64,000 nt of DNA from Catenulispora sp. EB89 (GCF_041261445.1 NZ_JBGCCU010000008.1:62001-126000), one strand, 5' to 3'. Positions 1-64,000 are shown, counted from the first letter of the stretch. Notes: a model not told the origin generated them from the letters alone. Made by a program: numbers and translations.

Positions 1-276
1 CTGGACCGAGGACTGGCCGCGGTGGGCCGCCGGGTGGCGGCGGTGCACGGTGCACGGCTCGAAGTCACCGCCGAGGCCCGCGCCACGCTGCTGGACGTCG
101 CGCTGGAGCGCGCCGGGACCCAGGGCGGCCGGGGCATCGGCCACGTCGTCGAGGCCGCGCTGATCAACCCGCTGTCTCGCGAGCTGTTCCAAAGGCCGGC
201 CGGCGCCGGGGAGACGCTCTCGGTCCGCAGCTTCAACGAAAGCGAGTTCTGGACCGCGGAGGTCGACCGATGGTGA
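1..276 (+). CDS. AAA+ ATPase, C-terminal fragment (gene begins before the window)
   Basis: The reading frame is open from base 1, so only the last 91 residues are present. They contain a pattern like the small helical domain that ends Clp/Hsp100-type AAA+ proteins: a run of helix, then GGRGIGHVVEAAL and a downstream PLSREL. In that family this lid domain packs against the next subunit and supports ATP-driven unfolding or remodelling. The Walker motifs lie outside the window, so the ATPase call rests on this lid alone. The stop overlaps the start of the radical SAM gene by seven bases (ATGGTGA), so the two are translationally coupled and probably act together. Confidence 0.55.
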   Translation: MDRGLAAVGRRVAAVHGARLEVTAEARATLLDVALERAGTQGGRGIGHVVEAALINPLSRELFQRPAGAGETLSVRSFNESEFWTAEVDRW

Positions 277-938
277 CCCTCCGGCTCAGCCGTACCGCAC
301 CCGGCCTGGTCGAGGTGCTCGGCCCGGGGCGCCGCTTCGTGCTGTGGGTGCAGGGCTGCCCGCTGGCCTGCCCAGGCTGCATGTCGCGCGACACGTGGGA
401 CGCCGACGGCGGCGGCGAGGTCACGCTGGAGGAACTGACCGCGCTGTGGCGCGACTTCCTGGATCTGGGCGCGACCGGCATCACGGTCAGCGGCGGCGAG
501 CCGATGGAACAGGCCGCGGCGCTCGCGGACTTCCTGGACGCGGCCCGGGACGTGGCGGCCGCGGTCGGCTGCGAGGCGGACGTGCTCGTCTACACCGGCT
601 ACGAAGAAGACGAACTCGCCGGCCTCGGTCCCGCCGCCCTGCGTCTGGCCGACAGCGCCGACGCCCTGATCACCGGCCGGTTCCGGGTCGCGGAGCCGAC
701 CCGGCTGGCCTGGCGGGGCTCGGCCAACCAGCGCCTGCTGCCCCGCACGCCGCTGGGCCGGCAGCGCTACGCGGGCCACGCCGACCGCGTCGTGGAGAAC
801 ACGGAGATGCAGGTGTTCGCCGACGACCAGGCCCTCCTGCTGGTGGGGATCCCGGATCGCGGCGTGCTGACCCAGGCCGAGCGACGCATGCGCGGCGACG
901 GACTGACTTTCGGAGGCGGTGTCTCGTGGCGACCGTGA
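270..938 (+). CDS. Radical SAM protein with single 4Fe-4S cluster (activase-like)
   Basis: A 222-residue protein with the radical SAM cluster motif CPLACPGC (CxxxCxxC, residues about 30-37) and a GGEPM SAM-binding motif near residue 75. It is short and has no C-terminal SPASM or auxiliary-cluster cysteines, like NrdG or pyruvate-formate-lyase activases. Those enzymes cleave S-adenosylmethionine to make a 5'-deoxyadenosyl radical that installs a glycyl radical or modifies a partner protein. No glycyl-radical enzyme is visible here, so the substrate is unknown; a neighbouring protein of the cassette is a plausible target (inference). It overlaps the AAA+ gene upstream and the kinase gene downstream. 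Confidence 0.8.
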   Translation: MVTLRLSRTAPGLVEVLGPGRRFVLWVQGCPLACPGCMSRDTWDADGGGEVTLEELTALWRDFLDLGATGITVSGGEPMEQAAALADFLDAARDVAAAVGCEADVLVYTGYEEDELAGLGPAALRLADSADALITGRFRVAEPTRLAWRGSANQRLLPRTPLGRQRYAGHADRVVENTEMQVFADDQALLLVGIPDRGVLTQAERRMRGDGLTFGGGVSWRP

Positions 939-3900
939 CCTACTACTGCGAGATCGACCCGGACTGCCCGCCGCAGAGCAAGCCCGGGTTCTGCCCGCGG
1001 CACCCGCTGGAGAAGCTTCGCCGCAGGCGCGTGAGCGCGACGGACGACGTCGGCCCGCAGAGCCAGGATGCCGCTGCCGGCGACCTGGACACCCGCTACC
1101 AGGTGCGCGTCCTCGGCGCCTACGTCGTCGTCCCTCCCGAGGGCCTGGAACTCGGCCGCGGGTGCGCGGCGGTGCCGGGGCTGGCCGACAAGGCCGGGAT
1201 CGACGACCACCACGCTCGGATCCGCTGTCACGGCGGCCGGCTCTCGGTGATGGATCTGGGCTCTGACAACGGCACCTTCATCGACGGCCGGCGCATCGAT
1301 CCGATGGTGGAGGAGCCGGTCGCGCCCGGGACCAGCCTGCGGCTGGCCGACCGGGTCGCCGTCGTCATCGAGCTGGCAGACCTGGACGAGTTCGGGCTGC
1401 CGCGCGACAACGGCGCCCAGGCGGAGCCGGAACCCGAACCCGAGCCCGAGGAACCCGCTTCCGGTTCGCGCACCTCAGCTTCCTGGTTCCCCGACGAACT
1501 CCTCGACCGGTACGTGCCCGAGGAGGAGGCCGGCGAGGGCGCCGAGGCGATGGTGTGGAAGGCCCGGCCCGCCGACGGCGGCGACCCCGTGGCCGTGAAG
1601 GTCTACTACGCCGGGCAGCCCATGAGTACCGAGCTCGTCGAGTACCTGCGCTCCGATCCCGCCTTCATCCGCCACGTCCCGAAGATCCTGGATTCCGGGC
1701 GCTCCCACACCTCGGGCGGCTCCCGGTACTGGCTGGTCATGGAGTTCTTCCCGGAGTCGCTGGCCGACCTCATCCACCGCGAGCGGGCTCAGCCCGGCGG
1801 CCTCTCTGAGGTCAGCGCCCAGGCCCTCGTGGCCGAACTGGCCAACCTGATCACCTTCTGGCAGCAGAAGGTCGAGCGCAATCCGCTCGACTTCTCCCCG
1901 GACAACATCCTGGTCCGGCGCGGACTGCCGACACCGCAGCTGGTGCTGGCCGACTTCGGCGGCGTCGTGGCCTTTCGCGCCAGCCAGCTGATCAGCCAGG
2001 CGCGCTACAAGCAGGCCTACGCGCCGCCCGAGGAGCACTGGAACGACCGGGCCGTGCCGTGGCCGTGGTGGGGGCTCGGCGAGATCGTCTACGAGATCCT
2101 GACCGGCCGGCACCGGCACGAGGGCCAGCCGGACGAGGTCGTCTTCCGGTCCCGCCACATCGGAGACCTCGATCTGCGCGAGGTCTCCTCCGAACGCTGG
2201 CGGATGCTGTTGCGCGGTCTGCTGGCGCGCGAGGACCGGTGGACCGGCCAGCAGGTGCGGGACTGGCTCGCCGGGGGGAGTCCGCCGCTTCCCCGGCAGA
2301 GCAGCAGGCCTGGCGGACAGCCGCAGGGCAAGGAGCTGAATTACCGGGGCCGCGGCATGCGGCAGACCGAAGATCTGGCCAGGCAGATGGCCGCGGACGG
2401 CACCGGCGCCGACGAGTGGATGGCCGACGGCGGCGCGGCCCGGCTGGCCGCCTGGCTCAAGACCGCCGGCAGTGGCTACGACACCCACGACCTGGCCGCG
2501 GTGGGCCGGGACCCGCTGCGCGCGGCGGTGGCCGTGACGTCCTTCATCGCCACGTTCGCGCCCAAGATCGAGCCCCGGTTCCAGGGCCGGCGGGCCGACG
2601 CCGCGGGTCTGGTGGAAGGCCTGGCCCGGGAACCCGGCGGGAGTTTCGCCAAGATCCTGATCGACAACCGGATCCTGTCGGTCGCGGCGCTGGCCGACTG
2701 CCACCACACAGAATGCGCGGACCGCGACACATGTGCGGTCCTCGAACGGGCCTCCGCGCTCGTGAACGAAGCGGTGCCGCTCGCGCAACGGATCGCTGAC
2801 CGTGTTGCGAGTGACGTCCCGGGGACGGCTGCGGGAGCGGGGACGGGATGGGCGACGGGACGGGGGGCCGCGAGCGCGGTGAAGCCGGACGAGGACGCGA
2901 TCTACGCCACGGCCCTCATGCTCGCCCTGGAACCCACCGCCGTGCCCGATCTCCGTATCGGCAGAGGTGCCCTCGGACCGCGTCCGGCGGATTGGTGGCG
3001 CGAGCTGGCCGCCGACGCGGGCAAGGCCGACGTCCGGACCGCGCGCGGGATCGCGGCGGTGGCCGCCGCTGTGTCCGTGCAGCGGATCGCGGCCGAGGAT
3101 CTGCAGGCCCGTAAGCAGAAGGACCCCGCCCGGGCCGCGTCGGCGCGCCCCTGGCGTCCGCTGCCGAGCACCGGAGCGCTGGTCGGCCAGGTGCTGCTCA
3201 TGGTTCTGGCCTGTGCGCTGCTGAGCTGGTGCGCCTTCGTGGCGCGGGGGTTCTTCGAGGTCCTGACGTCAGACGCCGTCGACAAGGGCCACCAACTCTG
3301 GCTCCAGATACCCCTGATCGCGGTCCGCGCCAGCTCCGCGCAGCTGGGATACCTCGGGTTCTCCCTGCTGGCGGCGGTGGCCGCGGTCGCCGCGGCCTAC
3401 GGGATCGGCACCACCGCACCGCTGCGGAGCGTCCCGCCGGGGGTCGCGGTGATCGCCGGCATGGCGGGCCTGGTCCAGCCGCCGAGCCCGGTCGGCCTGC
3501 CGCAGTCGGCCGAGCAGTCGCTGAGCCGCACGCTGGGCCACGCGGCCGGTTCGATGAACTCCGGCTGGGTGATCGTGCTCTCCCTCGCGGCGTTGGGCGC
3601 CGGCGTGGCGGTGATCAGAGGCGCGGAGTCGGTCAGCGGTCTGTCGGGCGCCAACGGCTCCCCGTTCACGGCCGGGCGGACCCCCGCCGCATTGATAGGA
3701 GTCCCCGGCTGGTTCGGCGAACGCAGCAATCAGTACCGCACGCGAGCGCTGGTCATCGGGGGAGCCGTGCTGTTCCTCGTCCTGTCCGCCGCGGCGTGGA
3801 CGGGCGCGGTGGCGCAGCGCGAGATGTTCCCCGCTGCGCCGGCCGTCACGGTGCCACCGGCGCCGCGCGGCGCGGTCCACGCGGCGGCGGTCGCTCCGCT

Positions 3901-4222
3901 GCCCGATCCGTCGGCGCTCGTCGGCCGCTACGCCCTGGTCCTGGCGGTGCTGGCGGTGGCCGTCACGCTGCTGAGCCGGCAACGGCGCGGCTGGGTGGTG
4001 TGGCCGGCGGCGGTGGCGGTCGGCGCCGCGGCGTGGCTGGTCTCGCCGAGCCTGCCGCTCGCGCTCGGCGGACCGGTCCTTCCCGGCCTGACCGGGTGGC
4101 TGTGGCGCACCACCGACACGGCTGCCGTCTGGTACGCGTGGGTGACGGCGCTGCTGCTCGTCTGCCTGCTGCTTCCCACCCTCCGCAGAAGCTTCGACAA
4201 CGCCGGCCGCACAGGCCGGTGA
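926..4222 (+). CDS. FHA-domain Ser/Thr kinase-like membrane protein
   Basis: I start it at GTG 926, with GGAGG nine bases upstream, inside the end of the radical SAM gene; length is 1,098 residues. The N-terminus has a zinc-ribbon-like Cys/His set (YYCEIDPDC, GFCPRH). An FHA phosphothreonine-binding domain follows (about 60-140, with SDNGTFIDG), then a Glu-Pro repeat linker. The kinase domain spans about 200-450: VAVKVYY with Lys225, DFG at Asp343, and a catalytic loop reading NPLDFSPDNIL. There Asp322 and Asn327 are kept but the usual HRD is lost, so the kinase may be weak or atypical. The C-terminal third has about seven hydrophobic segments (from nt 3180 on), so it is probably membrane-anchored. 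It likely couples phospho-signals at the membrane to the CHAT protein that follows 24 bases downstream. Confidence 0.8.
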   Translation: MATVTYYCEIDPDCPPQSKPGFCPRHPLEKLRRRRVSATDDVGPQSQDAAAGDLDTRYQVRVLGAYVVVPPEGLELGRGCAAVPGLADKAGIDDHHARIRCHGGRLSVMDLGSDNGTFIDGRRIDPMVEEPVAPGTSLRLADRVAVVIELADLDEFGLPRDNGAQAEPEPEPEPEEPASGSRTSASWFPDELLDRYVPEEEAGEGAEAMVWKARPADGGDPVAVKVYYAGQPMSTELVEYLRSDPAFIRHVPKILDSGRSHTSGGSRYWLVMEFFPESLADLIHRERAQPGGLSEVSAQALVAELANLITFWQQKVERNPLDFSPDNILVRRGLPTPQLVLADFGGVVAFRASQLISQARYKQAYAPPEEHWNDRAVPWPWWGLGEIVYEILTGRHRHEGQPDEVVFRSRHIGDLDLREVSSERWRMLLRGLLAREDRWTGQQVRDWLAGGSPPLPRQSSRPGGQPQGKELNYRGRGMRQTEDLARQMAADGTGADEWMADGGAARLAAWLKTAGSGYDTHDLAAVGRDPLRAAVAVTSFIATFAPKIEPRFQGRRADAAGLVEGLAREPGGSFAKILIDNRILSVAALADCHHTECADRDTCAVLERASALVNEAVPLAQRIADRVASDVPGTAAGAGTGWATGRGAASAVKPDEDAIYATALMLALEPTAVPDLRIGRGALGPRPADWWRELAADAGKADVRTARGIAAVAAAVSVQRIAAEDLQARKQKDPARAASARPWRPLPSTGALVGQVLLMVLACALLSWCAFVARGFFEVLTSDAVDKGHQLWLQIPLIAVRASSAQLGYLGFSLLAAVAAVAAAYGIGTTAPLRSVPPGVAVIAGMAGLVQPPSPVGLPQSAEQSLSRTLGHAAGSMNSGWVIVLSLAALGAGVAVIRGAESVSGLSGANGSPFTAGRTPAALIGVPGWFGERSNQYRTRALVIGGAVLFLVLSAAAWTGAVAQREMFPAAPAVTVPPAPRGAVHAAAVAPLPDPSALVGRYALVLAVLAVAVTLLSRQRRGWVVWPAAVAVGAAAWLVSPSLPLALGGPVLPGLTGWLWRTTDTAAVWYAWVTALLLVCLLLPTLRRSFDNAGRTGR

Positions 4223-4246
4223 CCCCTCTGAACCGGGAACCTCGCA

Positions 4247-7200
4247 ATGGACGAACGGTATGAGCACTACGAGGGACTGTTGGAGACCACGCGGCGGGTG
4301 CGGCTCGAGCTGATGACGGTTCCCGCTCACAGCGACGACGCGAAGCAGCTGCGGACTGAGCTGTGCGACGTCCTGCTCGCCCGGGCCGACATGATCATCG
4401 AGACCGCGACGCTGGAGCTGCCGCCGCTGGTCGAGGACGACGCGGAACCGTTGTGGCGGGAAGCCTCGGCGCTGGTCGAGGAACTGCTGCCCGAGGCGCC
4501 CGAGGGCAGCGGCCGCCGACACCGGCTGTGCTGGCTGACCGCGCAGAGCCTGCGCACCGAGGCGCTGCTGTTCGAGCGCGTGCTACCCCTCGACGACATG
4601 ATCACATGGCTGGAGGCGGCGTTGGTGCCGCCGATGCCGCCGCCGGACATGTGGTGGGACCTGGATGTCGACGGCGACACCCGGGGCTGGCTCGGGTTGC
4701 TCTACTCCCAGCGCTTCACGGCCGGCGAGGCGGCTGACGACCGCGCCCGGGTCGTGGAGCTGCTCGGGCCGCTGGCCGATGTCGACGTCGATTCCCATGC
4801 CGACGTCGATGCCGATCCGGCCGACCAGGACCAGGAACTGCTCGCGCAGGTGTGGATGGCACTGGCCTCCGCGTTGGCCGACAGTGCACGCGACCCCGAC
4901 ACCGGCGAGACGGTGCCGCCGTTGGACGAGGTCCGCGGGGCGCAGCTGTGGCAGAAGGCTGCCGACCTGGACGTCGACCCGGAACTGAAGTGGGAGATGT
5001 ACGTCCAGCAGGGTCGACTGCGCTGGAAGCTCTTGGACTGGTCCCGGCCCGACGCGTCGGAGGAACTGCACACGTTGCTCGCGATGCTCAGCCCCCTGAT
5101 CGACGACGCGGACGTCTACGCCGGCGCCAGGGTCCTGGAGCTGTGCACATTGCTGGTCAACGACCTCGTCGACCACGATCCCGGTCCGGAGCACCGGATG
5201 CTCGCCGTCGAGTGGTACCGGCTGGCTGTGGAACATCCTGGCTGGACCGCGAAGGAGCTGCGCGGCTACCGGGTGGATCTGGCGCTCGCTCTTGTCGAGA
5301 TCGTGATCGAGGAGGAATGGCCGGAAACCGATCCCCAGCGGCTGGCTCTCCTGCGCGAGGCCGTGACGCAGGTGGATGCCGTGCACGACGAACTCCTTGC
5401 GACGCTGCCCGACAGCGACGAGTCGAACCGTGTGAAGTCCTTCCTGTTCGACGTGCTGGCACGCCTGGACCACGACGGTGTCGAACCCGAAATCACTGAC
5501 CGGGCCATCGCCCTGGGATCGGAACTGCTCGCGACAACGCGCCCTGACGACAGCATGCGTGCCGAGCTGCACATCAGGGTCGGGGCTTTGATCTTCCGGA
5601 GGTCCTTCCGCCGACTCGCGCCGTACTTCGACTCCATGCGGTACGACACGGGGTTGCTCGCCCGCCCGCTCGTCATGACGGTCGGGGCATCGGATCCGGA
5701 ACTCGCGGCGGACTTCGCCCGGGCGGCCGATCTGGTGCGGATCGGCCTGAGCCTGTATCCGGTCCAGGACGAGTTCTATCCGATGGGAGCCTTGATCATC
5801 GGGTACAGCCTCCCGCTCCATTTCCTGATGTCGTTTCCGCACGGCGACCGGGCGCTTCTTCGCGAGGGCCTGGAATGGCAGCGCAAGCTCCACGATCTCA
5901 ACCCGCAGGACTGGGTGGTGAGCCCCGCGGAGCGGCAGCAGATGGTCCTGCTGACGGTGGCAGCCCTCCTCATGACGGATACCTCATTGCGCGGCATGGA
6001 GTCACAGCCCGGGACAGACGTGGATCTTTCGATTGAGGCGATGACTCCCGCCCTCGTCGAGGAGCTGTTCCTCGCGCGGCGGATGATGGAGGCCATTCTT
6101 AACGAGACCGCCGATCCCGACCCGGCGTTGATCTTCCTCGGCATCTTCGTGGACGCCCGCGGATGGGACGAAAGGCCGCCCTCGCTGGAGCAACTGGACA
6201 TGTGGGCCCGGCGTCTGCGGCAAGCCCTGAACCGGACCGACGAGTCGGAGGCAGTCCCGCGCCTGATCCTGCAGATCATGACCGCGATGATCGAGGCCGC
6301 TCATGCGCTGACCGCGGGAGCGGACATCGCCGCCGTCCGGTCGGCCGTGGCCGAATTGAGAGCCTTCCGGGCAGTCGTGCCCGAGGGCCTCGGCACGCAG
6401 TACATCGACCGCTTCCTGGCCCTGGTCGAGGATGAGCCGGCGATCGCCATGGGGCAGTTGACCAGGATGGTCGAGGCGATGCTGCGCGGTCCGGTCGAGC
6501 CCGCGCTCACAGCTCCGCAACGTCCGGTCCCTGAAGGCGAGCCGGTCCAGTCCGACGTCTTCGGCGTGGTCGCGGCCTCGGCCGCCCCGCTGCTCGGCGA
6601 CGGGTCCGAGTCGCCGTTCATCCACCCGCCGGGTCTGGTCATCGAGACGGTCGATCGCCTCTACGGGCCCGCCGACGCCAATGCCGACGGTGTCAGGGAA
6701 CCGGTCCCGGCCGCGCTCACCGCGCTGGCGCTGCACGTCCGCTGGCTGCGTCAGCGGGACCCCGCCGACATCAGCCTGGCCGTGCGGCTGGCCCGGGGTG
6801 CGGCGTCCCGTTCTGCTACGGCTCGGCCCGAGCTGGCCGACCGTGTCAACGCTGTCGTCGCAGGGCTCCTCCATGACCGCTACCTGCTCTACGGCGACCA
6901 CGCGGATCTGGAGACCGCGCGTTCGATATGGAGCGCGCTGCTGGAAACGACGCCGGATGGACCGCGTGCCGGTCTGGCCGTGCTGCTGAACGCCGCCGCC
7001 GCCGAGGACGAGGTCTTGGGTGTGCGCGAGTTGTTCCGCGCCGACCTCTTCGACGAGGGCCCGTTCCGTGCCGAGCTGCTGGCCTTTGCAGGACTGGCCG
7101 ATCTGGCCGCTGCCGACCTCGTGTCCCGGGACGACGGCGCCGAACTGGCTGCCGAGGACGGCGCGCTGACCGCCACGGAGTTGCGTGCACTGGGCCTGGA

Positions 7201-9487
7201 CCGGCTGACGTCCGCCCTCGCCGGGCTCGGCGCGCGGCATCCGCTGCGGCCGGCGGCGCTCGCCGAGAGCGCGCTCGTGCGCTGGACGGAGGCGGGCCGC
7301 CGGGCCGACGCCGCGGCGCGGATCGTCGCCGCCGCCGACGTCGCGGCGGCTGCCGCGGCGTGCGCCGAGTCCAGCCAGCATCGTCCCGGACTGCTGTTGC
7401 GGGCCGCGGCGGTGGCGGCCGCGCAGCTGGCCGACGTGCGGACCCGGGAGTCCGGGCTGGTGCTGGCCGCCTACATCGTGCGGGAGCTGTCGGAGGTCAC
7501 CCGCGGCTCGTCGGCGCTCTACTACGGCGGCTGGGCCCGATGCCAGTACGGCCTCGGCGAACTCCTGGCGGCGCGGCACCGGGTGACCGGCGATCCCGAG
7601 GATCTGGAGCGCGCCATCGCGGCGCTGTCCGAGGCCGAGAACGTTCATGGACCGGCCTCTGCCGACCCCTTCGCGGCGGCGTTGAAGCGTTCTCTGGCTT
7701 CCACCTATCGGATGGGGGCCGCGGACCCGGCGCACCGGCAGCGGTCGCGGGTCGCGGCCCGGTCGGTGATGTGGGCTCATGGCCGCGCTGTGCTGCTGCA
7801 GAGCGGTACCCGCAGGGCTCTGGAAGCCGCACGGCGGGCCGGTGACGATGCGGCTCGGCTCGTGCGCTGGTGCCTCGCGGACGACGACACCGCCGGGGCG
7901 CTGGAGGCGGTCGAGCTCGGGCGGGGGCTGACGCTGCACGCGGCGACCGTCGCCTCGACGGTGCCCGCGCTGCTGGTCGCGGCCGGGCATCCGGGGCTGG
8001 CCGCGGAGTGGCGTGCGGCTGATGCGGTGGTCGCTGGGGATGGGGTCGGCGGGGCTGGGACGAGCGAGATCGGGTCTACCGAGATCGGGTCGACCGACGC
8101 CACGGTCATCGGCACCGCAGCTACCGGCGCCGCGCTGTCTCCATCCTCGTCGCCGTCGCTGTCCCTGTCACCCTCGGACAGCGTCCCCGACGACCTGCGA
8201 CGCAGGGTTCTGCTCGCGGTCGAGGGCAGCCCCGCCGAGCGCCGGCTGCTGTCCGCGCCCTCGCCGGCCGAGACCGCTCGCGCGCTCGTCGCGGTCGGCG
8301 CGGACGCGTTCGTCTACCTGCTCGCCGACACAGGCGAAGGCAACGGTCACGTGCTGGTCGTCGACGCGTCCGGTGCCGTCCGGACCGTCGCGATCGAAGG
8401 GCTGAGCCTCGACAGCCCCGAGCTGACCGCCTACGCGGCAGCTCTGCGCGCCCGCGACGCGGCCCCGGCAGCCGGTGTGGAGGACCGCTGGCACAAGGCA
8501 CTGCTTCACCTGGGCGCCTGGACGGGACGGATGATGGCCCCGGTGCTGGCGGATGTGCGCGCGGCGGTGAGCGGCCGGGCCCCGCGCCTCGTGCTCGTCC
8601 CGGTCGGGCCGCTGGGCATGGTGCCCTGGCACGCCGGAACGCTGCCGACGTCGACCGGCCGGGAGCGCTACGTCTGCCAGGACGCCGTGGTGTCGTACTG
8701 CGCGACCGCCCGCCAGCTGGTCGAGGTCGCGGCCCGGCCGCGGATGCCGGTCGCCGGGCCGGCCGTGATGGTCGTCGATCCGCAGGGCTCGTCGATCGCC
8801 AAGAAGGAAGCAGTCCTGATCCGGTATCGCTTCTACCCCGACGCCGACGTCGTGGGCTCCCTCGGCTTCCACCCCCTTCAGAGCGACTCCGCATGGCGCC
8901 GGCCGCAGCCCCGACCGGCGCTCGCCGACGCGCTCGACCCCTACCTCCCCGGCCGGGGCCCGACGAGCGCGGCGGTGACGATCGCCAACTGCCACGCGGT
9001 GTCCACGGTCGACGCGTCCCACTCCCGCCTGATCCTGGACGACCACCGCCGTACCGAGCCCGGCCGCGTCCTGACGGTCGACCGCCTGCTGTCCGGCGCG
9101 CTCGGGCGTGACCCGCGGGCCCCCGGCGGGCTGGTGGTCCTGGCGGACTGCGTGACCGACCTGGCCGTGGCGCGCTACGACGAGTCCGTCACCCTGGCCA
9201 CCGCGGTCCTGGCCTCCGGCGCGTGCTCGGTGGTGGGCTCGAAGTGGGCCATCGCGGACCAGCCGCAGACTCTCGTGCTGATGTACATGTTCCACCACTT
9301 CCTGCACGCCGTTGGCGCCGAGTCGGCAGGATCCCCGGCGGACGCGCTGCGCGCGGCGCAGATGTGGATGCTCGACCCCGACCGCGTCGTCCCGGACGGG
9401 GCCGACGAGGCGGCGTTCGCCCGACTGGAGGAGAAGAACCTCGCCGACCCGGTGTTCTGGGCGGCGTTCACGCACCACGGGCACTGA
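4247..9487 (+). CDS. Giant helical-repeat protein with C-terminal CHAT protease domain
   Basis: This protein has 1,746 residues. The first 1,250 or so are alpha-helical, Glu/Asp/Leu/Ala-rich repeats of TPR character. A low-complexity Ser/Thr/Gly linker follows (nt about 8030-8190, with repeated EIGST). The last 450 residues form a CHAT domain, a caspase-fold peptidase: a RLVLVPVGPLGMVPWHAG entry strand, a candidate catalytic His1583 in ANCHAV and Cys1635 in VLADCVTD. CHAT proteins such as separase relatives and gasdermin- or Csx29-type bacterial proteases are activated through helical scaffolds. The adjoining AAA+, radical SAM and FHA-kinase genes suggest a multi-signal switch controlling this protease, possibly a defence or cell-fate device. 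That role is inferred from domain content only. Start is ATG 4247. Confidence 0.8.
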   Translation: MDERYEHYEGLLETTRRVRLELMTVPAHSDDAKQLRTELCDVLLARADMIIETATLELPPLVEDDAEPLWREASALVEELLPEAPEGSGRRHRLCWLTAQSLRTEALLFERVLPLDDMITWLEAALVPPMPPPDMWWDLDVDGDTRGWLGLLYSQRFTAGEAADDRARVVELLGPLADVDVDSHADVDADPADQDQELLAQVWMALASALADSARDPDTGETVPPLDEVRGAQLWQKAADLDVDPELKWEMYVQQGRLRWKLLDWSRPDASEELHTLLAMLSPLIDDADVYAGARVLELCTLLVNDLVDHDPGPEHRMLAVEWYRLAVEHPGWTAKELRGYRVDLALALVEIVIEEEWPETDPQRLALLREAVTQVDAVHDELLATLPDSDESNRVKSFLFDVLARLDHDGVEPEITDRAIALGSELLATTRPDDSMRAELHIRVGALIFRRSFRRLAPYFDSMRYDTGLLARPLVMTVGASDPELAADFARAADLVRIGLSLYPVQDEFYPMGALIIGYSLPLHFLMSFPHGDRALLREGLEWQRKLHDLNPQDWVVSPAERQQMVLLTVAALLMTDTSLRGMESQPGTDVDLSIEAMTPALVEELFLARRMMEAILNETADPDPALIFLGIFVDARGWDERPPSLEQLDMWARRLRQALNRTDESEAVPRLILQIMTAMIEAAHALTAGADIAAVRSAVAELRAFRAVVPEGLGTQYIDRFLALVEDEPAIAMGQLTRMVEAMLRGPVEPALTAPQRPVPEGEPVQSDVFGVVAASAAPLLGDGSESPFIHPPGLVIETVDRLYGPADANADGVREPVPAALTALALHVRWLRQRDPADISLAVRLARGAASRSATARPELADRVNAVVAGLLHDRYLLYGDHADLETARSIWSALLETTPDGPRAGLAVLLNAAAAEDEVLGVRELFRADLFDEGPFRAELLAFAGLADLAAADLVSRDDGAELAAEDGALTATELRALGLDRLTSALAGLGARHPLRPAALAESALVRWTEAGRRADAAARIVAAADVAAAAAACAESSQHRPGLLLRAAAVAAAQLADVRTRESGLVLAAYIVRELSEVTRGSSALYYGGWARCQYGLGELLAARHRVTGDPEDLERAIAALSEAENVHGPASADPFAAALKRSLASTYRMGAADPAHRQRSRVAARSVMWAHGRAVLLQSGTRRALEAARRAGDDAARLVRWCLADDDTAGALEAVELGRGLTLHAATVASTVPALLVAAGHPGLAAEWRAADAVVAGDGVGGAGTSEIGSTEIGSTDATVIGTAATGAALSPSSSPSLSLSPSDSVPDDLRRRVLLAVEGSPAERRLLSAPSPAETARALVAVGADAFVYLLADTGEGNGHVLVVDASGAVRTVAIEGLSLDSPELTAYAAALRARDAAPAAGVEDRWHKALLHLGAWTGRMMAPVLADVRAAVSGRAPRLVLVPVGPLGMVPWHAGTLPTSTGRERYVCQDAVVSYCATARQLVEVAARPRMPVAGPAVMVVDPQGSSIAKKEAVLIRYRFYPDADVVGSLGFHPLQSDSAWRRPQPRPALADALDPYLPGRGPTSAAVTIANCHAVSTVDASHSRLILDDHRRTEPGRVLTVDRLLSGALGRDPRAPGGLVVLADCVTDLAVARYDESVTLATAVLASGACSVVGSKWAIADQPQTLVLMYMFHHFLHAVGAESAGSPADALRAAQMWMLDPDRVVPDGADEAAFARLEEKNLADPVFWAAFTHHGH

Positions 9488-9515
9488 GGCTGAGGGCGCA
9501 GGCTAGTCTGCCCCA

Positions 9516-9956
9516 GTGACTATCCTCGACGACGTGGCCGAACGCGACGGCTGGCGGTGCTGGGTGTGCGACGAGCCCGTCGACCCCGACATGTCGGTGA
9601 ACGATCCGCGCGGGCCCAGCGTCGACAGCCGGACCGCCGATCGGAAGGCGAAGGTCGTTGAGCGCCTTGCGCATCGCGGGTGCAACACCCGCAAGGGTGC
9701 GGTCCAGGTGGTCATTCCCTGGCCGGACAGTCTGTACGTGGTCGAGCCCGCGGCGCTGATCGCCGTCGCCGACCGGCTGGAGCGCAAGGGCGGCCGCGAG
9801 GTGGTGGGCCGCTGTCCGACCGAGCAGGACGCGCAGGATGCGGCGGATTGGCTGGTGGACCGCTTCTCGCGTCTGGTGCCGGGGTTGCCGGTGACCGCCC
9901 GGGTCGATGCGGGCGGCGGCCAGTTTCTCGTCAGCTTGGTGGCCGGCCGGCGGTGA
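9516..9956 (+). CDS. HNH-endonuclease-like small protein
   Basis: A 146-residue protein starting at GTG 9516. The N-terminal half has a compact HNH/zinc-finger pattern: WRCWVCDEPVDPD (CxxC), then RLAHRGCNTRKG, which resembles the second half of HNH modules (His, then a Cys-containing helix and Asn/Arg). The C-terminal half has no motif I recognise. I recall similar small proteins as frequent in streptomycete chromosomes, but no biological role is known to me. It is convergent with the leftward operon at 9994-12349 and 28 bases after the CHAT gene. It probably marks the border between the conflict-like cassette and the polyketide cluster. Nuclease activity is unproven. Confidence 0.5.
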   Translation: MTILDDVAERDGWRCWVCDEPVDPDMSVNDPRGPSVDSRTADRKAKVVERLAHRGCNTRKGAVQVVIPWPDSLYVVEPAALIAVADRLERKGGREVVGRCPTEQDAQDAADWLVDRFSRLVPGLPVTARVDAGGGQFLVSLVAGRR

Positions 9957-9978
9957 TCGGCCGGTGATCTGGCGAGGT

Positions 9979-9991
9979 CGGGGCGTCCCCG
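9979..9991. terminator. Short GC hairpin between convergent genes
   Basis: CGGGGcgtCCCCG forms a five-base-pair stem with a three-base loop in the 37 bases between two convergent stops. It is small and has no T-run, so it is only a possible bidirectional terminator. Confidence 0.3.
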
Positions 9992-9993
9992 GC

Positions 9994-10389
9994 CTACGTC
10001 TCGGTCTCCAGCCGCCGCTTGGCCAGCGCGACGTCCTCGCTGATGTCGTCTCCGGCCCGGATGGGCACGGCCCGCAGCTGCGTGACGGACCGGCCCGGCA
10101 CCCCGGCCAGCGTCACGTGCGCCCGCTCGGTCAGCGCGAGCAGCGGCTCGGGCGGGCTTCCGGACACCGGGGCCAGCACGTGCAGTCCCCGGCCGACGTC
10201 GACGACCACCGTCCCGGGCGGGTTCCGCCGGGCGCCGAGCCGCCACCTGGCCCGGTGCACGGCCGCGACCGCGGCGGCGCCGGCGACCGGCAGCAGGAAC
10301 CTGCCGGCGACCCGCGCGGTCACGCGGAGCACCGGCGAGGGCAGCTTCCGGGCGGCGCTCTTGGCGATCCTGTCCGTGGGCGAGGGCAT
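9994..10389 (-). CDS. Small basic protein of unknown function, end of dehydrogenase operon
   Basis: A 131-residue protein. The start at 10389 is supported by a GGAG seven bases upstream, only 32 bases after the dehydrogenase stop, so it is the last gene of the leftward three-gene operon. The first 50 residues are Lys/Arg/Ala-rich with one hydrophobic stretch (FLLPVAGAAAVAAV). The rest looks like a small alpha/beta domain ending in KRRLETET. I do not recognise a family. The final segment faintly recalls the last helix of START/SRPBCC-fold proteins, but the length and missing strands argue against a firm call. Co-transcription with the two dehydrogenase-type genes suggests a job in the same starter-unit chemistry. 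Confidence 0.6.
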   Translation of the reverse strand: MPSPTDRIAKSAARKLPSPVLRVTARVAGRFLLPVAGAAAVAAVHRARWRLGARRNPPGTVVVDVGRGLHVLAPVSGSPPEPLLALTERAHVTLAGVPGRSVTQLRAVPIRAGDDISEDVALAKRRLETET

Positions 10390-10421
10390 GGTATGACTCC
10401 TACCCCGTCGGCGGCCCGACC

Positions 10422-11756
10422 TCAACCCCGGGCGCGGGTCGGCTCGGCGTCCGCGGCGATGGTGAGTCGCAGGATGTTGCTGGTGCCGTCCATGAATTCG
10501 AACGCGCAGACGTCGCGGCACCACTTCTCCAACAGCGGGTGTTCCAGCAGCGAGCCGGGGCCCAGGGCGGCCTCGGCCCAGCGGGTCGTCTCCTGCGCCA
10601 GCTCCGTGGTGTGCAGCTTGGCGATGGAGGGGGCCAGCCGGGCGTCCGGCGCCAGGTCGACCTCTATCGCGTACCGGTGCAGAAGTGCGCGCGCCGCTTC
10701 CAGCCGCGCGGACATCAGTTCTTCGCCCGGCCAGCCCCGAGCGCCAGACCATCCGGGCCGCTGTGCCCGCACGTAGTCGCGGATCGCGAACGCCGCGCCG
10801 AGCGCCTGTGCGGCGATCTGCAGGCGGATGACGTTGAACGCGCGCATCGCGCCCCACATGCCGCGGCGGGACGCGGGCAGGTGCTGGCCGAGCAGCATCT
10901 CGCGGGCGACCGGGGTGTCGTGGAACTCCATGTGGCCGATGCACGCGCCGCGCAGGCCTGTCATCGCCAGCGGCGTGCCGGTGAAGCCGGGGGAGGGGCG
11001 GCGCAGGATCACCGCGCGGATGGACAGGGGCGTGCGGCCGGTGCGGGCGAACACCACGCCGATGTCGCCGCGTTCGGCGTTGGCGACGTAGCGCTTGGTC
11101 CCGTTCAGCAGGAAGCCGTCGCCGCCCGAGCCCGAGCCTGGAGCCGAGCCCGGAACCGAACCCGAGCCCGGATCCGGGTCTAGCCGCGTCTCCATCGCCG
11201 TGGCGTCGCTCCCGTGATCCGGCTCGGTCATCGCGAAGAACGTCCACGACCGCCGCTCCGCCATGTCCCGGTAGAACAGCTCCTTCTGCCGCTCATCGCC
11301 GAGCGCGTCGACCGCCAGCCCCGCGAGCGACGGCGTCGCGCACGCGTTCACCACCCCGGCGTCGCCGCCGGCCACCTCGATGTTGGCGACCACGCGCCCC
11401 AGCGCGCTGCCGGTGAACTCGTCGGCGCACGCCGGGACCTCCCGCGTTCGGTAGTCCCGGGGCATGCTCATCTGGCGCAGCAGTTCCAGCGCCTCGCAGT
11501 TCCGCAGCCGGGCGCTGTCGAACGGGTCGGCGTCCACGGCCAGCGCCTCGCGCCGCAGGTCGCCCGCGACGGCTCGGCAGAGTTCGCGGAGTTCCAGCAT
11601 CCCCGGTGTCAGGTCCTCCGCCGCGCTCCTGCGACCGCTCGCCGCACTCAAGCGGTTTCCTGCGACGTCCACGCGACTTCCCACGACGCCTGTGCGGCCG
11701 CCCACGACGTCCACGCGACTTCTCGCCGCCTCCAAGCGGCTCTCCGCCAAGCTCAT
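10422..11756 (-). CDS. Acyl-CoA dehydrogenase-like flavoprotein (copy A)
   Basis: A 444-residue protein with the three acyl-CoA dehydrogenase domains: N-terminal helices, a middle beta-domain (FFAMTEPDHGSDATAMETR, the FAD-contacting segment) and a C-terminal helical bundle ending CAFEFMDGTSNILRL. The usual YEGT with its base Glu reads MDGT here, so Asp replaces Glu. The two rightward paralogues show the same change. An extra 45 or so N-terminal residues carry a short internal duplication (SRVDV twice) not found in the paralogues. The start still looks right because it overlaps the upstream stop as ATGA (11753-11756). A Gly/Ser/Pro-rich insert (PGSGSVPGSAPGSGSG) lies in the middle domain. In polyketide clusters such enzymes usually oxidise carrier-bound acyl or aminoacyl groups with FAD. 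Confidence 0.85.
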   Translation of the reverse strand: MSLAESRLEAARSRVDVVGGRTGVVGSRVDVAGNRLSAASGRRSAAEDLTPGMLELRELCRAVAGDLRREALAVDADPFDSARLRNCEALELLRQMSMPRDYRTREVPACADEFTGSALGRVVANIEVAGGDAGVVNACATPSLAGLAVDALGDERQKELFYRDMAERRSWTFFAMTEPDHGSDATAMETRLDPDPGSGSVPGSAPGSGSGGDGFLLNGTKRYVANAERGDIGVVFARTGRTPLSIRAVILRRPSPGFTGTPLAMTGLRGACIGHMEFHDTPVAREMLLGQHLPASRRGMWGAMRAFNVIRLQIAAQALGAAFAIRDYVRAQRPGWSGARGWPGEELMSARLEAARALLHRYAIEVDLAPDARLAPSIAKLHTTELAQETTRWAEAALGPGSLLEHPLLEKWCRDVCAFEFMDGTSNILRLTIAADAEPTRARG

Positions 11757-12349
11757 GTGACTCCCTCCCTCGCCACCCAGCAGTTCGCGACCAGGCGGGA
11801 CACATACGCGCCGCGCGCCGGATTCCCCTCGCCCCGGCCGGCATAGCCGCTGGCCCCGAACATCCGCGCCAGCTCCCAGTCGACCTGCGTCAGCCGGTCG
11901 TGTACGTCCACGATCGCGGCGCGGCTGTCCGTGGCCAGCGCGCAGCGCGCGGTCTCGGTGGCGACCAGCGCGTCGGCCAGCGTGCCCTGGACGAGCTGCT
12001 TGGCCAGCACCGGTTCCCCGCCGAAGAAGCGGCGCGACAGATGCCCGGCCACCTGCTCGATCAACCGCAGGGTGGCCCCGATCCGCACCGCGCCGAGGCG
12101 CGCGGCGAGCGCCGTGAGCTCGTCGGCCGGAGCCTCGCGCCGGGTCGCCGGACGGACGAAGCCGATGCCCTCGGCGAGCGCCATCTCGTGCCGGATCACT
12201 TCGGCCCCGGCGGGAACCGCGGACGCGGGCAGCGCCGCGATGCCGCCCGGCGCCGCGCCGGCGTCGAGCGCGGCCAGAGCCACGGCGAGACCCGCCGCGA
12301 GTCCGTCGTGGCGGCCGGCTTCCTCGCAGGCCGTGATCGTGTTCTGCAT
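11753..12349 (-). CDS. Stand-alone acyl-CoA dehydrogenase C-terminal-domain protein (copy A)
   Basis: 198 residues, starting at ATG 12349 with a GGAGG before it. After an Ala/Gly-rich N-terminal stretch it contains only the helical C-terminal half of an acyl-CoA dehydrogenase: LGAVRIGATLRL, GGEPVLAKQLVQGTLAD, LARMFGASGYAGRG. It lacks the N-terminal and beta domains and so cannot form a whole FAD site alone. It is coupled by an ATGA overlap to the full-length enzyme just downstream. The same arrangement recurs at 17860-19640. Known unequal dehydrogenase heteromers (FadE/ChsE pairs of mycobacterial sterol degradation) are a loose precedent. I infer a split or regulatory subunit of the partner enzyme. 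Confidence 0.65.
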   Translation of the reverse strand: MQNTITACEEAGRHDGLAAGLAVALAALDAGAAPGGIAALPASAVPAGAEVIRHEMALAEGIGFVRPATRREAPADELTALAARLGAVRIGATLRLIEQVAGHLSRRFFGGEPVLAKQLVQGTLADALVATETARCALATDSRAAIVDVHDRLTQVDWELARMFGASGYAGRGEGNPARGAYVSRLVANCWVAREGVT

Positions 12350-12546
12350 CGGTTCCTCCGTTCTCCGCCGAAAGGGTCGCCGTCCGCGAACGCGCATGTC
12401 AATGCTCTGCGGACGGTCGCGGGCGTGCCGCGCTGGCAGCTTTTCGCGGCCGAGGACGCCACCGGCGGGCTCTGGTCCGCGCCGACCGGGCCGGGCGATT
12501 ATCACTGCGCCGAGCATCACGACCGACAACCACTGGAGGGAGCCCG
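12350..12546. promoter_or_regulatory. Divergent promoter region between the two starter-unit operons
   Basis: 197 bases separate the divergent starts at 12349 and 12547. The region holds an inverted repeat with eight-base arms, CCGTCCGC (12380-12387) and GCGGACGG (12409-12416), flanking an AT-richer core (ATGTCAATGC). It also holds a GATTAT hexamer near 12497 that could be a -10 for the rightward operon, and a clear GGAGGG ribosome site at 12535-12540. The repeat is a candidate operator controlling both operons. No -35 box is convincing. Confidence 0.45.
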
Positions 12547-14196
12547 ATGCCAGTCCTCAAGAGCGCCCGGCTGTGCTGGGGCCAGCACTACCACCTCCTG
12601 CGGTACCACCAGGTTCCGGCCGCGTCGAGGCACGAGGCGCACATCACCGCCGACTTCCCGCTGCCCGAAGGCTGCACCGCCGAGGACGTCACGCGGGCCC
12701 TGAACCACCTGGTCCGCAGACACGAAGGCCTGCGCACCGTCTACGACCTGCACGCGCAGCCGTGGCCGCGGCAACGCGTCGAGCCCCCGGCCCCGCTGCG
12801 CGTCACCGAGGCGACCACCGAGGACGACGGCACGCCGGCGCCGATGGAGGTGATCACGCGGATCACCCGCGCCCCGTTCGACGTCACCCGCGAGTGGCCG
12901 ATCCGGGCCTGCGTCGTCACCACCGGCGGCCGTCTGCGCCGACTGCACCTGGTCTTCAACCACCTCTCCTTCGACGACGTGAGCCTGGGCGTGCTCGGCC
13001 GCGACCTGGACGCGATCCTGGCCGCCCGCGTCGAGCGCCGTCCGGCGACGCTGGACCCGGTGCCGCAGCAGCCGGTGGACCTGGCGCGGTTCGAGGCGGC
13101 CCGAGCGCCCGAAGCGGTGGAGGCGTCGCTGGAACACTGGCGCGGCGAGGTCCGGACGCTGCCCACCGACGTGTTCGCCCGGCGCCGCGACCCCTCCGCT
13201 GTCGGCTGCCACAGCGCGTCGCTGACCGTGCCGTCGCTGCTGGCGACCACGCGGGGCATCGCGGCCCGCGAGCGCTGCTGGCCGGCGGCCGTGCACCTGG
13301 CCGCGTACGCGGTGGCCGTGGCGGCGTACACCGGCGAGCGGCGCGTCGCGCACCGGCTGTACACCAGCCAGCGCACTGCCAGCGGCTTCCCGACGGTGCT
13401 GACCTGCCTGTCGTACCCGACGCTGGCCTCGCTCGACCTCACCGACAACCCCGCTTTCAGCACGGTGCTGCGCCGCGCCGCGCATCGGATCGACGACGCG
13501 ATGAAGCACGCGCACGTCCCGTACGACCGGGTCGCCGAGTTCGTCGCGCAGGAGGGCGCCAGGCGCGGCCGGCCGCTGCGCGTCGCCACGGAGGTGAACT
13601 TCCTGGACAACGCGCCGCGCTCCTGCGGCACCCGGCGGGAAAGGCTCACCTGGAACGCCGCGCCGACCGACTGGGCGAAGGCCGGCTCAGACCTCTACCT
13701 CCGGATCTACGAGTGGTCCGACGGCGTCACGCTCGCCCTGCAGGCCACGGCCGAGATCATGGACCGGGACGCGGTGGAGGCGTTCCTGCGCGGATACGCG
13801 CGGCTGCTGGAGGCGCACCGGGAACCCGGCACCGACCTGACGACCGGTCAGGCCACGGACCTCATGGGCTTCGCCTCTTCTCTGCCCCTTGCCGAGCCGG
13901 CAAAGGCTCTTGATCCAGCCACCGAAGCCGCCACCGAAGCCGCAACCGAGGCCGCCACCGAAGCCGAACAAGCCCTCGCCGCCATCACCGCCGAAACCAA
14001 CGCCCTCGCGCACGTCGATCCCGCCACCAGCTACGTCGCCGCCGGCGGACGCGTCCTGCGCCTGCCGAGCGTCCTCGCCGCGCTGCAGGACCTCGGCTGG
14101 ACCGGTGTCTCCCTCGACCAACTCGCCGGGGCCGGCCCGCTCCGGGCCCTCGCCGCAGGCATGACGCGCTCGCCGCAGATTGGGAATCCACGATGA
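12547..14196 (+). CDS. Stand-alone NRPS-type condensation-domain protein with defective carrier tail
   Basis: 549 residues. The first 430 or so form a condensation/acyltransferase fold. The active-site motif reads NHLSFDD, with His139 and Asp143 of HxxxD kept but the first His and the final Gly changed. Known members join an acyl or peptidyl donor to an amine or alcohol held on a carrier. A Thr-Glu-Ala linker of repeated ATEA units (nt about 13915-13970) follows. The last 75 residues resemble a peptidyl-carrier domain, but its GGDSL site reads GGRVLRL, so it cannot carry phosphopantetheine. The gene heads the rightward operon and overlaps the ATP-grasp gene by ATGA. It may acylate the amine of an aminoacyl-ACP made by the next two genes (inference). 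Confidence 0.75.
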   Translation: MPVLKSARLCWGQHYHLLRYHQVPAASRHEAHITADFPLPEGCTAEDVTRALNHLVRRHEGLRTVYDLHAQPWPRQRVEPPAPLRVTEATTEDDGTPAPMEVITRITRAPFDVTREWPIRACVVTTGGRLRRLHLVFNHLSFDDVSLGVLGRDLDAILAARVERRPATLDPVPQQPVDLARFEAARAPEAVEASLEHWRGEVRTLPTDVFARRRDPSAVGCHSASLTVPSLLATTRGIAARERCWPAAVHLAAYAVAVAAYTGERRVAHRLYTSQRTASGFPTVLTCLSYPTLASLDLTDNPAFSTVLRRAAHRIDDAMKHAHVPYDRVAEFVAQEGARRGRPLRVATEVNFLDNAPRSCGTRRERLTWNAAPTDWAKAGSDLYLRIYEWSDGVTLALQATAEIMDRDAVEAFLRGYARLLEAHREPGTDLTTGQATDLMGFASSLPLAEPAKALDPATEAATEAATEAATEAEQALAAITAETNALAHVDPATSYVAAGGRVLRLPSVLAALQDLGWTGVSLDQLAGAGPLRALAAGMTRSPQIGNPR

Positions 14197-15554
14197 ACTT
14201 CGTTGAGCGTCTGAAACAGGATCTGACGGGCGACGCCTCGGCCCGCTTCGTCTTCGTCAACAACTTCGAGGTGGAACGCAGCTGGGCGCTCGGCGAGCCG
14301 AAGCTCCCGGGAGCCGGCGTCTCCTTCGCGGGCGCGACGGTCAACCGCATGGAGGAGATGGGCGTCCTGCTCGCCGGCGAGGGCGACGTCGTGGTCCTCA
14401 AGGACGGCCTCGACCCGGAGTTCGCCGCGTACCTCGCGACCCTCGGCGCGGCCGCCGGACACACGGTCGCGGCCGAGAACCACGAGCCGGAGCGAATGGT
14501 CACCGAGGACGCGCTGGCCTCGCCGCTGCTGCTGGAGCAGCTGCGTGCGCTGGACGACGGCCGCACCTACCTGATGCCGCTGGGCGTTTCCGCCGCGGAG
14601 GAGGACCTGGCGAAGGCCACCGGCCTGCCGCTGGCCGGTCCGAGCGCGGCCATCTGCAAAGCCGTCAACGGCAAGGTGTTCAGCCGCGATCTGGTCGACC
14701 GGACCGGTCTGCGCGCCGTCCCCGGCCGGACCTGCCGCACGGTCGGCGAGCTGCGCGAAGCGCTCGCCGAGCACATGGCGCACACCGAGCAGCTGGGGCT
14801 GGGCGGCGGCGTGGTGGTGAAGGAATCGCTCGGCGTCTCCGGGCGCGGCATGGTCCGGGTCGACACCGAGCGCGGCGCCGAGCGGCTGCTGCGCCTGATC
14901 GAGCGGCGCGGCGCGGACGCCCCGGCCAACCTGGTCGTCGAGTCCTGGATCGAGCACGCGCAGGACCTCAACTACCAGTTCGTCGTCGCCCGCTCCGGCG
15001 GCGTGCGGTTCGAGACGGTCAAGGCCGCGGTGCTGCGCGACGGCGTGCACCAGGGCCACCGCTTCCCGGTCGAGCTCTCGCCGGCGGTCACCGAACAGCT
15101 GCACGACGCCACGCGCCGGATCGGCGAGGCGCTGTCGGCCGAGGGCTACTTCGGGCTGGTCGGCGTCGACGCCATGCTCGGCAAGGACGACACGTTCTAC
15201 CCCTGCCTGGAGATCAACGCCAGGTTCAACATGTCGACGTATCAGAGCCGGATCGCCGAGCGGCTGATCCCGGACGGCACCCACGCCATCGCCGCCACGT
15301 TCGGGCTGCGCCTGACCCGGCGCCACACCTTCGGCGAGGTCGCGCAGGCGCTCGGCGGGCTGCTGCTGGACGGCGCGGGCCGCTCCGGCGTGCTGATCAA
15401 CAACTTCGCCACGCTCAACGCGGCGGCCGCCGAGGACGGCAGCTTCCACGGCCGGCTCTACGCGATCTGCCTGGCCGAGTCGGCTGAGGCCGCGCTGGCC
15501 GTGCGCACCGAGGCCGAGCGGCGGCTCAACGAGATGACAGGAGAGCAGGCATGA
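14193..15554 (+). CDS. ATP-grasp ligase, probable aminoacyl-ACP synthetase (BtrJ-like)
   Basis: 453 residues with ATP-grasp features: GPSAAICKAVNGKVFSRDL in the pre-ATP region, a Gly-rich loop GVSGRGMV after VVVKES, and metal-binding CLEINARFN near the end. Such ligases make acyl-phosphates from carboxylic acids. The overlap (ATGA) with a BtrK-like decarboxylase gene recalls butirosin BtrJ/BtrK. There an ATP-grasp enzyme loads glutamate on an ACP and the PLP enzyme decarboxylates it to 4-aminobutyryl-ACP. By analogy I infer that it loads an acidic or basic amino acid on one of the discrete ACPs encoded here. The amino acid itself is not predictable from the sequence. Confidence 0.75.
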   Translation: MNFVERLKQDLTGDASARFVFVNNFEVERSWALGEPKLPGAGVSFAGATVNRMEEMGVLLAGEGDVVVLKDGLDPEFAAYLATLGAAAGHTVAAENHEPERMVTEDALASPLLLEQLRALDDGRTYLMPLGVSAAEEDLAKATGLPLAGPSAAICKAVNGKVFSRDLVDRTGLRAVPGRTCRTVGELREALAEHMAHTEQLGLGGGVVVKESLGVSGRGMVRVDTERGAERLLRLIERRGADAPANLVVESWIEHAQDLNYQFVVARSGGVRFETVKAAVLRDGVHQGHRFPVELSPAVTEQLHDATRRIGEALSAEGYFGLVGVDAMLGKDDTFYPCLEINARFNMSTYQSRIAERLIPDGTHAIAATFGLRLTRRHTFGEVAQALGGLLLDGAGRSGVLINNFATLNAAAAEDGSFHGRLYAICLAESAEAALAVRTEAERRLNEMTGEQA

Positions 15555-16873
15555 ACGTCCAGGGCATCGAATACGAGGAGTTGGCCGAGCGCTTCGGCAC
15601 GCCCCTCTACGTCTACGACGGCGACGTGCTCACCGAGGCGATCGCCGGGCTGCGCCGAGCGCTGCACCCGGCCCTGGAGTTCTTCTACTCGCTGAAGGCC
15701 AACCCGAACATCAGCGTCTTCGACGTGCTCCGGGCCGGCGGCGCGCGCGCCGAGGTCTCCTCGCTCGTCGAACTGCGCACCGCGCTCGCGGCCGGTGCGA
15801 CGCCCGAGAACATCATCTTCCTCGGCCCGGGCAAGAGCGAGCGCGAGCTGACCGCGTGCCTGGAGGCCGGGATCCACGCGATCGTCTGCGAGTCGTTCGC
15901 GGAACTGGACGAGATCGAGCGTCTCGCCGCCGCGCGCGGAGTGCGTCAGCGGGTGCTGTTGCGGGTCAACCCGGAGGTCGCGATCGGCGGGTCCCGGCTG
16001 ACCATGGGCGGCAAACCCCGCCAGTTCGGCATCGACGAGGCGCAGGTGCTCTCGGCCGGCAACCTGGCGAAGAAGTACGGCCACGCCGACGTGGCCGGCG
16101 TCCAGGTCTACCTGGGCACCCGGATCCTGGACGCCGAGGTGGTCGGCAAGAACACCGCCTACATCCTGGACCTGGCCGACCGGGTGGCGGACAGCACCGG
16201 CATCCGGCTGGACACCGTCGACATCGGCGGGGGTCTGGGTGTCGCGTACTTCGAGGGCGAGCGGGACCTCGACCCCGCCGACCTGGCCGCGCAGCTCAAC
16301 CCGCAGCTGGCGGCGTTCGCCGAGAGCCACCCGGACACCCGCCTGATCATGGAGTCGGGCCGATACCTGGCGGGCAAGGCCGGGACGTACGTGATCGGCG
16401 TGCGCTATGTGAAGGAGTCCATGGGGGAGCGGTTCGCGGTCGCGGACGGCGGCACCCACCACCACATGGCGGCGGTCGGCATCGGTTCCTTCGTCAAGCG
16501 GAACTTCCCGGCGGAGCTGCTGAGCCGGCGCGCAGACCACGCCGACCAGTCCGGCGAGGCTGGGGCGCCCGAGTCCTGGAACGTGACCGGTCCGCTGTGC
16601 ACGCCCAACGACTCGATCCTCAAGCACGCGCAGCTGCCGCCGCTGCGGCCCGGCGACCTGCTCGGCATCCGCTGCTCCGGCGCCTACGGGCCCTCGGCGT
16701 CGCCGGGCCTGTTCCTCAGCCACGGGTTCCCGGCCGAGGTGCTGGTCGTGGACGGCACCGCGCACCTGGTGCGCCGCCGTGACGAGCCCGAGGACCTGAT
16801 GAGCCCGCAGTACCTCTATCGCAGTGCGCTGCCTGTCGAGGGACGCGAACCCGCCGAGACCGTAGCGGTGTGA
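15551..16873 (+). CDS. PLP-dependent aminoacyl-ACP decarboxylase (BtrK-like, alanine-racemase fold)
   Basis: 440 residues of the diaminopimelate/ornithine decarboxylase group. The PLP lysine is Lys49 in FYSLKANPN. Other marks are FLGPGKSE, MGGKPRQFGID, the Gly-rich phosphate loop DIGGGLG, the substrate motif GPLCTPND and a C-terminal CSGAYGPSASP. DGGTHHHMA and PRQFG resemble butirosin BtrK more than free-amino-acid decarboxylases. BtrK decarboxylates L-glutamyl bound to an ACP. The role proposed here is removal of the alpha-carboxylate from an ACP-bound amino acid delivered by the ATP-grasp enzyme encoded just upstream. A second, different member lies at 39144-40409. Confidence 0.85.
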   Translation: MNVQGIEYEELAERFGTPLYVYDGDVLTEAIAGLRRALHPALEFFYSLKANPNISVFDVLRAGGARAEVSSLVELRTALAAGATPENIIFLGPGKSERELTACLEAGIHAIVCESFAELDEIERLAAARGVRQRVLLRVNPEVAIGGSRLTMGGKPRQFGIDEAQVLSAGNLAKKYGHADVAGVQVYLGTRILDAEVVGKNTAYILDLADRVADSTGIRLDTVDIGGGLGVAYFEGERDLDPADLAAQLNPQLAAFAESHPDTRLIMESGRYLAGKAGTYVIGVRYVKESMGERFAVADGGTHHHMAAVGIGSFVKRNFPAELLSRRADHADQSGEAGAPESWNVTGPLCTPNDSILKHAQLPPLRPGDLLGIRCSGAYGPSASPGLFLSHGFPAEVLVVDGTAHLVRRRDEPEDLMSPQYLYRSALPVEGREPAETVAV

Positions 16874-16876
16874 CCT

Positions 16877-17863
16877 GTGTTGCTACCGCCGTCTGTCGAA
16901 AGCGCCGTCGGCCTGTCCAGGGTCTCGGTGAGCCTGCCCCGGTCGACCGATCCCGTGGAGGATCTGCTGGTCCGGGCCGGGCGCGGACCCATGGAACGCC
17001 GGATGTTCGCCAAGGTCTTCGGGCTGCGCCAAAGCCCGACGCTGGCCGCGGACGAGCGAATGGAGGACCTGCTGGTCCGGGCCGGCCTGGACGCGCTCGG
17101 CGGCGAGCCAGCGCAGCTGATTCTGTACGGACACACGCTGCTGAACTCCGACCTCGACAGTGCCGACGCGCGTCTGGACGGGCTGCGCTCCCGGCTCGGG
17201 CAGTCCGACACCGCGTTCTACGGCGTGTCGCACATCAACTGCGCCGCGATGCTGCGCTCGGTGGAACTCGCTCGGCGCTTCCTGACCCGGCCGGGTGCCG
17301 GTCCCGCGGAGCGGGTGCTGGTCCTCGGCGGCGACCAGGCCAGCAGCCACCAGGGCCGGGCGCGGGTCATCCCCGGCGTCGCAGTGCCCGGCGACGCCGC
17401 CGTGGGCGTCATGGTCCACGCCCCGACCACGCGGCGCCGACCGCGCTACCGGTACCTGGGCGGCGCGTCCTCCCGGGACGCCCGCTTCCACCGCAACCAG
17501 CGGATGTCGCCGCCGGAGCTCGGGCTGTTCCAGGAGGCCAGCGGCGAGCAGACGGTGCGCACGCTGCGGCGGGCGGTGGCGGCCGCGAGCCTGACCGTGG
17601 ACCGGGTCGACTGGGTCATGCCGCACCTGACCAGCCGGATGTTCTGGGGCCGGGTCAGCCGGAGCTCGGGCATCCCGAAGGACCGGATCTGCCTGGACCT
17701 GATTCCGGAGCTGGGCCACAACTACGGGGCCGACGCGCTGCTGGCGCTGGAGCACGCCGACCGCTCGGGCCGGCTGCGGCCGGGCGACCGCTGCGTGCTG
17801 TTCGCCATCGGTCAGGGCGCGTACTTCCAGGCGATGGTCGTCGAGGTCGAGGAGGATTCATGA
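16877..17863 (+). CDS. KASIII-like acyltransferase/condensing enzyme (pair 1, catalytic)
   Basis: 328 residues, starting at GTG 16877 just after the decarboxylase stop. The thiolase fold of ketoacyl-ACP synthase III is clear, and a Cys-His-Asn triad can be placed: Cys122 in VSHINCAAM, His250 in VMPHLT and Asn282 in GHNYGAD. The contexts differ from FabH (ACSGF, HQAN, GNTSA), so it belongs to a divergent branch. Such branches in antibiotic clusters often move an acyl group between carriers (CloN2, CerJ) rather than make a beta-ketoacyl chain. Paralogues are at 23156 and 27948. Each block also has a shortened partner without the triad. Start and stop overlap the next gene (ATGA at 17860). Confidence 0.85.
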   Translation: MLLPPSVESAVGLSRVSVSLPRSTDPVEDLLVRAGRGPMERRMFAKVFGLRQSPTLAADERMEDLLVRAGLDALGGEPAQLILYGHTLLNSDLDSADARLDGLRSRLGQSDTAFYGVSHINCAAMLRSVELARRFLTRPGAGPAERVLVLGGDQASSHQGRARVIPGVAVPGDAAVGVMVHAPTTRRRPRYRYLGGASSRDARFHRNQRMSPPELGLFQEASGEQTVRTLRRAVAAASLTVDRVDWVMPHLTSRMFWGRVSRSSGIPKDRICLDLIPELGHNYGADALLALEHADRSGRLRPGDRCVLFAIGQGAYFQAMVVEVEEDS

Positions 17864-18489
17864 GTATCAGTACCTTGTCGCAGGCCGGCATGGCGGAGTG
17901 CGAGAAGGCCGGACGCGAGGAAGGCCTGGCGGCGGGCCTGGCAGCGGTGCTGTCGGGGACGTCGGTCGCCGAGACCGCGCCGGGCCGGTACGCGGCGGTG
18001 CCTGCCGCCGGCGCGGAGGGCGCGGGCCCGGACGGCGGCGCAACGGTGCTCCGTCACCGCCTCGCCGACGCGGAGGGCGTCGTCTTCGTGGAATGCCCGG
18101 GTCAGCACCCTGACGGCGGTCCGACGTGGACCGAGGTGGCCCGGCTGCTGGCCGCGGTCCGGCTCGGCGTGCTGCGCGCCGCCCTCGACCGGGCGGTCGA
18201 GCACCTATCCGGCCGGGAGTCGGGCGGCGAGCCGCTGATCCGCAAACAACTGATCGTCGGCGCGATCGCCGATGTCATGGCGGGCAGTGAAATGCTGCGC
18301 GCCTCCGTGGCGACGCAGGGTGGGCCGGCCGCGCTTGCCGACGTCCACACCCGTCTGGACGTTCTGGGCTGGGAGGTCCTGAAGCTCTTCGGCGCCGCGG
18401 GCTACCTGGCGGAGGGCCCGGGCCGCGCTCTGTACGTGTCCGCGCTCGTGGCGGGCACCTGGGTTCCCCGCGAAGAGGTGTCGGAATGA
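17860..18489 (+). CDS. Stand-alone acyl-CoA dehydrogenase C-terminal-domain protein (copy B)
   Basis: 209 residues with a GGAGG at 17851, coupled to the KASIII gene upstream and to the full dehydrogenase downstream by ATGA overlaps. After an Ala/Gly-rich N-terminus it holds the helical C-terminal domain pattern of acyl-CoA dehydrogenases: LLAAVRLGVLRAALDRA, GGEPLIRKQLIVGAIADV, LKLFGAAGYL. It clearly matches the leftward protein at 11753-12349 (EKAGREEGLAAGLAAVL there reads EEAGRHDGLAAGLAVAL). It lacks the FAD-binding N-terminal and middle domains. The conserved pairing with a complete dehydrogenase argues for a hetero-oligomer rather than a dying fragment. Confidence 0.65.
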   Translation: MSISTLSQAGMAECEKAGREEGLAAGLAAVLSGTSVAETAPGRYAAVPAAGAEGAGPDGGATVLRHRLADAEGVVFVECPGQHPDGGPTWTEVARLLAAVRLGVLRAALDRAVEHLSGRESGGEPLIRKQLIVGAIADVMAGSEMLRASVATQGGPAALADVHTRLDVLGWEVLKLFGAAGYLAEGPGRALYVSALVAGTWVPREEVSE

Positions 18490-19640
18490 TCGAGCTCGAT
18501 GACCAGCTGCGCGCCGTGCGGGACGGCGCGCGCGTGCTGGCTGAGGATCTGCGGGGCCGGGCACTGGCGATCGACGCCGATCCGGAAGCGATGGCAGAGC
18601 ATCTGAACTCCGATGCCTTCGAACTGCTCCGGATCACCGCGACACCCGCGGAGTTCCGCGAGCCGCTGTCCGGCGGTCTGAAACTGCCCGACGGAGCGTC
18701 GCTGCCGGACCGCGGGAACTGCCTGATGAACGTGGTGAGCCTGATCGAGGTCGCCCGGGGCGACATGGCGACCGTGCTGGCCTGCCCCGCCCCGGGCCTG
18801 CCCGGAGTCCTGATCGAGGTACTGGGTGATGCCGCACAGCAGGAGGTGTTCTTCCGGCGGTTGCACGGCGGGCAGACGTGGCCGTTCTTCGCGATGACGG
18901 AGGCCGCGCACGGGAGCGACGCCGGGGCGATGGACACGCGGTTCGAGCCCGACGGTGCGGGCGGCTGGTTGCTGTCCGGCTCCAAGCGGTACGTCGGGAA
19001 CGCGGCGCGGGGCGGAGTGGGGGTGGTCTTCGGACGCACCGGGCGTTCGGCTCTGTCGGTTCGGGCGGCGTTGGTGGAGCTGCCGGCTCCGGGGTGGTCG
19101 GGGACGCGGTTGGACACCGTCGGGTTGCGGGGCGCGTATTTGAGCGAGTTGGTGTTCGACGCCGTGCCGGTGGCACCCGAGATGATGCTGGGTGCGCATC
19201 TGCCGGTGGCGCAGCGGGGGTTGTGGGGCGCTCTGAAGACGTTCAACCAGGTGCGCCTGCACGTCGCGGCCGGTGCGGTGGGGACGGCTTTGGCGATGGT
19301 CGAGTACGTGGGCGAGCACCGCAAAACCGCTCCGGGACTGGACGTGGCGGTCGCGCGGGCCGAGGCCGGACGCGAGGCGCTGTACATGGCGGCGGCGCGG
19401 CTGGATCGCAGTCCGGAGCGGTCGTACTGGTCGAGCGCTGCGAAATTGGCGGCGGTGGAGATGGCCGTGGGCACGGGTCGCTGGGCGGCTCGGGTGATGG
19501 GTCCGGGCGGCTTGCTGGAGCATCCGCTGTTGGAGAAGTGGACGCGGGACGTGTGCGCGTTCGAGTTCATGGACGGCACGAGCAACATCCAGCGGCTGCA
19601 TGTCCAGCGCGGCTATCAGACCGGGGACGCGGATGCCTGA
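18486..19640 (+). CDS. Acyl-CoA dehydrogenase-like flavoprotein (copy B)
   Basis: 384 residues, the normal length for an acyl-CoA dehydrogenase, with FFAMTEAAHGSDAGAMDTR in the middle domain and RDVCAFEFMDGTSNIQRL in the C-terminal domain. As in the paralogues the catalytic-base position reads Asp in MDGT rather than Glu in YEGT. The enzyme should use FAD to desaturate or oxidise a thioester-bound group. In comparable clusters this is prolyl-carrier to pyrrolyl-carrier, or acyl-ACP oxidation. The last third is almost identical in DNA to copy C at 24162-25298, including about 100 bases without a mismatch. Its neighbours are the C-terminal-domain partner before it and an ACP 42 bases after. Confidence 0.88.
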   Translation: MIELDDQLRAVRDGARVLAEDLRGRALAIDADPEAMAEHLNSDAFELLRITATPAEFREPLSGGLKLPDGASLPDRGNCLMNVVSLIEVARGDMATVLACPAPGLPGVLIEVLGDAAQQEVFFRRLHGGQTWPFFAMTEAAHGSDAGAMDTRFEPDGAGGWLLSGSKRYVGNAARGGVGVVFGRTGRSALSVRAALVELPAPGWSGTRLDTVGLRGAYLSELVFDAVPVAPEMMLGAHLPVAQRGLWGALKTFNQVRLHVAAGAVGTALAMVEYVGEHRKTAPGLDVAVARAEAGREALYMAAARLDRSPERSYWSSAAKLAAVEMAVGTGRWAARVMGPGGLLEHPLLEKWTRDVCAFEFMDGTSNIQRLHVQRGYQTGDADA

Positions 19641-19682
19641 CCCGCTCGTCCCGTTTTCACCTGTCGAGGAAAGCGAGTTGTG

Positions 19683-19946
19683 ATGGACCGTGCCGAGATT
19701 CTTCTCCAGCTGCGCAGCAGCCTGTCCGAGGTGCTGAACCGGGAGGTCCCCGAACTGCGGGAGGACGCGCGGCTGTTCGACGACCTGTCGTTGGACTCGA
19801 CCAGCGTCATCGAGCTGCTGATGAGCCTGGAGGACACCGTCGGGCTGGAGATCGACCCCGAGGAGCTGGCGCCCGAGGTGTTCAAGACCGTCGCCAGCCT
19901 GGCCGAGTATGTCGAGGCCGGACTGGCCAAGACCGCGAAGGCCTAG
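19683..19946 (+). CDS. Discrete acyl carrier protein 1
   Basis: 87 residues with a four-helix carrier pattern and the phosphopantetheine Ser in LSLDSTSVIELL. I chose ATG 19683. A GTG is directly in front of it (19680), and GAGGAAAG near 19666 can serve either. The leader, start and first codons are nearly the same as those of ACP2 at 27679, so the two come from one duplication that included the ribosome site. It probably carries the amino-acid-derived substrate of the neighbouring dehydrogenase and KASIII enzymes. Modification by the AcpS-type domain encoded at 20812 is likely. Confidence 0.92.
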   Translation: MDRAEILLQLRSSLSEVLNREVPELREDARLFDDLSLDSTSVIELLMSLEDTVGLEIDPEELAPEVFKTVASLAEYVEAGLAKTAKA

Positions 19947-19954
19947 GGGGATCC

Positions 19955-20815
19955 GTGGAGAGCGGCAAGCCTGAGGGCGCGCGGGCCGGCACGGCCGGTC
20001 TGAGCGTCGAGGCGGTGAGTGCTGCGACGCTCCCGTTCGAGAACTACGTGCCGGTGGACTCCTACGAGCTCGCGGTTCCGCGCTCCCGGCTGGAGCGGGA
20101 GCACGGGATTCCGCCCGAGCACGCCCTGGTGCTGTCGTCGCAGGACTCTGTCTGGGACGGGCCCGGCGTGAGCGGGCTGGCGTTGGCCGGCCTGGGTGTC
20201 CCGGCGGCGGCGCAGCCGCTGTTCCTGGTGCGTTCCGGTCCGCTGCGCGACTCGATGGTCGCGGGGCTGGCCCAGCTGGTGCACGAGTCCGGCTGGGCCG
20301 GCGAGGACCTGGGCATCACGCATCTGGAGGAGCTGGGCGGGACCGCGGTCTTCGATCTGCTGGGCTGGGCCGTTCCGGCGGACACCGGCGCGACCGTCGT
20401 GGTCTGCGACGAGCCGGTGTTCGCCGACGCGCGCGTGCCGGGCCGGTTCAAGGCGGTGGGCCTGCGGCTGCGCCGGGGCCCGGGTCCGCTGCGGGTCCTG
20501 GGCTGCGGCGTGGGTGGACCGGCCGCCGCTGATGGCCCTGACGGCGGTCAGGGGGCTGACGGCGCTGACGGGTCTCAGGGGGCTGACAGCTCTGACCGCG
20601 CCGAGCACCGGTTCTCCGGGCCCGGCCCGTGCGACGGCTGGCTGGCGTTCCACGACGCGCTGGCGGCCGGCGAGGTACGGGACGGCGAGCGCGTCCTGGT
20701 GCACGCGCGCGGTCCGGTGCGCGAGGGCTGGCTGCTGCTGGCGGCCGTGGACGTCGCATCCGTGCGGCTGGCCGACCGCACGGGTCCGATGGCCGAAAGC
20801 GCGGGGTCGCGATGA
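19955..20815 (+). CDS. Shortened KASIII-like partner without catalytic triad (pair 1)
   Basis: 286 residues from GTG 19955. It aligns by eye with the KASIII paralogues. AAQPLFLVRSGPLRDSM matches their AQLILYGHTLL strand and GTAVFDLLGWA matches the stretch before the nucleophile. VVVCDEPVFAD matches the strand after it, and GPCDGWLAFHDALAAG matches the GHNYGADALLALEHA helix. The helix carrying the active Cys is missing, the His segment is absent and the Asn position is Cys. It therefore resembles a non-catalytic half of a heterodimer, as PqsB is to PqsC or a chain-length factor is to its ketosynthase. A Gly/Asp-rich insert (GADGADGSQGADSSD) is unique to this copy. The stop overlaps the next start (ATGA). 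Confidence 0.6.
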   Translation: MESGKPEGARAGTAGLSVEAVSAATLPFENYVPVDSYELAVPRSRLEREHGIPPEHALVLSSQDSVWDGPGVSGLALAGLGVPAAAQPLFLVRSGPLRDSMVAGLAQLVHESGWAGEDLGITHLEELGGTAVFDLLGWAVPADTGATVVVCDEPVFADARVPGRFKAVGLRLRRGPGPLRVLGCGVGGPAAADGPDGGQGADGADGSQGADSSDRAEHRFSGPGPCDGWLAFHDALAAGEVRDGERVLVHARGPVREGWLLLAAVDVASVRLADRTGPMAESAGSR

Positions 20816-21522
20816 GGATCGGCGTCGACCTGATGTCGGTGTCCCGCTTCGCGCGGGTCGCCGAGCACCGCCGCTACCGCGCGCTGGTGTTCACCGAGCG
20901 CGAGCTGAGCGAGGCCGGGCAGCTCGGTTCGGCGCGCTGCCTCGAACGGCTGGCCGGGCGGTTCTGCGTCAAGGAGGCCACCTGCAAACTGCTCGGCCGG
21001 GGCTTCGGCCAGGGGTTGCGATGGCCCGACATCGAGGTCTGCGCCGATGACTGGGGCGCCCCCGCGGTGGCGCTGTCCGGCGGTGCGCGGCGGCTGGCCG
21101 ACGAGGCCGGGATCGGCGATATCGCCGTGGCGCTCACCCACCAGGTGGATCTGGTGATGGCGGTCGCCGCCTCGGACCGGGGCCGCCCGCCGTCCCCCTA
21201 CCGCGCCGCGCCCCGGGAGCAGGACGCGGGCGCCGGGGCGGTCGGCGGGCTGGACGACGTCGCGCGGATGGCGGCGGAGGTGTTCGGCTCCAGCGAGATC
21301 CACGTCGCCGCGGCCGAGTCCTTCGCCGGCGACCTCGGCGCCACGTCCGCGCTGACCATCGAACTGCTGACCCGCCTCGAGGAGCACTACGGCGTGCGGA
21401 TCCCCGAACCGGACTTCTACCAGATGACCGATCTGCCCGGCACCCGCCGGGCGGTGGCGCGGGCGGTGGCCTCGGCCCGGGACGCGGCGAGCGTCCCCGA
21501 GCCGGCGGCCGCGGTCGGCTGA
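20812..21522 (+). CDS. AcpS-type phosphopantetheinyl transferase fused to an ACP
   Basis: 236 residues. Residues 1-120 are a holo-ACP-synthase domain: GVDLMSVSRF with Asp6, and FCVKEATCKLLG with Glu55, the two Mg-binding acids, plus WPDIEV. It moves 4'-phosphopantetheine from CoA to carrier serines. After a Pro/Gly linker, residues about 145-225 form a carrier domain, DLGATSALTIELLTRLEEH. There the usual DSL reads TSA but Ser179 sits at the right place. AcpS normally stands alone as a trimer of about 120 residues. A C-terminal ACP suggests a self-primed carrier dedicated to this pathway. It lies between the partner gene of pair 1 and the adenylation gene, so the adenylation enzyme may load this ACP (inference). 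Confidence 0.85.
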   Translation: MRIGVDLMSVSRFARVAEHRRYRALVFTERELSEAGQLGSARCLERLAGRFCVKEATCKLLGRGFGQGLRWPDIEVCADDWGAPAVALSGGARRLADEAGIGDIAVALTHQVDLVMAVAASDRGRPPSPYRAAPREQDAGAGAVGGLDDVARMAAEVFGSSEIHVAAAESFAGDLGATSALTIELLTRLEEHYGVRIPEPDFYQMTDLPGTRRAVARAVASARDAASVPEPAAAVG

Positions 21523-21542
21523 GAGCACGTGAGGGGATGACG

Positions 21543-23084
21543 ATGAGCAGTCTGGCGCTTGGGACGGAGCCGAGTGTTGCCGAGGACCACCTGCACGGCT
21601 GGTTCCTGCGGAGCGCGCTGGCCGACCCGGAGGCGGTGGCGCTGCGGATCGGCCGGGAGAGCTTCACCTATCGGCGGCTGCACGAACGGGCGCTGGCCCT
21701 GGCCGGCGAGCTGACGGCCCGGCACGCCGAGCACCGGCCGCGCCGCGTCGGCCTGCTCGCGTCCCGCAGCGAGCAGGCGTACGCCGGGATCCTGGCCGCC
21801 GGCTACGCGGGCGCCGCGGTGGTGCCGCTCAACCCGGAGTTCCCGGCCGAGCGCACCGCGCGGATGATCGCCGCCGCTGAGCTGGACGCGCTCGTGGTCG
21901 ACGAGTCCGGCCTGGCCGTCGTGCCGCGGGTCGCCGAGGTGCTGGCCGGAGTGCCGGTCGTGCACGAGCCGGGCGGCGCCGCGCCGCTGGAGCGGCCCCG
22001 CACGCCCGGCCCGGAGGACACCGCCTACATCCTGTTCACCTCGGGATCCACCGGACGCCCCAAGGGCGTGCCGGTCCTGCATCGCAACGTCTGCGCCTAC
22101 CTGCGCTTCGTGCATGACCGCTACCGCTTCGGCCCGGACGACGTGTTCTCCCAGACCTTCGACCTCACCTTCGACCTGGCGATGTTCGACCTGTTCACGG
22201 CGTGGGGCAGCGGCGGGACCCTGGTCTCGGTGCCGCCCCGGGCCTTCGCCTCGGTGGCCGCCTTCGTCGCCAGGCACGGCATCACCGTGTGGTTCTCCTC
22301 GCCGAGCGTGATCCCGTTCCTGCGGCGACGCAGTGCGCTCGGTCCCGACTCCCTGGCCGGACTGCGCTACAGCCTGTTCTGCGGCGAGCCGCTGCTGAGC
22401 CGGGACGCGGCCGACTGGCAGGCGGCCGCGCCGGACTCCGTGGTGGAGAACCTTTACGGCCCGACCGAGCTGACCATCTCCTGCAGCGTGCACCGGTGGG
22501 ATCCGGCGACCTCGCCCGGCCGGTGCGTCAACGACGTCGTGCCGATCGGCTCGCTGCATCCGGGCAGCGAGTACCTGCTGCTCGGCCCCGAGGGGAATCC
22601 GAACCCGGACAACGGCGAACTGTGCGTCACCGGCCCGCAGATGTTTCCCGGCTATCTCGACCCGGCGGACGACGAGGGACGCTTTCTCGACCACGAGGCA
22701 AAACGCTGGTACCGCACCGGCGACCTGGTCCTGCGGCTTCCCGACGGCGAACTGGGCTACCTGGGCCGCCGGGACCACCAGGTGAAGATCCACGGGATCC
22801 GGGTGGAGCTCGCCGAGGTCGAGTCGGCGCTGCGGCGCTGCGCCGGGGTCACCGACGCCGTGGCCGTGGCCGTCGGCGGAGAGCTGTTCGCGTTCTGTAT
22901 CGGCGAACCCCGCCCCGCCGCGGACCTGATGGAGGAACTCGGCGGGTTCTTCCCCCGGGAGCTGATCCCGCGGCGGTACGAGTACGTCGAGGAGTTCCCG
23001 CTCAACGCGAACCGGAAGACCGACCGGCCCGCGCTCGCCGCGCGGGCGGCGAGCAGCCTTTCCCGAACGGAAAGTGAGTTCTGA
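21543..23084 (+). CDS. Stand-alone amino-acid adenylation enzyme
   Basis: About 513 residues. ATG 21543 has GAGGGG six bases upstream; an in-frame ATG at 21537 abuts that site and is less likely. Adenylation motifs are complete: TSGSTGRPKG (A3), NLYGPTE (A5), YRTGDL (A7), the A8 hinge GRRDHQVKIHG and the catalytic Lys in NANRKTDR (A10). A hand alignment to the gramicidin synthetase pocket gives D-L-F-F-L-C-L-I-S-K. From memory that resembles the D-L-L-Y-L-A-L-V-C-K pattern of prolyl-AMP ligases in pyrrole pathways, but one misaligned residue would change this. It makes an aminoacyl-AMP and loads it on a discrete carrier, probably one of those encoded nearby. Confidence 0.85.
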   Translation: MSSLALGTEPSVAEDHLHGWFLRSALADPEAVALRIGRESFTYRRLHERALALAGELTARHAEHRPRRVGLLASRSEQAYAGILAAGYAGAAVVPLNPEFPAERTARMIAAAELDALVVDESGLAVVPRVAEVLAGVPVVHEPGGAAPLERPRTPGPEDTAYILFTSGSTGRPKGVPVLHRNVCAYLRFVHDRYRFGPDDVFSQTFDLTFDLAMFDLFTAWGSGGTLVSVPPRAFASVAAFVARHGITVWFSSPSVIPFLRRRSALGPDSLAGLRYSLFCGEPLLSRDAADWQAAAPDSVVENLYGPTELTISCSVHRWDPATSPGRCVNDVVPIGSLHPGSEYLLLGPEGNPNPDNGELCVTGPQMFPGYLDPADDEGRFLDHEAKRWYRTGDLVLRLPDGELGYLGRRDHQVKIHGIRVELAEVESALRRCAGVTDAVAVAVGGELFAFCIGEPRPAADLMEELGGFFPRELIPRRYEYVEEFPLNANRKTDRPALAARAASSLSRTESEF

Positions 23085-23152
23085 TGCGCCTGTCCGAGAC
23101 CGCGTGGCCGTGCGCCGCGACACCGCCCACGGCCACGGCCGCGGAGGACTGA
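23084..23152 (+). CDS. Possible 22-residue ORF between adenylation and KASIII genes
   Basis: ATG 23084 overlaps the adenylation stop (TGATG), and the frame runs 22 codons to a TGA three bases before the next ATG (23156). The GGAGG inside its end is the ribosome site of that KASIII gene. It may only be a coupling leader that keeps ribosomes moving through the gap. The peptide (MRLSETAWPCAATPPTATA...) has no recognisable feature. Confidence 0.2.
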   Translation: MRLSETAWPCAATPPTATAAED

Positions 23153-23155
23153 ACC

Positions 23156-24142
23156 ATGGCCTACTCTGCGACCGCGTTGGGGGCGGTCGGTCTGTCCCGG
23201 GTGGCCGTCCGGATCCCCAGCCGGGCCGAGCCCGTGGCCGATGTCGTGGCGCGCGCCGGGTACGACGAGCGGGAAGCCCGGAAGTTCAACGCCCTGGGCC
23301 TGCGCACCGTCCTGAGCCTGGCCGACGGCGAGCGGATGGAGGACCTGCTGCTCGACGCGGGCCACGCGGCGCTCGACGGCCGGCCGGCCGCGCTGGTCCT
23401 CTACGGACACACGCTGCTGACCCGGAAGATCGACCTCTGCGACGGCGCGTTCCGGGAGTCGCTACGCGACCGGCTCGCCCTGGGCGAGGCGTCCGTCTTC
23501 GGCGTCTCCCACGTGAACTGCGTCGCCGGACTGCGCTCGATCGAGTTCGCCCGCCGCTTCCTGGCCCGGCGCGGCGGCGCCGCGGACGACCGGGTGCTGG
23601 TGCTCGCCGGCGAGCAGGGCAGCGTCTTCGAGCACACCAGGGTCTTCCCGGGCCGGTCGGTCTCCGGGGACGGGGTGGCCGCCGTCGTGGTCCAGCATCC
23701 CGACGCCGCGGACCGGCCGCGCTACCGGTACCTCGGCGGCGCCGCCAGCCGGGACGCCAGGTTCCATCGCAACCTGCGGATGACCCCGGCCGAGATCGCC
23801 GCGAACACCGAGGTCATCCGGGCGCAGACGCTCGACGTGGTCCGGCGCGCGGCCGAGGACGCGGGAGTGGGCTTCGACGGGATCGACTGGGTGATGCCGC
23901 ACCTGGGGAACCGGATGGTCTGGACCAGCTTCTGCAGCCAGTCGGGCTTTCCGTTCGAGCGGATCTGTCTGGACCTGCTCGCCGAGCGGGCGCACAACTT
24001 CGGCGCCGACGCGCTGATGGCGCTCGAACACGCCGACCGCGCGGGGCGGCTGCGCCCCGGAGACCGCTGCGCGCTGGTGGCCACCGCCCGGGGCGCGTAT
24101 TTCCAGGCGGCGATCGTCGAGGTTTTGGACGACGCGTCGTGA
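23156..24142 (+). CDS. KASIII-like acyltransferase/condensing enzyme (pair 2, catalytic)
   Basis: 328 residues, ATG start with GGAGG ten bases upstream. It is colinear with the copies at 16877 and 27948. The triad is Cys122 in VSHVNCVAG, His249 in VMPHLG and Asn281 in AHNFGAD. Shared block motifs include LYGHTLL, PRYRYLGG and RFHRNLRM. It lacks the FabH-type ACSGF and GNTSA signatures, so an acyl-transfer or specialised condensation role on discrete ACPs is more likely than fatty-acid initiation. Its partner gene is downstream at 25291, with a dehydrogenase gene in between. Confidence 0.85.
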   Translation: MAYSATALGAVGLSRVAVRIPSRAEPVADVVARAGYDEREARKFNALGLRTVLSLADGERMEDLLLDAGHAALDGRPAALVLYGHTLLTRKIDLCDGAFRESLRDRLALGEASVFGVSHVNCVAGLRSIEFARRFLARRGGAADDRVLVLAGEQGSVFEHTRVFPGRSVSGDGVAAVVVQHPDAADRPRYRYLGGAASRDARFHRNLRMTPAEIAANTEVIRAQTLDVVRRAAEDAGVGFDGIDWVMPHLGNRMVWTSFCSQSGFPFERICLDLLAERAHNFGADALMALEHADRAGRLRPGDRCALVATARGAYFQAAIVEVLDDAS

Positions 24143-24161
24143 CAGGGGAGGAAGGACCGAC

Positions 24162-25298
24162 ATGATCGAGCTCGACGACTATTTGCGCGGCGTGCGCGAT
24201 TCCGCGCGCGAGGCGAGCGCCGACCTGCGTTCCCGGGCACTGGCGATCGACGCGGATCCGGACGCGATGGAGGCGCACTTCGACTCCCCGGTCTTCGCGA
24301 CGATCCGGGAGTCCGATACTCCGGCGGAGTTCCGTGAGTCGGCGTCCGGCTTCTCTCGGCCGCCCGACGCCGGCGGCTGCCTGGAGACCGTGGTGGCTTT
24401 CACCGAGACCGCGTGCGGCGACGCGGCGACCGCGTTCGCCTGCCCGGGGCCGGGCCTGGCCGGCGTCATGGTGCGCCTGCTGGGTGACGCGGCGCAGCAG
24501 GAGGTGTTCTTCCGCCGGTTGCACGGCGGCCGGACGTGGCCGTTCTTCGCGATGACGGAGGCCGCGCACGGGAGCGACGCGGGCGCGATGGACACGCGGT
24601 TCGAGCCCGACGGCGCGGGCGGTTGGCTGCTGTTCGGCTCGAAACGGTACATCGGGAACGCCGCGCGCGGCGGCATCGGGGTGGTCTTCGGACGCACCGG
24701 GCGTTCGGCGCTGTCGATTCGGGCGGCGTTGGTGGAGCTGCCGGCTCCGGGGTGGTCCGGGGTGCGGTTGGAGACGGTGGGTCTGCGGGGCGCCTATCTG
24801 AGTGAGCTGACGTTCGAGGGCGTTCCGGTGCCCGGGGAGATGATGCTGGGCGAGCATCTGCCGGTGGCGCAACGCGGGTTGTGGGGCGCCCTGAAGACGT
24901 TCAACCAGGTGCGGTTGCACGTCGCGGCGGCCGCGATCGGCACTGCTTTGGCGATGGTGGAGTACGTCGGCGAGCACCGCAAAAGCGCTCCGGGACTGGA
25001 TGTGGCGGTCGCGCGTGCGGAGGCCGGGCGCCAGGCGTTGTACGCGGCTGCGGCGCGACTGGACCGCAATCCGGAGCGGGCGTACTGGTCGAGCGCGGTG
25101 AAGGTGACGGCCGTGGAGATGGCGATCCAGACGGGTCGCTGGGCGGCTCGGGTGATGGGTCCGGGCGGCTTGCTGGAGCATCCGCTGTTGGAGAAGTGGA
25201 CGCGGGACGTGTGCGCGTTCGAGTTCATGGACGGCACCAGCAACATGCAGCGGCTGCATGTCCAGCGCGGCTATCAGACCGGAGACGCAGATGCCTGA
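24162..25298 (+). CDS. Acyl-CoA dehydrogenase-like flavoprotein (copy C)
   Basis: 378 residues, strong ribosome site (GGAGGAAGG) before ATG 24162. Domain layout and motifs are those of copy B, including MTEAAHGSDAGAMDTR and the Asp-for-Glu change in FMDGTSNMQRL. This copy has no C-terminal-domain partner gene in front of it, so it either works alone or shares the partner of copy B. Long stretches of DNA are identical to copy B towards the 3' end, showing recent duplication or gene conversion. Its stop lies inside the start of the next gene (25291). It is expected to oxidise a carrier-bound intermediate together with KASIII pair 2. Confidence 0.88.
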   Translation: MIELDDYLRGVRDSAREASADLRSRALAIDADPDAMEAHFDSPVFATIRESDTPAEFRESASGFSRPPDAGGCLETVVAFTETACGDAATAFACPGPGLAGVMVRLLGDAAQQEVFFRRLHGGRTWPFFAMTEAAHGSDAGAMDTRFEPDGAGGWLLFGSKRYIGNAARGGIGVVFGRTGRSALSIRAALVELPAPGWSGVRLETVGLRGAYLSELTFEGVPVPGEMMLGEHLPVAQRGLWGALKTFNQVRLHVAAAAIGTALAMVEYVGEHRKSAPGLDVAVARAEAGRQALYAAAARLDRNPERAYWSSAVKVTAVEMAIQTGRWAARVMGPGGLLEHPLLEKWTRDVCAFEFMDGTSNMQRLHVQRGYQTGDADA

Positions 25299-26070
25299 TC
25301 TCAGTGTGGCCGCACTCGGTGTCGCGGTGCTGCCTTCGACCGGCTACCTGCCGCTGCGGGTCGATGTCGCGTCCGCTCCGATCGAGGTGGCGGACCGGTA
25401 CCAGCGCAGGGCCCGCGGCATCCCGGTGGAGCACGCGATGCAGGTCGCCATGGACGACGCCGCGGATTCCGGGGATGAACCGGACGTCGGCGCGCTGGCG
25501 TTGGCGGCGCTGGGCCTGCCCGGGGACGCGCAGCCGCTGTTCCTGGTCCACGACGTGCCGCGGGACTCGATGGTCTCGGCGCTGGCCGGACTGGTGCAGG
25601 GCTCCGGGTGGGTCGGCGAGGACGTCGGCATCACGCAGCTGGAGGAGCTTGGCGGGACCGTCGTGTTCGATCTGCTGGACTGGGCGATGCCCGAGACCGG
25701 CGCCACCGCCCTGATCTGCGACGAGCCTCTGTTCGGAGACACGCGGCTGGGTGGGGCCCGGTTCTGTGCGGTGGCCATGCGGGTGCGCCCCGGCGCGGGG
25801 CCGCTGCGGGTTCTCGACTGCGGTGAGGGCGCGCCCGGAGCGGCGGCCGAGGCGGTGGAGCACCGGTTCGCGGGCACCGGTCCGTGCGACGGCTGGGTGG
25901 ATCTGTTCGACGCGCTGGCCGCCGGTGCGATCGCCGACGGCGAGCGGATCCTGATCGAGGCGCGCACCGCGTTCCGGGAAGGCTGGGTGCTGATCCGGGC
26001 CGAGAGCGCTGCGGACGTGCGACTGGCGCGTGCGCCGGCGCTGACGCCGGATCCGGATCCGGTCCGGTAA
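25291..26070 (+). CDS. Shortened KASIII-like partner without catalytic triad (pair 2)
   Basis: 259 residues. I start it at ATG 25291, eight bases before the dehydrogenase stop. It is the most divergent of the three partner proteins but keeps the family marks: AQPLFLVHDVPRDSM, GITQLEELGGTVVFDLLDWA, ALICDEPLFGD, GAGPLRVLDCGEG and GPCDGWVDLFDALAAG. As in the others, no nucleophilic Cys helix, no PH-type His and no GHN Asn are visible. The partner KASIII gene is at 23156. The role suggested is structural or substrate-gating in a heterodimer. An alternative is an independent small thiolase-fold protein of unknown function. Confidence 0.6.
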   Translation: MPDLSVAALGVAVLPSTGYLPLRVDVASAPIEVADRYQRRARGIPVEHAMQVAMDDAADSGDEPDVGALALAALGLPGDAQPLFLVHDVPRDSMVSALAGLVQGSGWVGEDVGITQLEELGGTVVFDLLDWAMPETGATALICDEPLFGDTRLGGARFCAVAMRVRPGAGPLRVLDCGEGAPGAAAEAVEHRFAGTGPCDGWVDLFDALAAGAIADGERILIEARTAFREGWVLIRAESAADVRLARAPALTPDPDPVR

Positions 26071-26077
26071 CCGCCGC

Positions 26078-26147
26078 GTCGTCGAGGTCGCTGCGGTCGT
26101 CGAGGCGCCGAGATTGTCGAGACCGCTGCGTTCGTCGAGCGTCGAGC
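26078..26147. repeat. Imperfect 18-base direct repeats after KASIII partner 2
   Basis: About four copies of an 18-base unit, GTCGTCGAGGTCGCTGCG, with drift, fill the first half of the 138-base gap before the monooxygenase gene. Copies begin near 26078, 26096, 26114 and 26131, each containing TCGTCGAG or TTGTCGAG. A small CCGCC-cga-GGCGG palindrome follows downstream. Purpose unknown. Confidence 0.6.
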
Positions 26148-26208
26148 GCCGAGCGGCCCGGCGAGATGCATCCGCCCGAGGCGGGTCCTGTCACAGGAGG
26201 TTGATTCC

Positions 26209-27459
26209 ATGTACGACGCCGTGGTCGTGGGCGCCCGATGCGCTGGTGCCGCCACCGCGCTGCTGCTGGCCCGCGCCGGACGGCGCGTGCTGGTGGTCGA
26301 TCGGGCGGCGTTCCCGCGCGACACCATGTCCACCCTGTACATCCAGCGGCGAGGCGTGGGGTATCTGGACCGTTGGGGTCTGCTCGATCAGGTCGCCGCG
26401 GTGTGTCCCGCCCTGGACCGGATCAGCTATCAGATCGGCGACGTCCGTCTCGAAGGCTTCCCCCGGCCGGTCGACGGGATGCGGGCGGCGTACGCGCCCC
26501 GGCGCTACAGCCTGGACGCGATCCTGGTGGAGGCGGCGGTGGCCGCGGGCGCCGAGTTCCGCGAGTCCTGCTGCGTCGAGGACCTGCTGTACGCCGGGGA
26601 CCGGATCACCGGGGTGCGGCTGCGCTCGGGCGGCGCCCTGCTCGACGAGCCCGCGCGCCTCGTCGTCGGCGCGGACGGCATGCGGTCCACGGTCGCCGCG
26701 CGCGTGGGGGCGACCGATCTGGTGCGCGACCCGCCGCAGACCTGCGTCTACTACTCGTTCTGGGCCGGTGCCGCCGACCACTTCGAGCTCTACGAGGCGC
26801 CCGGCCGGTGGGTCGGTGCGGTACCCACCAACGACGGCCTGACCCTGGTCCAGGCGTACTTCCGGCAGGACGAGTTCTCCCGGGTCCGCGCCGACGCGCC
26901 GGCCGCGTACCTGGAGAACGTCCGCACCACGGCTCCCGAGCTCTACGAACGGATGCTCGCGGGCGGGCAGGCCGGACGGCTGTACGGCACCGGGGACCAG
27001 CGCAACTTCTTCCGCACGGCCGCCGGTCCCGGCTGGGCCCTGGCCGGCGACGCCAGCCACCACCGGGACTCCATCACCGCCCGCGGCATCACGCACGCGT
27101 TCCTCCAAGCCGATCTGCTGGCCGGGCTGGTCGCCCCGGTGCTCGACGACCCGGCCCGGCTGGACGCCGCCCTGGCGCGCTACGCCCGGGAACGGTACGA
27201 CGCGCTGCTCGGCGACTATCACAGGACCCTGAGCACGGCGCGGCTCGCCGTGCCCTGGCACCGGGTCGGGATGCTGCGCGAGGTCGCCGCCGATCCCGTG
27301 CGGGTCGAGGAGTTCTTCTCCGCGATGGCCGGCGCGCCGCGGTCCGGGGCCGGCAGCCTGACCGGTGCCGGCACCGGCACCGGCACCGACGCGGACGCCG
27401 CGCAGTCCGTGCGGCAGGCGATCGCGTGGATGCGCGATGCCCGGCGGGTTCGCGTGTGA
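26209..27459 (+). CDS. FAD-dependent monooxygenase/oxidoreductase (group A fold)
   Basis: 416 residues with a strong AGGAGG before ATG 26209. It begins with a Rossmann FAD site (DAVVVGARCAGAATALLLARAG). It has the second FAD motif VVGADGMRSTVAARVG and the third GWALAGDASHHRDS, as in aromatic hydroxylases, geranylgeranyl-reductase-like enzymes and halogenase relatives. There is no WxWxIP halogenase motif. An expected role is NAD(P)H-dependent hydroxylation or epoxidation of a pathway intermediate; the substrate is unknown. A Gly/Thr repeat lies near the C-terminus (GTGTGTD). It lies between blocks 2 and 3 of the KASIII genes and is followed by a 219-base gap that may contain a promoter. Confidence 0.82.
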   Translation: MYDAVVVGARCAGAATALLLARAGRRVLVVDRAAFPRDTMSTLYIQRRGVGYLDRWGLLDQVAAVCPALDRISYQIGDVRLEGFPRPVDGMRAAYAPRRYSLDAILVEAAVAAGAEFRESCCVEDLLYAGDRITGVRLRSGGALLDEPARLVVGADGMRSTVAARVGATDLVRDPPQTCVYYSFWAGAADHFELYEAPGRWVGAVPTNDGLTLVQAYFRQDEFSRVRADAPAAYLENVRTTAPELYERMLAGGQAGRLYGTGDQRNFFRTAAGPGWALAGDASHHRDSITARGITHAFLQADLLAGLVAPVLDDPARLDAALARYARERYDALLGDYHRTLSTARLAVPWHRVGMLREVAADPVRVEEFFSAMAGAPRSGAGSLTGAGTGTGTDADAAQSVRQAIAWMRDARRVRV

Positions 27460-27678
27460 GCGGGCCTCGGATCCGCCGGATCGCCCCCATCGCCGGATGC
27501 CGGCGACGTGGGCGGGCTGTGCCGTGCCGTGCGGTGCCGCCGTGCGGGTCCAAGGAACGGCAGAAAGCTGTCAACGGCCTGGTCATTGACCGTGTACGGG
27601 ACCTGCTGGCTAGATGAGTGCGGGCCCTCAGCACAGCACGAGGTTGGCCTATTCACCAGTCGAGGGAAGCGAGTTGTG
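27460..27678 (+). promoter_or_regulatory. Gap with possible internal promoter and palindrome before ACP2
   Basis: The 219-base gap contains TTGACC (27586-27591), 19 bases, then TAGATG (27611-27616), a fair match to a vegetative actinomycete promoter. The -35 sits inside a short palindrome GGTCA-t-TGACC (27581-27591), which could be an operator. The last 25 bases before ACP2 repeat the ACP1 leader almost exactly (GTCGAGG-AAGCGAGTTGTG). I see no gene in the gap. Confidence 0.4.
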
Positions 27679-27942
27679 ATGGACCGTGCAGAGATTCTCG
27701 TCGGGCTGCGCAGCAGCCTGTCCGAGGTGTTGAACCGAGAGGTTCCCGAACTGCGGGAGGACGCGCGGCTGTTCGAGGACCTGTCGTTGGACTCGACCAG
27801 CGTCATCGAGCTGCTGATGGTCCTGGAGGACACCGTCGGATTGGAGATCGACCCCGAGGAGCTGGGTCCCGCGGTGTTCAGCACCGTCGCCAGCCTGGGC
27901 GACTACATCGAGGCCGCGCTGGCCAAGACCGCGAAGGCCTAG
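27679..27942 (+). CDS. Discrete acyl carrier protein 2
   Basis: 87 residues, nearly identical to ACP1 at 19683: both have LSLDSTSVIELLM around the phosphopantetheine Ser, and both end ALAKTAKA or GLAKTAKA. Differences cluster in helix 1 (VGLRSS for LQLRSS) and helix 3 (GPAVFSTV for APEVFKTV). These surfaces often decide partner choice, so the two ACPs may serve different KASIII pairs. The ATG has the same AGGGAAGCG leader as ACP1. It is the first gene of the third block, five bases before the KASIII start. Confidence 0.92.
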   Translation: MDRAEILVGLRSSLSEVLNREVPELREDARLFEDLSLDSTSVIELLMVLEDTVGLEIDPEELGPAVFSTVASLGDYIEAALAKTAKA

Positions 27943-27947
27943 CCGCC

Positions 27948-28967
27948 GTGCTGAGTCAGGCCGCTGCGAGCGCCGCGGGACCGGCCTCGGAACCGGCCTT
28001 GGGATCGGACTCGGGCATTGGACTGTCCCGGGTGGCGGTCCGGCTGCCCGGCGGGGTCGAGTCGGTGGACGCGATCCTGGAGCGGACCGGCAGCGGGCCC
28101 CGGGAGCGGCGGATGTTCGCCAAGGTGCACGGGCTGCGCGACAGCCCGACGCTGGCCGAGGACGAGAGGCTGGAGGACCTGCTGGTGCGGGCCGGCCGGG
28201 CCGCGCTCGACGGCCGGCCCGCCCAGCTCGTCCTGTACGGGCACACCCTGATGTACACCGAGGTCGAAATGGGCGGCGCGTTCCGGGACCGGTTGCGCGA
28301 GCGGCTGGGCGTGCCCGGTGCCGTCCTGTCCGGCGTCTCGCACGTCAACTGCGTCTCGGTGCTGCGCTCGGTGGAGCTCGCCCGCCGCTTCCTGGGCCGG
28401 CCCGGTGCCGACCCCGCGGACCGGGTGCTGGTGCTCGGCGGGGACCAGGGCAGCCGCTACGACCGGGCCCGGGTCACGCCCGGCCTCACCGTGGCCGGGG
28501 ACACCGTCGCCGCGGTCCTCGTCCAGGGGCCCGGCGCCGGGCGTCCGCGCTACCGGTACCTCGGCGGCGCGCTCGTCCGGGACACCCGGTTCCACCGCAA
28601 CCTGCGGATGTCGCAGGCCGAACGCGTGGGCTTCGCCGACGCCGTCCGGAACCAGGTCGTGCACGCCGTCCGCGCCGCGGCGCAAGCCGCGGGCCTGGAC
28701 CTGGAGCAGGTCGACTGGGTGATGCCGCACCTGTCCAACCGAACGATGTGGCGAGGGTTCTGCAACGACGCGGGATTCGCCTGGGACCGGATCTGCCTGG
28801 ACCTGATCGCCGAGCGCGGACACAACTTCGGTACGGACGCGCTGATGGCCCTGGAGCACGCCGACGGTGCCGGCCGGCTCAGCCCCGGCGACCGGTGCGC
28901 GCTGGTGGCGGTCGGTCAGGGTATGTACATCCAAACAGTGATCGTCGAAGTCCAGGAGGACTCGTGA
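27948..28967 (+). CDS. KASIII-like acyltransferase/condensing enzyme (pair 3, catalytic)
   Basis: 339 residues from GTG 27948, five bases after the ACP2 stop. It has an N-terminal Ala/Pro/Ser extension of about 22 residues absent from the other two copies; the alignable part starts at GIGLSRVAV. The triad is Cys135 in VSHVNCVSV, His261 in VMPHLS and Asn293 in GHNFGTD. It shares LYGHTLM, PRYRYLGG and RFHRNLRM with its paralogues. The tight linkage ACP2-KASIII-partner makes this the simplest complete block. It ends in a GTGA overlap with the partner gene, arguing for equal synthesis of the two proteins. Confidence 0.85.
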   Translation: MLSQAAASAAGPASEPALGSDSGIGLSRVAVRLPGGVESVDAILERTGSGPRERRMFAKVHGLRDSPTLAEDERLEDLLVRAGRAALDGRPAQLVLYGHTLMYTEVEMGGAFRDRLRERLGVPGAVLSGVSHVNCVSVLRSVELARRFLGRPGADPADRVLVLGGDQGSRYDRARVTPGLTVAGDTVAAVLVQGPGAGRPRYRYLGGALVRDTRFHRNLRMSQAERVGFADAVRNQVVHAVRAAAQAAGLDLEQVDWVMPHLSNRTMWRGFCNDAGFAWDRICLDLIAERGHNFGTDALMALEHADGAGRLSPGDRCALVAVGQGMYIQTVIVEVQEDS

Positions 28968-29815
28968 GGGGCGGCGAGCCGCGGAACGCGGAGATCGGTA
29001 GCGCGGCGAACGGGAGCGCGGCGAACGGGAGCGCGGGTCTGAGCGTCGAGGCGCTCAGCGCGGCGACGCTTCCCTTCGAGAACTACGTGCCGCTGGACGC
29101 CGTCGGGCCGGACGTGGTCGTGCCGGACACGGCCATGTGGGCCCGGCTGGAGCGGGACCACGGCATCCCGCGCGAGCACGTGCTGGTGATCCGCCCGCCG
29201 GGCGAGGACGACACCGAGGGCTGGCCCGGGCCCGACGTGAGCACCCTGGCCCTGGCCGGCCTCGGCGCCCCGGCGACGGCGCAGCCGCTGTTCCTGGTGC
29301 GTTCCGGTCCGCTGCGCGACGGGATGGTGGCGGCGCTGGCCCAGCTGGTGCACGAGTCCGGCTGGGCCGGCGAGGACGTCGGGCTCACCGATTTCGAAGA
29401 GCTGGGCGGGACCGCCGTCTTCGGCGTGCTGGAGTGGGCCGTCCCGGAGCGGACCGGGGCGACGGCGGTGATCTGCGACGAGCCGGTGTTCATCGACGCG
29501 CGCGTGCCGGGCCGGTTCCAGGCGGTGGGCCTGCGGCTGCGCCGGGGCCCGGGTCCCCTGCGCGTCCTGGGCTGGGGCGAGGGCGCTCCGGACGACGGTC
29601 CCGGCTGGGCGGAGCACCGGTTCTCCGGCCGCGGCCCGTGCGACGGCTGGCTGGCGTTCCACGAGGCGCTCGCGGCCGAGAAGGTGCGGGACGGGGACCG
29701 CGTGCTGATGCACGCATGCGGTCCGCTGCGCGAGGGCTGGCTGCTGGTGGAGGCGGTGGACACCGCGTCGGTACTGCTCGGCGGCGACGTCGCGCTGATC
29801 GGCGCCGAGTCCTGA
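28964..29815 (+). CDS. Shortened KASIII-like partner without catalytic triad (pair 3)
   Basis: 283 residues from GTG 28964, which overlaps the KASIII stop and has AGGAGG upstream. After an Ala/Asn/Gly/Ser repeat (GSAANGSAANGSAG) the body is close to partner 1: LSVEALSAATLPFENYVPL, AQPLFLVRSGPLRDGM, AVICDEPVFIDARVPG and GPCDGWLAFHEALAAE. The active-site Cys helix, His segment and Asn are again missing. The direct GTGA coupling to a catalytic KASIII gene is the best single piece of evidence that these proteins are stoichiometric partners. A strong hairpin follows the stop. Confidence 0.62.
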   Translation: MRGGEPRNAEIGSAANGSAANGSAGLSVEALSAATLPFENYVPLDAVGPDVVVPDTAMWARLERDHGIPREHVLVIRPPGEDDTEGWPGPDVSTLALAGLGAPATAQPLFLVRSGPLRDGMVAALAQLVHESGWAGEDVGLTDFEELGGTAVFGVLEWAVPERTGATAVICDEPVFIDARVPGRFQAVGLRLRRGPGPLRVLGWGEGAPDDGPGWAEHRFSGRGPCDGWLAFHEALAAEKVRDGDRVLMHACGPLREGWLLVEAVDTASVLLGGDVALIGAES

Positions 29816-29851
29816 TCGGGGTCGGCTGCGATCTGCCGACGGGCATGCGGA

Positions 29852-29889
29852 ACGCCGGCGGCCGTGGACTCGATCCACACCGCCGGCGT
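29852..29889 (+). terminator. Strong hairpin ending the rightward starter-unit operon
   Basis: A perfect ten-base inverted repeat, ACGCCGGCGG (29852-29861) and CCGCCGGCGT (29880-29889), encloses an inner GTGGA-ctcga-TCCAC stem, giving one long hairpin 36 bases after the last stop. It has no T-run, as is common for actinomycete terminators. It sits between convergent genes. Confidence 0.75.
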
Positions 29890-29894
29890 CCGAA

Positions 29895-29953
29895 AACCAG
29901 GCCCGAGAACCAGGCCCGAGAATCGAGAACCAGCCCCGAGAACCAGGACTCAG
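29895..29953. repeat. 13-base tandem repeats overlapping the 3' end of the LuxR-type gene
   Basis: AACCAGGCCCGAG is repeated at 29895 and 29908. A half-unit AATCGAG follows at 29921, then AACCAGCCCCGAG at 29928 and a partial AACCAGGAC at 29941. The array lies between the hairpin and the stop of the leftward regulator. It codes for nothing obvious and may be a replication-slippage product. Confidence 0.7.
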
Positions 29954-31032
29954 GCCGTATGGGGCCCGCTGATCGCGAACCGCCCCGCGGCCTGCACCCC
30001 CGCCTGGAACCGGCTCACCGAATCCAGATCGCGCAGCAGCGCCGCGATGTGCCGCCGACAGGTCCGCACCGACATCCCCAGCCGCCGCGCCACCACGTCG
30101 TCGGTCAGGCCCTCGGCCATCAGCCGCGCGATCGACTGGTGCAGGCTGTCGGTGACGTCCGCGTAGCCGGGCTCCGCGAGGGCGAACGGCGCCGCCCCCT
30201 CCCACAGCTGATCGAACAGATCGACCAGGTACCGCACGACCTCGCCGTCGCGGATCCGGCGGGCCGTGGGCGGCGCGCTCGATCCGGGCACGTTCAGCAT
30301 CACCGCGAGCGAGTGGTCGAAGACGACGGCCGCCTGGGGCAGGTAGCTGACCGTGCGGATCTGCGCGCCGTCCTCGATCAGCCGCTTCGCCTTGGCCCGG
30401 GAGGCGAAACCGGCCCGGCTGCGGTGCGGGCCGACCACCCGGACGTCCACGCCCAGGCCCAGCGTCTGGTAGCAGGGTTCGAGCAGGTGGTCGAGCAGAT
30501 CCTCGTCCTCGTGGCTGGGCCGCTGGATCAGCACCTCCTTGCGGCAGGTCTCGCCGACCAGCTTGAAAAGGCCCCGGATCTCCGCCGCCCCGTCGAGGTG
30601 GTCGATCGCGCCGACCGGCGCCGTGCCGCCGCCCGCGATGGCGCCGGCGCCCGAGGGCCGGGTGACGGCCTCGATCCGGTCGCGCAGCCGGTCGGCGAGC
30701 TCCCGCCGCTCGTACATCGCGCGTTCGACCGGGGAGACGAGCGCCGCGGCCGCCGCGCCCGGATCCACCGGCACCAGCCGGTGTCCCGCGCTGTCATCGG
30801 TGCGCAGCAGACGCAGTTCGATCAGCCGGGTGATCGTGGCGAACATCTCGACGACCGGCAGACCGAGCACGGCCGCGGCGTCCTCCAGCGATTCGATCGA
30901 TCCGTACTGGACGGCGTGGCGGTAGACGTCGGCCTCGGCTCGTTCGGCGAGTTCGACGGGCCCGACGGGACCGACGGGCTGGTCGGCGACAGGTGCGTCT
31001 TCGGCGGCCAGAACCGGCATGGTGGTGAGCAC
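29950..31032 (-). CDS. LuxR-type transcriptional regulator with N-terminal TrmB-like helix-turn-helix
   Basis: About 360 residues. Possible starts are ATG 31020, GTG 31032 (GGGAGG just upstream, chosen) and TTG 31059. The N-terminal 60 residues look like a TrmB-type winged helix (YGSIESLEDAAAVLGLPVVEMFATITRL). A middle sensor-like region with RPSHEDEDLLDHLLEP follows. The C-terminus is a LuxR/GerE DNA-binding domain (IARLMAEGLTDDVVARRLGMSVRTCRRHIAALL). This two-headed type is common in actinomycetes, but its ligands are mostly unknown. It is divergent from the ACP3 operon, with a long inverted repeat between them, so it likely controls that operon and itself. Confidence 0.85.
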   Translation of the reverse strand: MLTTMPVLAAEDAPVADQPVGPVGPVELAERAEADVYRHAVQYGSIESLEDAAAVLGLPVVEMFATITRLIELRLLRTDDSAGHRLVPVDPGAAAAALVSPVERAMYERRELADRLRDRIEAVTRPSGAGAIAGGGTAPVGAIDHLDGAAEIRGLFKLVGETCRKEVLIQRPSHEDEDLLDHLLEPCYQTLGLGVDVRVVGPHRSRAGFASRAKAKRLIEDGAQIRTVSYLPQAAVVFDHSLAVMLNVPGSSAPPTARRIRDGEVVRYLVDLFDQLWEGAAPFALAEPGYADVTDSLHQSIARLMAEGLTDDVVARRLGMSVRTCRRHIAALLRDLDSVSRFQAGVQAAGRFAISGPHTA

Positions 31033-31264
31033 ACTGCCTCCCAGGGGTGAGATGCCCAAGATGCCTTGGTCGACTTCACCGTGGCAGAGGGGTCCCTCAA
31101 GCCGCTATCGCGCCGGCTGCCGTCCGCCCCCGCCCCGCTTCCGTCCCGCTCCTGTTCCTCTCTCGCGGCCCTCCTGCCCGTCCCGCCCGGGCGATAGCGG
31201 TTCGAGGTCCGATCGATCGCGGGGCGTGGTGCACTGCGTTGCAGACAGGTCTGACCCGGAGCCC
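31033..31264. promoter_or_regulatory. Divergent control region with long inverted repeat
   Basis: The gap between the LuxR-type gene and ACP3 holds a perfect ten-base inverted repeat, CCGCTATCGC (31102-31111) and GCGATAGCGG (31191-31200). Flanks extend the match imperfectly to about 20 bases (GGTCCCTCAAG against TTCGAGGTCC). The 79 bases between the arms could let a dimeric regulator loop the DNA. GATCGATCG near 31211 is another small palindrome. GGAG at 31258-31261 is the ribosome site of ACP3. No clear -10/-35 pair is seen. Confidence 0.55.
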
Positions 31265-31543
31265 ATGGAGATCACGTTGACGACGAACATTCCGGTCGCC
31301 TTCCGCAAGACCCTGCTGGCCCACCTCCCCTACGCCGACGCCGCCGACCTCACGGCCGCGGACGACCTCACGGCGCTCGGTCTCAACTCGATGGGCGTGG
31401 TCCAGCTGCTGACCGATCTGGAGGAGACCTTCGGTCTGGAACTGCCCGACGAGCTGATCACCGAGGAGACCTTCGGGACGGTCGGCTCGCTGTGGGGCGT
31501 GGTCGGCCGGCTCGTCGGGGCCGACCGGTTCGCCGATGTCTGA
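31265..31543 (+). CDS. Discrete acyl carrier protein 3
   Basis: 92 residues from ATG 31265. The carrier motif is LGLNSMGVVQLL, with Asn before the phosphopantetheine Ser in place of Asp. The sequence is unlike ACP1 and ACP2 and instead fits the small ACPs that travel with an AMP ligase and a PLP decarboxylase. Its end overlaps the ligase start by eight bases. It probably receives an acyl or aminoacyl group from that ligase. The decarboxylase at 39144-40409 would act on the loaded form, as VinO/VinL do in vicenistatin and FlvO/FlvL in fluvirucin. Confidence 0.88.
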   Translation: MEITLTTNIPVAFRKTLLAHLPYADAADLTAADDLTALGLNSMGVVQLLTDLEETFGLELPDELITEETFGTVGSLWGVVGRLVGADRFADV

Positions 31544-33215
31544 GTTTCCCGAGCTGCCCGAGCTGCCCGAGCTGCCCGCGCCGGCCGGCCGCCGGGTGTC
31601 CGCGCCGGTCCGGCTGGACCACGTGCTGCGCGGCGGCGACCCCGACCGGCCGGCGCTGACCTTCGGCGCCCGGACGCTGACCTACGCGCAGGCCCGCGAC
31701 CTGGTCGCGCGGGTCGCGAACGGCCTGCACGCGCGCGGCGTCCGGCGGGGCGACCGGGTCGTGGTCTACGTCGAGAAGCGGATCGAGACGGCTGTGGCCC
31801 TGCTCGCGATCGCCGCGGCCGGGGCCGTGCTGGTGCCGGCCAACCCGCTGCTGCGCACCCCGCAGCTGGCCCACGTCGTCGAGGACTGCGCCGCCCGGAT
31901 GGTGATCACCACCGGCCGTCGCTGGGAGACCGTCAGCGCGGCGCTGGCTCCGGACACGTCGGTGCGCGCCGCCGTCCTGATCGGCGCCGACGGTCCGGAA
32001 CCGGTGACGGCGCCGGGCCTGGAGGTGTCGGCGTGGGCCGAGCTGGAGGCCTCCGAGCCGACCCCGGTCCCCGACGGCGTCGCCGTCGTCGACCGGGACA
32101 TCGCAGCCCTGATGTACACCTCCGGCAGCACCGGCAGCCCGAAGGGCGTGGTGCTCTCGCACCGCAACCTGCTGGCCGGCGCCGCGAGCGTGGCCGAATA
32201 CCTGGGGCACCGCCCGGACGACGTGGTGCTGGCCCTGCTGCCGTTCAGCTTCGACGCCGGGTTCAGCCAGCTCACCACCGGCCTGCTCGCCGGCGCGCAC
32301 GTGGTGCTGGCGAACCATCTGGTGGCCGCCGACGTCGTCCGGCTCTGCGCGCGGCACCAGATCACCGCACTCACCTGCGTCCCCCCGCTGTGGCTCCAGC
32401 TCATCGCGCAGGACTGGCCCGGCGAGGCCACCGCGCGACTGCGCTACTTCGCCAACACCGGCGGCCGCATGCCCGAGGCGGTCCTGGCCCGGCTGCGGGA
32501 GATCTTTCCGAAGGCCGCGCCCTACCTGATGTACGGGCTCACCGAGGCGTTCCGGTCGAGCTATCTCGACCCCGCCGAGGCGGACCGCCGTCCGGACTCG
32601 ATCGGCAAGGCCATCCCGAACGCCGAGCTGTTGGTGGTGCGGCCGGATGGAACGCTCTGCGACCCGGGGGAGCACGGCGAGCTGGTGCATCGCGGCGCGC
32701 TCGTGGCCCAGGGTTACTGGCGCGACCCCGAGCGCACCGCCGCGCGCTTCCGCCCGGTGCCGGCGTCGGTCGCGGGCGCGGGCGGGGCCGACGGGGCGGC
32801 CGGGGCGGACCGGGCGGTGCCGCCGGTCCCGCCGGAGATCGCCGTCTGGTCCGGGGACACGGTGTACCGGGACGAGGAAGGCTTCCTGTACTTCGTCGGC
32901 CGCGCGGACGAGATGATCAAGACCTCCGGATACCGGGTCAGCCCGACCGAGATCGAGGAGGCCGCCTACGCCACCGGTCTGGTCGGCGAGGCGGTGGCGC
33001 TGGGCGTGCCGGACGAGCGGCTGGGCCAGCGCGTCGTGCTCGCCGTCGTGCTGACCGGCCCCGGCGCCTCCCCGGCCGTGCTGTCCAAGGCGCTGGCCAA
33101 GGAACTGCCGGCCTACATGCTTCCGGCGCGCGTCGAAGTGCTCGACCGGCTGCCCAGATCGGTGAACGGCAAATTCGACCGGGTCGGGCTGCGCCGGATC
33201 CTGGACAAGGAGTGA
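31536..33215 (+). CDS. AMP-dependent acyl/aminoacyl ligase for ACP3
   Basis: 559 residues of the ANL superfamily. It has YTSGSTGSPKG (P-loop), the adenine motif YLMYGLTEAFRS, a GRADEMIKTSGYRVSPTEIEE hinge and the catalytic Lys in RSVNGKFDR. The overall form (FPKAAPYLMYGLTEAFRSSYL, then an Ala/Gly insert before the C-terminal lobe) resembles the acyl-CoA ligases usually encoded with exosortase systems, which co-occur with an ACP and a PLP decarboxylase. No exosortase is present here, so the trio seems recruited for antibiotic chemistry. A Glu-Leu-Pro repeat (ELPELPELPAP) marks the N-terminus. It is translationally coupled to ACP3 and followed by the transporter genes. Confidence 0.8.
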   Translation: MSEFPELPELPELPAPAGRRVSAPVRLDHVLRGGDPDRPALTFGARTLTYAQARDLVARVANGLHARGVRRGDRVVVYVEKRIETAVALLAIAAAGAVLVPANPLLRTPQLAHVVEDCAARMVITTGRRWETVSAALAPDTSVRAAVLIGADGPEPVTAPGLEVSAWAELEASEPTPVPDGVAVVDRDIAALMYTSGSTGSPKGVVLSHRNLLAGAASVAEYLGHRPDDVVLALLPFSFDAGFSQLTTGLLAGAHVVLANHLVAADVVRLCARHQITALTCVPPLWLQLIAQDWPGEATARLRYFANTGGRMPEAVLARLREIFPKAAPYLMYGLTEAFRSSYLDPAEADRRPDSIGKAIPNAELLVVRPDGTLCDPGEHGELVHRGALVAQGYWRDPERTAARFRPVPASVAGAGGADGAAGADRAVPPVPPEIAVWSGDTVYRDEEGFLYFVGRADEMIKTSGYRVSPTEIEEAAYATGLVGEAVALGVPDERLGQRVVLAVVLTGPGASPAVLSKALAKELPAYMLPARVEVLDRLPRSVNGKFDRVGLRRILDKE

Positions 33216-33217
33216 CC

Positions 33218-34051
33218 GTGCTGCAGGCAACCGACCTCACCAAACGCTTCGACGACGTCCAGGCCCTGGACGGCTTCAGCCTGGAGGCCGCAGCCGGGGA
33301 GATTGTCGGCCTGGTCGGCCACAACGGCGCCGGCAAGACGACCTTCGTCGAGATGGTCTCCGGGCTGCAGAATCCGGACAGCGGAGAGATCCGCGTCGAC
33401 GGTCGCACGCCGGCCAAGGCCCGCGACCGGATCGGGATATCGCCCCAGCACATCGCCCTCTACCGATCCATCACAGTGCGCGAACACCTGCGCCTGTACG
33501 GCCGGCTCGCCGGACTGCGCCCGGCCGCGCTGCGCAGCCGGATCGACGACCTGGCCGCCGAACTGCGGTTGACCGGGTTCCTGGACCGGCCGGCCGGCCT
33601 GCTCTCCGGCGGCCAGCAGCGGCGCGCGCAGGCGGCGACCGCGCTCATCCACTCCCCGGGGCTGCTGCTGCTCGACGAGCCGACCGCGGGCGCCGACCCG
33701 GAGACCCGCCAGGCCCTGCTGGAGGCGGTCAAGCGCCGGGCGGGCGAGGGCGCCGCGGTCGTGTACACGACGCACTATCTCCACGAGCTCAGCGAGCTCC
33801 AGGCCACCATCGCGGTCGCCTCCCGCGGCCGGATCGTGGCCCGGGGCAGCGCCGCGGAACTGCTCGACGGGCTCCCCGGCGAGGTCCTGGTGGGCGCGGC
33901 GGACGGCGACCAGGTGGTCACCACCACCGACGTCACCTCGACGCTGCTGGAGCTGCTCGGCACGGTGCGCGGGCCGGTCGAGAAGATCGAGCTGCGGCCG
34001 GCGAACCTCGACGATCTCTACCGATCCCTGGCGGTGTCCGATGTTCGGTGA
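33218..34051 (+). CDS. ABC transporter ATP-binding protein (DrrA-like)
   Basis: 277 residues from GTG 33218, which has AAGGAG five bases upstream. Walker A GHNGAGKT, signature LSGGQQRRAQA, Walker B LLLLDEP and the switch His in YTTHYLHEL are all intact. The C-terminal 70 residues match the extension of DrrA/NodI-type drug exporters. With the permease encoded next (11-base overlap) it forms an ABC-2 exporter. Its place inside the cluster suggests export of the product, or self-resistance to it. Confidence 0.9.
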   Translation: MLQATDLTKRFDDVQALDGFSLEAAAGEIVGLVGHNGAGKTTFVEMVSGLQNPDSGEIRVDGRTPAKARDRIGISPQHIALYRSITVREHLRLYGRLAGLRPAALRSRIDDLAAELRLTGFLDRPAGLLSGGQQRRAQAATALIHSPGLLLLDEPTAGADPETRQALLEAVKRRAGEGAAVVYTTHYLHELSELQATIAVASRGRIVARGSAAELLDGLPGEVLVGAADGDQVVTTTDVTSTLLELLGTVRGPVEKIELRPANLDDLYRSLAVSDVR

Positions 34052-34808
34052 CGTCCCGTATCGCACGAGTGCGCTGGTGAAGCACAACCTGATCCTCCGG
34101 CTGCGCGACCCCGGCCAGCTGATCAGCTACATGGTCACGCCGATGGTGCTGATGCTGCTGCTCAAGCCCCTGTACACGAAGGCTTACTCGGGCCCGCTCA
34201 ACGGCGGCGTCGTGCAGGCGGTCACCGGCCAGATGGTGATGTTCTCGGTCTTCGCCATGGCCATCGTCGGCAACTCGATCTTCATCGAGCGCGAATGGCG
34301 GACCTGGGACCGGCTGCGGGCCAGCAGCGCGACGAAGGGCGAACTGCTCGTCGGCAAGTCGCTGCCGGTGTACGCGGTGCTGGTGCTGCAGCAGATCGTG
34401 CTGATCTACTACGGCTGCCTGGTGGTCGGGATGCCCGCGCCCAAGTCGGTCGGGCTGCTGGTGCTGGGCGTGGCGGTCTGGGGCTTCACGCTGATGGCGA
34501 TGGGCTCCGCCCTGGCCACGCTGGTGCGCAGCCGCGGCGACCTCATGATGGCCTCCGACGTCGGGTCCATCGCGGTGAGCGCGCTCGGCGGGGCGCTGCT
34601 GCCGGTCGCGCTGATGCCCGGCTGGGCGCGGCACGTCGCGCCGGTGTCGCCCGGCTACTGGGGGCTGCGGATGACCCAGGCGGCGGTGAACGGGCACGCG
34701 GGCGAGATGATGCGCGCCGCGTCGATCTGTCTGGCGATCGGGGTGGCGGCCGGCTCGGTCGCGGCCTATCGGCTGGCCCGCGGGTGGGGCCGCAGCCGGC
34801 TGGCCTGA
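34041..34808 (+). CDS. ABC-2 type transporter permease (DrrB-like)
   Basis: 255 residues with six predicted membrane segments. The first is at LISYMVTPMVLMLLL, and the set ends with AASICLAIGVAAGSVAAYRLA. The ABC-2 signature region IFIEREWRTWDRLRASSATK lies between helices 2 and 3, where it contacts the ATPase. It is encoded in tandem with the ATPase gene and ends just before a long convergent hairpin. It should export the polyketide or a late intermediate. Confidence 0.9.
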   Translation: MFGDVPYRTSALVKHNLILRLRDPGQLISYMVTPMVLMLLLKPLYTKAYSGPLNGGVVQAVTGQMVMFSVFAMAIVGNSIFIEREWRTWDRLRASSATKGELLVGKSLPVYAVLVLQQIVLIYYGCLVVGMPAPKSVGLLVLGVAVWGFTLMAMGSALATLVRSRGDLMMASDVGSIAVSALGGALLPVALMPGWARHVAPVSPGYWGLRMTQAAVNGHAGEMMRAASICLAIGVAAGSVAAYRLARGWGRSRLA

Positions 34809-34846
34809 GCGAGGTACGGCGAAACATCTCGGACATCTCGCCGGGG

Positions 34847-34900
34847 GCGCCTCGGCCACGACTTCGCGCTCGGGTTCCGGCGATGTCGTGGCCGAGGCGC
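34847..34900. terminator. Long perfect hairpin between convergent operons
   Basis: Arms GCGCCTCGGCCACGAC (34847-34862) and GTCGTGGCCGAGGCGC (34885-34900) pair perfectly over 16 bases, with a 22-base loop. The hairpin lies between the permease stop and the stop of the convergent acyltransferase gene, so it can terminate both operons. Confidence 0.85.
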
Positions 34901-34947
34901 GGTTGCTGATCACGCCCGCGCCGGGCAGGGTTGTCGTGGCGCGGGTG

Positions 34948-34987
34948 CAGTGTGTTGATCACTGCCGCAGTGTGCTGATCACCGCCG
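34948..34987. repeat. Two tandem 20-base repeats across the acyltransferase stop
   Basis: CAGTGTGTTGATCACTGCCG (34948-34967) is followed at once by CAGTGTGCTGATCACCGCCG (34968-34987), with two mismatches. Each contains the palindrome TGATCA. The second copy includes the stop codon of the leftward acyltransferase gene. It could be a slippage duplication or a protein site. Confidence 0.75.
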
Positions 34988-36865
34988 CGCGATCGGCGAA
35001 CACGGCGCGCCGGCCGCCCAGGCCCGCGCCATCGCCCGCCGGACCCGCTCCGGGCCGCCGTCGTCCTTGGCCAGCGTGCTGAGCGCGACGACCTCGTGGC
35101 CGGCGTGCTCGGCGTTCTCCTCGACGCTCCCGCACAGCACCGGATGCGGGCTGCACTCGATGAAGCGGCGCGCGCCGCGCTCCAGCGTGTAGGCGACCGC
35201 GTCGTCGAACCGCACCGGCCGGCGCAGGTTGGCGAACCAGTACTCGGCGTCGAGCGTCGCGGGATCGGTCGGCAGCCCGGTCACGGTGGACACGAAGGTG
35301 GCGGAGGCCGCGCGCGGCCGGATCGGCGCCAGCGCCTCCAGCAGCTCCTCACGGAGCGGGTCGACGGCCGGGGAGTGCGAGGCGTGCCGCACCGGCAGGA
35401 TCTCGGCCCGGTGCCCGTCGGCCGCCGCGGCCGCCCGCAGCACCTCGATCACCTCGGTCGGGCCCCACACCTGGGCCGACCGCGGACCGTTGACGACGGC
35501 GAGCGCCGCCTCCGGCGCCCCGGCCAGCAGCCCGGTGACGGCGGCCAGCGGCGCGGCGACCGCGAGCAGCGCACCGCCCGCCCGGGACGCGGCGATCCGG
35601 CTGCCCGCGGTCACCAGCCGGGCGGCGTCGTCGAGCGTGAGCGCGCCGATCACCGTGGCCGCCGCGACCTCGCCCTGCGACGTGCCGACGACGGTCGCGG
35701 GCTGCACACCGTGCGCCCGCCACAGATCGGCCAGCGCGACCATCACCGCCCACAGCGCGGGCTCCGCCACTCCCACCCGGTCCAGATCCGGCACGGCAGG
35801 CCCTCCCCGCAGCACATCCAGCAGCGGGCACGCGAGGTACGGCCGCAGCGCCTCGGCGCACTCGGCCAGCCGCCGCGTGAATTCCGGCGAGGTTTCGAGC
35901 AGCCCCAAGGCCATCCCCGGCCATTGCGAACCCGGGCCGGGGAAGACGAGCACGTCCTGACCCGCGACGGCCTTGCCGACCACGACGGACTCGGCCGACC
36001 GCCCCGAGGCGAGCGCTTCGAGCCCGGCGAGCAGTTGGGCACGGTCCTCACCGAACACCACAGCGCGGTGCTCGAACCGCCCGCGCGGCCGCGACAAGGA
36101 CAGCGACGGCGTGAGCGACGGGGTGAGCGGCCGACCCGAGCCCTCGCCGGTCGGCCGCGCGACGATCCGCTCAAGCAGAGCGCCGGCCTGCGCCCGCAGC
36201 GCCGGAGCGCTCCGAGCGGACAGCAGGAGGGGATCAGGGCGCTGATGCTGCGGGCCGGGCGGTGGTCGGCGGTGCCTGAGGTTCAGCACGAGCTTCAGCA
36301 GGTCGGCTACGCCGGCAGGATCCTGCGGATCGGCGGCCTCGACCTCGACCCCACCTGAGCCGACCCCGCCCGCGCACGAGCCGACCGGACGCGAGCCCTG
36401 ATCGGCTCCGCCGATGCCGAGCCCCGCACCGTCGCCGGCACCCAGCGCGGCAGTCTCGATCAGGCCATGAACATGGTCGCCATCGGCCTGCGCCACGGAC
36501 AACAGCTTGAGCACCACCACGGCGCCGCCCACCCCCACGCTCACGCCGCCGGCCAGAGCCAGCCGCGCGGCGCCCCGCCGCAGCTCCTCGCACGCGGACC
36601 GCACTGCCCCGAGACACGAGCTCGGGGCGCGAGCGGCGCCCCGCAGTCCCAGCCGCTCCGCTATCCGCTCGGCCTCCTGGTCGCCGCCGATCGAGCCGAT
36701 GTGGACGCCCGCCTCCGAACCGCGCAGCCCGGCCGGCGCGATCCCGGCGTCCTCGATCGCTTCGCAGGCCAGCTCCAGGGCGTCGGCAGGCTGCGCGACC
36801 CGGCAGGCGACGCCGATGACCGCGATCGCTTCCCCCGCCGCCGAATCGGAATCCAGGGAGGCCAA
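34979..36865 (-). CDS. Discrete acyltransferase with shrunken, inactive ketosynthase remnant
   Basis: 628 residues, probably from TTG 36865 because the frame closes seven codons upstream. Residues 1-200 or so are a ketosynthase cut down by several in-frame deletions. IAVIGVACRV, ELACEAIEDAGIAPAGLRGS and SACEELRRGAARLALAGGV survive, but the active-site stretch reads APSSCLGAV, with Pro at the Cys position, and the two His motifs are gone. Residues about 290-600 are a whole AT: FPGPGSQWPGM, nucleophile Ser in VGTSQGEVAAA, and HASHSPAVD with the catalytic His. That last motif is close to the YASH of methylmalonyl-type enzymes. The linker is Leu/Ser/Thr-rich (PLTPSLTPSLSLS). It is the natural candidate to supply extender or starter units in trans to the AT-less modules of PKS1 and PKS3. 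Confidence 0.72.
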   Translation of the reverse strand: MASLDSDSAAGEAIAVIGVACRVAQPADALELACEAIEDAGIAPAGLRGSEAGVHIGSIGGDQEAERIAERLGLRGAARAPSSCLGAVRSACEELRRGAARLALAGGVSVGVGGAVVVLKLLSVAQADGDHVHGLIETAALGAGDGAGLGIGGADQGSRPVGSCAGGVGSGGVEVEAADPQDPAGVADLLKLVLNLRHRRPPPGPQHQRPDPLLLSARSAPALRAQAGALLERIVARPTGEGSGRPLTPSLTPSLSLSRPRGRFEHRAVVFGEDRAQLLAGLEALASGRSAESVVVGKAVAGQDVLVFPGPGSQWPGMALGLLETSPEFTRRLAECAEALRPYLACPLLDVLRGGPAVPDLDRVGVAEPALWAVMVALADLWRAHGVQPATVVGTSQGEVAAATVIGALTLDDAARLVTAGSRIAASRAGGALLAVAAPLAAVTGLLAGAPEAALAVVNGPRSAQVWGPTEVIEVLRAAAAADGHRAEILPVRHASHSPAVDPLREELLEALAPIRPRAASATFVSTVTGLPTDPATLDAEYWFANLRRPVRFDDAVAYTLERGARRFIECSPHPVLCGSVEENAEHAGHEVVALSTLAKDDGGPERVRRAMARAWAAGAPCSPIARR

Positions 36866-37123
36866 AACCCGCTCACCGCCGTTTCAACGAGGCCATGGAG
36901 AAAGGGCGAATCGCATAGCTGCGCGAATTGTCACGGAGCCGTGACGTAGCGCGACGCCCTTGTGCGTTTAGTGTGCTTTGTCATTGATCGGGGCGTCAAC
37001 GGCGGTAGCCGGTTATGCGTCGTCTGGAACGTGTCGGCAGCTAACTGTCAACGAACGACTGTTCAATATGCGCGTGGATATCGCAGAACCGGATATCGGT
37101 GATGCGGGGAACGGATCCGGCCT
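36866..37123 (-). promoter_or_regulatory. AT-richer control region upstream of the acyltransferase gene
   Basis: 258 bases between the SARP stop and the acyltransferase start, clearly richer in A+T than the genes around it (for example 36960-37085). TGTC/TGTT motifs recur about 14 bases apart near 37033, 37047 and 37061 (GTGTCGG, CTGTCAA, CTGTTCAA). SARP proteins bind direct heptamer repeats, but the spacing is not the usual 11 or 22. GTCACGG/CCGTGAC (about 36929-36945) is a short palindrome. It is probably the promoter of the acyltransferase gene. I see no gene here. Confidence 0.45.
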
Positions 37124-39127
37124 TCAGACGGAACGTCCCATCCCGTCCCGGAACACGCACTCGCGGGCGAAGATGCGGACCAGCTCGTGCATGCGGTAGT
37201 GCGCGGCCGCGCCGCTCCCGGTGACGATGTCCGCCAGCCGCGCGTCGACCAGGCTCTCCAGCGCTTCGCTCACCGGTCCCGCGTCCGGGGCCAGCAGTTG
37301 CGCCGCCACCCGCGCGCTGAAGGTGCTCGACTCCAGCAGCCCGAGCTGGGCGAACAGGTGCCGCGCGGCCGGGGACAGGCCGAGGCAGCCGCGCCGGAAG
37401 CTCTCCCGGATGTCGAAGCCCCGGCTGTCGAGCTGGTCGAGGCGGCCGCGTTCGTCCCGCAGCAGCGCCACGAAGTCCCCGATGGTCCAGTGCGGCCGCG
37501 CGACGAGCCGGGACGCGGCGCTGCACACCGCCAGCGGCAGCCCGCCGCACAGCCGGACCAGCTCGGCCGCCGCCCGGCCCTCGGCCTCGATCCGCTCCCG
37601 GCCGATCATCGCGGCCAGCAGCTCGACGCCTTCCTCCGGGCTGAACACGTCCAGCTCGAAGACCGCCGAACCGAGCAGCGGGGCGGTCCGGGCCCGGGTG
37701 GTCACCAGCAGCCGGCAGCTGGACGTGCCCGGCACCAGCGGCCGCAGCAGCGCCTCGTCGGCCACGTCGTCGACCACCGTCAGCATCCGGCGGCCGGCGA
37801 TCGCGCTGCGGTACACGGCGGCCCGGTCCTCCATCTCGGCCGGGATCTGCGCGAGTGGGAACCCCAGTGCGGACAGGAACTGCTTCAGGACGTTCGAGAC
37901 GTTCTCGATCCGGTCCCCGCCGGCCGCCATCCGGGCGTAGAGCTGGCCGTCCGGGAACGCGGCCGCCACCTCGTTCGCGGCCTCGTTGGCCACCGCCGAC
38001 TTGCCCGCCCCGCCGCGTCCGGTGAGCACCGTCACCAGTCCCGCGTCCGAACCGCGGTTCTCCACCAGGCGGGAGCACAGGGTTTTGAGGAGTTCGCAGT
38101 GCCCGGTGAAGTAGGGGATACGCGCCGGCAACATGCGTGGCACCGGTACCGGCACCGGAATCGGCACCCGCACCGGCGCTGGTTCCGACACAGGCATAGG
38201 CGTAGGCGTAGGCGCAGGCGTCGCCTCCTCGGCGACCGGCGAACCGTTCAGGATCTCCTGGTGCGCCCGGCTCACGAGGTGGCCCGGTTCGAGCCCCAGC
38301 TCCTCGACGAACTGCTGCCGCACGTTCCGGTACACGGCCAGCGCCTCGGCCCGCCGGCCGCACTGGTGCAACGCGGTCATCAGCTGTTTGACGAGCCGTT
38401 CGCGCAGCGGGTGCTCGGCGACCATCGTCGAGATCTCGCCGACCACCTCGTGGTGCCGGCCCAGCCGCAGCTCGGAGTCGATGCACTCCTCGATCGCCTC
38501 GACCCGCCGTTCGCCGATCCGCACCTTGTGGCCCTGGATCGCGTCGCTGTCGATGCCGGCCAGCGGCTCGCCGCGCCACAGCGCCAGGGCTTCGCGGAAC
38601 GCGGCGCGGGCCTGCGCCGGGCGGTTCGCGGCGGCCGCGGTCCGGCCGGCGGCCATCAGCCGTTCGAAGACCAGCAGGTCCAGCTCCGCCGGGCCGACGG
38701 AGATGTCGTACCCGCCGCCGCGCAGGTGGATCCGCTCGCCGAGGCCGGCCGAGAGCAGCGCTCGGCGCAGTGCCGAGACGCAGGTCTGCACCTGGGCCCG
38801 GGCGGTCACCGGGGGACAGTGGTCCCAGAGCGCGTCGACCAGGGTCTCCAGCGGCACGGTCCGGTTGCCGTTCAGCAGCAGCAGCGCGAGCACGATCTGC
38901 TGCCGGCGCGCGGTGATCGGGACCAGCCGGTCGCCGAACACGTGCAGCGGCCCCAGGACGTTGAAGCGCGGCGGCTGTGCGGGGAACTGCGCGGACCCGT
39001 CGGCTGACGGTGGCGATGACGGCGACGGCGACGGCGACGGGGATCGGACGGTCGCGACACCCGGAGCGCCGCTCGCCACTCCGGGAAGGGTCTGCACTCT
39101 GTACTCCGCTCGGGGTCGGGCCAGCAT
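37124..39127 (-). CDS. SARP/AfsR-type activator with NB-ARC ATPase domain
   Basis: 667 residues. After a Ser/Pro-repeat N-terminus comes an OmpR-like winged helix (about 53-135, LVDALWDHCPPVTARAQVQT and VSALRRAL). The bacterial transcriptional activator domain follows (about 140-290, ending RNVRQQFVEELGLEPG). A Pro/Val/Pro linker of repeated PVPVP leads to an NB-ARC STAND ATPase (Walker A GRGGAGKS, LTVVDDV as Walker B). It lacks the C-terminal TPR array of full AfsR. SARPs activate their own antibiotic clusters by binding direct repeats near the -35. Transcribed 16 bases after PLP decarboxylase 2, it is probably the pathway activator. Confidence 0.88.
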   Translation of the reverse strand: MLARPRAEYRVQTLPGVASGAPGVATVRSPSPSPSPSSPPSADGSAQFPAQPPRFNVLGPLHVFGDRLVPITARRQQIVLALLLLNGNRTVPLETLVDALWDHCPPVTARAQVQTCVSALRRALLSAGLGERIHLRGGGYDISVGPAELDLLVFERLMAAGRTAAAANRPAQARAAFREALALWRGEPLAGIDSDAIQGHKVRIGERRVEAIEECIDSELRLGRHHEVVGEISTMVAEHPLRERLVKQLMTALHQCGRRAEALAVYRNVRQQFVEELGLEPGHLVSRAHQEILNGSPVAEEATPAPTPTPMPVSEPAPVRVPIPVPVPVPRMLPARIPYFTGHCELLKTLCSRLVENRGSDAGLVTVLTGRGGAGKSAVANEAANEVAAAFPDGQLYARMAAGGDRIENVSNVLKQFLSALGFPLAQIPAEMEDRAAVYRSAIAGRRMLTVVDDVADEALLRPLVPGTSSCRLLVTTRARTAPLLGSAVFELDVFSPEEGVELLAAMIGRERIEAEGRAAAELVRLCGGLPLAVCSAASRLVARPHWTIGDFVALLRDERGRLDQLDSRGFDIRESFRRGCLGLSPAARHLFAQLGLLESSTFSARVAAQLLAPDAGPVSEALESLVDARLADIVTGSGAAAHYRMHELVRIFARECVFRDGMGRSV

Positions 39128-39143
39128 CGCGTCGTGCCGCTCG

Positions 39144-40409
39144 TCAGACCAGGACCTCGGCGGGCGCGGGATGGCCGAGGAACGCGGTGGGACTGGCCGT
39201 CAGGCCGTAGGCGCCGGCGCAGAAGACCGCGACCAGGTCGCCGATCCGCGCGGGCGGCAGGCTCACGCGGTCGCCGAGCAGATCCAGCGGTGTGCACAGG
39301 CAGCCGACGACGTCGACCGTCTCGTACTCGTTCTTGTTCTCGTTCTCGCTCGCGTCCTCGGCGGCGTCGCCCGCCGCGGTCGCCAGCTCGACCGGGTAGT
39401 TGCGCCGGATCTTCTGCCCGAAGTTGCCCGACGCCGCGAGCTGGTGGTGCAGGCCGCCGTCGACGACGAGGTAGGTCCGGCCCCGCGATTCCTTGCGGTC
39501 CACCACCCGGGTCAGATACACCCCCGCCTCGCCGACCAGGTACCGGCCGAGTTCGATGACGACGCGCGCCGCGGGCAGCTCGGACCGGATCGCGGTGTCC
39601 ATCAGCTCGGCGAGGTTCGCGCCGATCGGGGCCAGGTCGAGCGCCCGGTCGCGGGCCGCGTACGGGATGCCGAACCCGCCGCCCAGGTTCAGGTAGCGGA
39701 CCGGTCCGGGGGCCGCGGCGGCGAGCTTGAGGATCAGCTCGACCGTCCGGCGCTGGGCGTCGCAGATGCTTTCGGCGTCAAGGTTCTGCGATCCGGCGAA
39801 GACGTGGAAGCCCTCGAAGTCCAGATCCCCGTCCGCCACCGCCGCGAGGACGTCCGGGATCCGCTCGGCGTCGATGCCGAACTGCTGCGGGCCGCCGCCG
39901 AGCTGCATCGCCGAACCGCGGATCGCGAAGTCCGGGTTCACCCGCAGGGCGACGCGGGGCCGGACGCCGAGCAGGCCGCCGACCTCGCGCAGCCGGGCGA
40001 GCTCGGTCTCGGACTCCGCCTCGACCGTCACCCCGGCGGCCACCGCCTGCCGCAGCTCCGCCGTGGTCTTGCCGGGGCCGGCGAAGCTCACGTGTTCGGC
40101 CGGCATCGTGCTGTTCAGCGCCTCGCGTAGCTCCCCGGCGGAGGCCACGTCGAAGCCGTCGACCAGGCCGCTCAGGTGCTGGAGCACCGCGGGCATCGGG
40201 TTGGCCTTGACGGCGTAGTTCAGCCGGACGCCCGCCGGCAGCGCGGCGCGCACCGCGGACACCCGCTCGCTGATCAGTGCTCTGTCATACACGAAGAACG
40301 GTGTCGTCCCGACGCGTTCGGCCAGCCGGTCCGCCGGGATTCCGCCGACAAGGAGGACGCCGCGGTCGCGCTTGAACGGAACGGCCCGGTCCGGGGCGGC
40401 ATTCGTCAT
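39144..40409 (-). CDS. PLP-dependent decarboxylase 2 (exosortase-associated type)
   Basis: 421 residues from ATG 40409, with GGAGG seven bases upstream. PLP Lys68 lies in NYAVKANPM. Other marks are SFAGPGKTTAELR, GGPQQFGID, NLGGGFGIPY, VGCLCTPLD and FCAGAYGLTASP. The opening GGIPADRLAERVGTTPFFVYDRAL recalls the decarboxylase that co-occurs with an ACP and AMP ligase in exosortase loci. Those two partners are encoded at 31265-33215 on the other strand. An Asn/Glu repeat (SENENKNEYE) sits in a surface loop. A probable role is decarboxylation of an aminoacyl group on ACP3. It is the first gene of the leftward unit with the SARP gene, divergent from PKS1. Confidence 0.85.
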   Translation of the reverse strand: MTNAAPDRAVPFKRDRGVLLVGGIPADRLAERVGTTPFFVYDRALISERVSAVRAALPAGVRLNYAVKANPMPAVLQHLSGLVDGFDVASAGELREALNSTMPAEHVSFAGPGKTTAELRQAVAAGVTVEAESETELARLREVGGLLGVRPRVALRVNPDFAIRGSAMQLGGGPQQFGIDAERIPDVLAAVADGDLDFEGFHVFAGSQNLDAESICDAQRRTVELILKLAAAAPGPVRYLNLGGGFGIPYAARDRALDLAPIGANLAELMDTAIRSELPAARVVIELGRYLVGEAGVYLTRVVDRKESRGRTYLVVDGGLHHQLAASGNFGQKIRRNYPVELATAAGDAAEDASENENKNEYETVDVVGCLCTPLDLLGDRVSLPPARIGDLVAVFCAGAYGLTASPTAFLGHPAPAEVLV

Positions 40410-40825
40410 GAGAGGCCCTCCTCGACACGGAATGAAGAACACTGATTCGATCAGCAGGAACGTTATCCGCCGATCAGCGATCGCGCCTCGTCCGATGTGG
40501 CCAAGTCGCCGTGGACAAACTGTCCCGCACGGCTAAGTCCGCGCCCTTGCTGCCGCCGCGGACGTGCCCGGTGGCCGTGTTCCGCAGGTCCGGGCGGTAG
40601 GTCACGTGCTTTGCCGAAAACGGCCGCCGGGGAATACCTGGCGCGTTGTCGGTGCACTGCGATAATGCCGGAACCCGATTCAGGGTATTGCCGGTGGCAG
40701 CTTTATGTCGGCACTTACATGCCAGCGGTCGGCGGCATTATCAACCTTGACTCTGCAACAAACGTTTCACAGGATTTCCAAGGGTCCGCGGGCCCACTTA
40801 TCGGCACTGCGACGGTGGGTGTTCT
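40410..40825. promoter_or_regulatory. Divergent control region between decarboxylase 2 and PKS1
   Basis: 416 bases without a gene and with raised A+T. Besides the PKS1 promoter (separate entry) it holds GGACA-aac-TGTCC (40513-40525), a neat palindrome on the decarboxylase side. ATAATGCCG (40662-40670) has its inverted copy CGGCATTAT (40733-40741) just upstream of the PKS1 -35. A related direct copy, TATTGCCGG, is at 40686. These are likely sites for the SARP or LuxR-type regulator. Only short non-conserved frames cross the region. Confidence 0.6.
40747..40775 (+). promoter_or_regulatory. Promoter of the PKS1-PKS2-PKS3 operon
   Basis: TTGACT (40747-40752), a 17-base spacer and CAGGAT (40770-40775) fit a vegetative sigma-70-type promoter well. 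Transcription would begin near 40782, leaving an untranslated leader of about 44 bases before ATG 40826. The inverted repeat arm at 40733-40741 lies just upstream, where an activator would bind. Confidence 0.6.
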
Positions 40826-43800
40826 ATGTCTTCCCGGAATAGCGAGCGAGGCGGCACGCCGGTGTACGGAGCGCACGGAACGCAGGGAACGCAGGGAACG
40901 GTGCCCGCGGAGCAGATCGCGGTGATCGGCATGGCCTGCCGGCTGCCTCGCGCGTCGGACCCCGCAGGGTTCTGGACGCTGCTGCGCGAGGGCGTGGACG
41001 CGGTCGGCGAGGTACCGGCGGAGCGCTGGCCGCAGGGCGCGGCGGCCGGGTACCGGCGCGGCGGGTTCCTGGACGAGGTCGACCGGTTCGACGCGGGCTT
41101 CTTCGGCATCTCCCCGCACGAGGCGGCGGCGATGGACCCGCAGCAGCGGCTGATGCTGGAGCTGGCCTGGGAGGCCTGCGAGCAGGCGCGGATCGCGCCG
41201 GACCGGCTGCGCGGCAGCGACACCGCGGTGTACGTCGGCGCCATCGCGGCCGACTACGCCGCCCTCGTGGACCGGCTCGGCGCCGCCGCGCTCAGCTCGC
41301 ACACGCTGGCCGGCGTGCAGCGCGGCATCATCGCCAACCGGATCTCCTACGTGCTGGGCCTTCGCGGCCGCAGCATGACCGTCGACACCGGCCAGTCCTC
41401 GTCGCTGGCGGCCGTGCTGAGCGCCTGCGAGGACCTGCGCCGCGGCGACTCCCGCATCGCGCTGGCCGGCGGCGTCAACCTCAACCTCCTGCCGGAGACC
41501 ACCGAGGCGATCAGCCGCTTCGGCGCCCTGTCGCCCGACGGGCGCTGCCACACCTTCGACGCACGCGCGAACGGCTACGTCCGCGGCGAGGGCGGCGCGC
41601 TCCTCGTGCTGAAGCCGCTGCGTGCGGCGCTGGCCGACGGCGACACAGTGCACTGCGTCATCCTCGGCGGCACGCTGAACAACGACGGCGGCGGCACCGG
41701 CCTTACCGTCCCCGACGCCCGGGCCCAGCGCGAGGTCATCGGCAGCGCCTGGCGCCAGGCCGGCGTCGGCGCCGCCGAGGTGCAGTACGTGGAGCTGCAC
41801 GGCACCGGGACGGCGGTCGGCGACCCGATCGAGGCGGCGGCGCTGGGCGGGGCGCTGGTTGACGCGGTTGACGCGGTTGACGCGGCGGGAGGCGACGGCG
41901 CCGGGAGAGACGACGGCGCCGGACCGCTGCTAGTCGGCTCGGTGAAGACGAACATCGGCCACCTCGAGGGCGCGGCAGGCATCGCGGGGCTGCTCAAGGT
42001 CGTGCTCAGCCTCACGCACCGGGAACTCCCCGCGAGCCTGAACTTCACCACGGCGTCGCCGCAGATCCCTCTCGCGGATCTGAAGCTTGATGTGGTGCGC
42101 GAGCGGCGGGGCTGGCCGAGGCCGGATCGGCGGCTGGTGGCCGGGGTCAGCTCGTTCGGCATGGGCGGCACGAACTGCCACCTGGTGCTCGCCGAGGCGC
42201 CGGCTGCGGTGTCGGCCGAACCGGTCTCTGCGCAGGCCCGCCCGAGTGCGGTAGTGCTCTCCGCTCGCTCCGCCGAAGCCCTGCGCGGCCAGGCGCGCAG
42301 CCTCTCCGACTACTTGGACCGCAACGCTGCCACCGACACCGCCGACGTGGTGCTCTCCTTGATCCGCACCCGGACCCGCTTCGAACACCGGGCCGTGTTC
42401 CTCAATGCCGACCGCACCGCGCTGAAAGCCAGCCTCGACGCGCTCGCCGACAACCGCCCCGAGCCGGCAGTCGTCACGGGGCGCGCAGTCTCCGGTTCCG
42501 TCGCGCTGATCTTCCCCGGCGAGGACTCGCAGTGGCCCGGCATGGCCCGCGACCTGCTCGACGGAGCCTGCCCGGCATTCGAGCGCCGCCTCGACGAGTG
42601 CGCCCAAGCGCTGGAGCCGCATCTCGACTACGCGCTGCTCGACGTCCTGCACCAGCGGCCGGGTGCCCCGGAGCCGTCCCGGATCGACGTGGCGCAGCCC
42701 GTGCGGTGGGCGGTCACGGTGGCACTCGCAGAGCTCTGGCGCTCCTGGGGCGTGCGGCCCGACATCGTGATCGGCCACTCCGACGGCGAGATCGCCGCCG
42801 CGACCGCGATCGGTGCGCTGGACCTGGAGGATGCCGCGCTCGTCGTCGCGCGGCGCAGCCTGGACGCGCGATCGTCCGCCGACGAGCTGCGCTCCGCATT
42901 CGCCTCGATCCGGCCGAGGAGCGTGCCCGCCACCTTCATATCCAGCGTGACCGGCGAGCCGATCGACACCGCCACCCTCGACGCCGACTACTGGTCCCGC
43001 GATCTGCGCCATCCCGTGCGCTTCGCCGACGCCGTACGCGGAGCCATCGACCTCGGCGCCGGACTGTTCATCCAGCCGAGCCCGCATCCCGTGCTGATCG
43101 AGGCGATCGAGCAGAGCGCCGAGGCGGAAGACGTCGCCGTTGTCAGCACCCTGCGCCGCGACCAAGACGGACCGCACCGGCTGCGGCACGCTCGCGCCGA
43201 GGCGTTCGTCGCCGGGGCCGACATCGACTGGGACGCGGACTGCGTGCTCCCCGGGGCCCGGCTCATCGACCTGCCCACCTACGCTTTCCAGCGCGAGCGC
43301 CACTGGCTCGCGGACATGCCGCAGCCGACTGAACCGACCGAGCCGATCGAGCCGATCGAGCCGATTGAGCCGACTGAGCCGATCGAGCTGGCCGAGTCGG
43401 CCGAGCTGGCCGGGCCGACCGAGCCGATCGAGCCGATCGAGCCGATCGAGCCGACCGAGTCGACCGAGTCGGCCGAGTCGGCCGAGTCGGCCGAGCCGAC
43501 CGAGCCGACTGCCATCGAACCGCCGCCGGCCCCCGCGCATCCGACGTCTACTGCTGCCCGCAGCCGCACCGAACTCCGCGACCTGGTCGCCGACACCGCG
43601 GCGCACATCCTCGGCCACCCCGATCGCCGAGCGATCGACCACTCCCGCAGTTTCAAAGACCTCGGCTTCGACTCATCCGCCACCGTCGAACTCTGCCGGC
43701 GCCTGCGCTCCGCCACCGGCCTGCGCCTCGCCACCTCGGCCGTCTACGACTTCCCGACCCCCAAGCGCCTCGCCGACCACCTGCACGCCGGGCTGGCCGA

Positions 43801-46800
43801 TACCCCGCCCTCCGCGCCGAACGAGCCACAGCCTGCGCGGCTCACCCGCGCCGCGCCGAGAAGCCCGAGCGCCCCGCAGAGCCCCGACCAGGACCAGGCC
43901 CAAGACCCCATCGCCATCACCGCAATCGGCTGCCGCTACCCCGGCGGCGTCGAATCCCCCGCCGACCTCTGGCGCCTTGTCGCCGCCGGCACCGACGCCA
44001 TCACCCCCCTGCCCACCGGCCGTGGCTGGGACCTCGATGCGCTCCTCGGCTCCGGCGCGGGCCGTCCCGGTAGCTGCGCCACCCGCTTCGGCGGCTTCCT
44101 GCACGACGCCGACCGCTTCGACGCCGCGTTCTTCGGTCTGAGCCCGCGCGAGGCGCTGGCCATGGACCCGCAGCAGCGTCTGCTCCTGGAGACCGCGTGG
44201 GAGGCGTTGGAGCGCGCCGGCCTGGACCCGACCGGGCTTGAGGGCTCGCCGGTCGGCGTCTTCGTCGGGGCGATGGCCGCCGAGTACGGTCCGCGGCTGC
44301 ACCGGCCCACCGGGGTTGCCGACGGCCACCTGCTCACCGGCACCGCGCTGTCCGTCGCGTCCGGCCGCATCGCCTACACCTTCGGGTTCCAGGGTCCTGC
44401 GATCACCGTCGACACCGCCTGCTCCTCCTCGCTGGTCGCCGTGCAGCTCGCGGTGCAGGCGCTGCGGCGCGGCGAGTGCCCGATGGCGCTGGCCGGCGGG
44501 GTCACGCTGATGGCGAACCCGGGGCACCTGGTGGAGTTCAGCCGCCAGAACGGCCTGGCCCCCGACGGCCGCGCGAAGGCCTTCTCCGCCTCGGCCGACG
44601 GCACCGCCTTCGCCGAGGGGGCCGGCCTGCTGCTGCTCGAACGTCTCTCCGACGCCCGCCGCGCCGGCCGCCCGGTGCTGGCCGTCGTCCGCGGCGGCGC
44701 CGTCAACTCCGACGGCGCCAGCAACGGTCTGACCGCGCCCAACGGCCAGGCTCAGCAGGACGTGATCCGCCGCGCCCTGGCCGACGCCGGGCTCGCCGCC
44801 CACGAGGTGGACGTCGTCGAGGCGCACGGCACCGGCACCGCGCTCGGCGACCCGGTCGAGGCGCACGCGATCGCCGCCACCTACGGCCGCGCGCACTCCG
44901 ACGCCGCTCCCGTGTGGCTCGGATCGGTGAAGTCGAACATCGGCCACACCCAGGCCGCCGCGGGTGTCGCCGGCGTCATCAAGATGGTGATGGCGATGCG
45001 CCACGAGCTGCTGCCCCGCACCCTGCACGCCGAGGAGCCCACGCGGGAAGTGGACTGGGACGCCGCCGCCGTCCGGCTGCTCGCCGAGGACCGCCCCTGG
45101 CCGCGGCAGGACCGGCCCCGGCGCGCGGCGGTGTCCAGCTTCGGGATCAGCGGCACCAATGCGCACCTGATCATCGAGTCCTTCGAGTCCTTCGAGCCTT
45201 TCGACGATGCACCCGCACCCGCCGCCGACGCTCCGGCCCCCGACGCTCCGGCCGCCACCGCGCCCCTGGTCTGGACCTTCTCGGCACGCACCGCCGCCTC
45301 CCTCCGAGCCTACGCCGCCCGCCTCGCGACCTTCGCCGCCGACCTCGACGCCGTCGATGACCGCACCCTGCTAGCCACCGGCCCAGCCCTCGCCCGCCGC
45401 GCTCAGTTCCCCCACCGCGCCGCAGTCGTCGCCGCCGACCGTGCTCACCTCCGCGCCGCGCTCGAAGACCTCGCCGCCGACCGCCCGAACCCCGCCGCCT
45501 GGACCGGAATCGCCTCCCCGCGCACCGAGCCGGTGTTCGTCTTCCCGGGCCAGGGCTCGCAGTGGCACGGCATGGCCGCCGAACTCGCCCGCACCGACGA
45601 GACCTTCGCCGCGCACCTCCGCCGCTGCGACGAAGCCCTGGCCCCGCACACCGGATGGTCCGTCCTCGACGTCCTGCACGGCACCGAAGGCGCCCCGCCG
45701 ATGGACGGCTCCGACGTCATCCAGCCGGTCCTGTTCGCGGTCACCATCGCGCTCGCCGCGCTCTGGCAGGCCGCCGGGATCCGTCCCGCGGCGGTGGTCG
45801 GGCACTCGATGGGCGAGATCGCCGCGTCCCACATCGCCGGCGCGCTGAGCCTGCCCGACGCCGCGAAGCTGGTGGCCGCGCGCAGCCAGGTCATCGGCTC
45901 CATCGACGGCACCGGCGCGATGCTCTCCGCGGTCGCGCCCGCCGCGCGGATCCACGAGCTGCTCGCACCGTGGGCCGACCGGCTGTGGGTCGCGCTGCGC
46001 AACGGCCCCCACAGCACGGTGATCGGCGGCGATCCCGACGCGGTCGAGGAGTTCACGCAGCGCTGGGGCGAGAGCATCCAGCTCCGCCGCGCCGCCCTCG
46101 CCTACGCGGCGCACACCCCGCACATCGCCCGGGTCCGCGACGAGCTCTACCGGAAGATCGGCGTGATCACCCCCGCCGCCGCCGACATCCCGATCCTCTC
46201 GTCCTACCTCGGAGCCCGCGTCGATCCGGCCACGCTCGGCACCGACCACTGGTACGAGAGCCTGGCCTGCCAGGTCCGGTTCGACGAGGCGGTCCGCGCC
46301 GCCTCCGCCGTCGTCGAGTCGCCGCTGTTCATCGAGGTCAGCCCACACCCGATCCTGTGCGGCGACGTCGAGGACACCCTGGCCGAGGCGGGCCTGGACG
46401 GCGCGGCCGTCGGCTCGCTGCGCCGCGATTCCGGCGGCCGGCGGCAGTTCCTCGCCGCGGCCGCGCAGGCCTACGTCCAAGGCGCCCCGGTGGACTGGCA
46501 GGCGCTGCTGGGTTCCGCAGACCGGTACGTCGAGCCGCCGGCGTACGCGTTCGACCGCCAGCGCTTCTGGTTGGAGAGCACTGAGAACGCTGACAGCACC
46601 AAGAACACCGATCACGCATCGACGAGCGCCCAGCGGCACTCGCTGTTCGACTCGATCGTGGCGGTCGCCGAGGACGACCGGATCCTGCTGTCCGGCCGGC
46701 TCTCCCTCGCTTCGTCGCCATGGCTCGCAGACCACACCATCGGCGGTGTCGTGCTCCTACCCGCCACCGCCTTCGCGGAGCTCGCCCTGCAAGCCGCGGA

Positions 46801-49375
46801 CGCGGCCGGGGCCGGGGCCGAGTGGATCGAGGAGCTGACCCTGCACACGCCGCTGGCGCTGACGGCATCGGACGCGATGGACATCCAGGTCACGGTCGGC
46901 GCGGCCGACGCGTCCGGCCGGCGCTCCCTGTCGGTGTACTCCCGTCCCTGCGACGGCTCCAGCTCCGAATGGACCCGGAACGCGAGCGGACAGCTGGGCC
47001 CCGGCGACTCCGCCCCCGCCGGGGGAGCGGTGCCGGCCACCTGGCCACCGGTCGACGCCGTCCCCGTGGACCTCGAAGACCTTTACGAGCGACTGGCCGC
47101 CACCGGGTACGAATACGGACCCTCGTTCCAAGGCCTCCAAGCCGCATGGCGCACCGACGACGGCTTCTGCGCGGAGGTCCGGCTGCCCGCAGGCGCCATG
47201 CCCGAAGCCAGTGCATTCGCGATGCACCCCGCGCTGTTCGACGCGGTGCTGCACATCCTCGTCCTCGACGCGATGAGCGACGCGCCCGACGCCGGCCTGC
47301 TGCTCCCGTTCTCCTTCTCGGGCCTGGACGTGGCCGTCACCGGGACCGAAAGCCTGCGAGTGCGCCTGACCGGACGTTCCGACAGCGCGGTCAAGCTTGA
47401 TCTCTTCGACTCCACCGGCCGTCGCGTCGGCGGCGTCGACAGCCTCGCGCTGCGCCGCGTTCCGGTGAATCGCGCACTCGGCGGTTCGGCCGCCTCGGGC
47501 CTGTATGACTTCACGTGGGCGGCGACCGGCCTGAGCGAAGCAGACCTCGAAGGACGCCATTGGGCCGTGCTCGGCGACAGCAGCGAATCGGCGGCGATCA
47601 CCGCCGCGCTGAAGGAGTTCGGCGCCGACATCGAGCACTTCGACGATCTGTCCGCCCTGGTCACGGCACCCCGCAGCGAGCTGCCCGCAGTGGTCGTCGT
47701 GCCCTGCGCGGCAGAGGCGGCGCGCGCCATCGGCGAAGCGCTCACGCCGATGCTCGACCTCGTTCAGCAGTGGGCCGCCGACGAACGCCTCGCGGATACG
47801 CAGCTGCTGGTCCTTGCCGACCGGACGACGCCCGCCGCCGCAGCTGTCTGGGGCCTGATCCGCTGTGTGCAGGCCGAGCATCCGGGACGCTTCGCGATCG
47901 CCGATCCCGGGCTGCTCGGCGGTCAGGTCCGCGACCGTGCGGCGTGGCGCCTCGTCGCCGCCGGGCTCGACGCCGCGCAGACCCAGTTCGCCGTGGAGGG
48001 TGGCCGGTTGCTCGCTCCGCGCCTGGCACGGCGCTCGGCGGCGACCGCCGCGCCAGACCTGTCCGATCTGACCACGGGCACCGTCCTGATCACGGGAGCG
48101 ACCGGAGGCATCGGCGCCCTGGTCGCCCAGCGGCTCGTCACCGACCACGGAGTCAGGGACCTGCTCCTCGTCTCCCGCAGCGGCGCCGCGGCACCCGGTG
48201 CGGCAGACCTGTCCGCTCGGCTCACCGACCTCGGCGCACGGGTCCGGATCGAATCCTGCGACGTCGCGGACCGCACGGCCCTGACCGCACTCCTCGCCTC
48301 CGTGCCCGCCGACCGGCCGCTGGTCGGCGTGGTGCACGCGGCCGGCATGCTCGACGACGCGCTCGTCGCGGCCCTGACCCCGGAGCGTTGCGCGGCCGTC
48401 CTGCGGCCCAAGGCGGACGCCGCGTGGCTGCTGCACGAGCTGACCGCCGACCTGCCGCTGCGCGCCTTCGTGCTCTTCTCCTCGGTCGTCGGCGTGCTCG
48501 GCAACGCCGGACAGGCGAACTACGGCGCGGCGAACGCCGTCCTGGACGCGCTGTCCGCGCATCGTCGCTCGCTCGGCCTGCCGGCGATCGCGATTGCCTG
48601 GGGCCCGTGGACCGTCGGCATGACCGAGGGCCTGACGAAGGCCGACGAGGCACGCTTCGCACGCTCCGGACTCGCCGCGCTCGACGCGGCGGCGGGCCTC
48701 GACCTGTTCGACGCCGCGCTGCGCTCCGCCGATACCGCCGCCGATGTCGATGCCGATGCCGACGCCACTACCGCCACCTCCACTGCGGTCGTCGTCGCCG
48801 CGAAGTGGGACCGCGAAGCCCCCCGCCGTACCACCACCCCGCCCCGGCAGCCCGGCGCGCGCCCGGCACGGCAGCCGACGCCCGCGGCCCGACTCGCCGA
48901 CCTGAGCCGCCCCGAAGCCCTCGAAGCCCTGCTGGCCATGGTCCGCCGCAACGTCGCCGTCGCCCTGGCCCACGAGACCGCTGAGGCCGTCGACGTCGAC
49001 CGTTCCTTCAGCGAACTCGGCTTCGACTCCCTGTCCTCCGTCGAGCTCCGCCGCACGCTCGGCGACGAGCTCGGCCGCCGCCTCCCCGCGACGCTCCTGT
49101 TCGACCACCCCACCGTCGCCGCGGTCGCCGGGTTCCTGCTCCGGGAGCTGGCGGCCGACGAACCGGGTGTGGACGACGTCCTGCGCGATGCCGTGGACCG
49201 CGCGTTGGACCGCCTCGGCGCCGACGGCGCCGACGACGCACAACGCGCCCGCGTGGCCGCCGTCCTCGACGCGGCCCTGGCCCGCCTCGGCGCCCCGCAG
49301 CGCACCGGCGGCGGCGCCGACCGGTTCGACGGGGTGTCCGACGAAGAGATCTTCCAGTTCATCGAACAGCTCTGA
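40826..49375 (+). CDS. Modular PKS 1: KSQ-(truncated AT)-ACP, KS-AT-DH-KR-ACP
   Basis: 2,849 residues. The loading module has a KSQ (Gln190 in VDTGQSSSL), a decarboxylating ketosynthase. Its AT keeps Ser652 in IGHSDGE but has lost about 80 residues near residue 685, including the His-bearing YASH/HAFH part, so it cannot be active. A Glu-Pro-Thr-Ile linker follows, then an ACP (Ser950). Module 1: KS with Cys1199, EAHGTGT and NIGHTQ; AT with Ser1661 in VGHSMGE and an odd YAAHTPH selectivity motif. Its DH has HTIGGVVLLP and DAVLH. Its KR has GATGGIG, LDD (B-type) and NYGAAN, followed by an ACP at about 2735. The module makes an enoyl unit. The C-terminal tail ending SDEEIFQFIEQL is a docking helix for PKS2. 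Confidence 0.93.
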   Translation: MSSRNSERGGTPVYGAHGTQGTQGTVPAEQIAVIGMACRLPRASDPAGFWTLLREGVDAVGEVPAERWPQGAAAGYRRGGFLDEVDRFDAGFFGISPHEAAAMDPQQRLMLELAWEACEQARIAPDRLRGSDTAVYVGAIAADYAALVDRLGAAALSSHTLAGVQRGIIANRISYVLGLRGRSMTVDTGQSSSLAAVLSACEDLRRGDSRIALAGGVNLNLLPETTEAISRFGALSPDGRCHTFDARANGYVRGEGGALLVLKPLRAALADGDTVHCVILGGTLNNDGGGTGLTVPDARAQREVIGSAWRQAGVGAAEVQYVELHGTGTAVGDPIEAAALGGALVDAVDAVDAAGGDGAGRDDGAGPLLVGSVKTNIGHLEGAAGIAGLLKVVLSLTHRELPASLNFTTASPQIPLADLKLDVVRERRGWPRPDRRLVAGVSSFGMGGTNCHLVLAEAPAAVSAEPVSAQARPSAVVLSARSAEALRGQARSLSDYLDRNAATDTADVVLSLIRTRTRFEHRAVFLNADRTALKASLDALADNRPEPAVVTGRAVSGSVALIFPGEDSQWPGMARDLLDGACPAFERRLDECAQALEPHLDYALLDVLHQRPGAPEPSRIDVAQPVRWAVTVALAELWRSWGVRPDIVIGHSDGEIAAATAIGALDLEDAALVVARRSLDARSSADELRSAFASIRPRSVPATFISSVTGEPIDTATLDADYWSRDLRHPVRFADAVRGAIDLGAGLFIQPSPHPVLIEAIEQSAEAEDVAVVSTLRRDQDGPHRLRHARAEAFVAGADIDWDADCVLPGARLIDLPTYAFQRERHWLADMPQPTEPTEPIEPIEPIEPTEPIELAESAELAGPTEPIEPIEPIEPTESTESAESAESAEPTEPTAIEPPPAPAHPTSTAARSRTELRDLVADTAAHILGHPDRRAIDHSRSFKDLGFDSSATVELCRRLRSATGLRLATSAVYDFPTPKRLADHLHAGLADTPPSAPNEPQPARLTRAAPRSPSAPQSPDQDQAQDPIAITAIGCRYPGGVESPADLWRLVAAGTDAITPLPTGRGWDLDALLGSGAGRPGSCATRFGGFLHDADRFDAAFFGLSPREALAMDPQQRLLLETAWEALERAGLDPTGLEGSPVGVFVGAMAAEYGPRLHRPTGVADGHLLTGTALSVASGRIAYTFGFQGPAITVDTACSSSLVAVQLAVQALRRGECPMALAGGVTLMANPGHLVEFSRQNGLAPDGRAKAFSASADGTAFAEGAGLLLLERLSDARRAGRPVLAVVRGGAVNSDGASNGLTAPNGQAQQDVIRRALADAGLAAHEVDVVEAHGTGTALGDPVEAHAIAATYGRAHSDAAPVWLGSVKSNIGHTQAAAGVAGVIKMVMAMRHELLPRTLHAEEPTREVDWDAAAVRLLAEDRPWPRQDRPRRAAVSSFGISGTNAHLIIESFESFEPFDDAPAPAADAPAPDAPAATAPLVWTFSARTAASLRAYAARLATFAADLDAVDDRTLLATGPALARRAQFPHRAAVVAADRAHLRAALEDLAADRPNPAAWTGIASPRTEPVFVFPGQGSQWHGMAAELARTDETFAAHLRRCDEALAPHTGWSVLDVLHGTEGAPPMDGSDVIQPVLFAVTIALAALWQAAGIRPAAVVGHSMGEIAASHIAGALSLPDAAKLVAARSQVIGSIDGTGAMLSAVAPAARIHELLAPWADRLWVALRNGPHSTVIGGDPDAVEEFTQRWGESIQLRRAALAYAAHTPHIARVRDELYRKIGVITPAAADIPILSSYLGARVDPATLGTDHWYESLACQVRFDEAVRAASAVVESPLFIEVSPHPILCGDVEDTLAEAGLDGAAVGSLRRDSGGRRQFLAAAAQAYVQGAPVDWQALLGSADRYVEPPAYAFDRQRFWLESTENADSTKNTDHASTSAQRHSLFDSIVAVAEDDRILLSGRLSLASSPWLADHTIGGVVLLPATAFAELALQAADAAGAGAEWIEELTLHTPLALTASDAMDIQVTVGAADASGRRSLSVYSRPCDGSSSEWTRNASGQLGPGDSAPAGGAVPATWPPVDAVPVDLEDLYERLAATGYEYGPSFQGLQAAWRTDDGFCAEVRLPAGAMPEASAFAMHPALFDAVLHILVLDAMSDAPDAGLLLPFSFSGLDVAVTGTESLRVRLTGRSDSAVKLDLFDSTGRRVGGVDSLALRRVPVNRALGGSAASGLYDFTWAATGLSEADLEGRHWAVLGDSSESAAITAALKEFGADIEHFDDLSALVTAPRSELPAVVVVPCAAEAARAIGEALTPMLDLVQQWAADERLADTQLLVLADRTTPAAAAVWGLIRCVQAEHPGRFAIADPGLLGGQVRDRAAWRLVAAGLDAAQTQFAVEGGRLLAPRLARRSAATAAPDLSDLTTGTVLITGATGGIGALVAQRLVTDHGVRDLLLVSRSGAAAPGAADLSARLTDLGARVRIESCDVADRTALTALLASVPADRPLVGVVHAAGMLDDALVAALTPERCAAVLRPKADAAWLLHELTADLPLRAFVLFSSVVGVLGNAGQANYGAANAVLDALSAHRRSLGLPAIAIAWGPWTVGMTEGLTKADEARFARSGLAALDAAAGLDLFDAALRSADTAADVDADADATTATSTAVVVAAKWDREAPRRTTTPPRQPGARPARQPTPAARLADLSRPEALEALLAMVRRNVAVALAHETAEAVDVDRSFSELGFDSLSSVELRRTLGDELGRRLPATLLFDHPTVAAVAGFLLRELAADEPGVDDVLRDAVDRALDRLGADGADDAQRARVAAVLDAALARLGAPQRTGGGADRFDGVSDEEIFQFIEQL
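43323..43515 (+). repeat. Nine-base codon-triplet repeat encoding a Glu-Pro-Ile/Thr linker
   Basis: Within PKS1 between the truncated AT and the loading ACP, the unit GAGCCGATC and variants (GAGCCGACC, GAGTCGGCC) repeat about 20 times. They encode an acidic EPI/EPT/ESA ribbon of about 60 residues. Its length should vary easily by slippage. It would hold the ACP on a long, extended, negatively charged tether. Confidence 0.85.
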
Positions 49376-49425
49376 CAGCCGACCCGGACAGCGCTCACCG
49401 ACAGGCCCAGAAGGGGTGAACATCC

Positions 49426-52400
49426 ATGGCTGGTGAAGAGAAACTGCGCGAGTACCTCAAGAAGGTGACCGCGGACCTGGCGGACGCGAAGAGCCGGATC
49501 GCCGAGGCCGAGGCACGCCGCCACGAACCCATCGCGATCGTCGGGATGGCCTGCCGCTACCCCGGCGGCGTGGACAGCCCCGAGGGCCTGTGGCGCCTGG
49601 TCGACGAGGGCCGGGACGCGACCTCGGAGTTCCCCGGCGACCGAGGCTGGGACACCGAGGCCCTGTACGACCCGGATCCCGAGGCGGTCGGCACCTCCTA
49701 CTCGCGCCGCGGCGGCTTCCTGGAGGCGGCCGGCGAGTTCGACGCCGCGTTCTTCCGGATGAGCCCGCGCAACGCGCTCGGCACCGACCCCGGCCACCGC
49801 CTCTTCCTGGCCTGCGCCTGGGAGGCCTTCGAGCGCGGCGGGTTCGATCCGACCGCGCTGCGCGGCAGCCGCACCGGGGTCTGGGCCGGGCAGATGTACG
49901 ACTACTACTCCACCCGCTTCCTCGCCGCGAGCCCGCCGGCCTTGGAGGGCCTGCTGGCCGTGTCCAGCACCGGCAGCATGCTCTCCGGCCGCGTCTCCTA
50001 CACCTTCGGCTTCGAGGGCCCCTCGATCACCGTCGACACCGCCTGCTCCTCCTCGCTGGTGGCCGTGCACCAGGCCGTGCAGTCCCTGCGCGGCGGCGAG
50101 TGCGCCCTCGCGGTGGCCGGCGGCGAGACCGTGATGCCCACCCCGACGCTGTTCGTCGAGTTCTCCCGGCAGCGCGGCCTGGCCGCGGACGGCCGGTGCA
50201 AGTCCTTCTCCGCGGATGCCGACGGCACCTCCTGGGCCGAGGGCGTCGGCGTGCTCGTCCTGGAACGGCTCTCCGACGCCCGGCGCAACGGCCGGCACGT
50301 CTACGGCCTGATCCGCGGCACCGCCGTCAACCAGGACGGCGCCAGCAACGGCCAGACCGCGCCCAACGGCCCGGCGCAGGAGGCGGTCATCCGCCAGGCG
50401 CTCGCCGACGCCCGGCTCGACCCGCGCGACGTGGACGCCGTGGACGCGCACGGCACCGGCACCCGGCTCGGCGACCCGATCGAGGCGCAGGCGATCATCG
50501 CGACGTACGGCCGGGACCGTCCCGAGGACCGGCCGCTGTGGCTCGGCTCGCTGAAGTCGAACATCGGCCACGCCCAGGCCGCCGCGGGCGTCGCCGGCAT
50601 GATCAAGATGCTGATGGCGATGCGCAACGGCGTGCTGCCGCGGACGATCAACGTCACGGAGCCCACGCAGCACGTCGACTGGTCGGCCGGTACGGTCCGG
50701 CTGCTGACCGAGCCGCGCGCCTGGGCGCCCGGCGGCGACCGGCCGCGCCGGGCCGCCGTGTCCTCCTTCGGGATCAGCGGGACGAACGCGCACGTGATCC
50801 TTGAGGAGCCAGACGTCGCGGACATGCTGCGGTCCGCAGCCGAACCGGCGTCCGCACTCGATCCCGCACTCGATCTCGCACTCGATCTCGCACTCGATCC
50901 CGCGCCCGAGCCATCGCCTGAGCCATCGCCCGAGCCATCATCCGAAACGCCGCCGCACGCCTGGATCCTCACCGCCCGCAGCCGCACAGCGCTCGAAGGC
51001 CAGGCGCGCCGACTCCGCGCCCGGGTGCAGGCCGACGAGGCCATCCGCCCCCTCGATGTCGCCCGCTCGCTGGCGACCACCCGCGTCCGCTTCGACCACC
51101 GCGCCGTCGTGGTCGGCGCCGACCGGGACCGGCTGCTCGCCGGCCTGGACGCCCTCATCGCCGGCCGGGACGACGTCCCGGTGGTGCTCGGCACGGCCGA
51201 GGTCGGAGCCCGCGCGGCGTTCGTCTTCAGCGGACAGGGCAGCCAGCGCCCCGGCATGGGCCGCGACCTGTACCGCGCGTTCCCGGCTTTCGCCGCGGCT
51301 TTCGACGAGGTCTGCGAAGCGCTGGACCAGCACCTGGAGCGTCCGCTGCGCGAGGTCATGTGGGCCGAGCCGGACTCCCCGGATGCCGCCGCGCTCACCG
51401 AGACCGCCTACACCCAGCCGGCCCTGTTCGCCTACCAGGTCGCCGCGTTCCGGCTGCTGTCTTCGCTCGGCCTGGAACCGGACGTCGTCGCCGGCCACTC
51501 CGTCGGCGAGATCGCGGCGGCGCACGTCGCCGGAGTCTGGGACCTGCCCGACGCGGCCCGGTTCGTCGCGGTGCGGGGCCGGCTGATGCAGGCCCTGAGC
51601 GAACGCGGTGCCATGGTGGCGATTTCGGCCACTCCGGAGGAGGTGTTGCCGTTGCTCGCGGACCGGGTCGGCATCGCCGCCGTAAACGGCCCGGCCGACG
51701 TCGTGATCTCCGGCGAGGAAGAGGCCTGCCTTGCTCTCGCGGCGCAGTTCGAGGAGCGGGGTCGGCGGGTCCGCAGGCTCACCGTCAGCCACGCGTTCCA
51801 CTCGCCGCTGATGGAGCCGATGATCGCCGACCTCGCCGCGCACCTGGCGACCATGACCTTCCACGCCCCGCGGATCGCCGCGCAGACCGACCTCGGCCCC
51901 GAGCGCTCCTGGACCGAGCCGTCCTACTGGACCGACCAGGCACGGCAGGCCGTCGGCTTCGCCCCGATGATCGGGCGGCTGGAGTCCGCCGGGATCGGCG
52001 CCTACCTGGAGATCGGCCCGCAGCCGGTGCTTTCCGCCATGATCCGCTCCTGCCTGGCCGCCGCCGACACCCCGGTGACCGCCACTGCCGCCAAGCGGCA
52101 GCCGGAACTCGACGGTTTCGTCCTCGGCCTCGGCGCGGCCTTCGCCGCGGGCCTGGACGTCGACTGGCCGGCGCTCACCGAGGGCGGCCGCGTCATCGAG
52201 CTGCCGACTTACGCCTTCGAGTGCGAGAACTATTGGCTGCTGCCGCCGACCGCGCCGGCTGACGTCGCGAAGGCCGGCCTGCGCGCGATCGAGCACCCGC
52301 TGCTGAGCGCCGCGCTGGACGTCGCGGAAGGCGGCCCGCTGGTCGCCACCGGCCGGGCCGCGCTCGCCGACCTGCCCTGGCTGGCCGATCACGCGGTGGC

Positions 52401-54906
52401 CGGCTCGGTGGTCGTGCCCGGCGCCGCGGTGCTCGACCTCGTGCTCGAACTCGGCCGCCAGGCCGGCTTCGAGAGCGTCGCAGAGCTCGCCTTCGAGGCC
52501 CCGCTGGTGCTGCCTGCCGAGGGTGCGCTGGCGTTGCAGGCGGTCGTGAACCCCGTCGACGGAACGGTCCGGGTCTTCGCCCGCGCCGAGGACGACGCCG
52601 AGTGGACCTGCCACGCCTCCGGCCGACTGGAGGCGGCCGGATCCGCGGCCCCGGCCGACACCGGCTGGGCGCTGTCCTGGCCGCCGGCGGACGCGGCGCC
52701 GATCGACTTCGACGACGCCTACGACCGGCTCGCAGAGCTCGGCTACGCCTACGGCCCGGCCTTCCGCGGCGTGCTCGCGGCCTGGCGGCTCGGCGACGAC
52801 CTCTACGTCGAGGCCGAGCTACCGCAGGAGGCTGACACCCCCGGCTTCGGCCTTCATCCGGCGCTGCTGGACACCTCATTCCACCCCTCCATCGCCGAGA
52901 GCGGCAGCGCTGATCTGCGCGTCCCCTTCGCGTTCCACGACGTCCGCCTGCACGCCACGGGAGCCACCGGGATCCGAGTCCGGATCGGCACCGGCGGGGA
53001 CGACCGGCTTTCACTTGACGTCGCGGACGGTGCTGGTCTGCCGGTGCTGACCATCGGCGAGATGCGGGTCAGAACACTGACGGCCGCTGCGCTTCCCGGC
53101 GGCTCCGGCCCGGTCGGCTACTGCGGCGTCGACTGGATCGAGCACACCCCCCGGGCGGAGCACGCCTCGGCGAGGCTCGCGGACGGGTCGCAGTGGGTGT
53201 CGATCGCCGACCCCGCGACGCCTCCGATCACCGCAGCGCGCACGGTGTTCCGCGAAGTGCTCGACGCCCTGCGCGCCTGGGTCGCCGAACCGCGCGACGC
53301 CGGAGCCCGGCTCGTCGTGGTCGCGGACCCGGATGTCCCCGCGACAGCCGTTGCCTGGGGCCTGGTCCGCGCCGCGCAGATCGAGAACCCCGGCCGCTTC
53401 GTCCTGGTCGGCGGCGACGTCGACGCGACGACACCGGCCCGGGTGGCCGCGGTGGTGGCAGCCGGCGAGGATCAGTGCCTCCTGCGCGGTGATCGGATCC
53501 TGGTTCCCCGCGTTGTGCGCCGGACGCCGGCGCCCGCCGAACCGGTCGACCTGTCCGACGGAACGGTGCTCGTCACCGGGGCCACCGGCGAACTCGGCGC
53601 GCTGATCGCCGAGCGGCTGGCCGAACGGCACGGCGCTCGGGACCTGCTGCTCGTCTCCCGCCGCGGTGCGGCTGCGGACGGCGCCGCGGAGCTGACCGCG
53701 CGCCTGCAAGCGCTGGGAGCCCAGGCGCGGTTCGAGGCCTGCGACGTGGCCGACCGTGCCGCGCTGGCCGCTCTGCTCGCCTCGATCCCGGCCGACCGGC
53801 CGCTGATCGGCGTCGTGCACTCGGCCGGCGTCCTGGACGACGCGACGCTCGAAGGCCTGGCGCCGGAGCGGGTCGAGAAGGTCTTCCGCCCCAAGGTGGA
53901 CGCCGGATGGCTGCTGCACGAGCTCACCCTCGACCGGCCGCTGCGTGTGTTCGTGCTCTTCTCCTCGATCGCCGGGGTGATCGGCAACGCCGGGCAGGGC
54001 AACTACGCGGCCGCCAACACCTTCCTGGACGCGCTCGCCGCGCTGCGGCGCTCGCTCGGGCTGCCCGCGGTCTCGGTCGCGTGGGGCCTGTGGGCCACGG
54101 CCTCCGGCATGGGTGCCGGGCTGACCGCTGCCGACGAGGCCCGGCTGGCCCGCATCGGGATAGCCGGGCTCAGCGCCGAGCAGGGACTCGCGCTCTTCGA
54201 CGCGGCGCTCGGCGACACTGACGCGCCGCCGCTGGTCGTCGCCTCGCGGTGGAGCATCGCGGGTCTGCGGGCCCGTGTCGAGAGCGGCGAGGAGATCTCC
54301 GGGATGCTGCGTGCGCTCGTGCGTGCCACGTCGCGTCCGCGCGGCGCGTCTGCTGCGTCCCCGGGCACGGGCACGGCCGCACGCGGCGGTGCCCCGCTGG
54401 CCGACCGGCTCGCGGGCCTCACGGCGGAGGTGGCGCGCAAGACGATCACCGAGCTGGTGCAGGGGCACGCGGCGGCGGTGCTCTCGCACGGCTCGGCCGA
54501 GGCCGTGGACGTCGGCGCGTCGTTCAGCGAGCTCGGCTTCGACTCGCTGACCGCGGTCGACTTCCGGAACCGCCTCAACGCCGACGCCGGCCTGCGGCTG
54601 CCGGCCACGGCGGTGTTCGACCACCCGAGCGTGATTCGGCTGTCCGAGCATCTGTTCGGCCTGGTCGTCGGCGCGGCGCCGAGCGTCCCGGACCGGCTGC
54701 GCGCGGCCCTGGCCGAGGTCGGCGGCCTGCTCGCGGCGCCCGAGCTCGACGCCGCCGGCCGGGAGCTGGCCGCGGCCTCGTTGCGGGCCCTGCTCAGGGC
54801 GACCGGGGCCGCGCCGCCCGCGCAGTCCGCGGCGGACGCCCCGGGCGACCGGCTCGGGGAGGCCTCCGACGAGGAGATCTTCGCGTTCATCGACGGACAG
54901 CTCTAG
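49426..54906 (+). CDS. Modular PKS 2: KS-AT-DH-KR-ACP
   Basis: 1,826 residues. The N-terminal coiled-coil docking helix ([18 protein letters not shown]) should pair with the PKS1 tail. The KS has Cys207 in [16 protein letters not shown] (Asp for the usual Glu) and NIGHAQ. The AT has Ser692 in AGHSVGE and HAFHSP, a malonyl-CoA-type signature. The DH is intact (His989 in [10 protein letters not shown], and DTSFH). The KR has GATGELG, LDD (B-type) and Tyr1527 in NYAAAN. The ACP is at about Ser1707 ([11 protein letters not shown]). The expected step is one malonyl extension reduced and dehydrated to a trans double bond. The tail ending [14 protein letters not shown] is a docking helix for PKS3. 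A gap of 50 bases separates it from PKS1. Confidence 0.95.
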
Positions 54907-54945
54907 CACCGGCGCGCCGGCACCGATCACGACAGGGGTTCTTGC

Positions 54946-57900
54946 ATGGCTACCGAGGACAAGCTCCGCGAATACCTCAAGCGGGCGACGGTCGATCTGG
55001 CCGACGCCCGCCGCCGGCTGGCCGAAGCCGACGCCAGGCGCCGCGAGCCGATCGCGATCGTCGGCATGTCCTGCCGGTTCCCCGGCGCCCCGTCGGTGCC
55101 GGAGTACTGGCGGCTGCTGAGCGAGGGCCGCTCGGGAGTCCTGGACGGGGTCCCGGACGGACGCTTCGCGCTCGGCCCCGAAGCCGACGCGCTCGGCGTG
55201 TACACCCGGCGCGGCGGGTTCGTCGAGGACGTCACCCGCTGGGATGCGCGCTTCTTCGGCTTCCCGCCGCGCGAGGCGCTGCGCATGGACCCGCAGCAGC
55301 GGCTGTTGATGGAGCTGGCGTGGGAGGGCATGGAGGACGCCGGCGCCCCGGCCGCGAGCCTGGCCGGCACCCGCACCGCGGTGATCGTCGGCTTCTCCGA
55401 CGTCTTCCAGTACGGCCGGATCGAGGACGAGCGGGTCGGACCCGAGGTCTTCACCGACCCCTACACCGGTCAGGGCTCCTCGCCGAGCGTCGTTGCCGGC
55501 CGCCTCGCCTACCACTTCGACCTCCGCGGCCCGACGCTCGCACTGGACACGGCGTGCTCCTCCTCGCTGGTCGCCGTGCACCTCGCGAGCGAGGCGCTGC
55601 GCCGCGGCGAGTGCGACACCGCCCTGGCCGGCGGGGTGTTCCTGGCCTTGCACCCGGACATGTACGTGCACGGATGCGCGACCTCGATGCTCTCCCGCTC
55701 GGGCCAGTGCCGCACCTTCGACGCCGCAGCCGACGGCTACGTGCTCGGCGAGGGCGGCGGCCTGGTCCTGCTGGAGCGCCTGTCCGACGCGCTGCGCAAC
55801 GGCCGCCGCATTCACGCGGTGATCCGCGGCTCGGCGGTGAACCAGGACGGCCGCAGCAACGGCCTGACGGCGCCGAACCGCGGCGCCCAGGTGGACGTGA
55901 TCCGCCGCGCACTGGCCGCGGCCCAAGCCGACCCCGCGGACCTGAGCTACGTCGAGGCACACGGCTCGGGCACCCCGCTCGGCGACGAGATCGAACTGGC
56001 GGCACTCGGCGAGGTGTTCGCCGGCCGCACCACGCCACTGCCGGTCGGCGCGGTGAAGACGAACATCGGCCACACCCAGGCCGCGGCGGGCATGGCCGGC
56101 CTGATCAAGACCGTGCTCGTGCTCGAACACGGCCGGGCCCCGGCGAACCTGAACCTGGCCGAACCGGCCGAGGCGGTCCTGGCGAGCACGGCGGTCCAGC
56201 CCTGCACGGCGGCCCGAGACCTGCCGACCGGCGAGCGGCCGCTGGTGGCGGGGGTCAGCTCGTTCGGATGGTCGGGGACGAACGCGCACGCGGTTCTTGA
56301 GGCGGCGCCGGCGGTTGAGACGACGGGGGCGGCGGCTGCTGAGGCGGAGGTGCTGCGGGCGGTTGGGGCTGAGGGGGCGCAGGCTGTCGAGGTCGGGGCG
56401 GAGGTGCTGCGGGCGGCTAGGGCGGAGGCGGCGCGGACGGTTGAGGTGGACGCGCTGTGGGCGGCTGGGGCGGAGGTGCTGCGGCCGGTTGGGGCTGAGG
56501 CGGCGCGCGCGGTTGGGGCCGAGGGGGCGCAGGCTGTCGAGGTTGAGGCGGACGCGCTGCGGGCGGCTGAGCTTGAGGCGGCGTCGGCTGCTGAGGCTGA
56601 GGCGTCGCAGGGCGCGAAGACGCCCCGGCCGGAGCTGCTGATGGTGTCGGCGGCGGGGCAGGAGGCGCTCAGCGCTTCCCTTCAGCGCTTGGCCGACGCC
56701 GTGGCCAGCACCGGCGCCAGCCTTGCCGAGGTCGCGTACACGCTGCGTACCGGCCGTTCGGAGCTTGATGTCCGGCGCGCGATCGTCGCCACCAGCCTGG
56801 AGGACGCGGCGGTCCAGCTGGCTGCGGCCGGCGAGGCGCCCGGAGTTCGCCGTCTGAAGGATCGCCCGCGCGTGGGGTTCGTGTCCCCGGACATGCAGGC
56901 CGAGCTCGTCGAGCGCTTGGCGGGCCTCGGTATCGTGCCGGATCTGATCGCCAGAGATGAGAGCGAGCTGGCGGACGTCGATGCCGTCATCGAATTCGCC
57001 GCCGATATCGCCGATCCCGAAACCTGGCTGCTCCAGACCTGCGGGCGACTGTGGGAACTCGGCCTCGGCCTGAACCGGTCTGTCCGGGGCGCCAGCGGGC
57101 TCCGGCCCATCTCGCTTCCGACATACCCGTTCCAGCGCGAGCGGTATTGGGTGGACGTGCCCGGGGAGTCCGCCACCGACCGCGTCGAGCTGCTGACCCA
57201 GCGTTGGGAGGCGGTCGAATCGCCTTCCGAGGTGGCGTACTCCGGCCGCTACGTGCTCTACCGCGACGCTTCCGGCGTCGCCGACGCGCTCGCCGACCTC
57301 CTCCGTGCACGGGGCGCAGAGGTCGAATTCGCCACCGCCGAGCCGGCCGCCGCCGATACCCCCACGACGGTCGTTCACCTCGCGGCCCTCGACACCTCGC
57401 ACGACGAGGCCGACGAGGCCGAGGCGGTCGCATCCGCCGCGAGCGCGATCGCGGCGTGGGGCGAGGCCTCCGCCCCGGCCCGCGTCCTCGTCGTCACCCG
57501 CGCCGCGCACGCCGTCCGGCCGGCGGACGCCATGTCGTCGACCCAGGCGGCAGTCGCTGTCCTGCCGATCGTGGCGAACCAGGAGTACCCGCACCTCGAC
57601 TGCCGCAGCATCGACCTCGACCCAACACACACCGCGAGCGTCGCAGCCGAGACGATTGCCGCCGAACTCCGTCAGCCTTCGGACGCGCCGCAGCGCATCA
57701 CCACCGCGTATCGCGCCGGCCGCCGCTACGCCCCCACCTACTCGGCTGCCGCAGCCCCGCTGCCGCCGCTGCCGGTCGTCCGACCCGGCGGCACCTACCT
57801 CATCACCGGCGGCCTCGGTGAGATCGGCCTCGTCATCGCCGAGCACCTGGTGCGCCAGGGCGCCGCCGAGCTCCTGCTCACCAGCCGCAGCGGGGAGCCC

Positions 57901-60900
57901 GCCGACCCGCACGACCCGCGCGCTGTGGCGCTCCGGCGGCTGCGCGAGCTCGGCGCGACGGTCGCCACCCCGCGCGTGGACGTCACCGACCCGGCGGCGA
58001 TGCGCGAGCTGTTCGCCTCCGCCGGCCGCCGCATCGACGGTGTGGTGCACGCCGCGGCCGACGCCCGCCAGGACGCCTTCCAACCGTTGCGCGATCTCGA
58101 CCGCACCTCCGCCGCGCGCCACTTCGGCGCGAAGGTCGACGGCGCCCGCGTGCTGGTCGGCGTCGTCGCCGAATTGGCTGGGCAGGCCGAGCCAGCCGAG
58201 TCGGCCGACCCGAACCAGAACCGCTCCCCGGACTGGTGCATGCTCTTCTCCTCGACCTCCGCGCTCCTCGGCGGCGTGACGTTCGGCGCCTACGCGGCCG
58301 CCAACGCCGCGCTCGGCGCCGTCGCGCAGGCCGCGAACGCGCACGGCTCGACCCGCTGGACATCAGCGGTCTGGGACACCTGGGCCTGCACGCTCGGCAA
58401 GCTCAGCGGCGGCATCGGCGCGAGCCTGGTCGCGCACTCGATGACCGACGTCGAAGCCCTGGACGCCTTCGACCGCGCGATCGGCCATGGCACGAGCGGC
58501 ACGAGCGGCACGAGCCCGATCGTGATCGCCGCCGGCGGCCTCGCCGACCGGCTGCCCCGCCCCGCGTCCCGCGCCGCCTCGGCCGCGACCGCGACGGCGC
58601 GCGCCGGCACGGCGATCCGCCACCCGCGCCCCGACCTGCCGCAGCCCTACGCCCCGCCGCGCACCGCGACCGAGCGGGCCGTCGCCGCCGTGTGGAGCGC
58701 GGAGCTCGGCGTCGAGCCGGTCGGCATGGGCGACAACTTCTTCGACCTCGGCGGCACCTCGCTGGTCGTGCCCGGCCTGCTCGCCGCGATCGCCGAACGC
58801 TGCGGGGTCTCGCTGCCCACGGTGGCGCTGTTCGAGGCGCCGACCGTGCGCTCACTCGCCGCCATAGTCGACGAGCGTGGCGCCCGGCGCAGTGAGCCGA
58901 TGCAGAACACCGAGCCGGAGACACAGAACGCTGAGCCGGAGACACAGAGCACCAAGCAGGAGCCGGCGCCGCAGACCCCGCCCACACCGGTGTCCACCGC
59001 CGCGTCCCAGCCACAGCCCCCACGACCGCTCCCGGTCCTCGACCGCGAGCGTCCAGCTCCGCTCCGCACGCCCCCGCCGACCCCCACCGAAGCAGACCGC
59101 CACGTCGCCATCATCGGCATGGCCGGCCGCTTCCCCGGCGCCGCCGACGTCGACACGTTCTGGAGCAACCTCTGCGCCGGCGTGGAGTCGATCTCCTTCT
59201 TCACCCGCGACGACCTGATCGCCGCCGGCGTCGCCCCGGACCTCGTCGACGACCCCTCCTACGTCCTGGCCCGCCCCGTCCTCGACGACATCGCGGGCTT
59301 CGACGCCGCCTTCTTCGGCATCAGCCCCCGGCAGGCCGCGATCACCGACCCCCAGCAGCGGCTCTTCCTCGAAGTCTGCTGGGAGGCCCTGGAGCAGGCC
59401 GGCTACGCCCGTGCCGACGACAGCCGCGGCAAGGTCGGCGTCTTCGGCGGCACGCACCTGAGCACCTACCTGCACGGCATCCAGGACCAGCTCGAAGCCG
59501 ACGGTGTCAGCATCTTCGAACTCGCCATGGGCAACGAGAAGGACGCGCTGACCACCGTCGTCTCCTACCTGCTCGACCTGCACGGCCCCAGCGTCGCCGT
59601 GCAGACCTTCTGCTCCACCTCGCTCGTGGCCGCCCACCTCGCGGTGCAGAGCCTGCGGGCCGGCGACTGCGACATGGCGTTGGCCGGCGGCGTCTCGATC
59701 CGCGTCCCCGACAAGTCCGGCCACCTCTACGTGCCCGGCGGCATGGAGTCGCCCGACGGCCACGTCCGCACGTTCGACGCCCAGGCGCGCGGCAGTATGT
59801 TCGGCGACGGTGCCGCGGTGGTCGCGCTGAAGCGGCTCTCCGACGCCCTGCGCGACGGCGACCACGTCTGGGGCGTCATCCGCGGCTCGGCGATGAACAA
59901 CGACGGCACGCTCAAGGTCGGCTACACCGCCCCGAGCGTCGTCGGCCAGTCCCGGGTCGTGGTCGCGGCGATGGCCGACGCGGGCGTCACGCCGGAGGAC
60001 GTCGGCTACGTCGAGGCGCACGGCACCGGAACCGTGATGGGCGACCCGATCGAGGTGGCCGCCCTCACCCGCGCCTACGGCCCGACCCCGCGCAAGCAGT
60101 ACTGCGCGATCGGCTCGCTCAAGACCAACGTCGGCCACCTGGACCGGGCGGCGGGCGCGGCCGGGCTGATCAAGACCGCGATGGTGGTCCGCGAGCAGGT
60201 CATCCCGCCGACGCTGCACTACTCCAGTCCGAACCCCGGCATCGACTTCGCCGACAGCCCCTTCTACGTCGCCGCCGAGCTCCAGCCGTGGCCCCTCGAC
60301 AGCGCCGGCCCCGGGGCGGCCGACAGCGGCCCGCGCATCGCCGGTCTGAACTCGCTCGGCATGGGAGGCACCAACGTGCACATGATCGTCGAGGAGCCGC
60401 CGCAGCGCCGGGCCCTCGGGACCAGGCATCAGGACGCTGATCCAGCCGCGAGCCGCCGCGTGCAGATCCTGCCGGTCTCGGCACGCACCGCCGACGCCGC
60501 GGACGCCGCCTGCCGCCGGCTCGGCGAACACCTCGACGCGAACCCGAACACCCGCCTGGTCGACGCCGCCTACACGCTCCAGGCCGGCCGCCGCACCTTC
60601 GAACACCGGCGGGTCGCGGTCGTGTCAGGGCTCGACGACGCCGTCACCGCGCTCACCGACCCCGGTGCAGCGCGTCCGCCGATGCGCCGCACCGACCCGG
60701 CGCAGCAGCGCCCCGTCGCGTTCCTGCTGGCCGGTGTCGGCGAGCAGTACCCCGGCATGGTCGGCGAGCTCTACCGCCGCGAGCCGGTCTTCCGCGAGCA
60801 GCTGGACGAATGCCTGGCCCTGGTCGGCAAGGCCCTGACCGCGCACGGCCCGTTCGGCGGCGGCCTGCCCGGTGTCGGCATGTCCAACGCCGATCTGCCC

Positions 60901-63900
60901 GACACCGACCTGCCGGACCTGCTCGATCTGCTCACCGGCGCGCGCGGCGGTGGCGGCGGCGACCTCGCCGCCCTGCTCGGCCGGCGCGGCGCCGCGGACC
61001 CCCGGACCGAGGCCCTGGAGCGCACCGAGATCATCCAGCCCCTGATGTTCGCCGTCGACTACGCGCTGGCCGTGACGCTGATGCGCTGGGGCGTGCACCC
61101 GACGGCGATGCTCGGCTACAGCCTCGGCGAGTACGTGGCCGCCTGCCTGGCCGGCGTGCTCTCGCTGGAGGACGCGATCGCCCTGGTCGCCTATCGCGCG
61201 GCGCTGATCGGCGCCGCCGAGCACGGCTCGATGGCCGCCGTCCCGCTGTCCGCCGACGAGCTGCGCGACCGCTTCGCGCTGGACGAGCTCGGCCTGGACG
61301 TCGCCGCGGTGAACGGCCCCGGCACGACCGTCGTCGCCGGGCCCGCGGCGGCCCTCGACATGCTGACCGCCCGGCTGCGGGAGCGGGACATCCCGGCCCG
61401 GCCGCTCCAGACCACGCACGCCTTCCACTCCCGGATGCTCGCGCCGCTGGCCGACGACCTGACCGCGTGGGTCGCCGCGAACGTCACGCTCAACGCGCCG
61501 GAACTGCCGTACCTGTCCAACGTCACCGGCGGCCCGGCCGAGGCGGAGCTGGTGTGCGACCCCGGTTACTGGGCTCGGCACATGTGCGCGACCGTCCAGT
61601 TCGCCGACGCGGCCGCCGAACTCCTGGCCGACCCGGACCTCGCCGTCGTCGAGATCGGCCCCGGCAAGTCTCTCGGGACCCTGATGCGCGCGGCCGGCTG
61701 CCCGCCCGAGCGCTGGCCGCTGATCTGCGCGACCCTCCCGGCCGCCGGCGACCCGACCGCCGCCGACGAGACGCTGAGCGAGGGCGTCGCCCGGCTCTGG
61801 CTGGCCGGCGTCGAGATCGACTGGGACGCCTACCACGGTCGCGTGGTGCGGGAGGGTACGGTCCTGTCCGCCGACGCTCCCGGCCGCGTCCCGCTGCCGA
61901 CCTACCCCTTCCAGCGCAAGCGGCACTGGATCGAACCGACCGGGACCGTGCGCTCGCACCGGGCCGGTGCCGGAATCGCCGCACCGGCCGTCACATCCGC
62001 AGCCGCGTCCGCCGCTCCCTACGAGGCGACCCGCCTGGAAGACCTCGATCTGCTGCCCAAGCTGCCCGAGGAACAGTGGCTGAGCGTCCCGGTCTGGCGC
62101 CAGATTCCGGCCGCCCCGCCCGCCGCCGCGCAGCCCGGCTCCTGGCTGGTGTTCGCGCGGGACGGACTCGCGGCGCAGGTCCTGGACGAGCTGCGCGCCG
62201 CCGCCGCAGCGAGTGGCGCCGCCGTGACCGAGGTCCGCCCCGGAGTCGGTTACGGTGACGGCTACGCGGCCGGCGCCGACGGCGGCTACACCGTCCGCCC
62301 GGGGAGCAGCGAGGACATCCTCGCAATGCTTCAAGACCTGCGCCGCCGCGAGATCGGCCTGGAGCGGGTCGTGCACTTGTGGGCTCTGGACGAGCGCTCC
62401 GAACTGGACGACAAGACCGCGCTCGCCCTCGGCCTGCACTCGCTCGCCGCGCTGTGCCGCGCCGCGGGCGAGGCCGGGTCGACGCACTGGGCGCTCGACA
62501 TCGTGAGCGCCGGGGCCTTCCCGGTGCTGGACGGCTCCGAGGCCCGGCCGGTCGCGGCCGCGCTCGTGGGACCGGCGCTGGTGATCCCCCTGGAGTACCC
62601 GTCGATCTCCACGCGGCTCATCGACGCCGAGCCGGCCACCGACGCCGCGGCGATCGTCGCCGAGCTGCGCCGGGAACGCACCGGGACGCCCGTCGCGCTC
62701 CGCGGAACCCGGCGCTGGCTCAGCGGTTTCGAGACGGTCGCGCCCGCCGACCTCGACGAGGCCGCGAAGACCCTGCGGCCCGGCGGCGTGTACCTGATCA
62801 CCGGCGGCCTCGGCGGCCTCGGCCTGGCGATGGCCGAGCGCCTGGTGCGGGCCTGCGGCGCGAAGCTGGTCCTGCTCGGTCGCAGCGGCCTGCCGCCGCG
62901 CGAGCAGTGGGCCGCGATCGCCTCCGGCGCCCTGGCCGCCGATCCGGCGGTGCGCGACCGCGTCGAGCGGGTCCGCGCCCTGATCGCCCTCGGCGGCGAG
63001 GTCGAGATCGCGGTCGGCGACGTCGCGGATTCCGCCGACGTGCGCCGCGCCGTCGGACTGGCGCAGGAGCGCTTCGGCGCGCTGCACGGCGTCCTGCACG
63101 CCGCCGGAGTGCCCGGGGTCGGCCTGATCCAGTTCAAGGGGTCCGGCGACAGCGACGCGGTGCTCGCCCCCAAGGTCGACGGTGTCAGGGCCCTGGCCGA
63201 GGCGCTGCGCCTGGACGAGCCCGACGAGGTGCCGCTGGACTTCCTCCTGCTGTTCTCCTCGATCGTCACCAGTACCGGCGGCGGCCCCGGCCAGTTCGAC
63301 TACTGCGCCGCCAACAGCTACCTCGATGGCTACGCGGCCAAGCTCGCCGCCGCCGGCCACCGGGTGGTCTCGGTGGGCTGGGGCGAATGGGCGTGGAACG
63401 CCTGGGAGGGCGGCCTGGGCGGCGTCGACGACGGGACGGCGGCCTTCATGCGCCGGCACCGCGACGCCTTCGGCCTCACCTTCGATGAGGGCTGGCGGAT
63501 GCTGCTGCGGGCGCTGGCCGCCGGCGAGCCGCGGGTCGTGGTCAGCACCCAGGACCTGCCGACGATGGTGCGCTACGGCCGCTCGTTCACCGTGGACCTG
63601 TTCTGGGCCGCGACCCCCGCCGAGGGCGCCGGCCAGGCCCGGCACCCGCGCCCGGAACTGGTCACCGCGTATCAGGAGCCGTCCACCGAGGCCGAGCGGA
63701 CCATCGCCGAGATCTGGGGCGCCGCGCTCAAACTGGACCGGATCGGCGCCCTGGACAACTTCTTCGAGCTGGGCGGCAGCTCGCTGCTCGGGATCAACCT
63801 GCTGGCCGCGGTGCAGCGCGCGTTCCCCGGCGCGCACCTGCCGCCGCACATCCTGCACGAGGCACCGACGGTCGCCGCGCTGGCCAGGATCGCCGCCGGC

Positions 63901-64000
63901 CTGGTCGAGGACACCCCGCCGGAGCGCGGCGGCGAGGTCCGCGAGCTCGCCGAGCTCCGCAGATCCGGGCTCAAGGCCGCCGCCGCGCGTCGGCGGCGCG
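54946..64000 (+). CDS. Modular PKS 3 (3' end beyond window): KS-(AT remnant)-KR-PCP-like, KS-AT-KR-PCP-like
   Basis: At least 3,018 residues; the frame is open to the window end. Docking helix EDKLREYLKRATVDLADA. KS1 is active-looking ([22 protein letters not shown]). An Ala/Glu/Val-rich repeat linker (about 450-560) follows. Then comes an AT remnant of about 175 residues lacking GHSxG and the His motif but ending in the normal PTYPFQRERYW. The KR (GGLGEIG, Tyr near 1113) lacks LDD. The carrier reads DLGGTSL, as in PCPs. Module 2 differs in style: KS2 has VQTFCSTSL (Cys1556) and NVGHLD. Its AT has LGYSLGEY (Ser2059) and HAFHS (malonyl type). A KR and an LGGSSL carrier follow. The last residues, Arg/Ala-rich, look like the end of the protein. 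Confidence 0.9.
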   Translation, partial: MATEDKLREYLKRATVDLADARRRLAEADARRREPIAIVGMSCRFPGAPSVPEYWRLLSEGRSGVLDGVPDGRFALGPEADALGVYTRRGGFVEDVTRWDARFFGFPPREALRMDPQQRLLMELAWEGMEDAGAPAASLAGTRTAVIVGFSDVFQYGRIEDERVGPEVFTDPYTGQGSSPSVVAGRLAYHFDLRGPTLALDTACSSSLVAVHLASEALRRGECDTALAGGVFLALHPDMYVHGCATSMLSRSGQCRTFDAAADGYVLGEGGGLVLLERLSDALRNGRRIHAVIRGSAVNQDGRSNGLTAPNRGAQVDVIRRALAAAQADPADLSYVEAHGSGTPLGDEIELAALGEVFAGRTTPLPVGAVKTNIGHTQAAAGMAGLIKTVLVLEHGRAPANLNLAEPAEAVLASTAVQPCTAARDLPTGERPLVAGVSSFGWSGTNAHAVLEAAPAVETTGAAAAEAEVLRAVGAEGAQAVEVGAEVLRAARAEAARTVEVDALWAAGAEVLRPVGAEAARAVGAEGAQAVEVEADALRAAELEAASAAEAEASQGAKTPRPELLMVSAAGQEALSASLQRLADAVASTGASLAEVAYTLRTGRSELDVRRAIVATSLEDAAVQLAAAGEAPGVRRLKDRPRVGFVSPDMQAELVERLAGLGIVPDLIARDESELADVDAVIEFAADIADPETWLLQTCGRLWELGLGLNRSVRGASGLRPISLPTYPFQRERYWVDVPGESATDRVELLTQRWEAVESPSEVAYSGRYVLYRDASGVADALADLLRARGAEVEFATAEPAAADTPTTVVHLAALDTSHDEADEAEAVASAASAIAAWGEASAPARVLVVTRAAHAVRPADAMSSTQAAVAVLPIVANQEYPHLDCRSIDLDPTHTASVAAETIAAELRQPSDAPQRITTAYRAGRRYAPTYSAAAAPLPPLPVVRPGGTYLITGGLGEIGLVIAEHLVRQGAAELLLTSRSGEPADPHDPRAVALRRLRELGATVATPRVDVTDPAAMRELFASAGRRIDGVVHAAADARQDAFQPLRDLDRTSAARHFGAKVDGARVLVGVVAELAGQAEPAESADPNQNRSPDWCMLFSSTSALLGGVTFGAYAAANAALGAVAQAANAHGSTRWTSAVWDTWACTLGKLSGGIGASLVAHSMTDVEALDAFDRAIGHGTSGTSGTSPIVIAAGGLADRLPRPASRAASAATATARAGTAIRHPRPDLPQPYAPPRTATERAVAAVWSAELGVEPVGMGDNFFDLGGTSLVVPGLLAAIAERCGVSLPTVALFEAPTVRSLAAIVDERGARRSEPMQNTEPETQNAEPETQSTKQEPAPQTPPTPVSTAASQPQPPRPLPVLDRERPAPLRTPPPTPTEADRHVAIIGMAGRFPGAADVDTFWSNLCAGVESISFFTRDDLIAAGVAPDLVDDPSYVLARPVLDDIAGFDAAFFGISPRQAAITDPQQRLFLEVCWEALEQAGYARADDSRGKVGVFGGTHLSTYLHGIQDQLEADGVSIFELAMGNEKDALTTVVSYLLDLHGPSVAVQTFCSTSLVAAHLAVQSLRAGDCDMALAGGVSIRVPDKSGHLYVPGGMESPDGHVRTFDAQARGSMFGDGAAVVALKRLSDALRDGDHVWGVIRGSAMNNDGTLKVGYTAPSVVGQSRVVVAAMADAGVTPEDVGYVEAHGTGTVMGDPIEVAALTRAYGPTPRKQYCAIGSLKTNVGHLDRAAGAAGLIKTAMVVREQVIPPTLHYSSPNPGIDFADSPFYVAAELQPWPLDSAGPGAADSGPRIAGLNSLGMGGTNVHMIVEEPPQRRALGTRHQDADPAASRRVQILPVSARTADAADAACRRLGEHLDANPNTRLVDAAYTLQAGRRTFEHRRVAVVSGLDDAVTALTDPGAARPPMRRTDPAQQRPVAFLLAGVGEQYPGMVGELYRREPVFREQLDECLALVGKALTAHGPFGGGLPGVGMSNADLPDTDLPDLLDLLTGARGGGGGDLAALLGRRGAADPRTEALERTEIIQPLMFAVDYALAVTLMRWGVHPTAMLGYSLGEYVAACLAGVLSLEDAIALVAYRAALIGAAEHGSMAAVPLSADELRDRFALDELGLDVAAVNGPGTTVVAGPAAALDMLTARLRERDIPARPLQTTHAFHSRMLAPLADDLTAWVAANVTLNAPELPYLSNVTGGPAEAELVCDPGYWARHMCATVQFADAAAELLADPDLAVVEIGPGKSLGTLMRAAGCPPERWPLICATLPAAGDPTAADETLSEGVARLWLAGVEIDWDAYHGRVVREGTVLSADAPGRVPLPTYPFQRKRHWIEPTGTVRSHRAGAGIAAPAVTSAAASAAPYEATRLEDLDLLPKLPEEQWLSVPVWRQIPAAPPAAAQPGSWLVFARDGLAAQVLDELRAAAAASGAAVTEVRPGVGYGDGYAAGADGGYTVRPGSSEDILAMLQDLRRREIGLERVVHLWALDERSELDDKTALALGLHSLAALCRAAGEAGSTHWALDIVSAGAFPVLDGSEARPVAAALVGPALVIPLEYPSISTRLIDAEPATDAAAIVAELRRERTGTPVALRGTRRWLSGFETVAPADLDEAAKTLRPGGVYLITGGLGGLGLAMAERLVRACGAKLVLLGRSGLPPREQWAAIASGALAADPAVRDRVERVRALIALGGEVEIAVGDVADSADVRRAVGLAQERFGALHGVLHAAGVPGVGLIQFKGSGDSDAVLAPKVDGVRALAEALRLDEPDEVPLDFLLLFSSIVTSTGGGPGQFDYCAANSYLDGYAAKLAAAGHRVVSVGWGEWAWNAWEGGLGGVDDGTAAFMRRHRDAFGLTFDEGWRMLLRALAAGEPRVVVSTQDLPTMVRYGRSFTVDLFWAATPAEGAGQARHPRPELVTAYQEPSTEAERTIAEIWGAALKLDRIGALDNFFELGGSSLLGINLLAAVQRAFPGAHLPPHILHEAPTVAALARIAAGLVEDTPPERGGEVRELAELRRSGLKAAAARRRR

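Follow-up and report, generated by a model that had tools for sequence, protein, structure and literature searches.

Three KASIII-like proteins (KS1–3) and three shorter proteins (SH1–3) are encoded on the plus strand of the window, by which we mean the whole 64,000-nucleotide stretch of DNA that was analysed. On balance, we lean slightly towards the reading that KS1–3 are Cys-His-Asp acyltransferases which probably form heterodimers with SH proteins, and which would act in a carrier-bound dehydro-amino acid route. The KS genes are located at 16877–17863 (KS1), 23156–24142 (KS2) and 27948–28967 (KS3), and the SH genes at 19955–20815 (SH1), 25291–26070 (SH2) and 28964–29815 (SH3). All six open reading frames, which an earlier note on this DNA had placed at these positions, were confirmed as real and have a codon bias of the coding type.

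KS1–3 match the Pfam model ACP_syn_III_C with E-values between 8e-14 and 1e-15 (1.3e-15 for KS1, 8.1e-14 for KS2). In the alignment of the KS family, Cys135, His292 and Asp297 are each conserved in 44 of 44 relatives, while the positions of the FabH type vary, His261 being kept in 32 and Asn293 in 23 of the 44. The Cys-His-Asn residues pointed out in the earlier note are indeed present in KS1, KS2 and KS3, but they do not make up the triad of the family. Indeed, orthologues whose whole cassette is kept, including those of all Amycolatopsis loci, have Asp, Gly or Gln at position 261 and Ser or Cys at position 293. According to profile alignment, His292 and Asp297 fall on the motifs GHVGAGD of CerJ and GHLGGGD of DpsC, and the two residues are five positions apart, as in ChlB3, which moves an acyl group between carriers using the triad Cys113-His296-Asp301 (PMC9573744). 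Judging by the alignment, the KS family carries the Cys-His-Asp triad of KASIII-like acyltransferases (CerJ, ChlB3, AfcL), and resembles CerJ and ChlB3 in triad, spacing and overall fold. The closest folds to the AlphaFold (AF2) model of KS3 are ChlB3, NatS, DpsC and CerJ (Z 33.8–32.5), with FabH within about 1.5 Z behind. ChlB3 differs in that the two chains of its dimer are identical and no degenerate partner takes part, and its overall identity to KS3 is about 20%. Since the Cys-His-Asp residues are invariant while the FabH-type His and Asn vary, KS1–3 probably transfer acyl or aminoacyl groups, as opposed to making C–C bonds by decarboxylation. The same variability weakens the case for FabH-like starter synthases; the curated FabH model TIGR00747 gives the KS proteins only 24–31 bits, far under its cut-off of 292. 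Considering the acyltransferase triad, the usual label of KS genes, 3-oxoacyl-ACP synthase, is likely a mis-annotation.

SH1–3 have no above-threshold match in Pfam, NCBIfam or PDB sequences, and are a pseudo-KASIII family which is missing from these libraries. SH3 was modelled with AF2 from an alignment of SH homologues only (pLDDT 77, pTM 0.80). In the model, the fold is that of the KASIII/thiolase group, the C-terminal half is shortened, and both the catalytic Cys and the catalytic His are absent. A Foldseek search with this model returned ChlB3 as the best match (4.5e-7), followed by CerJ, PqsBC, DpsC and FabH, and its VIA Z values are 16–17.6 against HMG-CoA synthase, DpsC, ChlB3 and PqsBC. 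Profile matches of the SH C-terminus to the KS family agree with this assignment, and the fold search rules out an ACAD-related or unknown fold. Structure prediction and fold search thereby bear out the KASIII fold that had been proposed for the short proteins, and the predicted KASIII nature of all three rests on this fold, extended to SH1 by homology to the SH3 model and to SH2 by comparison within the SH family. The proposed loss of the Cys helix and the His holds in that the catalytic residues are gone, together with the section of the C-terminal half that would bear the His; the Cys-bearing helix, however, is shortened and still present (residues 152–159 of the SH3 model). In ungapped register, the position of the Cys would correspond to the invariant Glu146. 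The Asp equivalent to KS Asp297 (Asp227 in SH3) is kept in 19 of the 20 SH sequences. These come from 13 species plus the window and share 34 invariant columns, a degree of conservation which rules out truncated KS pseudogenes. SH2 and SH3 are 50–54% identical. A search of 395 class-level genomes gave convincing SH matches only in the genome itself, together with two matches at about 1e-3, and a search in plasmids gave none.

Two characterised heterodimers offer a precedent. PqsC from Pseudomonas aeruginosa, whose catalytic residues are a Cys-His dyad, joins octanoyl-CoA and 2-aminobenzoylacetate by condensation, and PqsB, which has none of the three triad residues, pairs with it like a FabH homodimer (PMC4807248). 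In LstAB (lipstatin, Streptomyces toxytricini), the second characterised KAS-III heterodimer, LstA (Cys-His-Asn) joins two fatty acyl-CoA chains and LstB has an essential Glu60 (PMC12141560). Like the second subunits of these enzymes, SH combines a KASIII fold with the absence of the triad, as seen in the SH3 model and its residues. PqsBC resembles KS and SH in combining an active KASIII subunit with a shorter one that shares its fold, and LstAB in placing active and diverged KAS-III subunits in an actinomycete biosynthetic cluster. Unlike them, PqsBC is a single pair with a dyad, and SH3 has no sequence match to any PDB chain. By analogy, KS and SH are probably heterodimers, as the earlier note had suggested from PqsBC without naming LstAB.

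The arrangement of the genes is less regular than this analogy. KS3 and SH3 overlap by 4 nt (GTGA, 28964–28967), as had been noted, and this overlap is also found in C. rubra, but the members of the other two pairs are not adjacent: three genes (ACADt, ACAD1 and ACP1) lie between KS1 and SH1, and one (ACAD2) between KS2 and SH2. KS:SH ratios range from 1:1 to 2:1, with 2:1 in Kutzneria, 4:2 in Streptantibioticus, where the KS3 orthologue is without a dedicated SH, and 4:3 in C. rubra. In the trees, SH3 is a copy of SH1, whereas KS3 is the sister of KS2, and the KS topology is rejected when imposed on SH (AU test, p-AU 1.6e-5). This indicates that pair 3 was put together from KS3 and a copy of SH1, rules out clean duplication of one KS-SH unit, and leaves the earlier description of three paralogous pairs unsupported, although gene conversion long ago between SH1 and SH3 could have produced the same discordance. 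With unequal numbers and discordant trees, KS and SH are not a strict one-to-one co-inherited gene pair.

The surrounding genes, on the plus strand unless stated otherwise, agree with the carrier-based pathway that had been proposed, with carriers, ligases and a PLP decarboxylase clustered with the KS genes. The carriers are the freestanding ACP1 (19680–19946; Pfam PP-binding, 1.4e-11) and ACP2 (27679–27942), 87% identical to it; an AcpS-type phosphopantetheinyl transferase is fused to a further carrier domain (20812–21522; Pfam ACPS and PP-binding). The dehydrogenases are ACAD1 (18486–19640), whose NCBIfam matches include the prolyl-PCP dehydrogenase RedW, and ACAD2 (24162–25298; profile match). 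ACADt (17860–18489; Pfam Acyl-CoA_dh_1, 1.4e-8), a truncated acyl-CoA dehydrogenase with the C-terminal domain only, is a possible partner of ACAD1. A third dehydrogenase, ACADr (10422–11756), and a second truncated protein homologous to ACADt (11753–12529), both profile matches, are divergently located on the minus strand. Also present are a freestanding condensation domain (12547–14196; Pfam Condensation, 1.4e-23), a freestanding adenylation enzyme of the amino-acid type (21537–23084; TIGR01733, 1e-99, above cut-off) and an FAD-dependent monooxygenase or oxidoreductase (26209–27459; Pfam FAD_binding_3). An ATP-grasp ligase (14193–15554; NCBIfam ATP-grasp-type matches), kept in related clusters, is a candidate aminoacyl-carrier loader, and a PLP decarboxylase of the DAP/ornithine fold (15551–16873; NCBIfam), 43–47% identical to those of Proteobacteria clusters and 62% to that of S. 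decoyicus, is a candidate aminoacyl-carrier decarboxylase. In butirosin biosynthesis, the ATP-grasp loader BtrJ and the PLP decarboxylase BtrK act on a carrier-bound amino acid; the window has candidates for both, and we infer a BtrJ-like role for the ligase. To our knowledge, the butirosin side-chain route involves neither a KASIII enzyme nor an acyl-CoA dehydrogenase. A second ligase/decarboxylase set comprises ACP3 (31262–31543; Pfam PP-binding), the acyl/aminoacyl ligase Lig2 (31536–33215; TIGR03098), 51% identical to a ligase adjoining the KASIII pairs of Burkholderia L043, and, on the minus strand, a BtrK/TIGR03099-type PLP decarboxylase (39144–40442; NCBIfam), 53% identical to its L043 counterpart. 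Downstream of the cassette is a type I PKS that opens with a KSQ-like loading module (motif DTGQSSS), so the unit made by the cassette may not be the PKS starter. The host, Catenulispora sp. EB89, is a soil actinomycete, and no named product for the cluster was found in the literature.

In the step order that we infer, an amino acid would be loaded onto a carrier by the ATP-grasp or adenylating ligase and lose its alpha-carboxylate there to the PLP decarboxylase. The acyl-CoA dehydrogenases and their truncated partners would desaturate the amino acid, so that an enamide-type unit, a dehydro-amino acid of the beta or gamma kind, is formed. KS would take over an acyl or aminoacyl chain from a carrier, binding it as a thioester on its Cys; the recipient would be either the next carrier or the amine of an amino acid on another carrier, where an amide bond results. 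SH, which has the fold without the nucleophile, would provide the second half of the dimer. The finished unit could pass to an assembly line for polyketides or peptides.

This cassette resembles the pathways to dehydro-beta-alanine of bolagladin and AFC-BC11, and its grouping of carrier, BtrK-type PLP decarboxylase, acyl-CoA dehydrogenase and KASIII-like enzyme is that of bol and afc; Burkholderia L043 also has the set beside KASIII. In Burkholderia gladioli, the bolagladin paper, which also cites BtrK, assigns dehydro-beta-alanine formation to BolO, BolC, BolN and BolQ (ligase, ACP, PLP decarboxylase and acyl-CoA dehydrogenase) and proposes two KASIII homologues as amide makers (PMC7756342). 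As described there, BolM and BolP have Ser/Thr in place of the Cys which the window KS retain (PMC7756342), and one dehydro-beta-alanine is combined with an NRPS, compared to three KS and a PKS in the window. In AFC-BC11 (Burkholderia), the published description has a carrier, an aminoacyl ligase, a PLP decarboxylase, KASIII-like acyltransferases and dehydrogenases making a dehydro-beta-alanine trimer on the carrier, where AfcL, KASIII-like with Cys/His/Asp, stores peptidyl chains as thioesters and makes a peptide bond (PMC12186527). The window has all these components, and its KS are likened to BolM, BolP and AfcL on the basis of such descriptions. Compared with afc as described, it has an ATP-grasp enzyme in addition to ligases, three KS with SH, a pair of nearly identical carriers, truncated ACAD partners and an adjoining type I PKS. 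A cassette of the bol/afc type would be expected to have a VinN-type ligase that loads Asp; in the window, Lig2 is a candidate for this role through its identity to the L043 ligase, but the ATP-grasp enzyme may be the loader. The earlier suggestion of an undescribed carrier-to-carrier route is thus reduced as regards the parts list, and stands for the pairing with a degenerate KASIII, which does not figure in the sections considered of either paper (PMC12186527, PMC7756342).

Other readings of KS and SH have to be weighed against acyltransferase heterodimers. They could form C–C bonds in the manner of PqsBC and LstAB, decarboxylatively with a malonyl-carrier or non-decarboxylatively, lengthening an aminoacyl chain that is dehydrogenated afterwards. 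Both KASIII-type heterodimers of known function condense carbon chains, and OleA structures are also near the KS3 model in the fold search. The window KS retain both variable residues of the FabH type, His and Asn, which could leave decarboxylative condensation within their reach. We nevertheless find this unlikely, considering that His261 and Asn293 are replaced in orthologues with the whole cassette, that the invariant residues are the acyltransferase ones, and that the cassette has no ketoreductase or dehydratase.

The KS proteins could instead be ordinary homodimeric acyltransferases, as is their close fold match ChlB3, with SH in another role such as shielding carrier-bound substrates or handing them to the dehydrogenase. 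The gene directly before SH is an ACAD in 16 of 20 cases and a KS in only two, and KS outnumber SH in several clusters. We would be surprised if this were correct: KS3 and SH3 overlap directly in both the window and C. rubra, genes of another degenerate family, P1, extend over the start codon of the KS gene in Tritonibacter, A. vitis and Rahnella, the KASIII fold normally dimerises with its like, and the dehydrogenase already has a truncated relative of its own, ACADt. It is conceivable, if rather doubtful, that one SH serves several KS in turn as a shared subunit, the three copies reflecting dosage or shuffling of the locus. The 2:1 and 4:2 ratios in relatives, and the placing of a recent SH1 copy with the sister of KS2, would fit, but the strong divergence of SH2 from SH3 suggests some specialisation.

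Returning to acyltransferase heterodimers, similar pairings are found elsewhere. The condensation domain, ATP-grasp ligase, PLP decarboxylase, ACP, KS, ACADt, ACAD, SH and phosphopantetheinyl transferase are common to the 14 loci found (Catenulispora, Streptantibioticus, Kutzneria, Amycolatopsis and Streptomyces), some of them truncated at the end of a contig or locus. Clusters of Streptomyces, Rahnella, Agrobacterium, Rhizobium, Tritonibacter and Burkholderia likewise have a degenerate KASIII-like protein together with a Cys-His-Asp KASIII, among them a minimal S. decoyicus cassette beside an NRPS. The degenerate gene is directly 5' of the KASIII gene in Tritonibacter, A. vitis, Rahnella and Rhizobium, and twice in Burkholderia, adjoining homologues of Lig2 and the PLP decarboxylase. 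An hhalign comparison of SH with P1 (E 0.29) provided no evidence of a common ancestor other than the fold that both have, and no paper on the Rahnella or A. vitis clusters was found. The presence of such sets in unrelated bacteria suggests that this way of assembling natural products, so far little studied, may be widespread. Tentatively, and with more doubt than conviction, we suggest a general principle for making amide bonds from carrier to carrier, in which a KASIII acyltransferase with the Cys-His-Asp triad is paired with a dead KASIII-like subunit. It would extend to both Actinobacteria and Proteobacteria, would draw on two or more families of dead partners (SH and P1) with no recognisable sequence relationship, with as many as three pairs per cluster, and would replace NRPS condensation domains for dehydro-amino acid chains. 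Peptide-bond formation by a KASIII-like enzyme was shown only recently, according to the published account of AFC-BC11 (PMC12186527). If KS and SH are heterodimers, they would represent a defined enzymatic unit that forms amides between freestanding carriers, would account for several "hypothetical proteins" in clusters of two phyla, and would provide a genome-mining handle for enamide-type natural products, namely a degenerate KASIII adjoining a Cys-His-Asp KASIII, a BtrK-type decarboxylase and an ACAD. The last two are fused in Tritonibacter and Rhizobium, which indicates that they probably share one carrier-bound substrate.

Genes in the window, which lies at contig C8:62001-126000 of an 11.9 Mb actinomycete assembly and has Catenulispora contigs as its nearest relatives by cassette identity, were called from codon-position GC and translation. 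A single long row on the plus strand opens with a freestanding condensation domain (12547) and ends with SH3 (29815); it is followed by a regulator, by the carrier ACP3 with the acyl/aminoacyl ligase Lig2, and by an ABC transporter. The protein kinase/FHA protein and the CHAT-domain protein at the left edge (344-9487) apparently bear no relation to the cluster. The three KASIII-like proteins (KS1, 16877-17863; KS2, 23156-24142; KS3, 27948-28967) and the three short ones (SH1, 19955-20815; SH2, 25291-26070; SH3, 28964-29815) match the description in the earlier note. Identity to KS3 is 58-60% for KS2 and KS1, and identity to SH3 is 71% for SH1 and 50-54% for SH2. The Pfam C-terminal KASIII domain is strongly matched by KS1-3, which score far below every curated FabH model; SH1-3 have no above-threshold match in Pfam or NCBIfam, and SH3 has none among PDB sequences. 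The AlphaFold2 model of SH3, built from an alignment of SH sequences only (pLDDT 77, pTM 0.80), matched KASIII structures with a Foldseek probability of 1.0 and VIA-align Z scores of 16-17.6. It keeps the N-terminal KASIII half, while the C-terminal half is mostly gone and the chain rejoins the fold for its final helix and pair of strands, a part which also aligns to the KS family in profile comparisons (E 0.002 and 0.00024). Judging from model, fold search and profiles together, the SH proteins almost certainly have the KASIII fold, as had been proposed for them. They had also been said to lack the Cys helix: the Cys is indeed absent, but a shortened helix (152-159 in the SH3 model) is still found at its expected place.

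Alignment of the KS family with 27 relatives, and later 44 including proteobacterial ones, shows that Cys135, His292 and Asp297 are constant throughout. The Cys-His-Asn triad ascribed earlier to the window proteins is present in them, but its His and Asn vary across the relatives: the FabH-type His261 gives way to Asp in the orthologues from Amycolatopsis and, in single proteins, to Gly (Catenulispora) and Gln (Streptantibioticus), and Asn293 to Ser in Kutzneria and often to Cys in Proteobacteria. In a PDB profile search, the invariant GHxxxxD stretch lines up with CerJ and DpsC. The transfer triad of ChlB3 is Cys113, His296 and Asp301, and CerJ is alike (PMC9573744); the best structural matches of the KS3 model are ChlB3, NatS, DpsC and CerJ, with FabH close behind. 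Taken together, this makes it likely that the KS family are KASIII-like acyltransferases and not decarboxylating synthases. The window proteins themselves may catalyse condensation, given that they also retain both His261 and Asn293.

The trees do not agree with three paralogous pairs, as had been claimed. KS3 groups with KS2 (support 96/96) and SH3 with SH1 (100/98), forcing SH3 together with SH2 is rejected (p-AU 1.6e-5), and ACP1 and ACP2 are 87% identical, which argues against the duplication of a KS-SH unit as the origin of pair 3. These results instead indicate that a copy of SH1, probably along with one of ACP1, was joined to an older KS3. Ancient gene conversion is an alternative source of the conflicting groupings.

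Of the 13 species matched when genome contigs were scanned with the SH profile, seven are Amycolatopsis; the others are two each of Kutzneria and Streptomyces, one Streptantibioticus, and C. rubra, whose two contigs bring the number of loci to 14. A separate scan of 395 genomes of the class gave a convincing match in the own genome only, and the family is thus rare. Where the locus sequence is not cut short, all 14 share a cassette of condensation domain, ATP-grasp, PLP decarboxylase, ACP, KS, truncated and full-length acyl-CoA dehydrogenase, SH and phosphopantetheinyl transferase. The latter (20812-21522) is of the AcpS type with a fused carrier domain, and its Kutzneria counterpart is shorter, seemingly without the carrier part. 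The truncated dehydrogenase-like proteins (17860-18489 and 11753-12529) adjoin full-length ACAD1 and ACADr, respectively; here too a reduced relative sits next to an active enzyme, an arrangement kept across the clusters. KS:SH counts are even in the window (3:3) and in Streptomyces (2:2), and KS outnumbers SH in C. rubra (4:3), Streptantibioticus (4:2), Kutzneria (2:1) and Amycolatopsis (2:1). The Amycolatopsis loci also carry a different degenerate KASIII-like protein (P1 family, 287 aa), as well as a second, divergent KASIII (2578-3534 in locus L013, and orthologues; 33% identity to KS2) which keeps Cys-His-Asp and has Cys at the Asn position. To this group the S. decoyicus KASIII is most closely related (38-39% identity); the latter belongs to a minimal set adjoining an NRPS (KASIII, ATP-grasp (48%), PLP decarboxylase (62%), ACP, P1, truncated and full-length dehydrogenase).

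KS3 also matched plasmid-borne KASIII proteins in Tritonibacter, Agrobacterium vitis, Rahnella and Rhizobium, encoded next to homologues of the PLP decarboxylase (43-47% identical), the dehydrogenase, ACP and Lig2, and in most cases of the truncated dehydrogenase. A P1 protein (283-303 aa) is encoded immediately upstream of a KASIII gene, usually overlapping it; the Rhizobium pair is present though not separately annotated. The alignment of P1 to the KS family spans 214 columns (E 4e-6), and the Cys is no longer present in P1. On a Burkholderia cenocepacia replicon, a dehydrogenase and an ACP are followed by two adjacent degenerate/active KASIII pairs (L043 12232-14237 and 18804-20803) around Lig2 (51%) and PLP decarboxylase (53%) homologues; in both, the first gene lacks the Cys and the second has Cys, His and Asp.

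KASIII heterodimers of known function found in the literature are PqsBC (PMC4807248) and LstAB (PMC12141560), and it is rather probable that KS and SH form heterodimers as well. SH would complete the dimer, in which an acyl or aminoacyl chain would move from a carrier onto Cys135 of KS and then onto a further carrier, with an amine or a thiol as the acceptor. Arg118 of SH is invariant and Asp119 nearly so; judging by their place in the sequence, they would lie near the expected interface and could reach the partner active site, as Glu60 of LstB may. An SH subunit shared among KS proteins is compatible with KS-SH acyltransferase heterodimers, and since such readings partly overlap, confidence in them need not add up to a whole. 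A dehydro-amino acid would then arise through decarboxylation and dehydrogenation steps on the carrier, and we slightly favour the cluster making such a unit. A PLP decarboxylase-acyl-CoA dehydrogenase fusion in two Proteobacteria (L029 8700-11135, Tritonibacter; L032 13231-15654, Rhizobium) supports the two enzymes sharing one substrate. In the bolagladin pathway (PMC7756342), dehydro-beta-alanine arises from a VinN-like ligase, an ACP, a BtrK-like decarboxylase and an acyl-CoA dehydrogenase whose deletion gives a saturated product, and KASIII homologues are proposed to make the amide. The AFC-BC11 pathway (PMC12186527) has a dehydro-beta-alanine trimer built on one carrier, with the KASIII-like AfcL (Cys/His/Asp) carrying the peptidyl chain and making the peptide bond. 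As the parts of our reading are correlated, their combination, KS-SH acyltransferase heterodimers with a carrier-bound dehydro-amino acid unit, is likewise slightly favoured.

Beyond the ABC transporter lie an acyltransferase preceded by a ketosynthase remnant (34979-36865, minus strand), a candidate carrier-to-PKS loader, then another PLP decarboxylase (39144) and, from 40826 onward, a type I PKS. The first ketosynthase of its loading module (40826-49375) carries DTGQSSS and is KSQ-like. Either the acyltransferase at 34979 or the condensation domain would probably deliver the dehydro-amino acid unit to this PKS, but in view of the KSQ-like domain the unit may not be its starter. Another ACP, a TIGR03098-type ligase and a TIGR03099-type PLP decarboxylase make up a second set (31262-33215 and 39144-40442); NCBI calls both models 'exosortase A system-associated', and the set is closest to the one beside the Burkholderia KASIII pairs.
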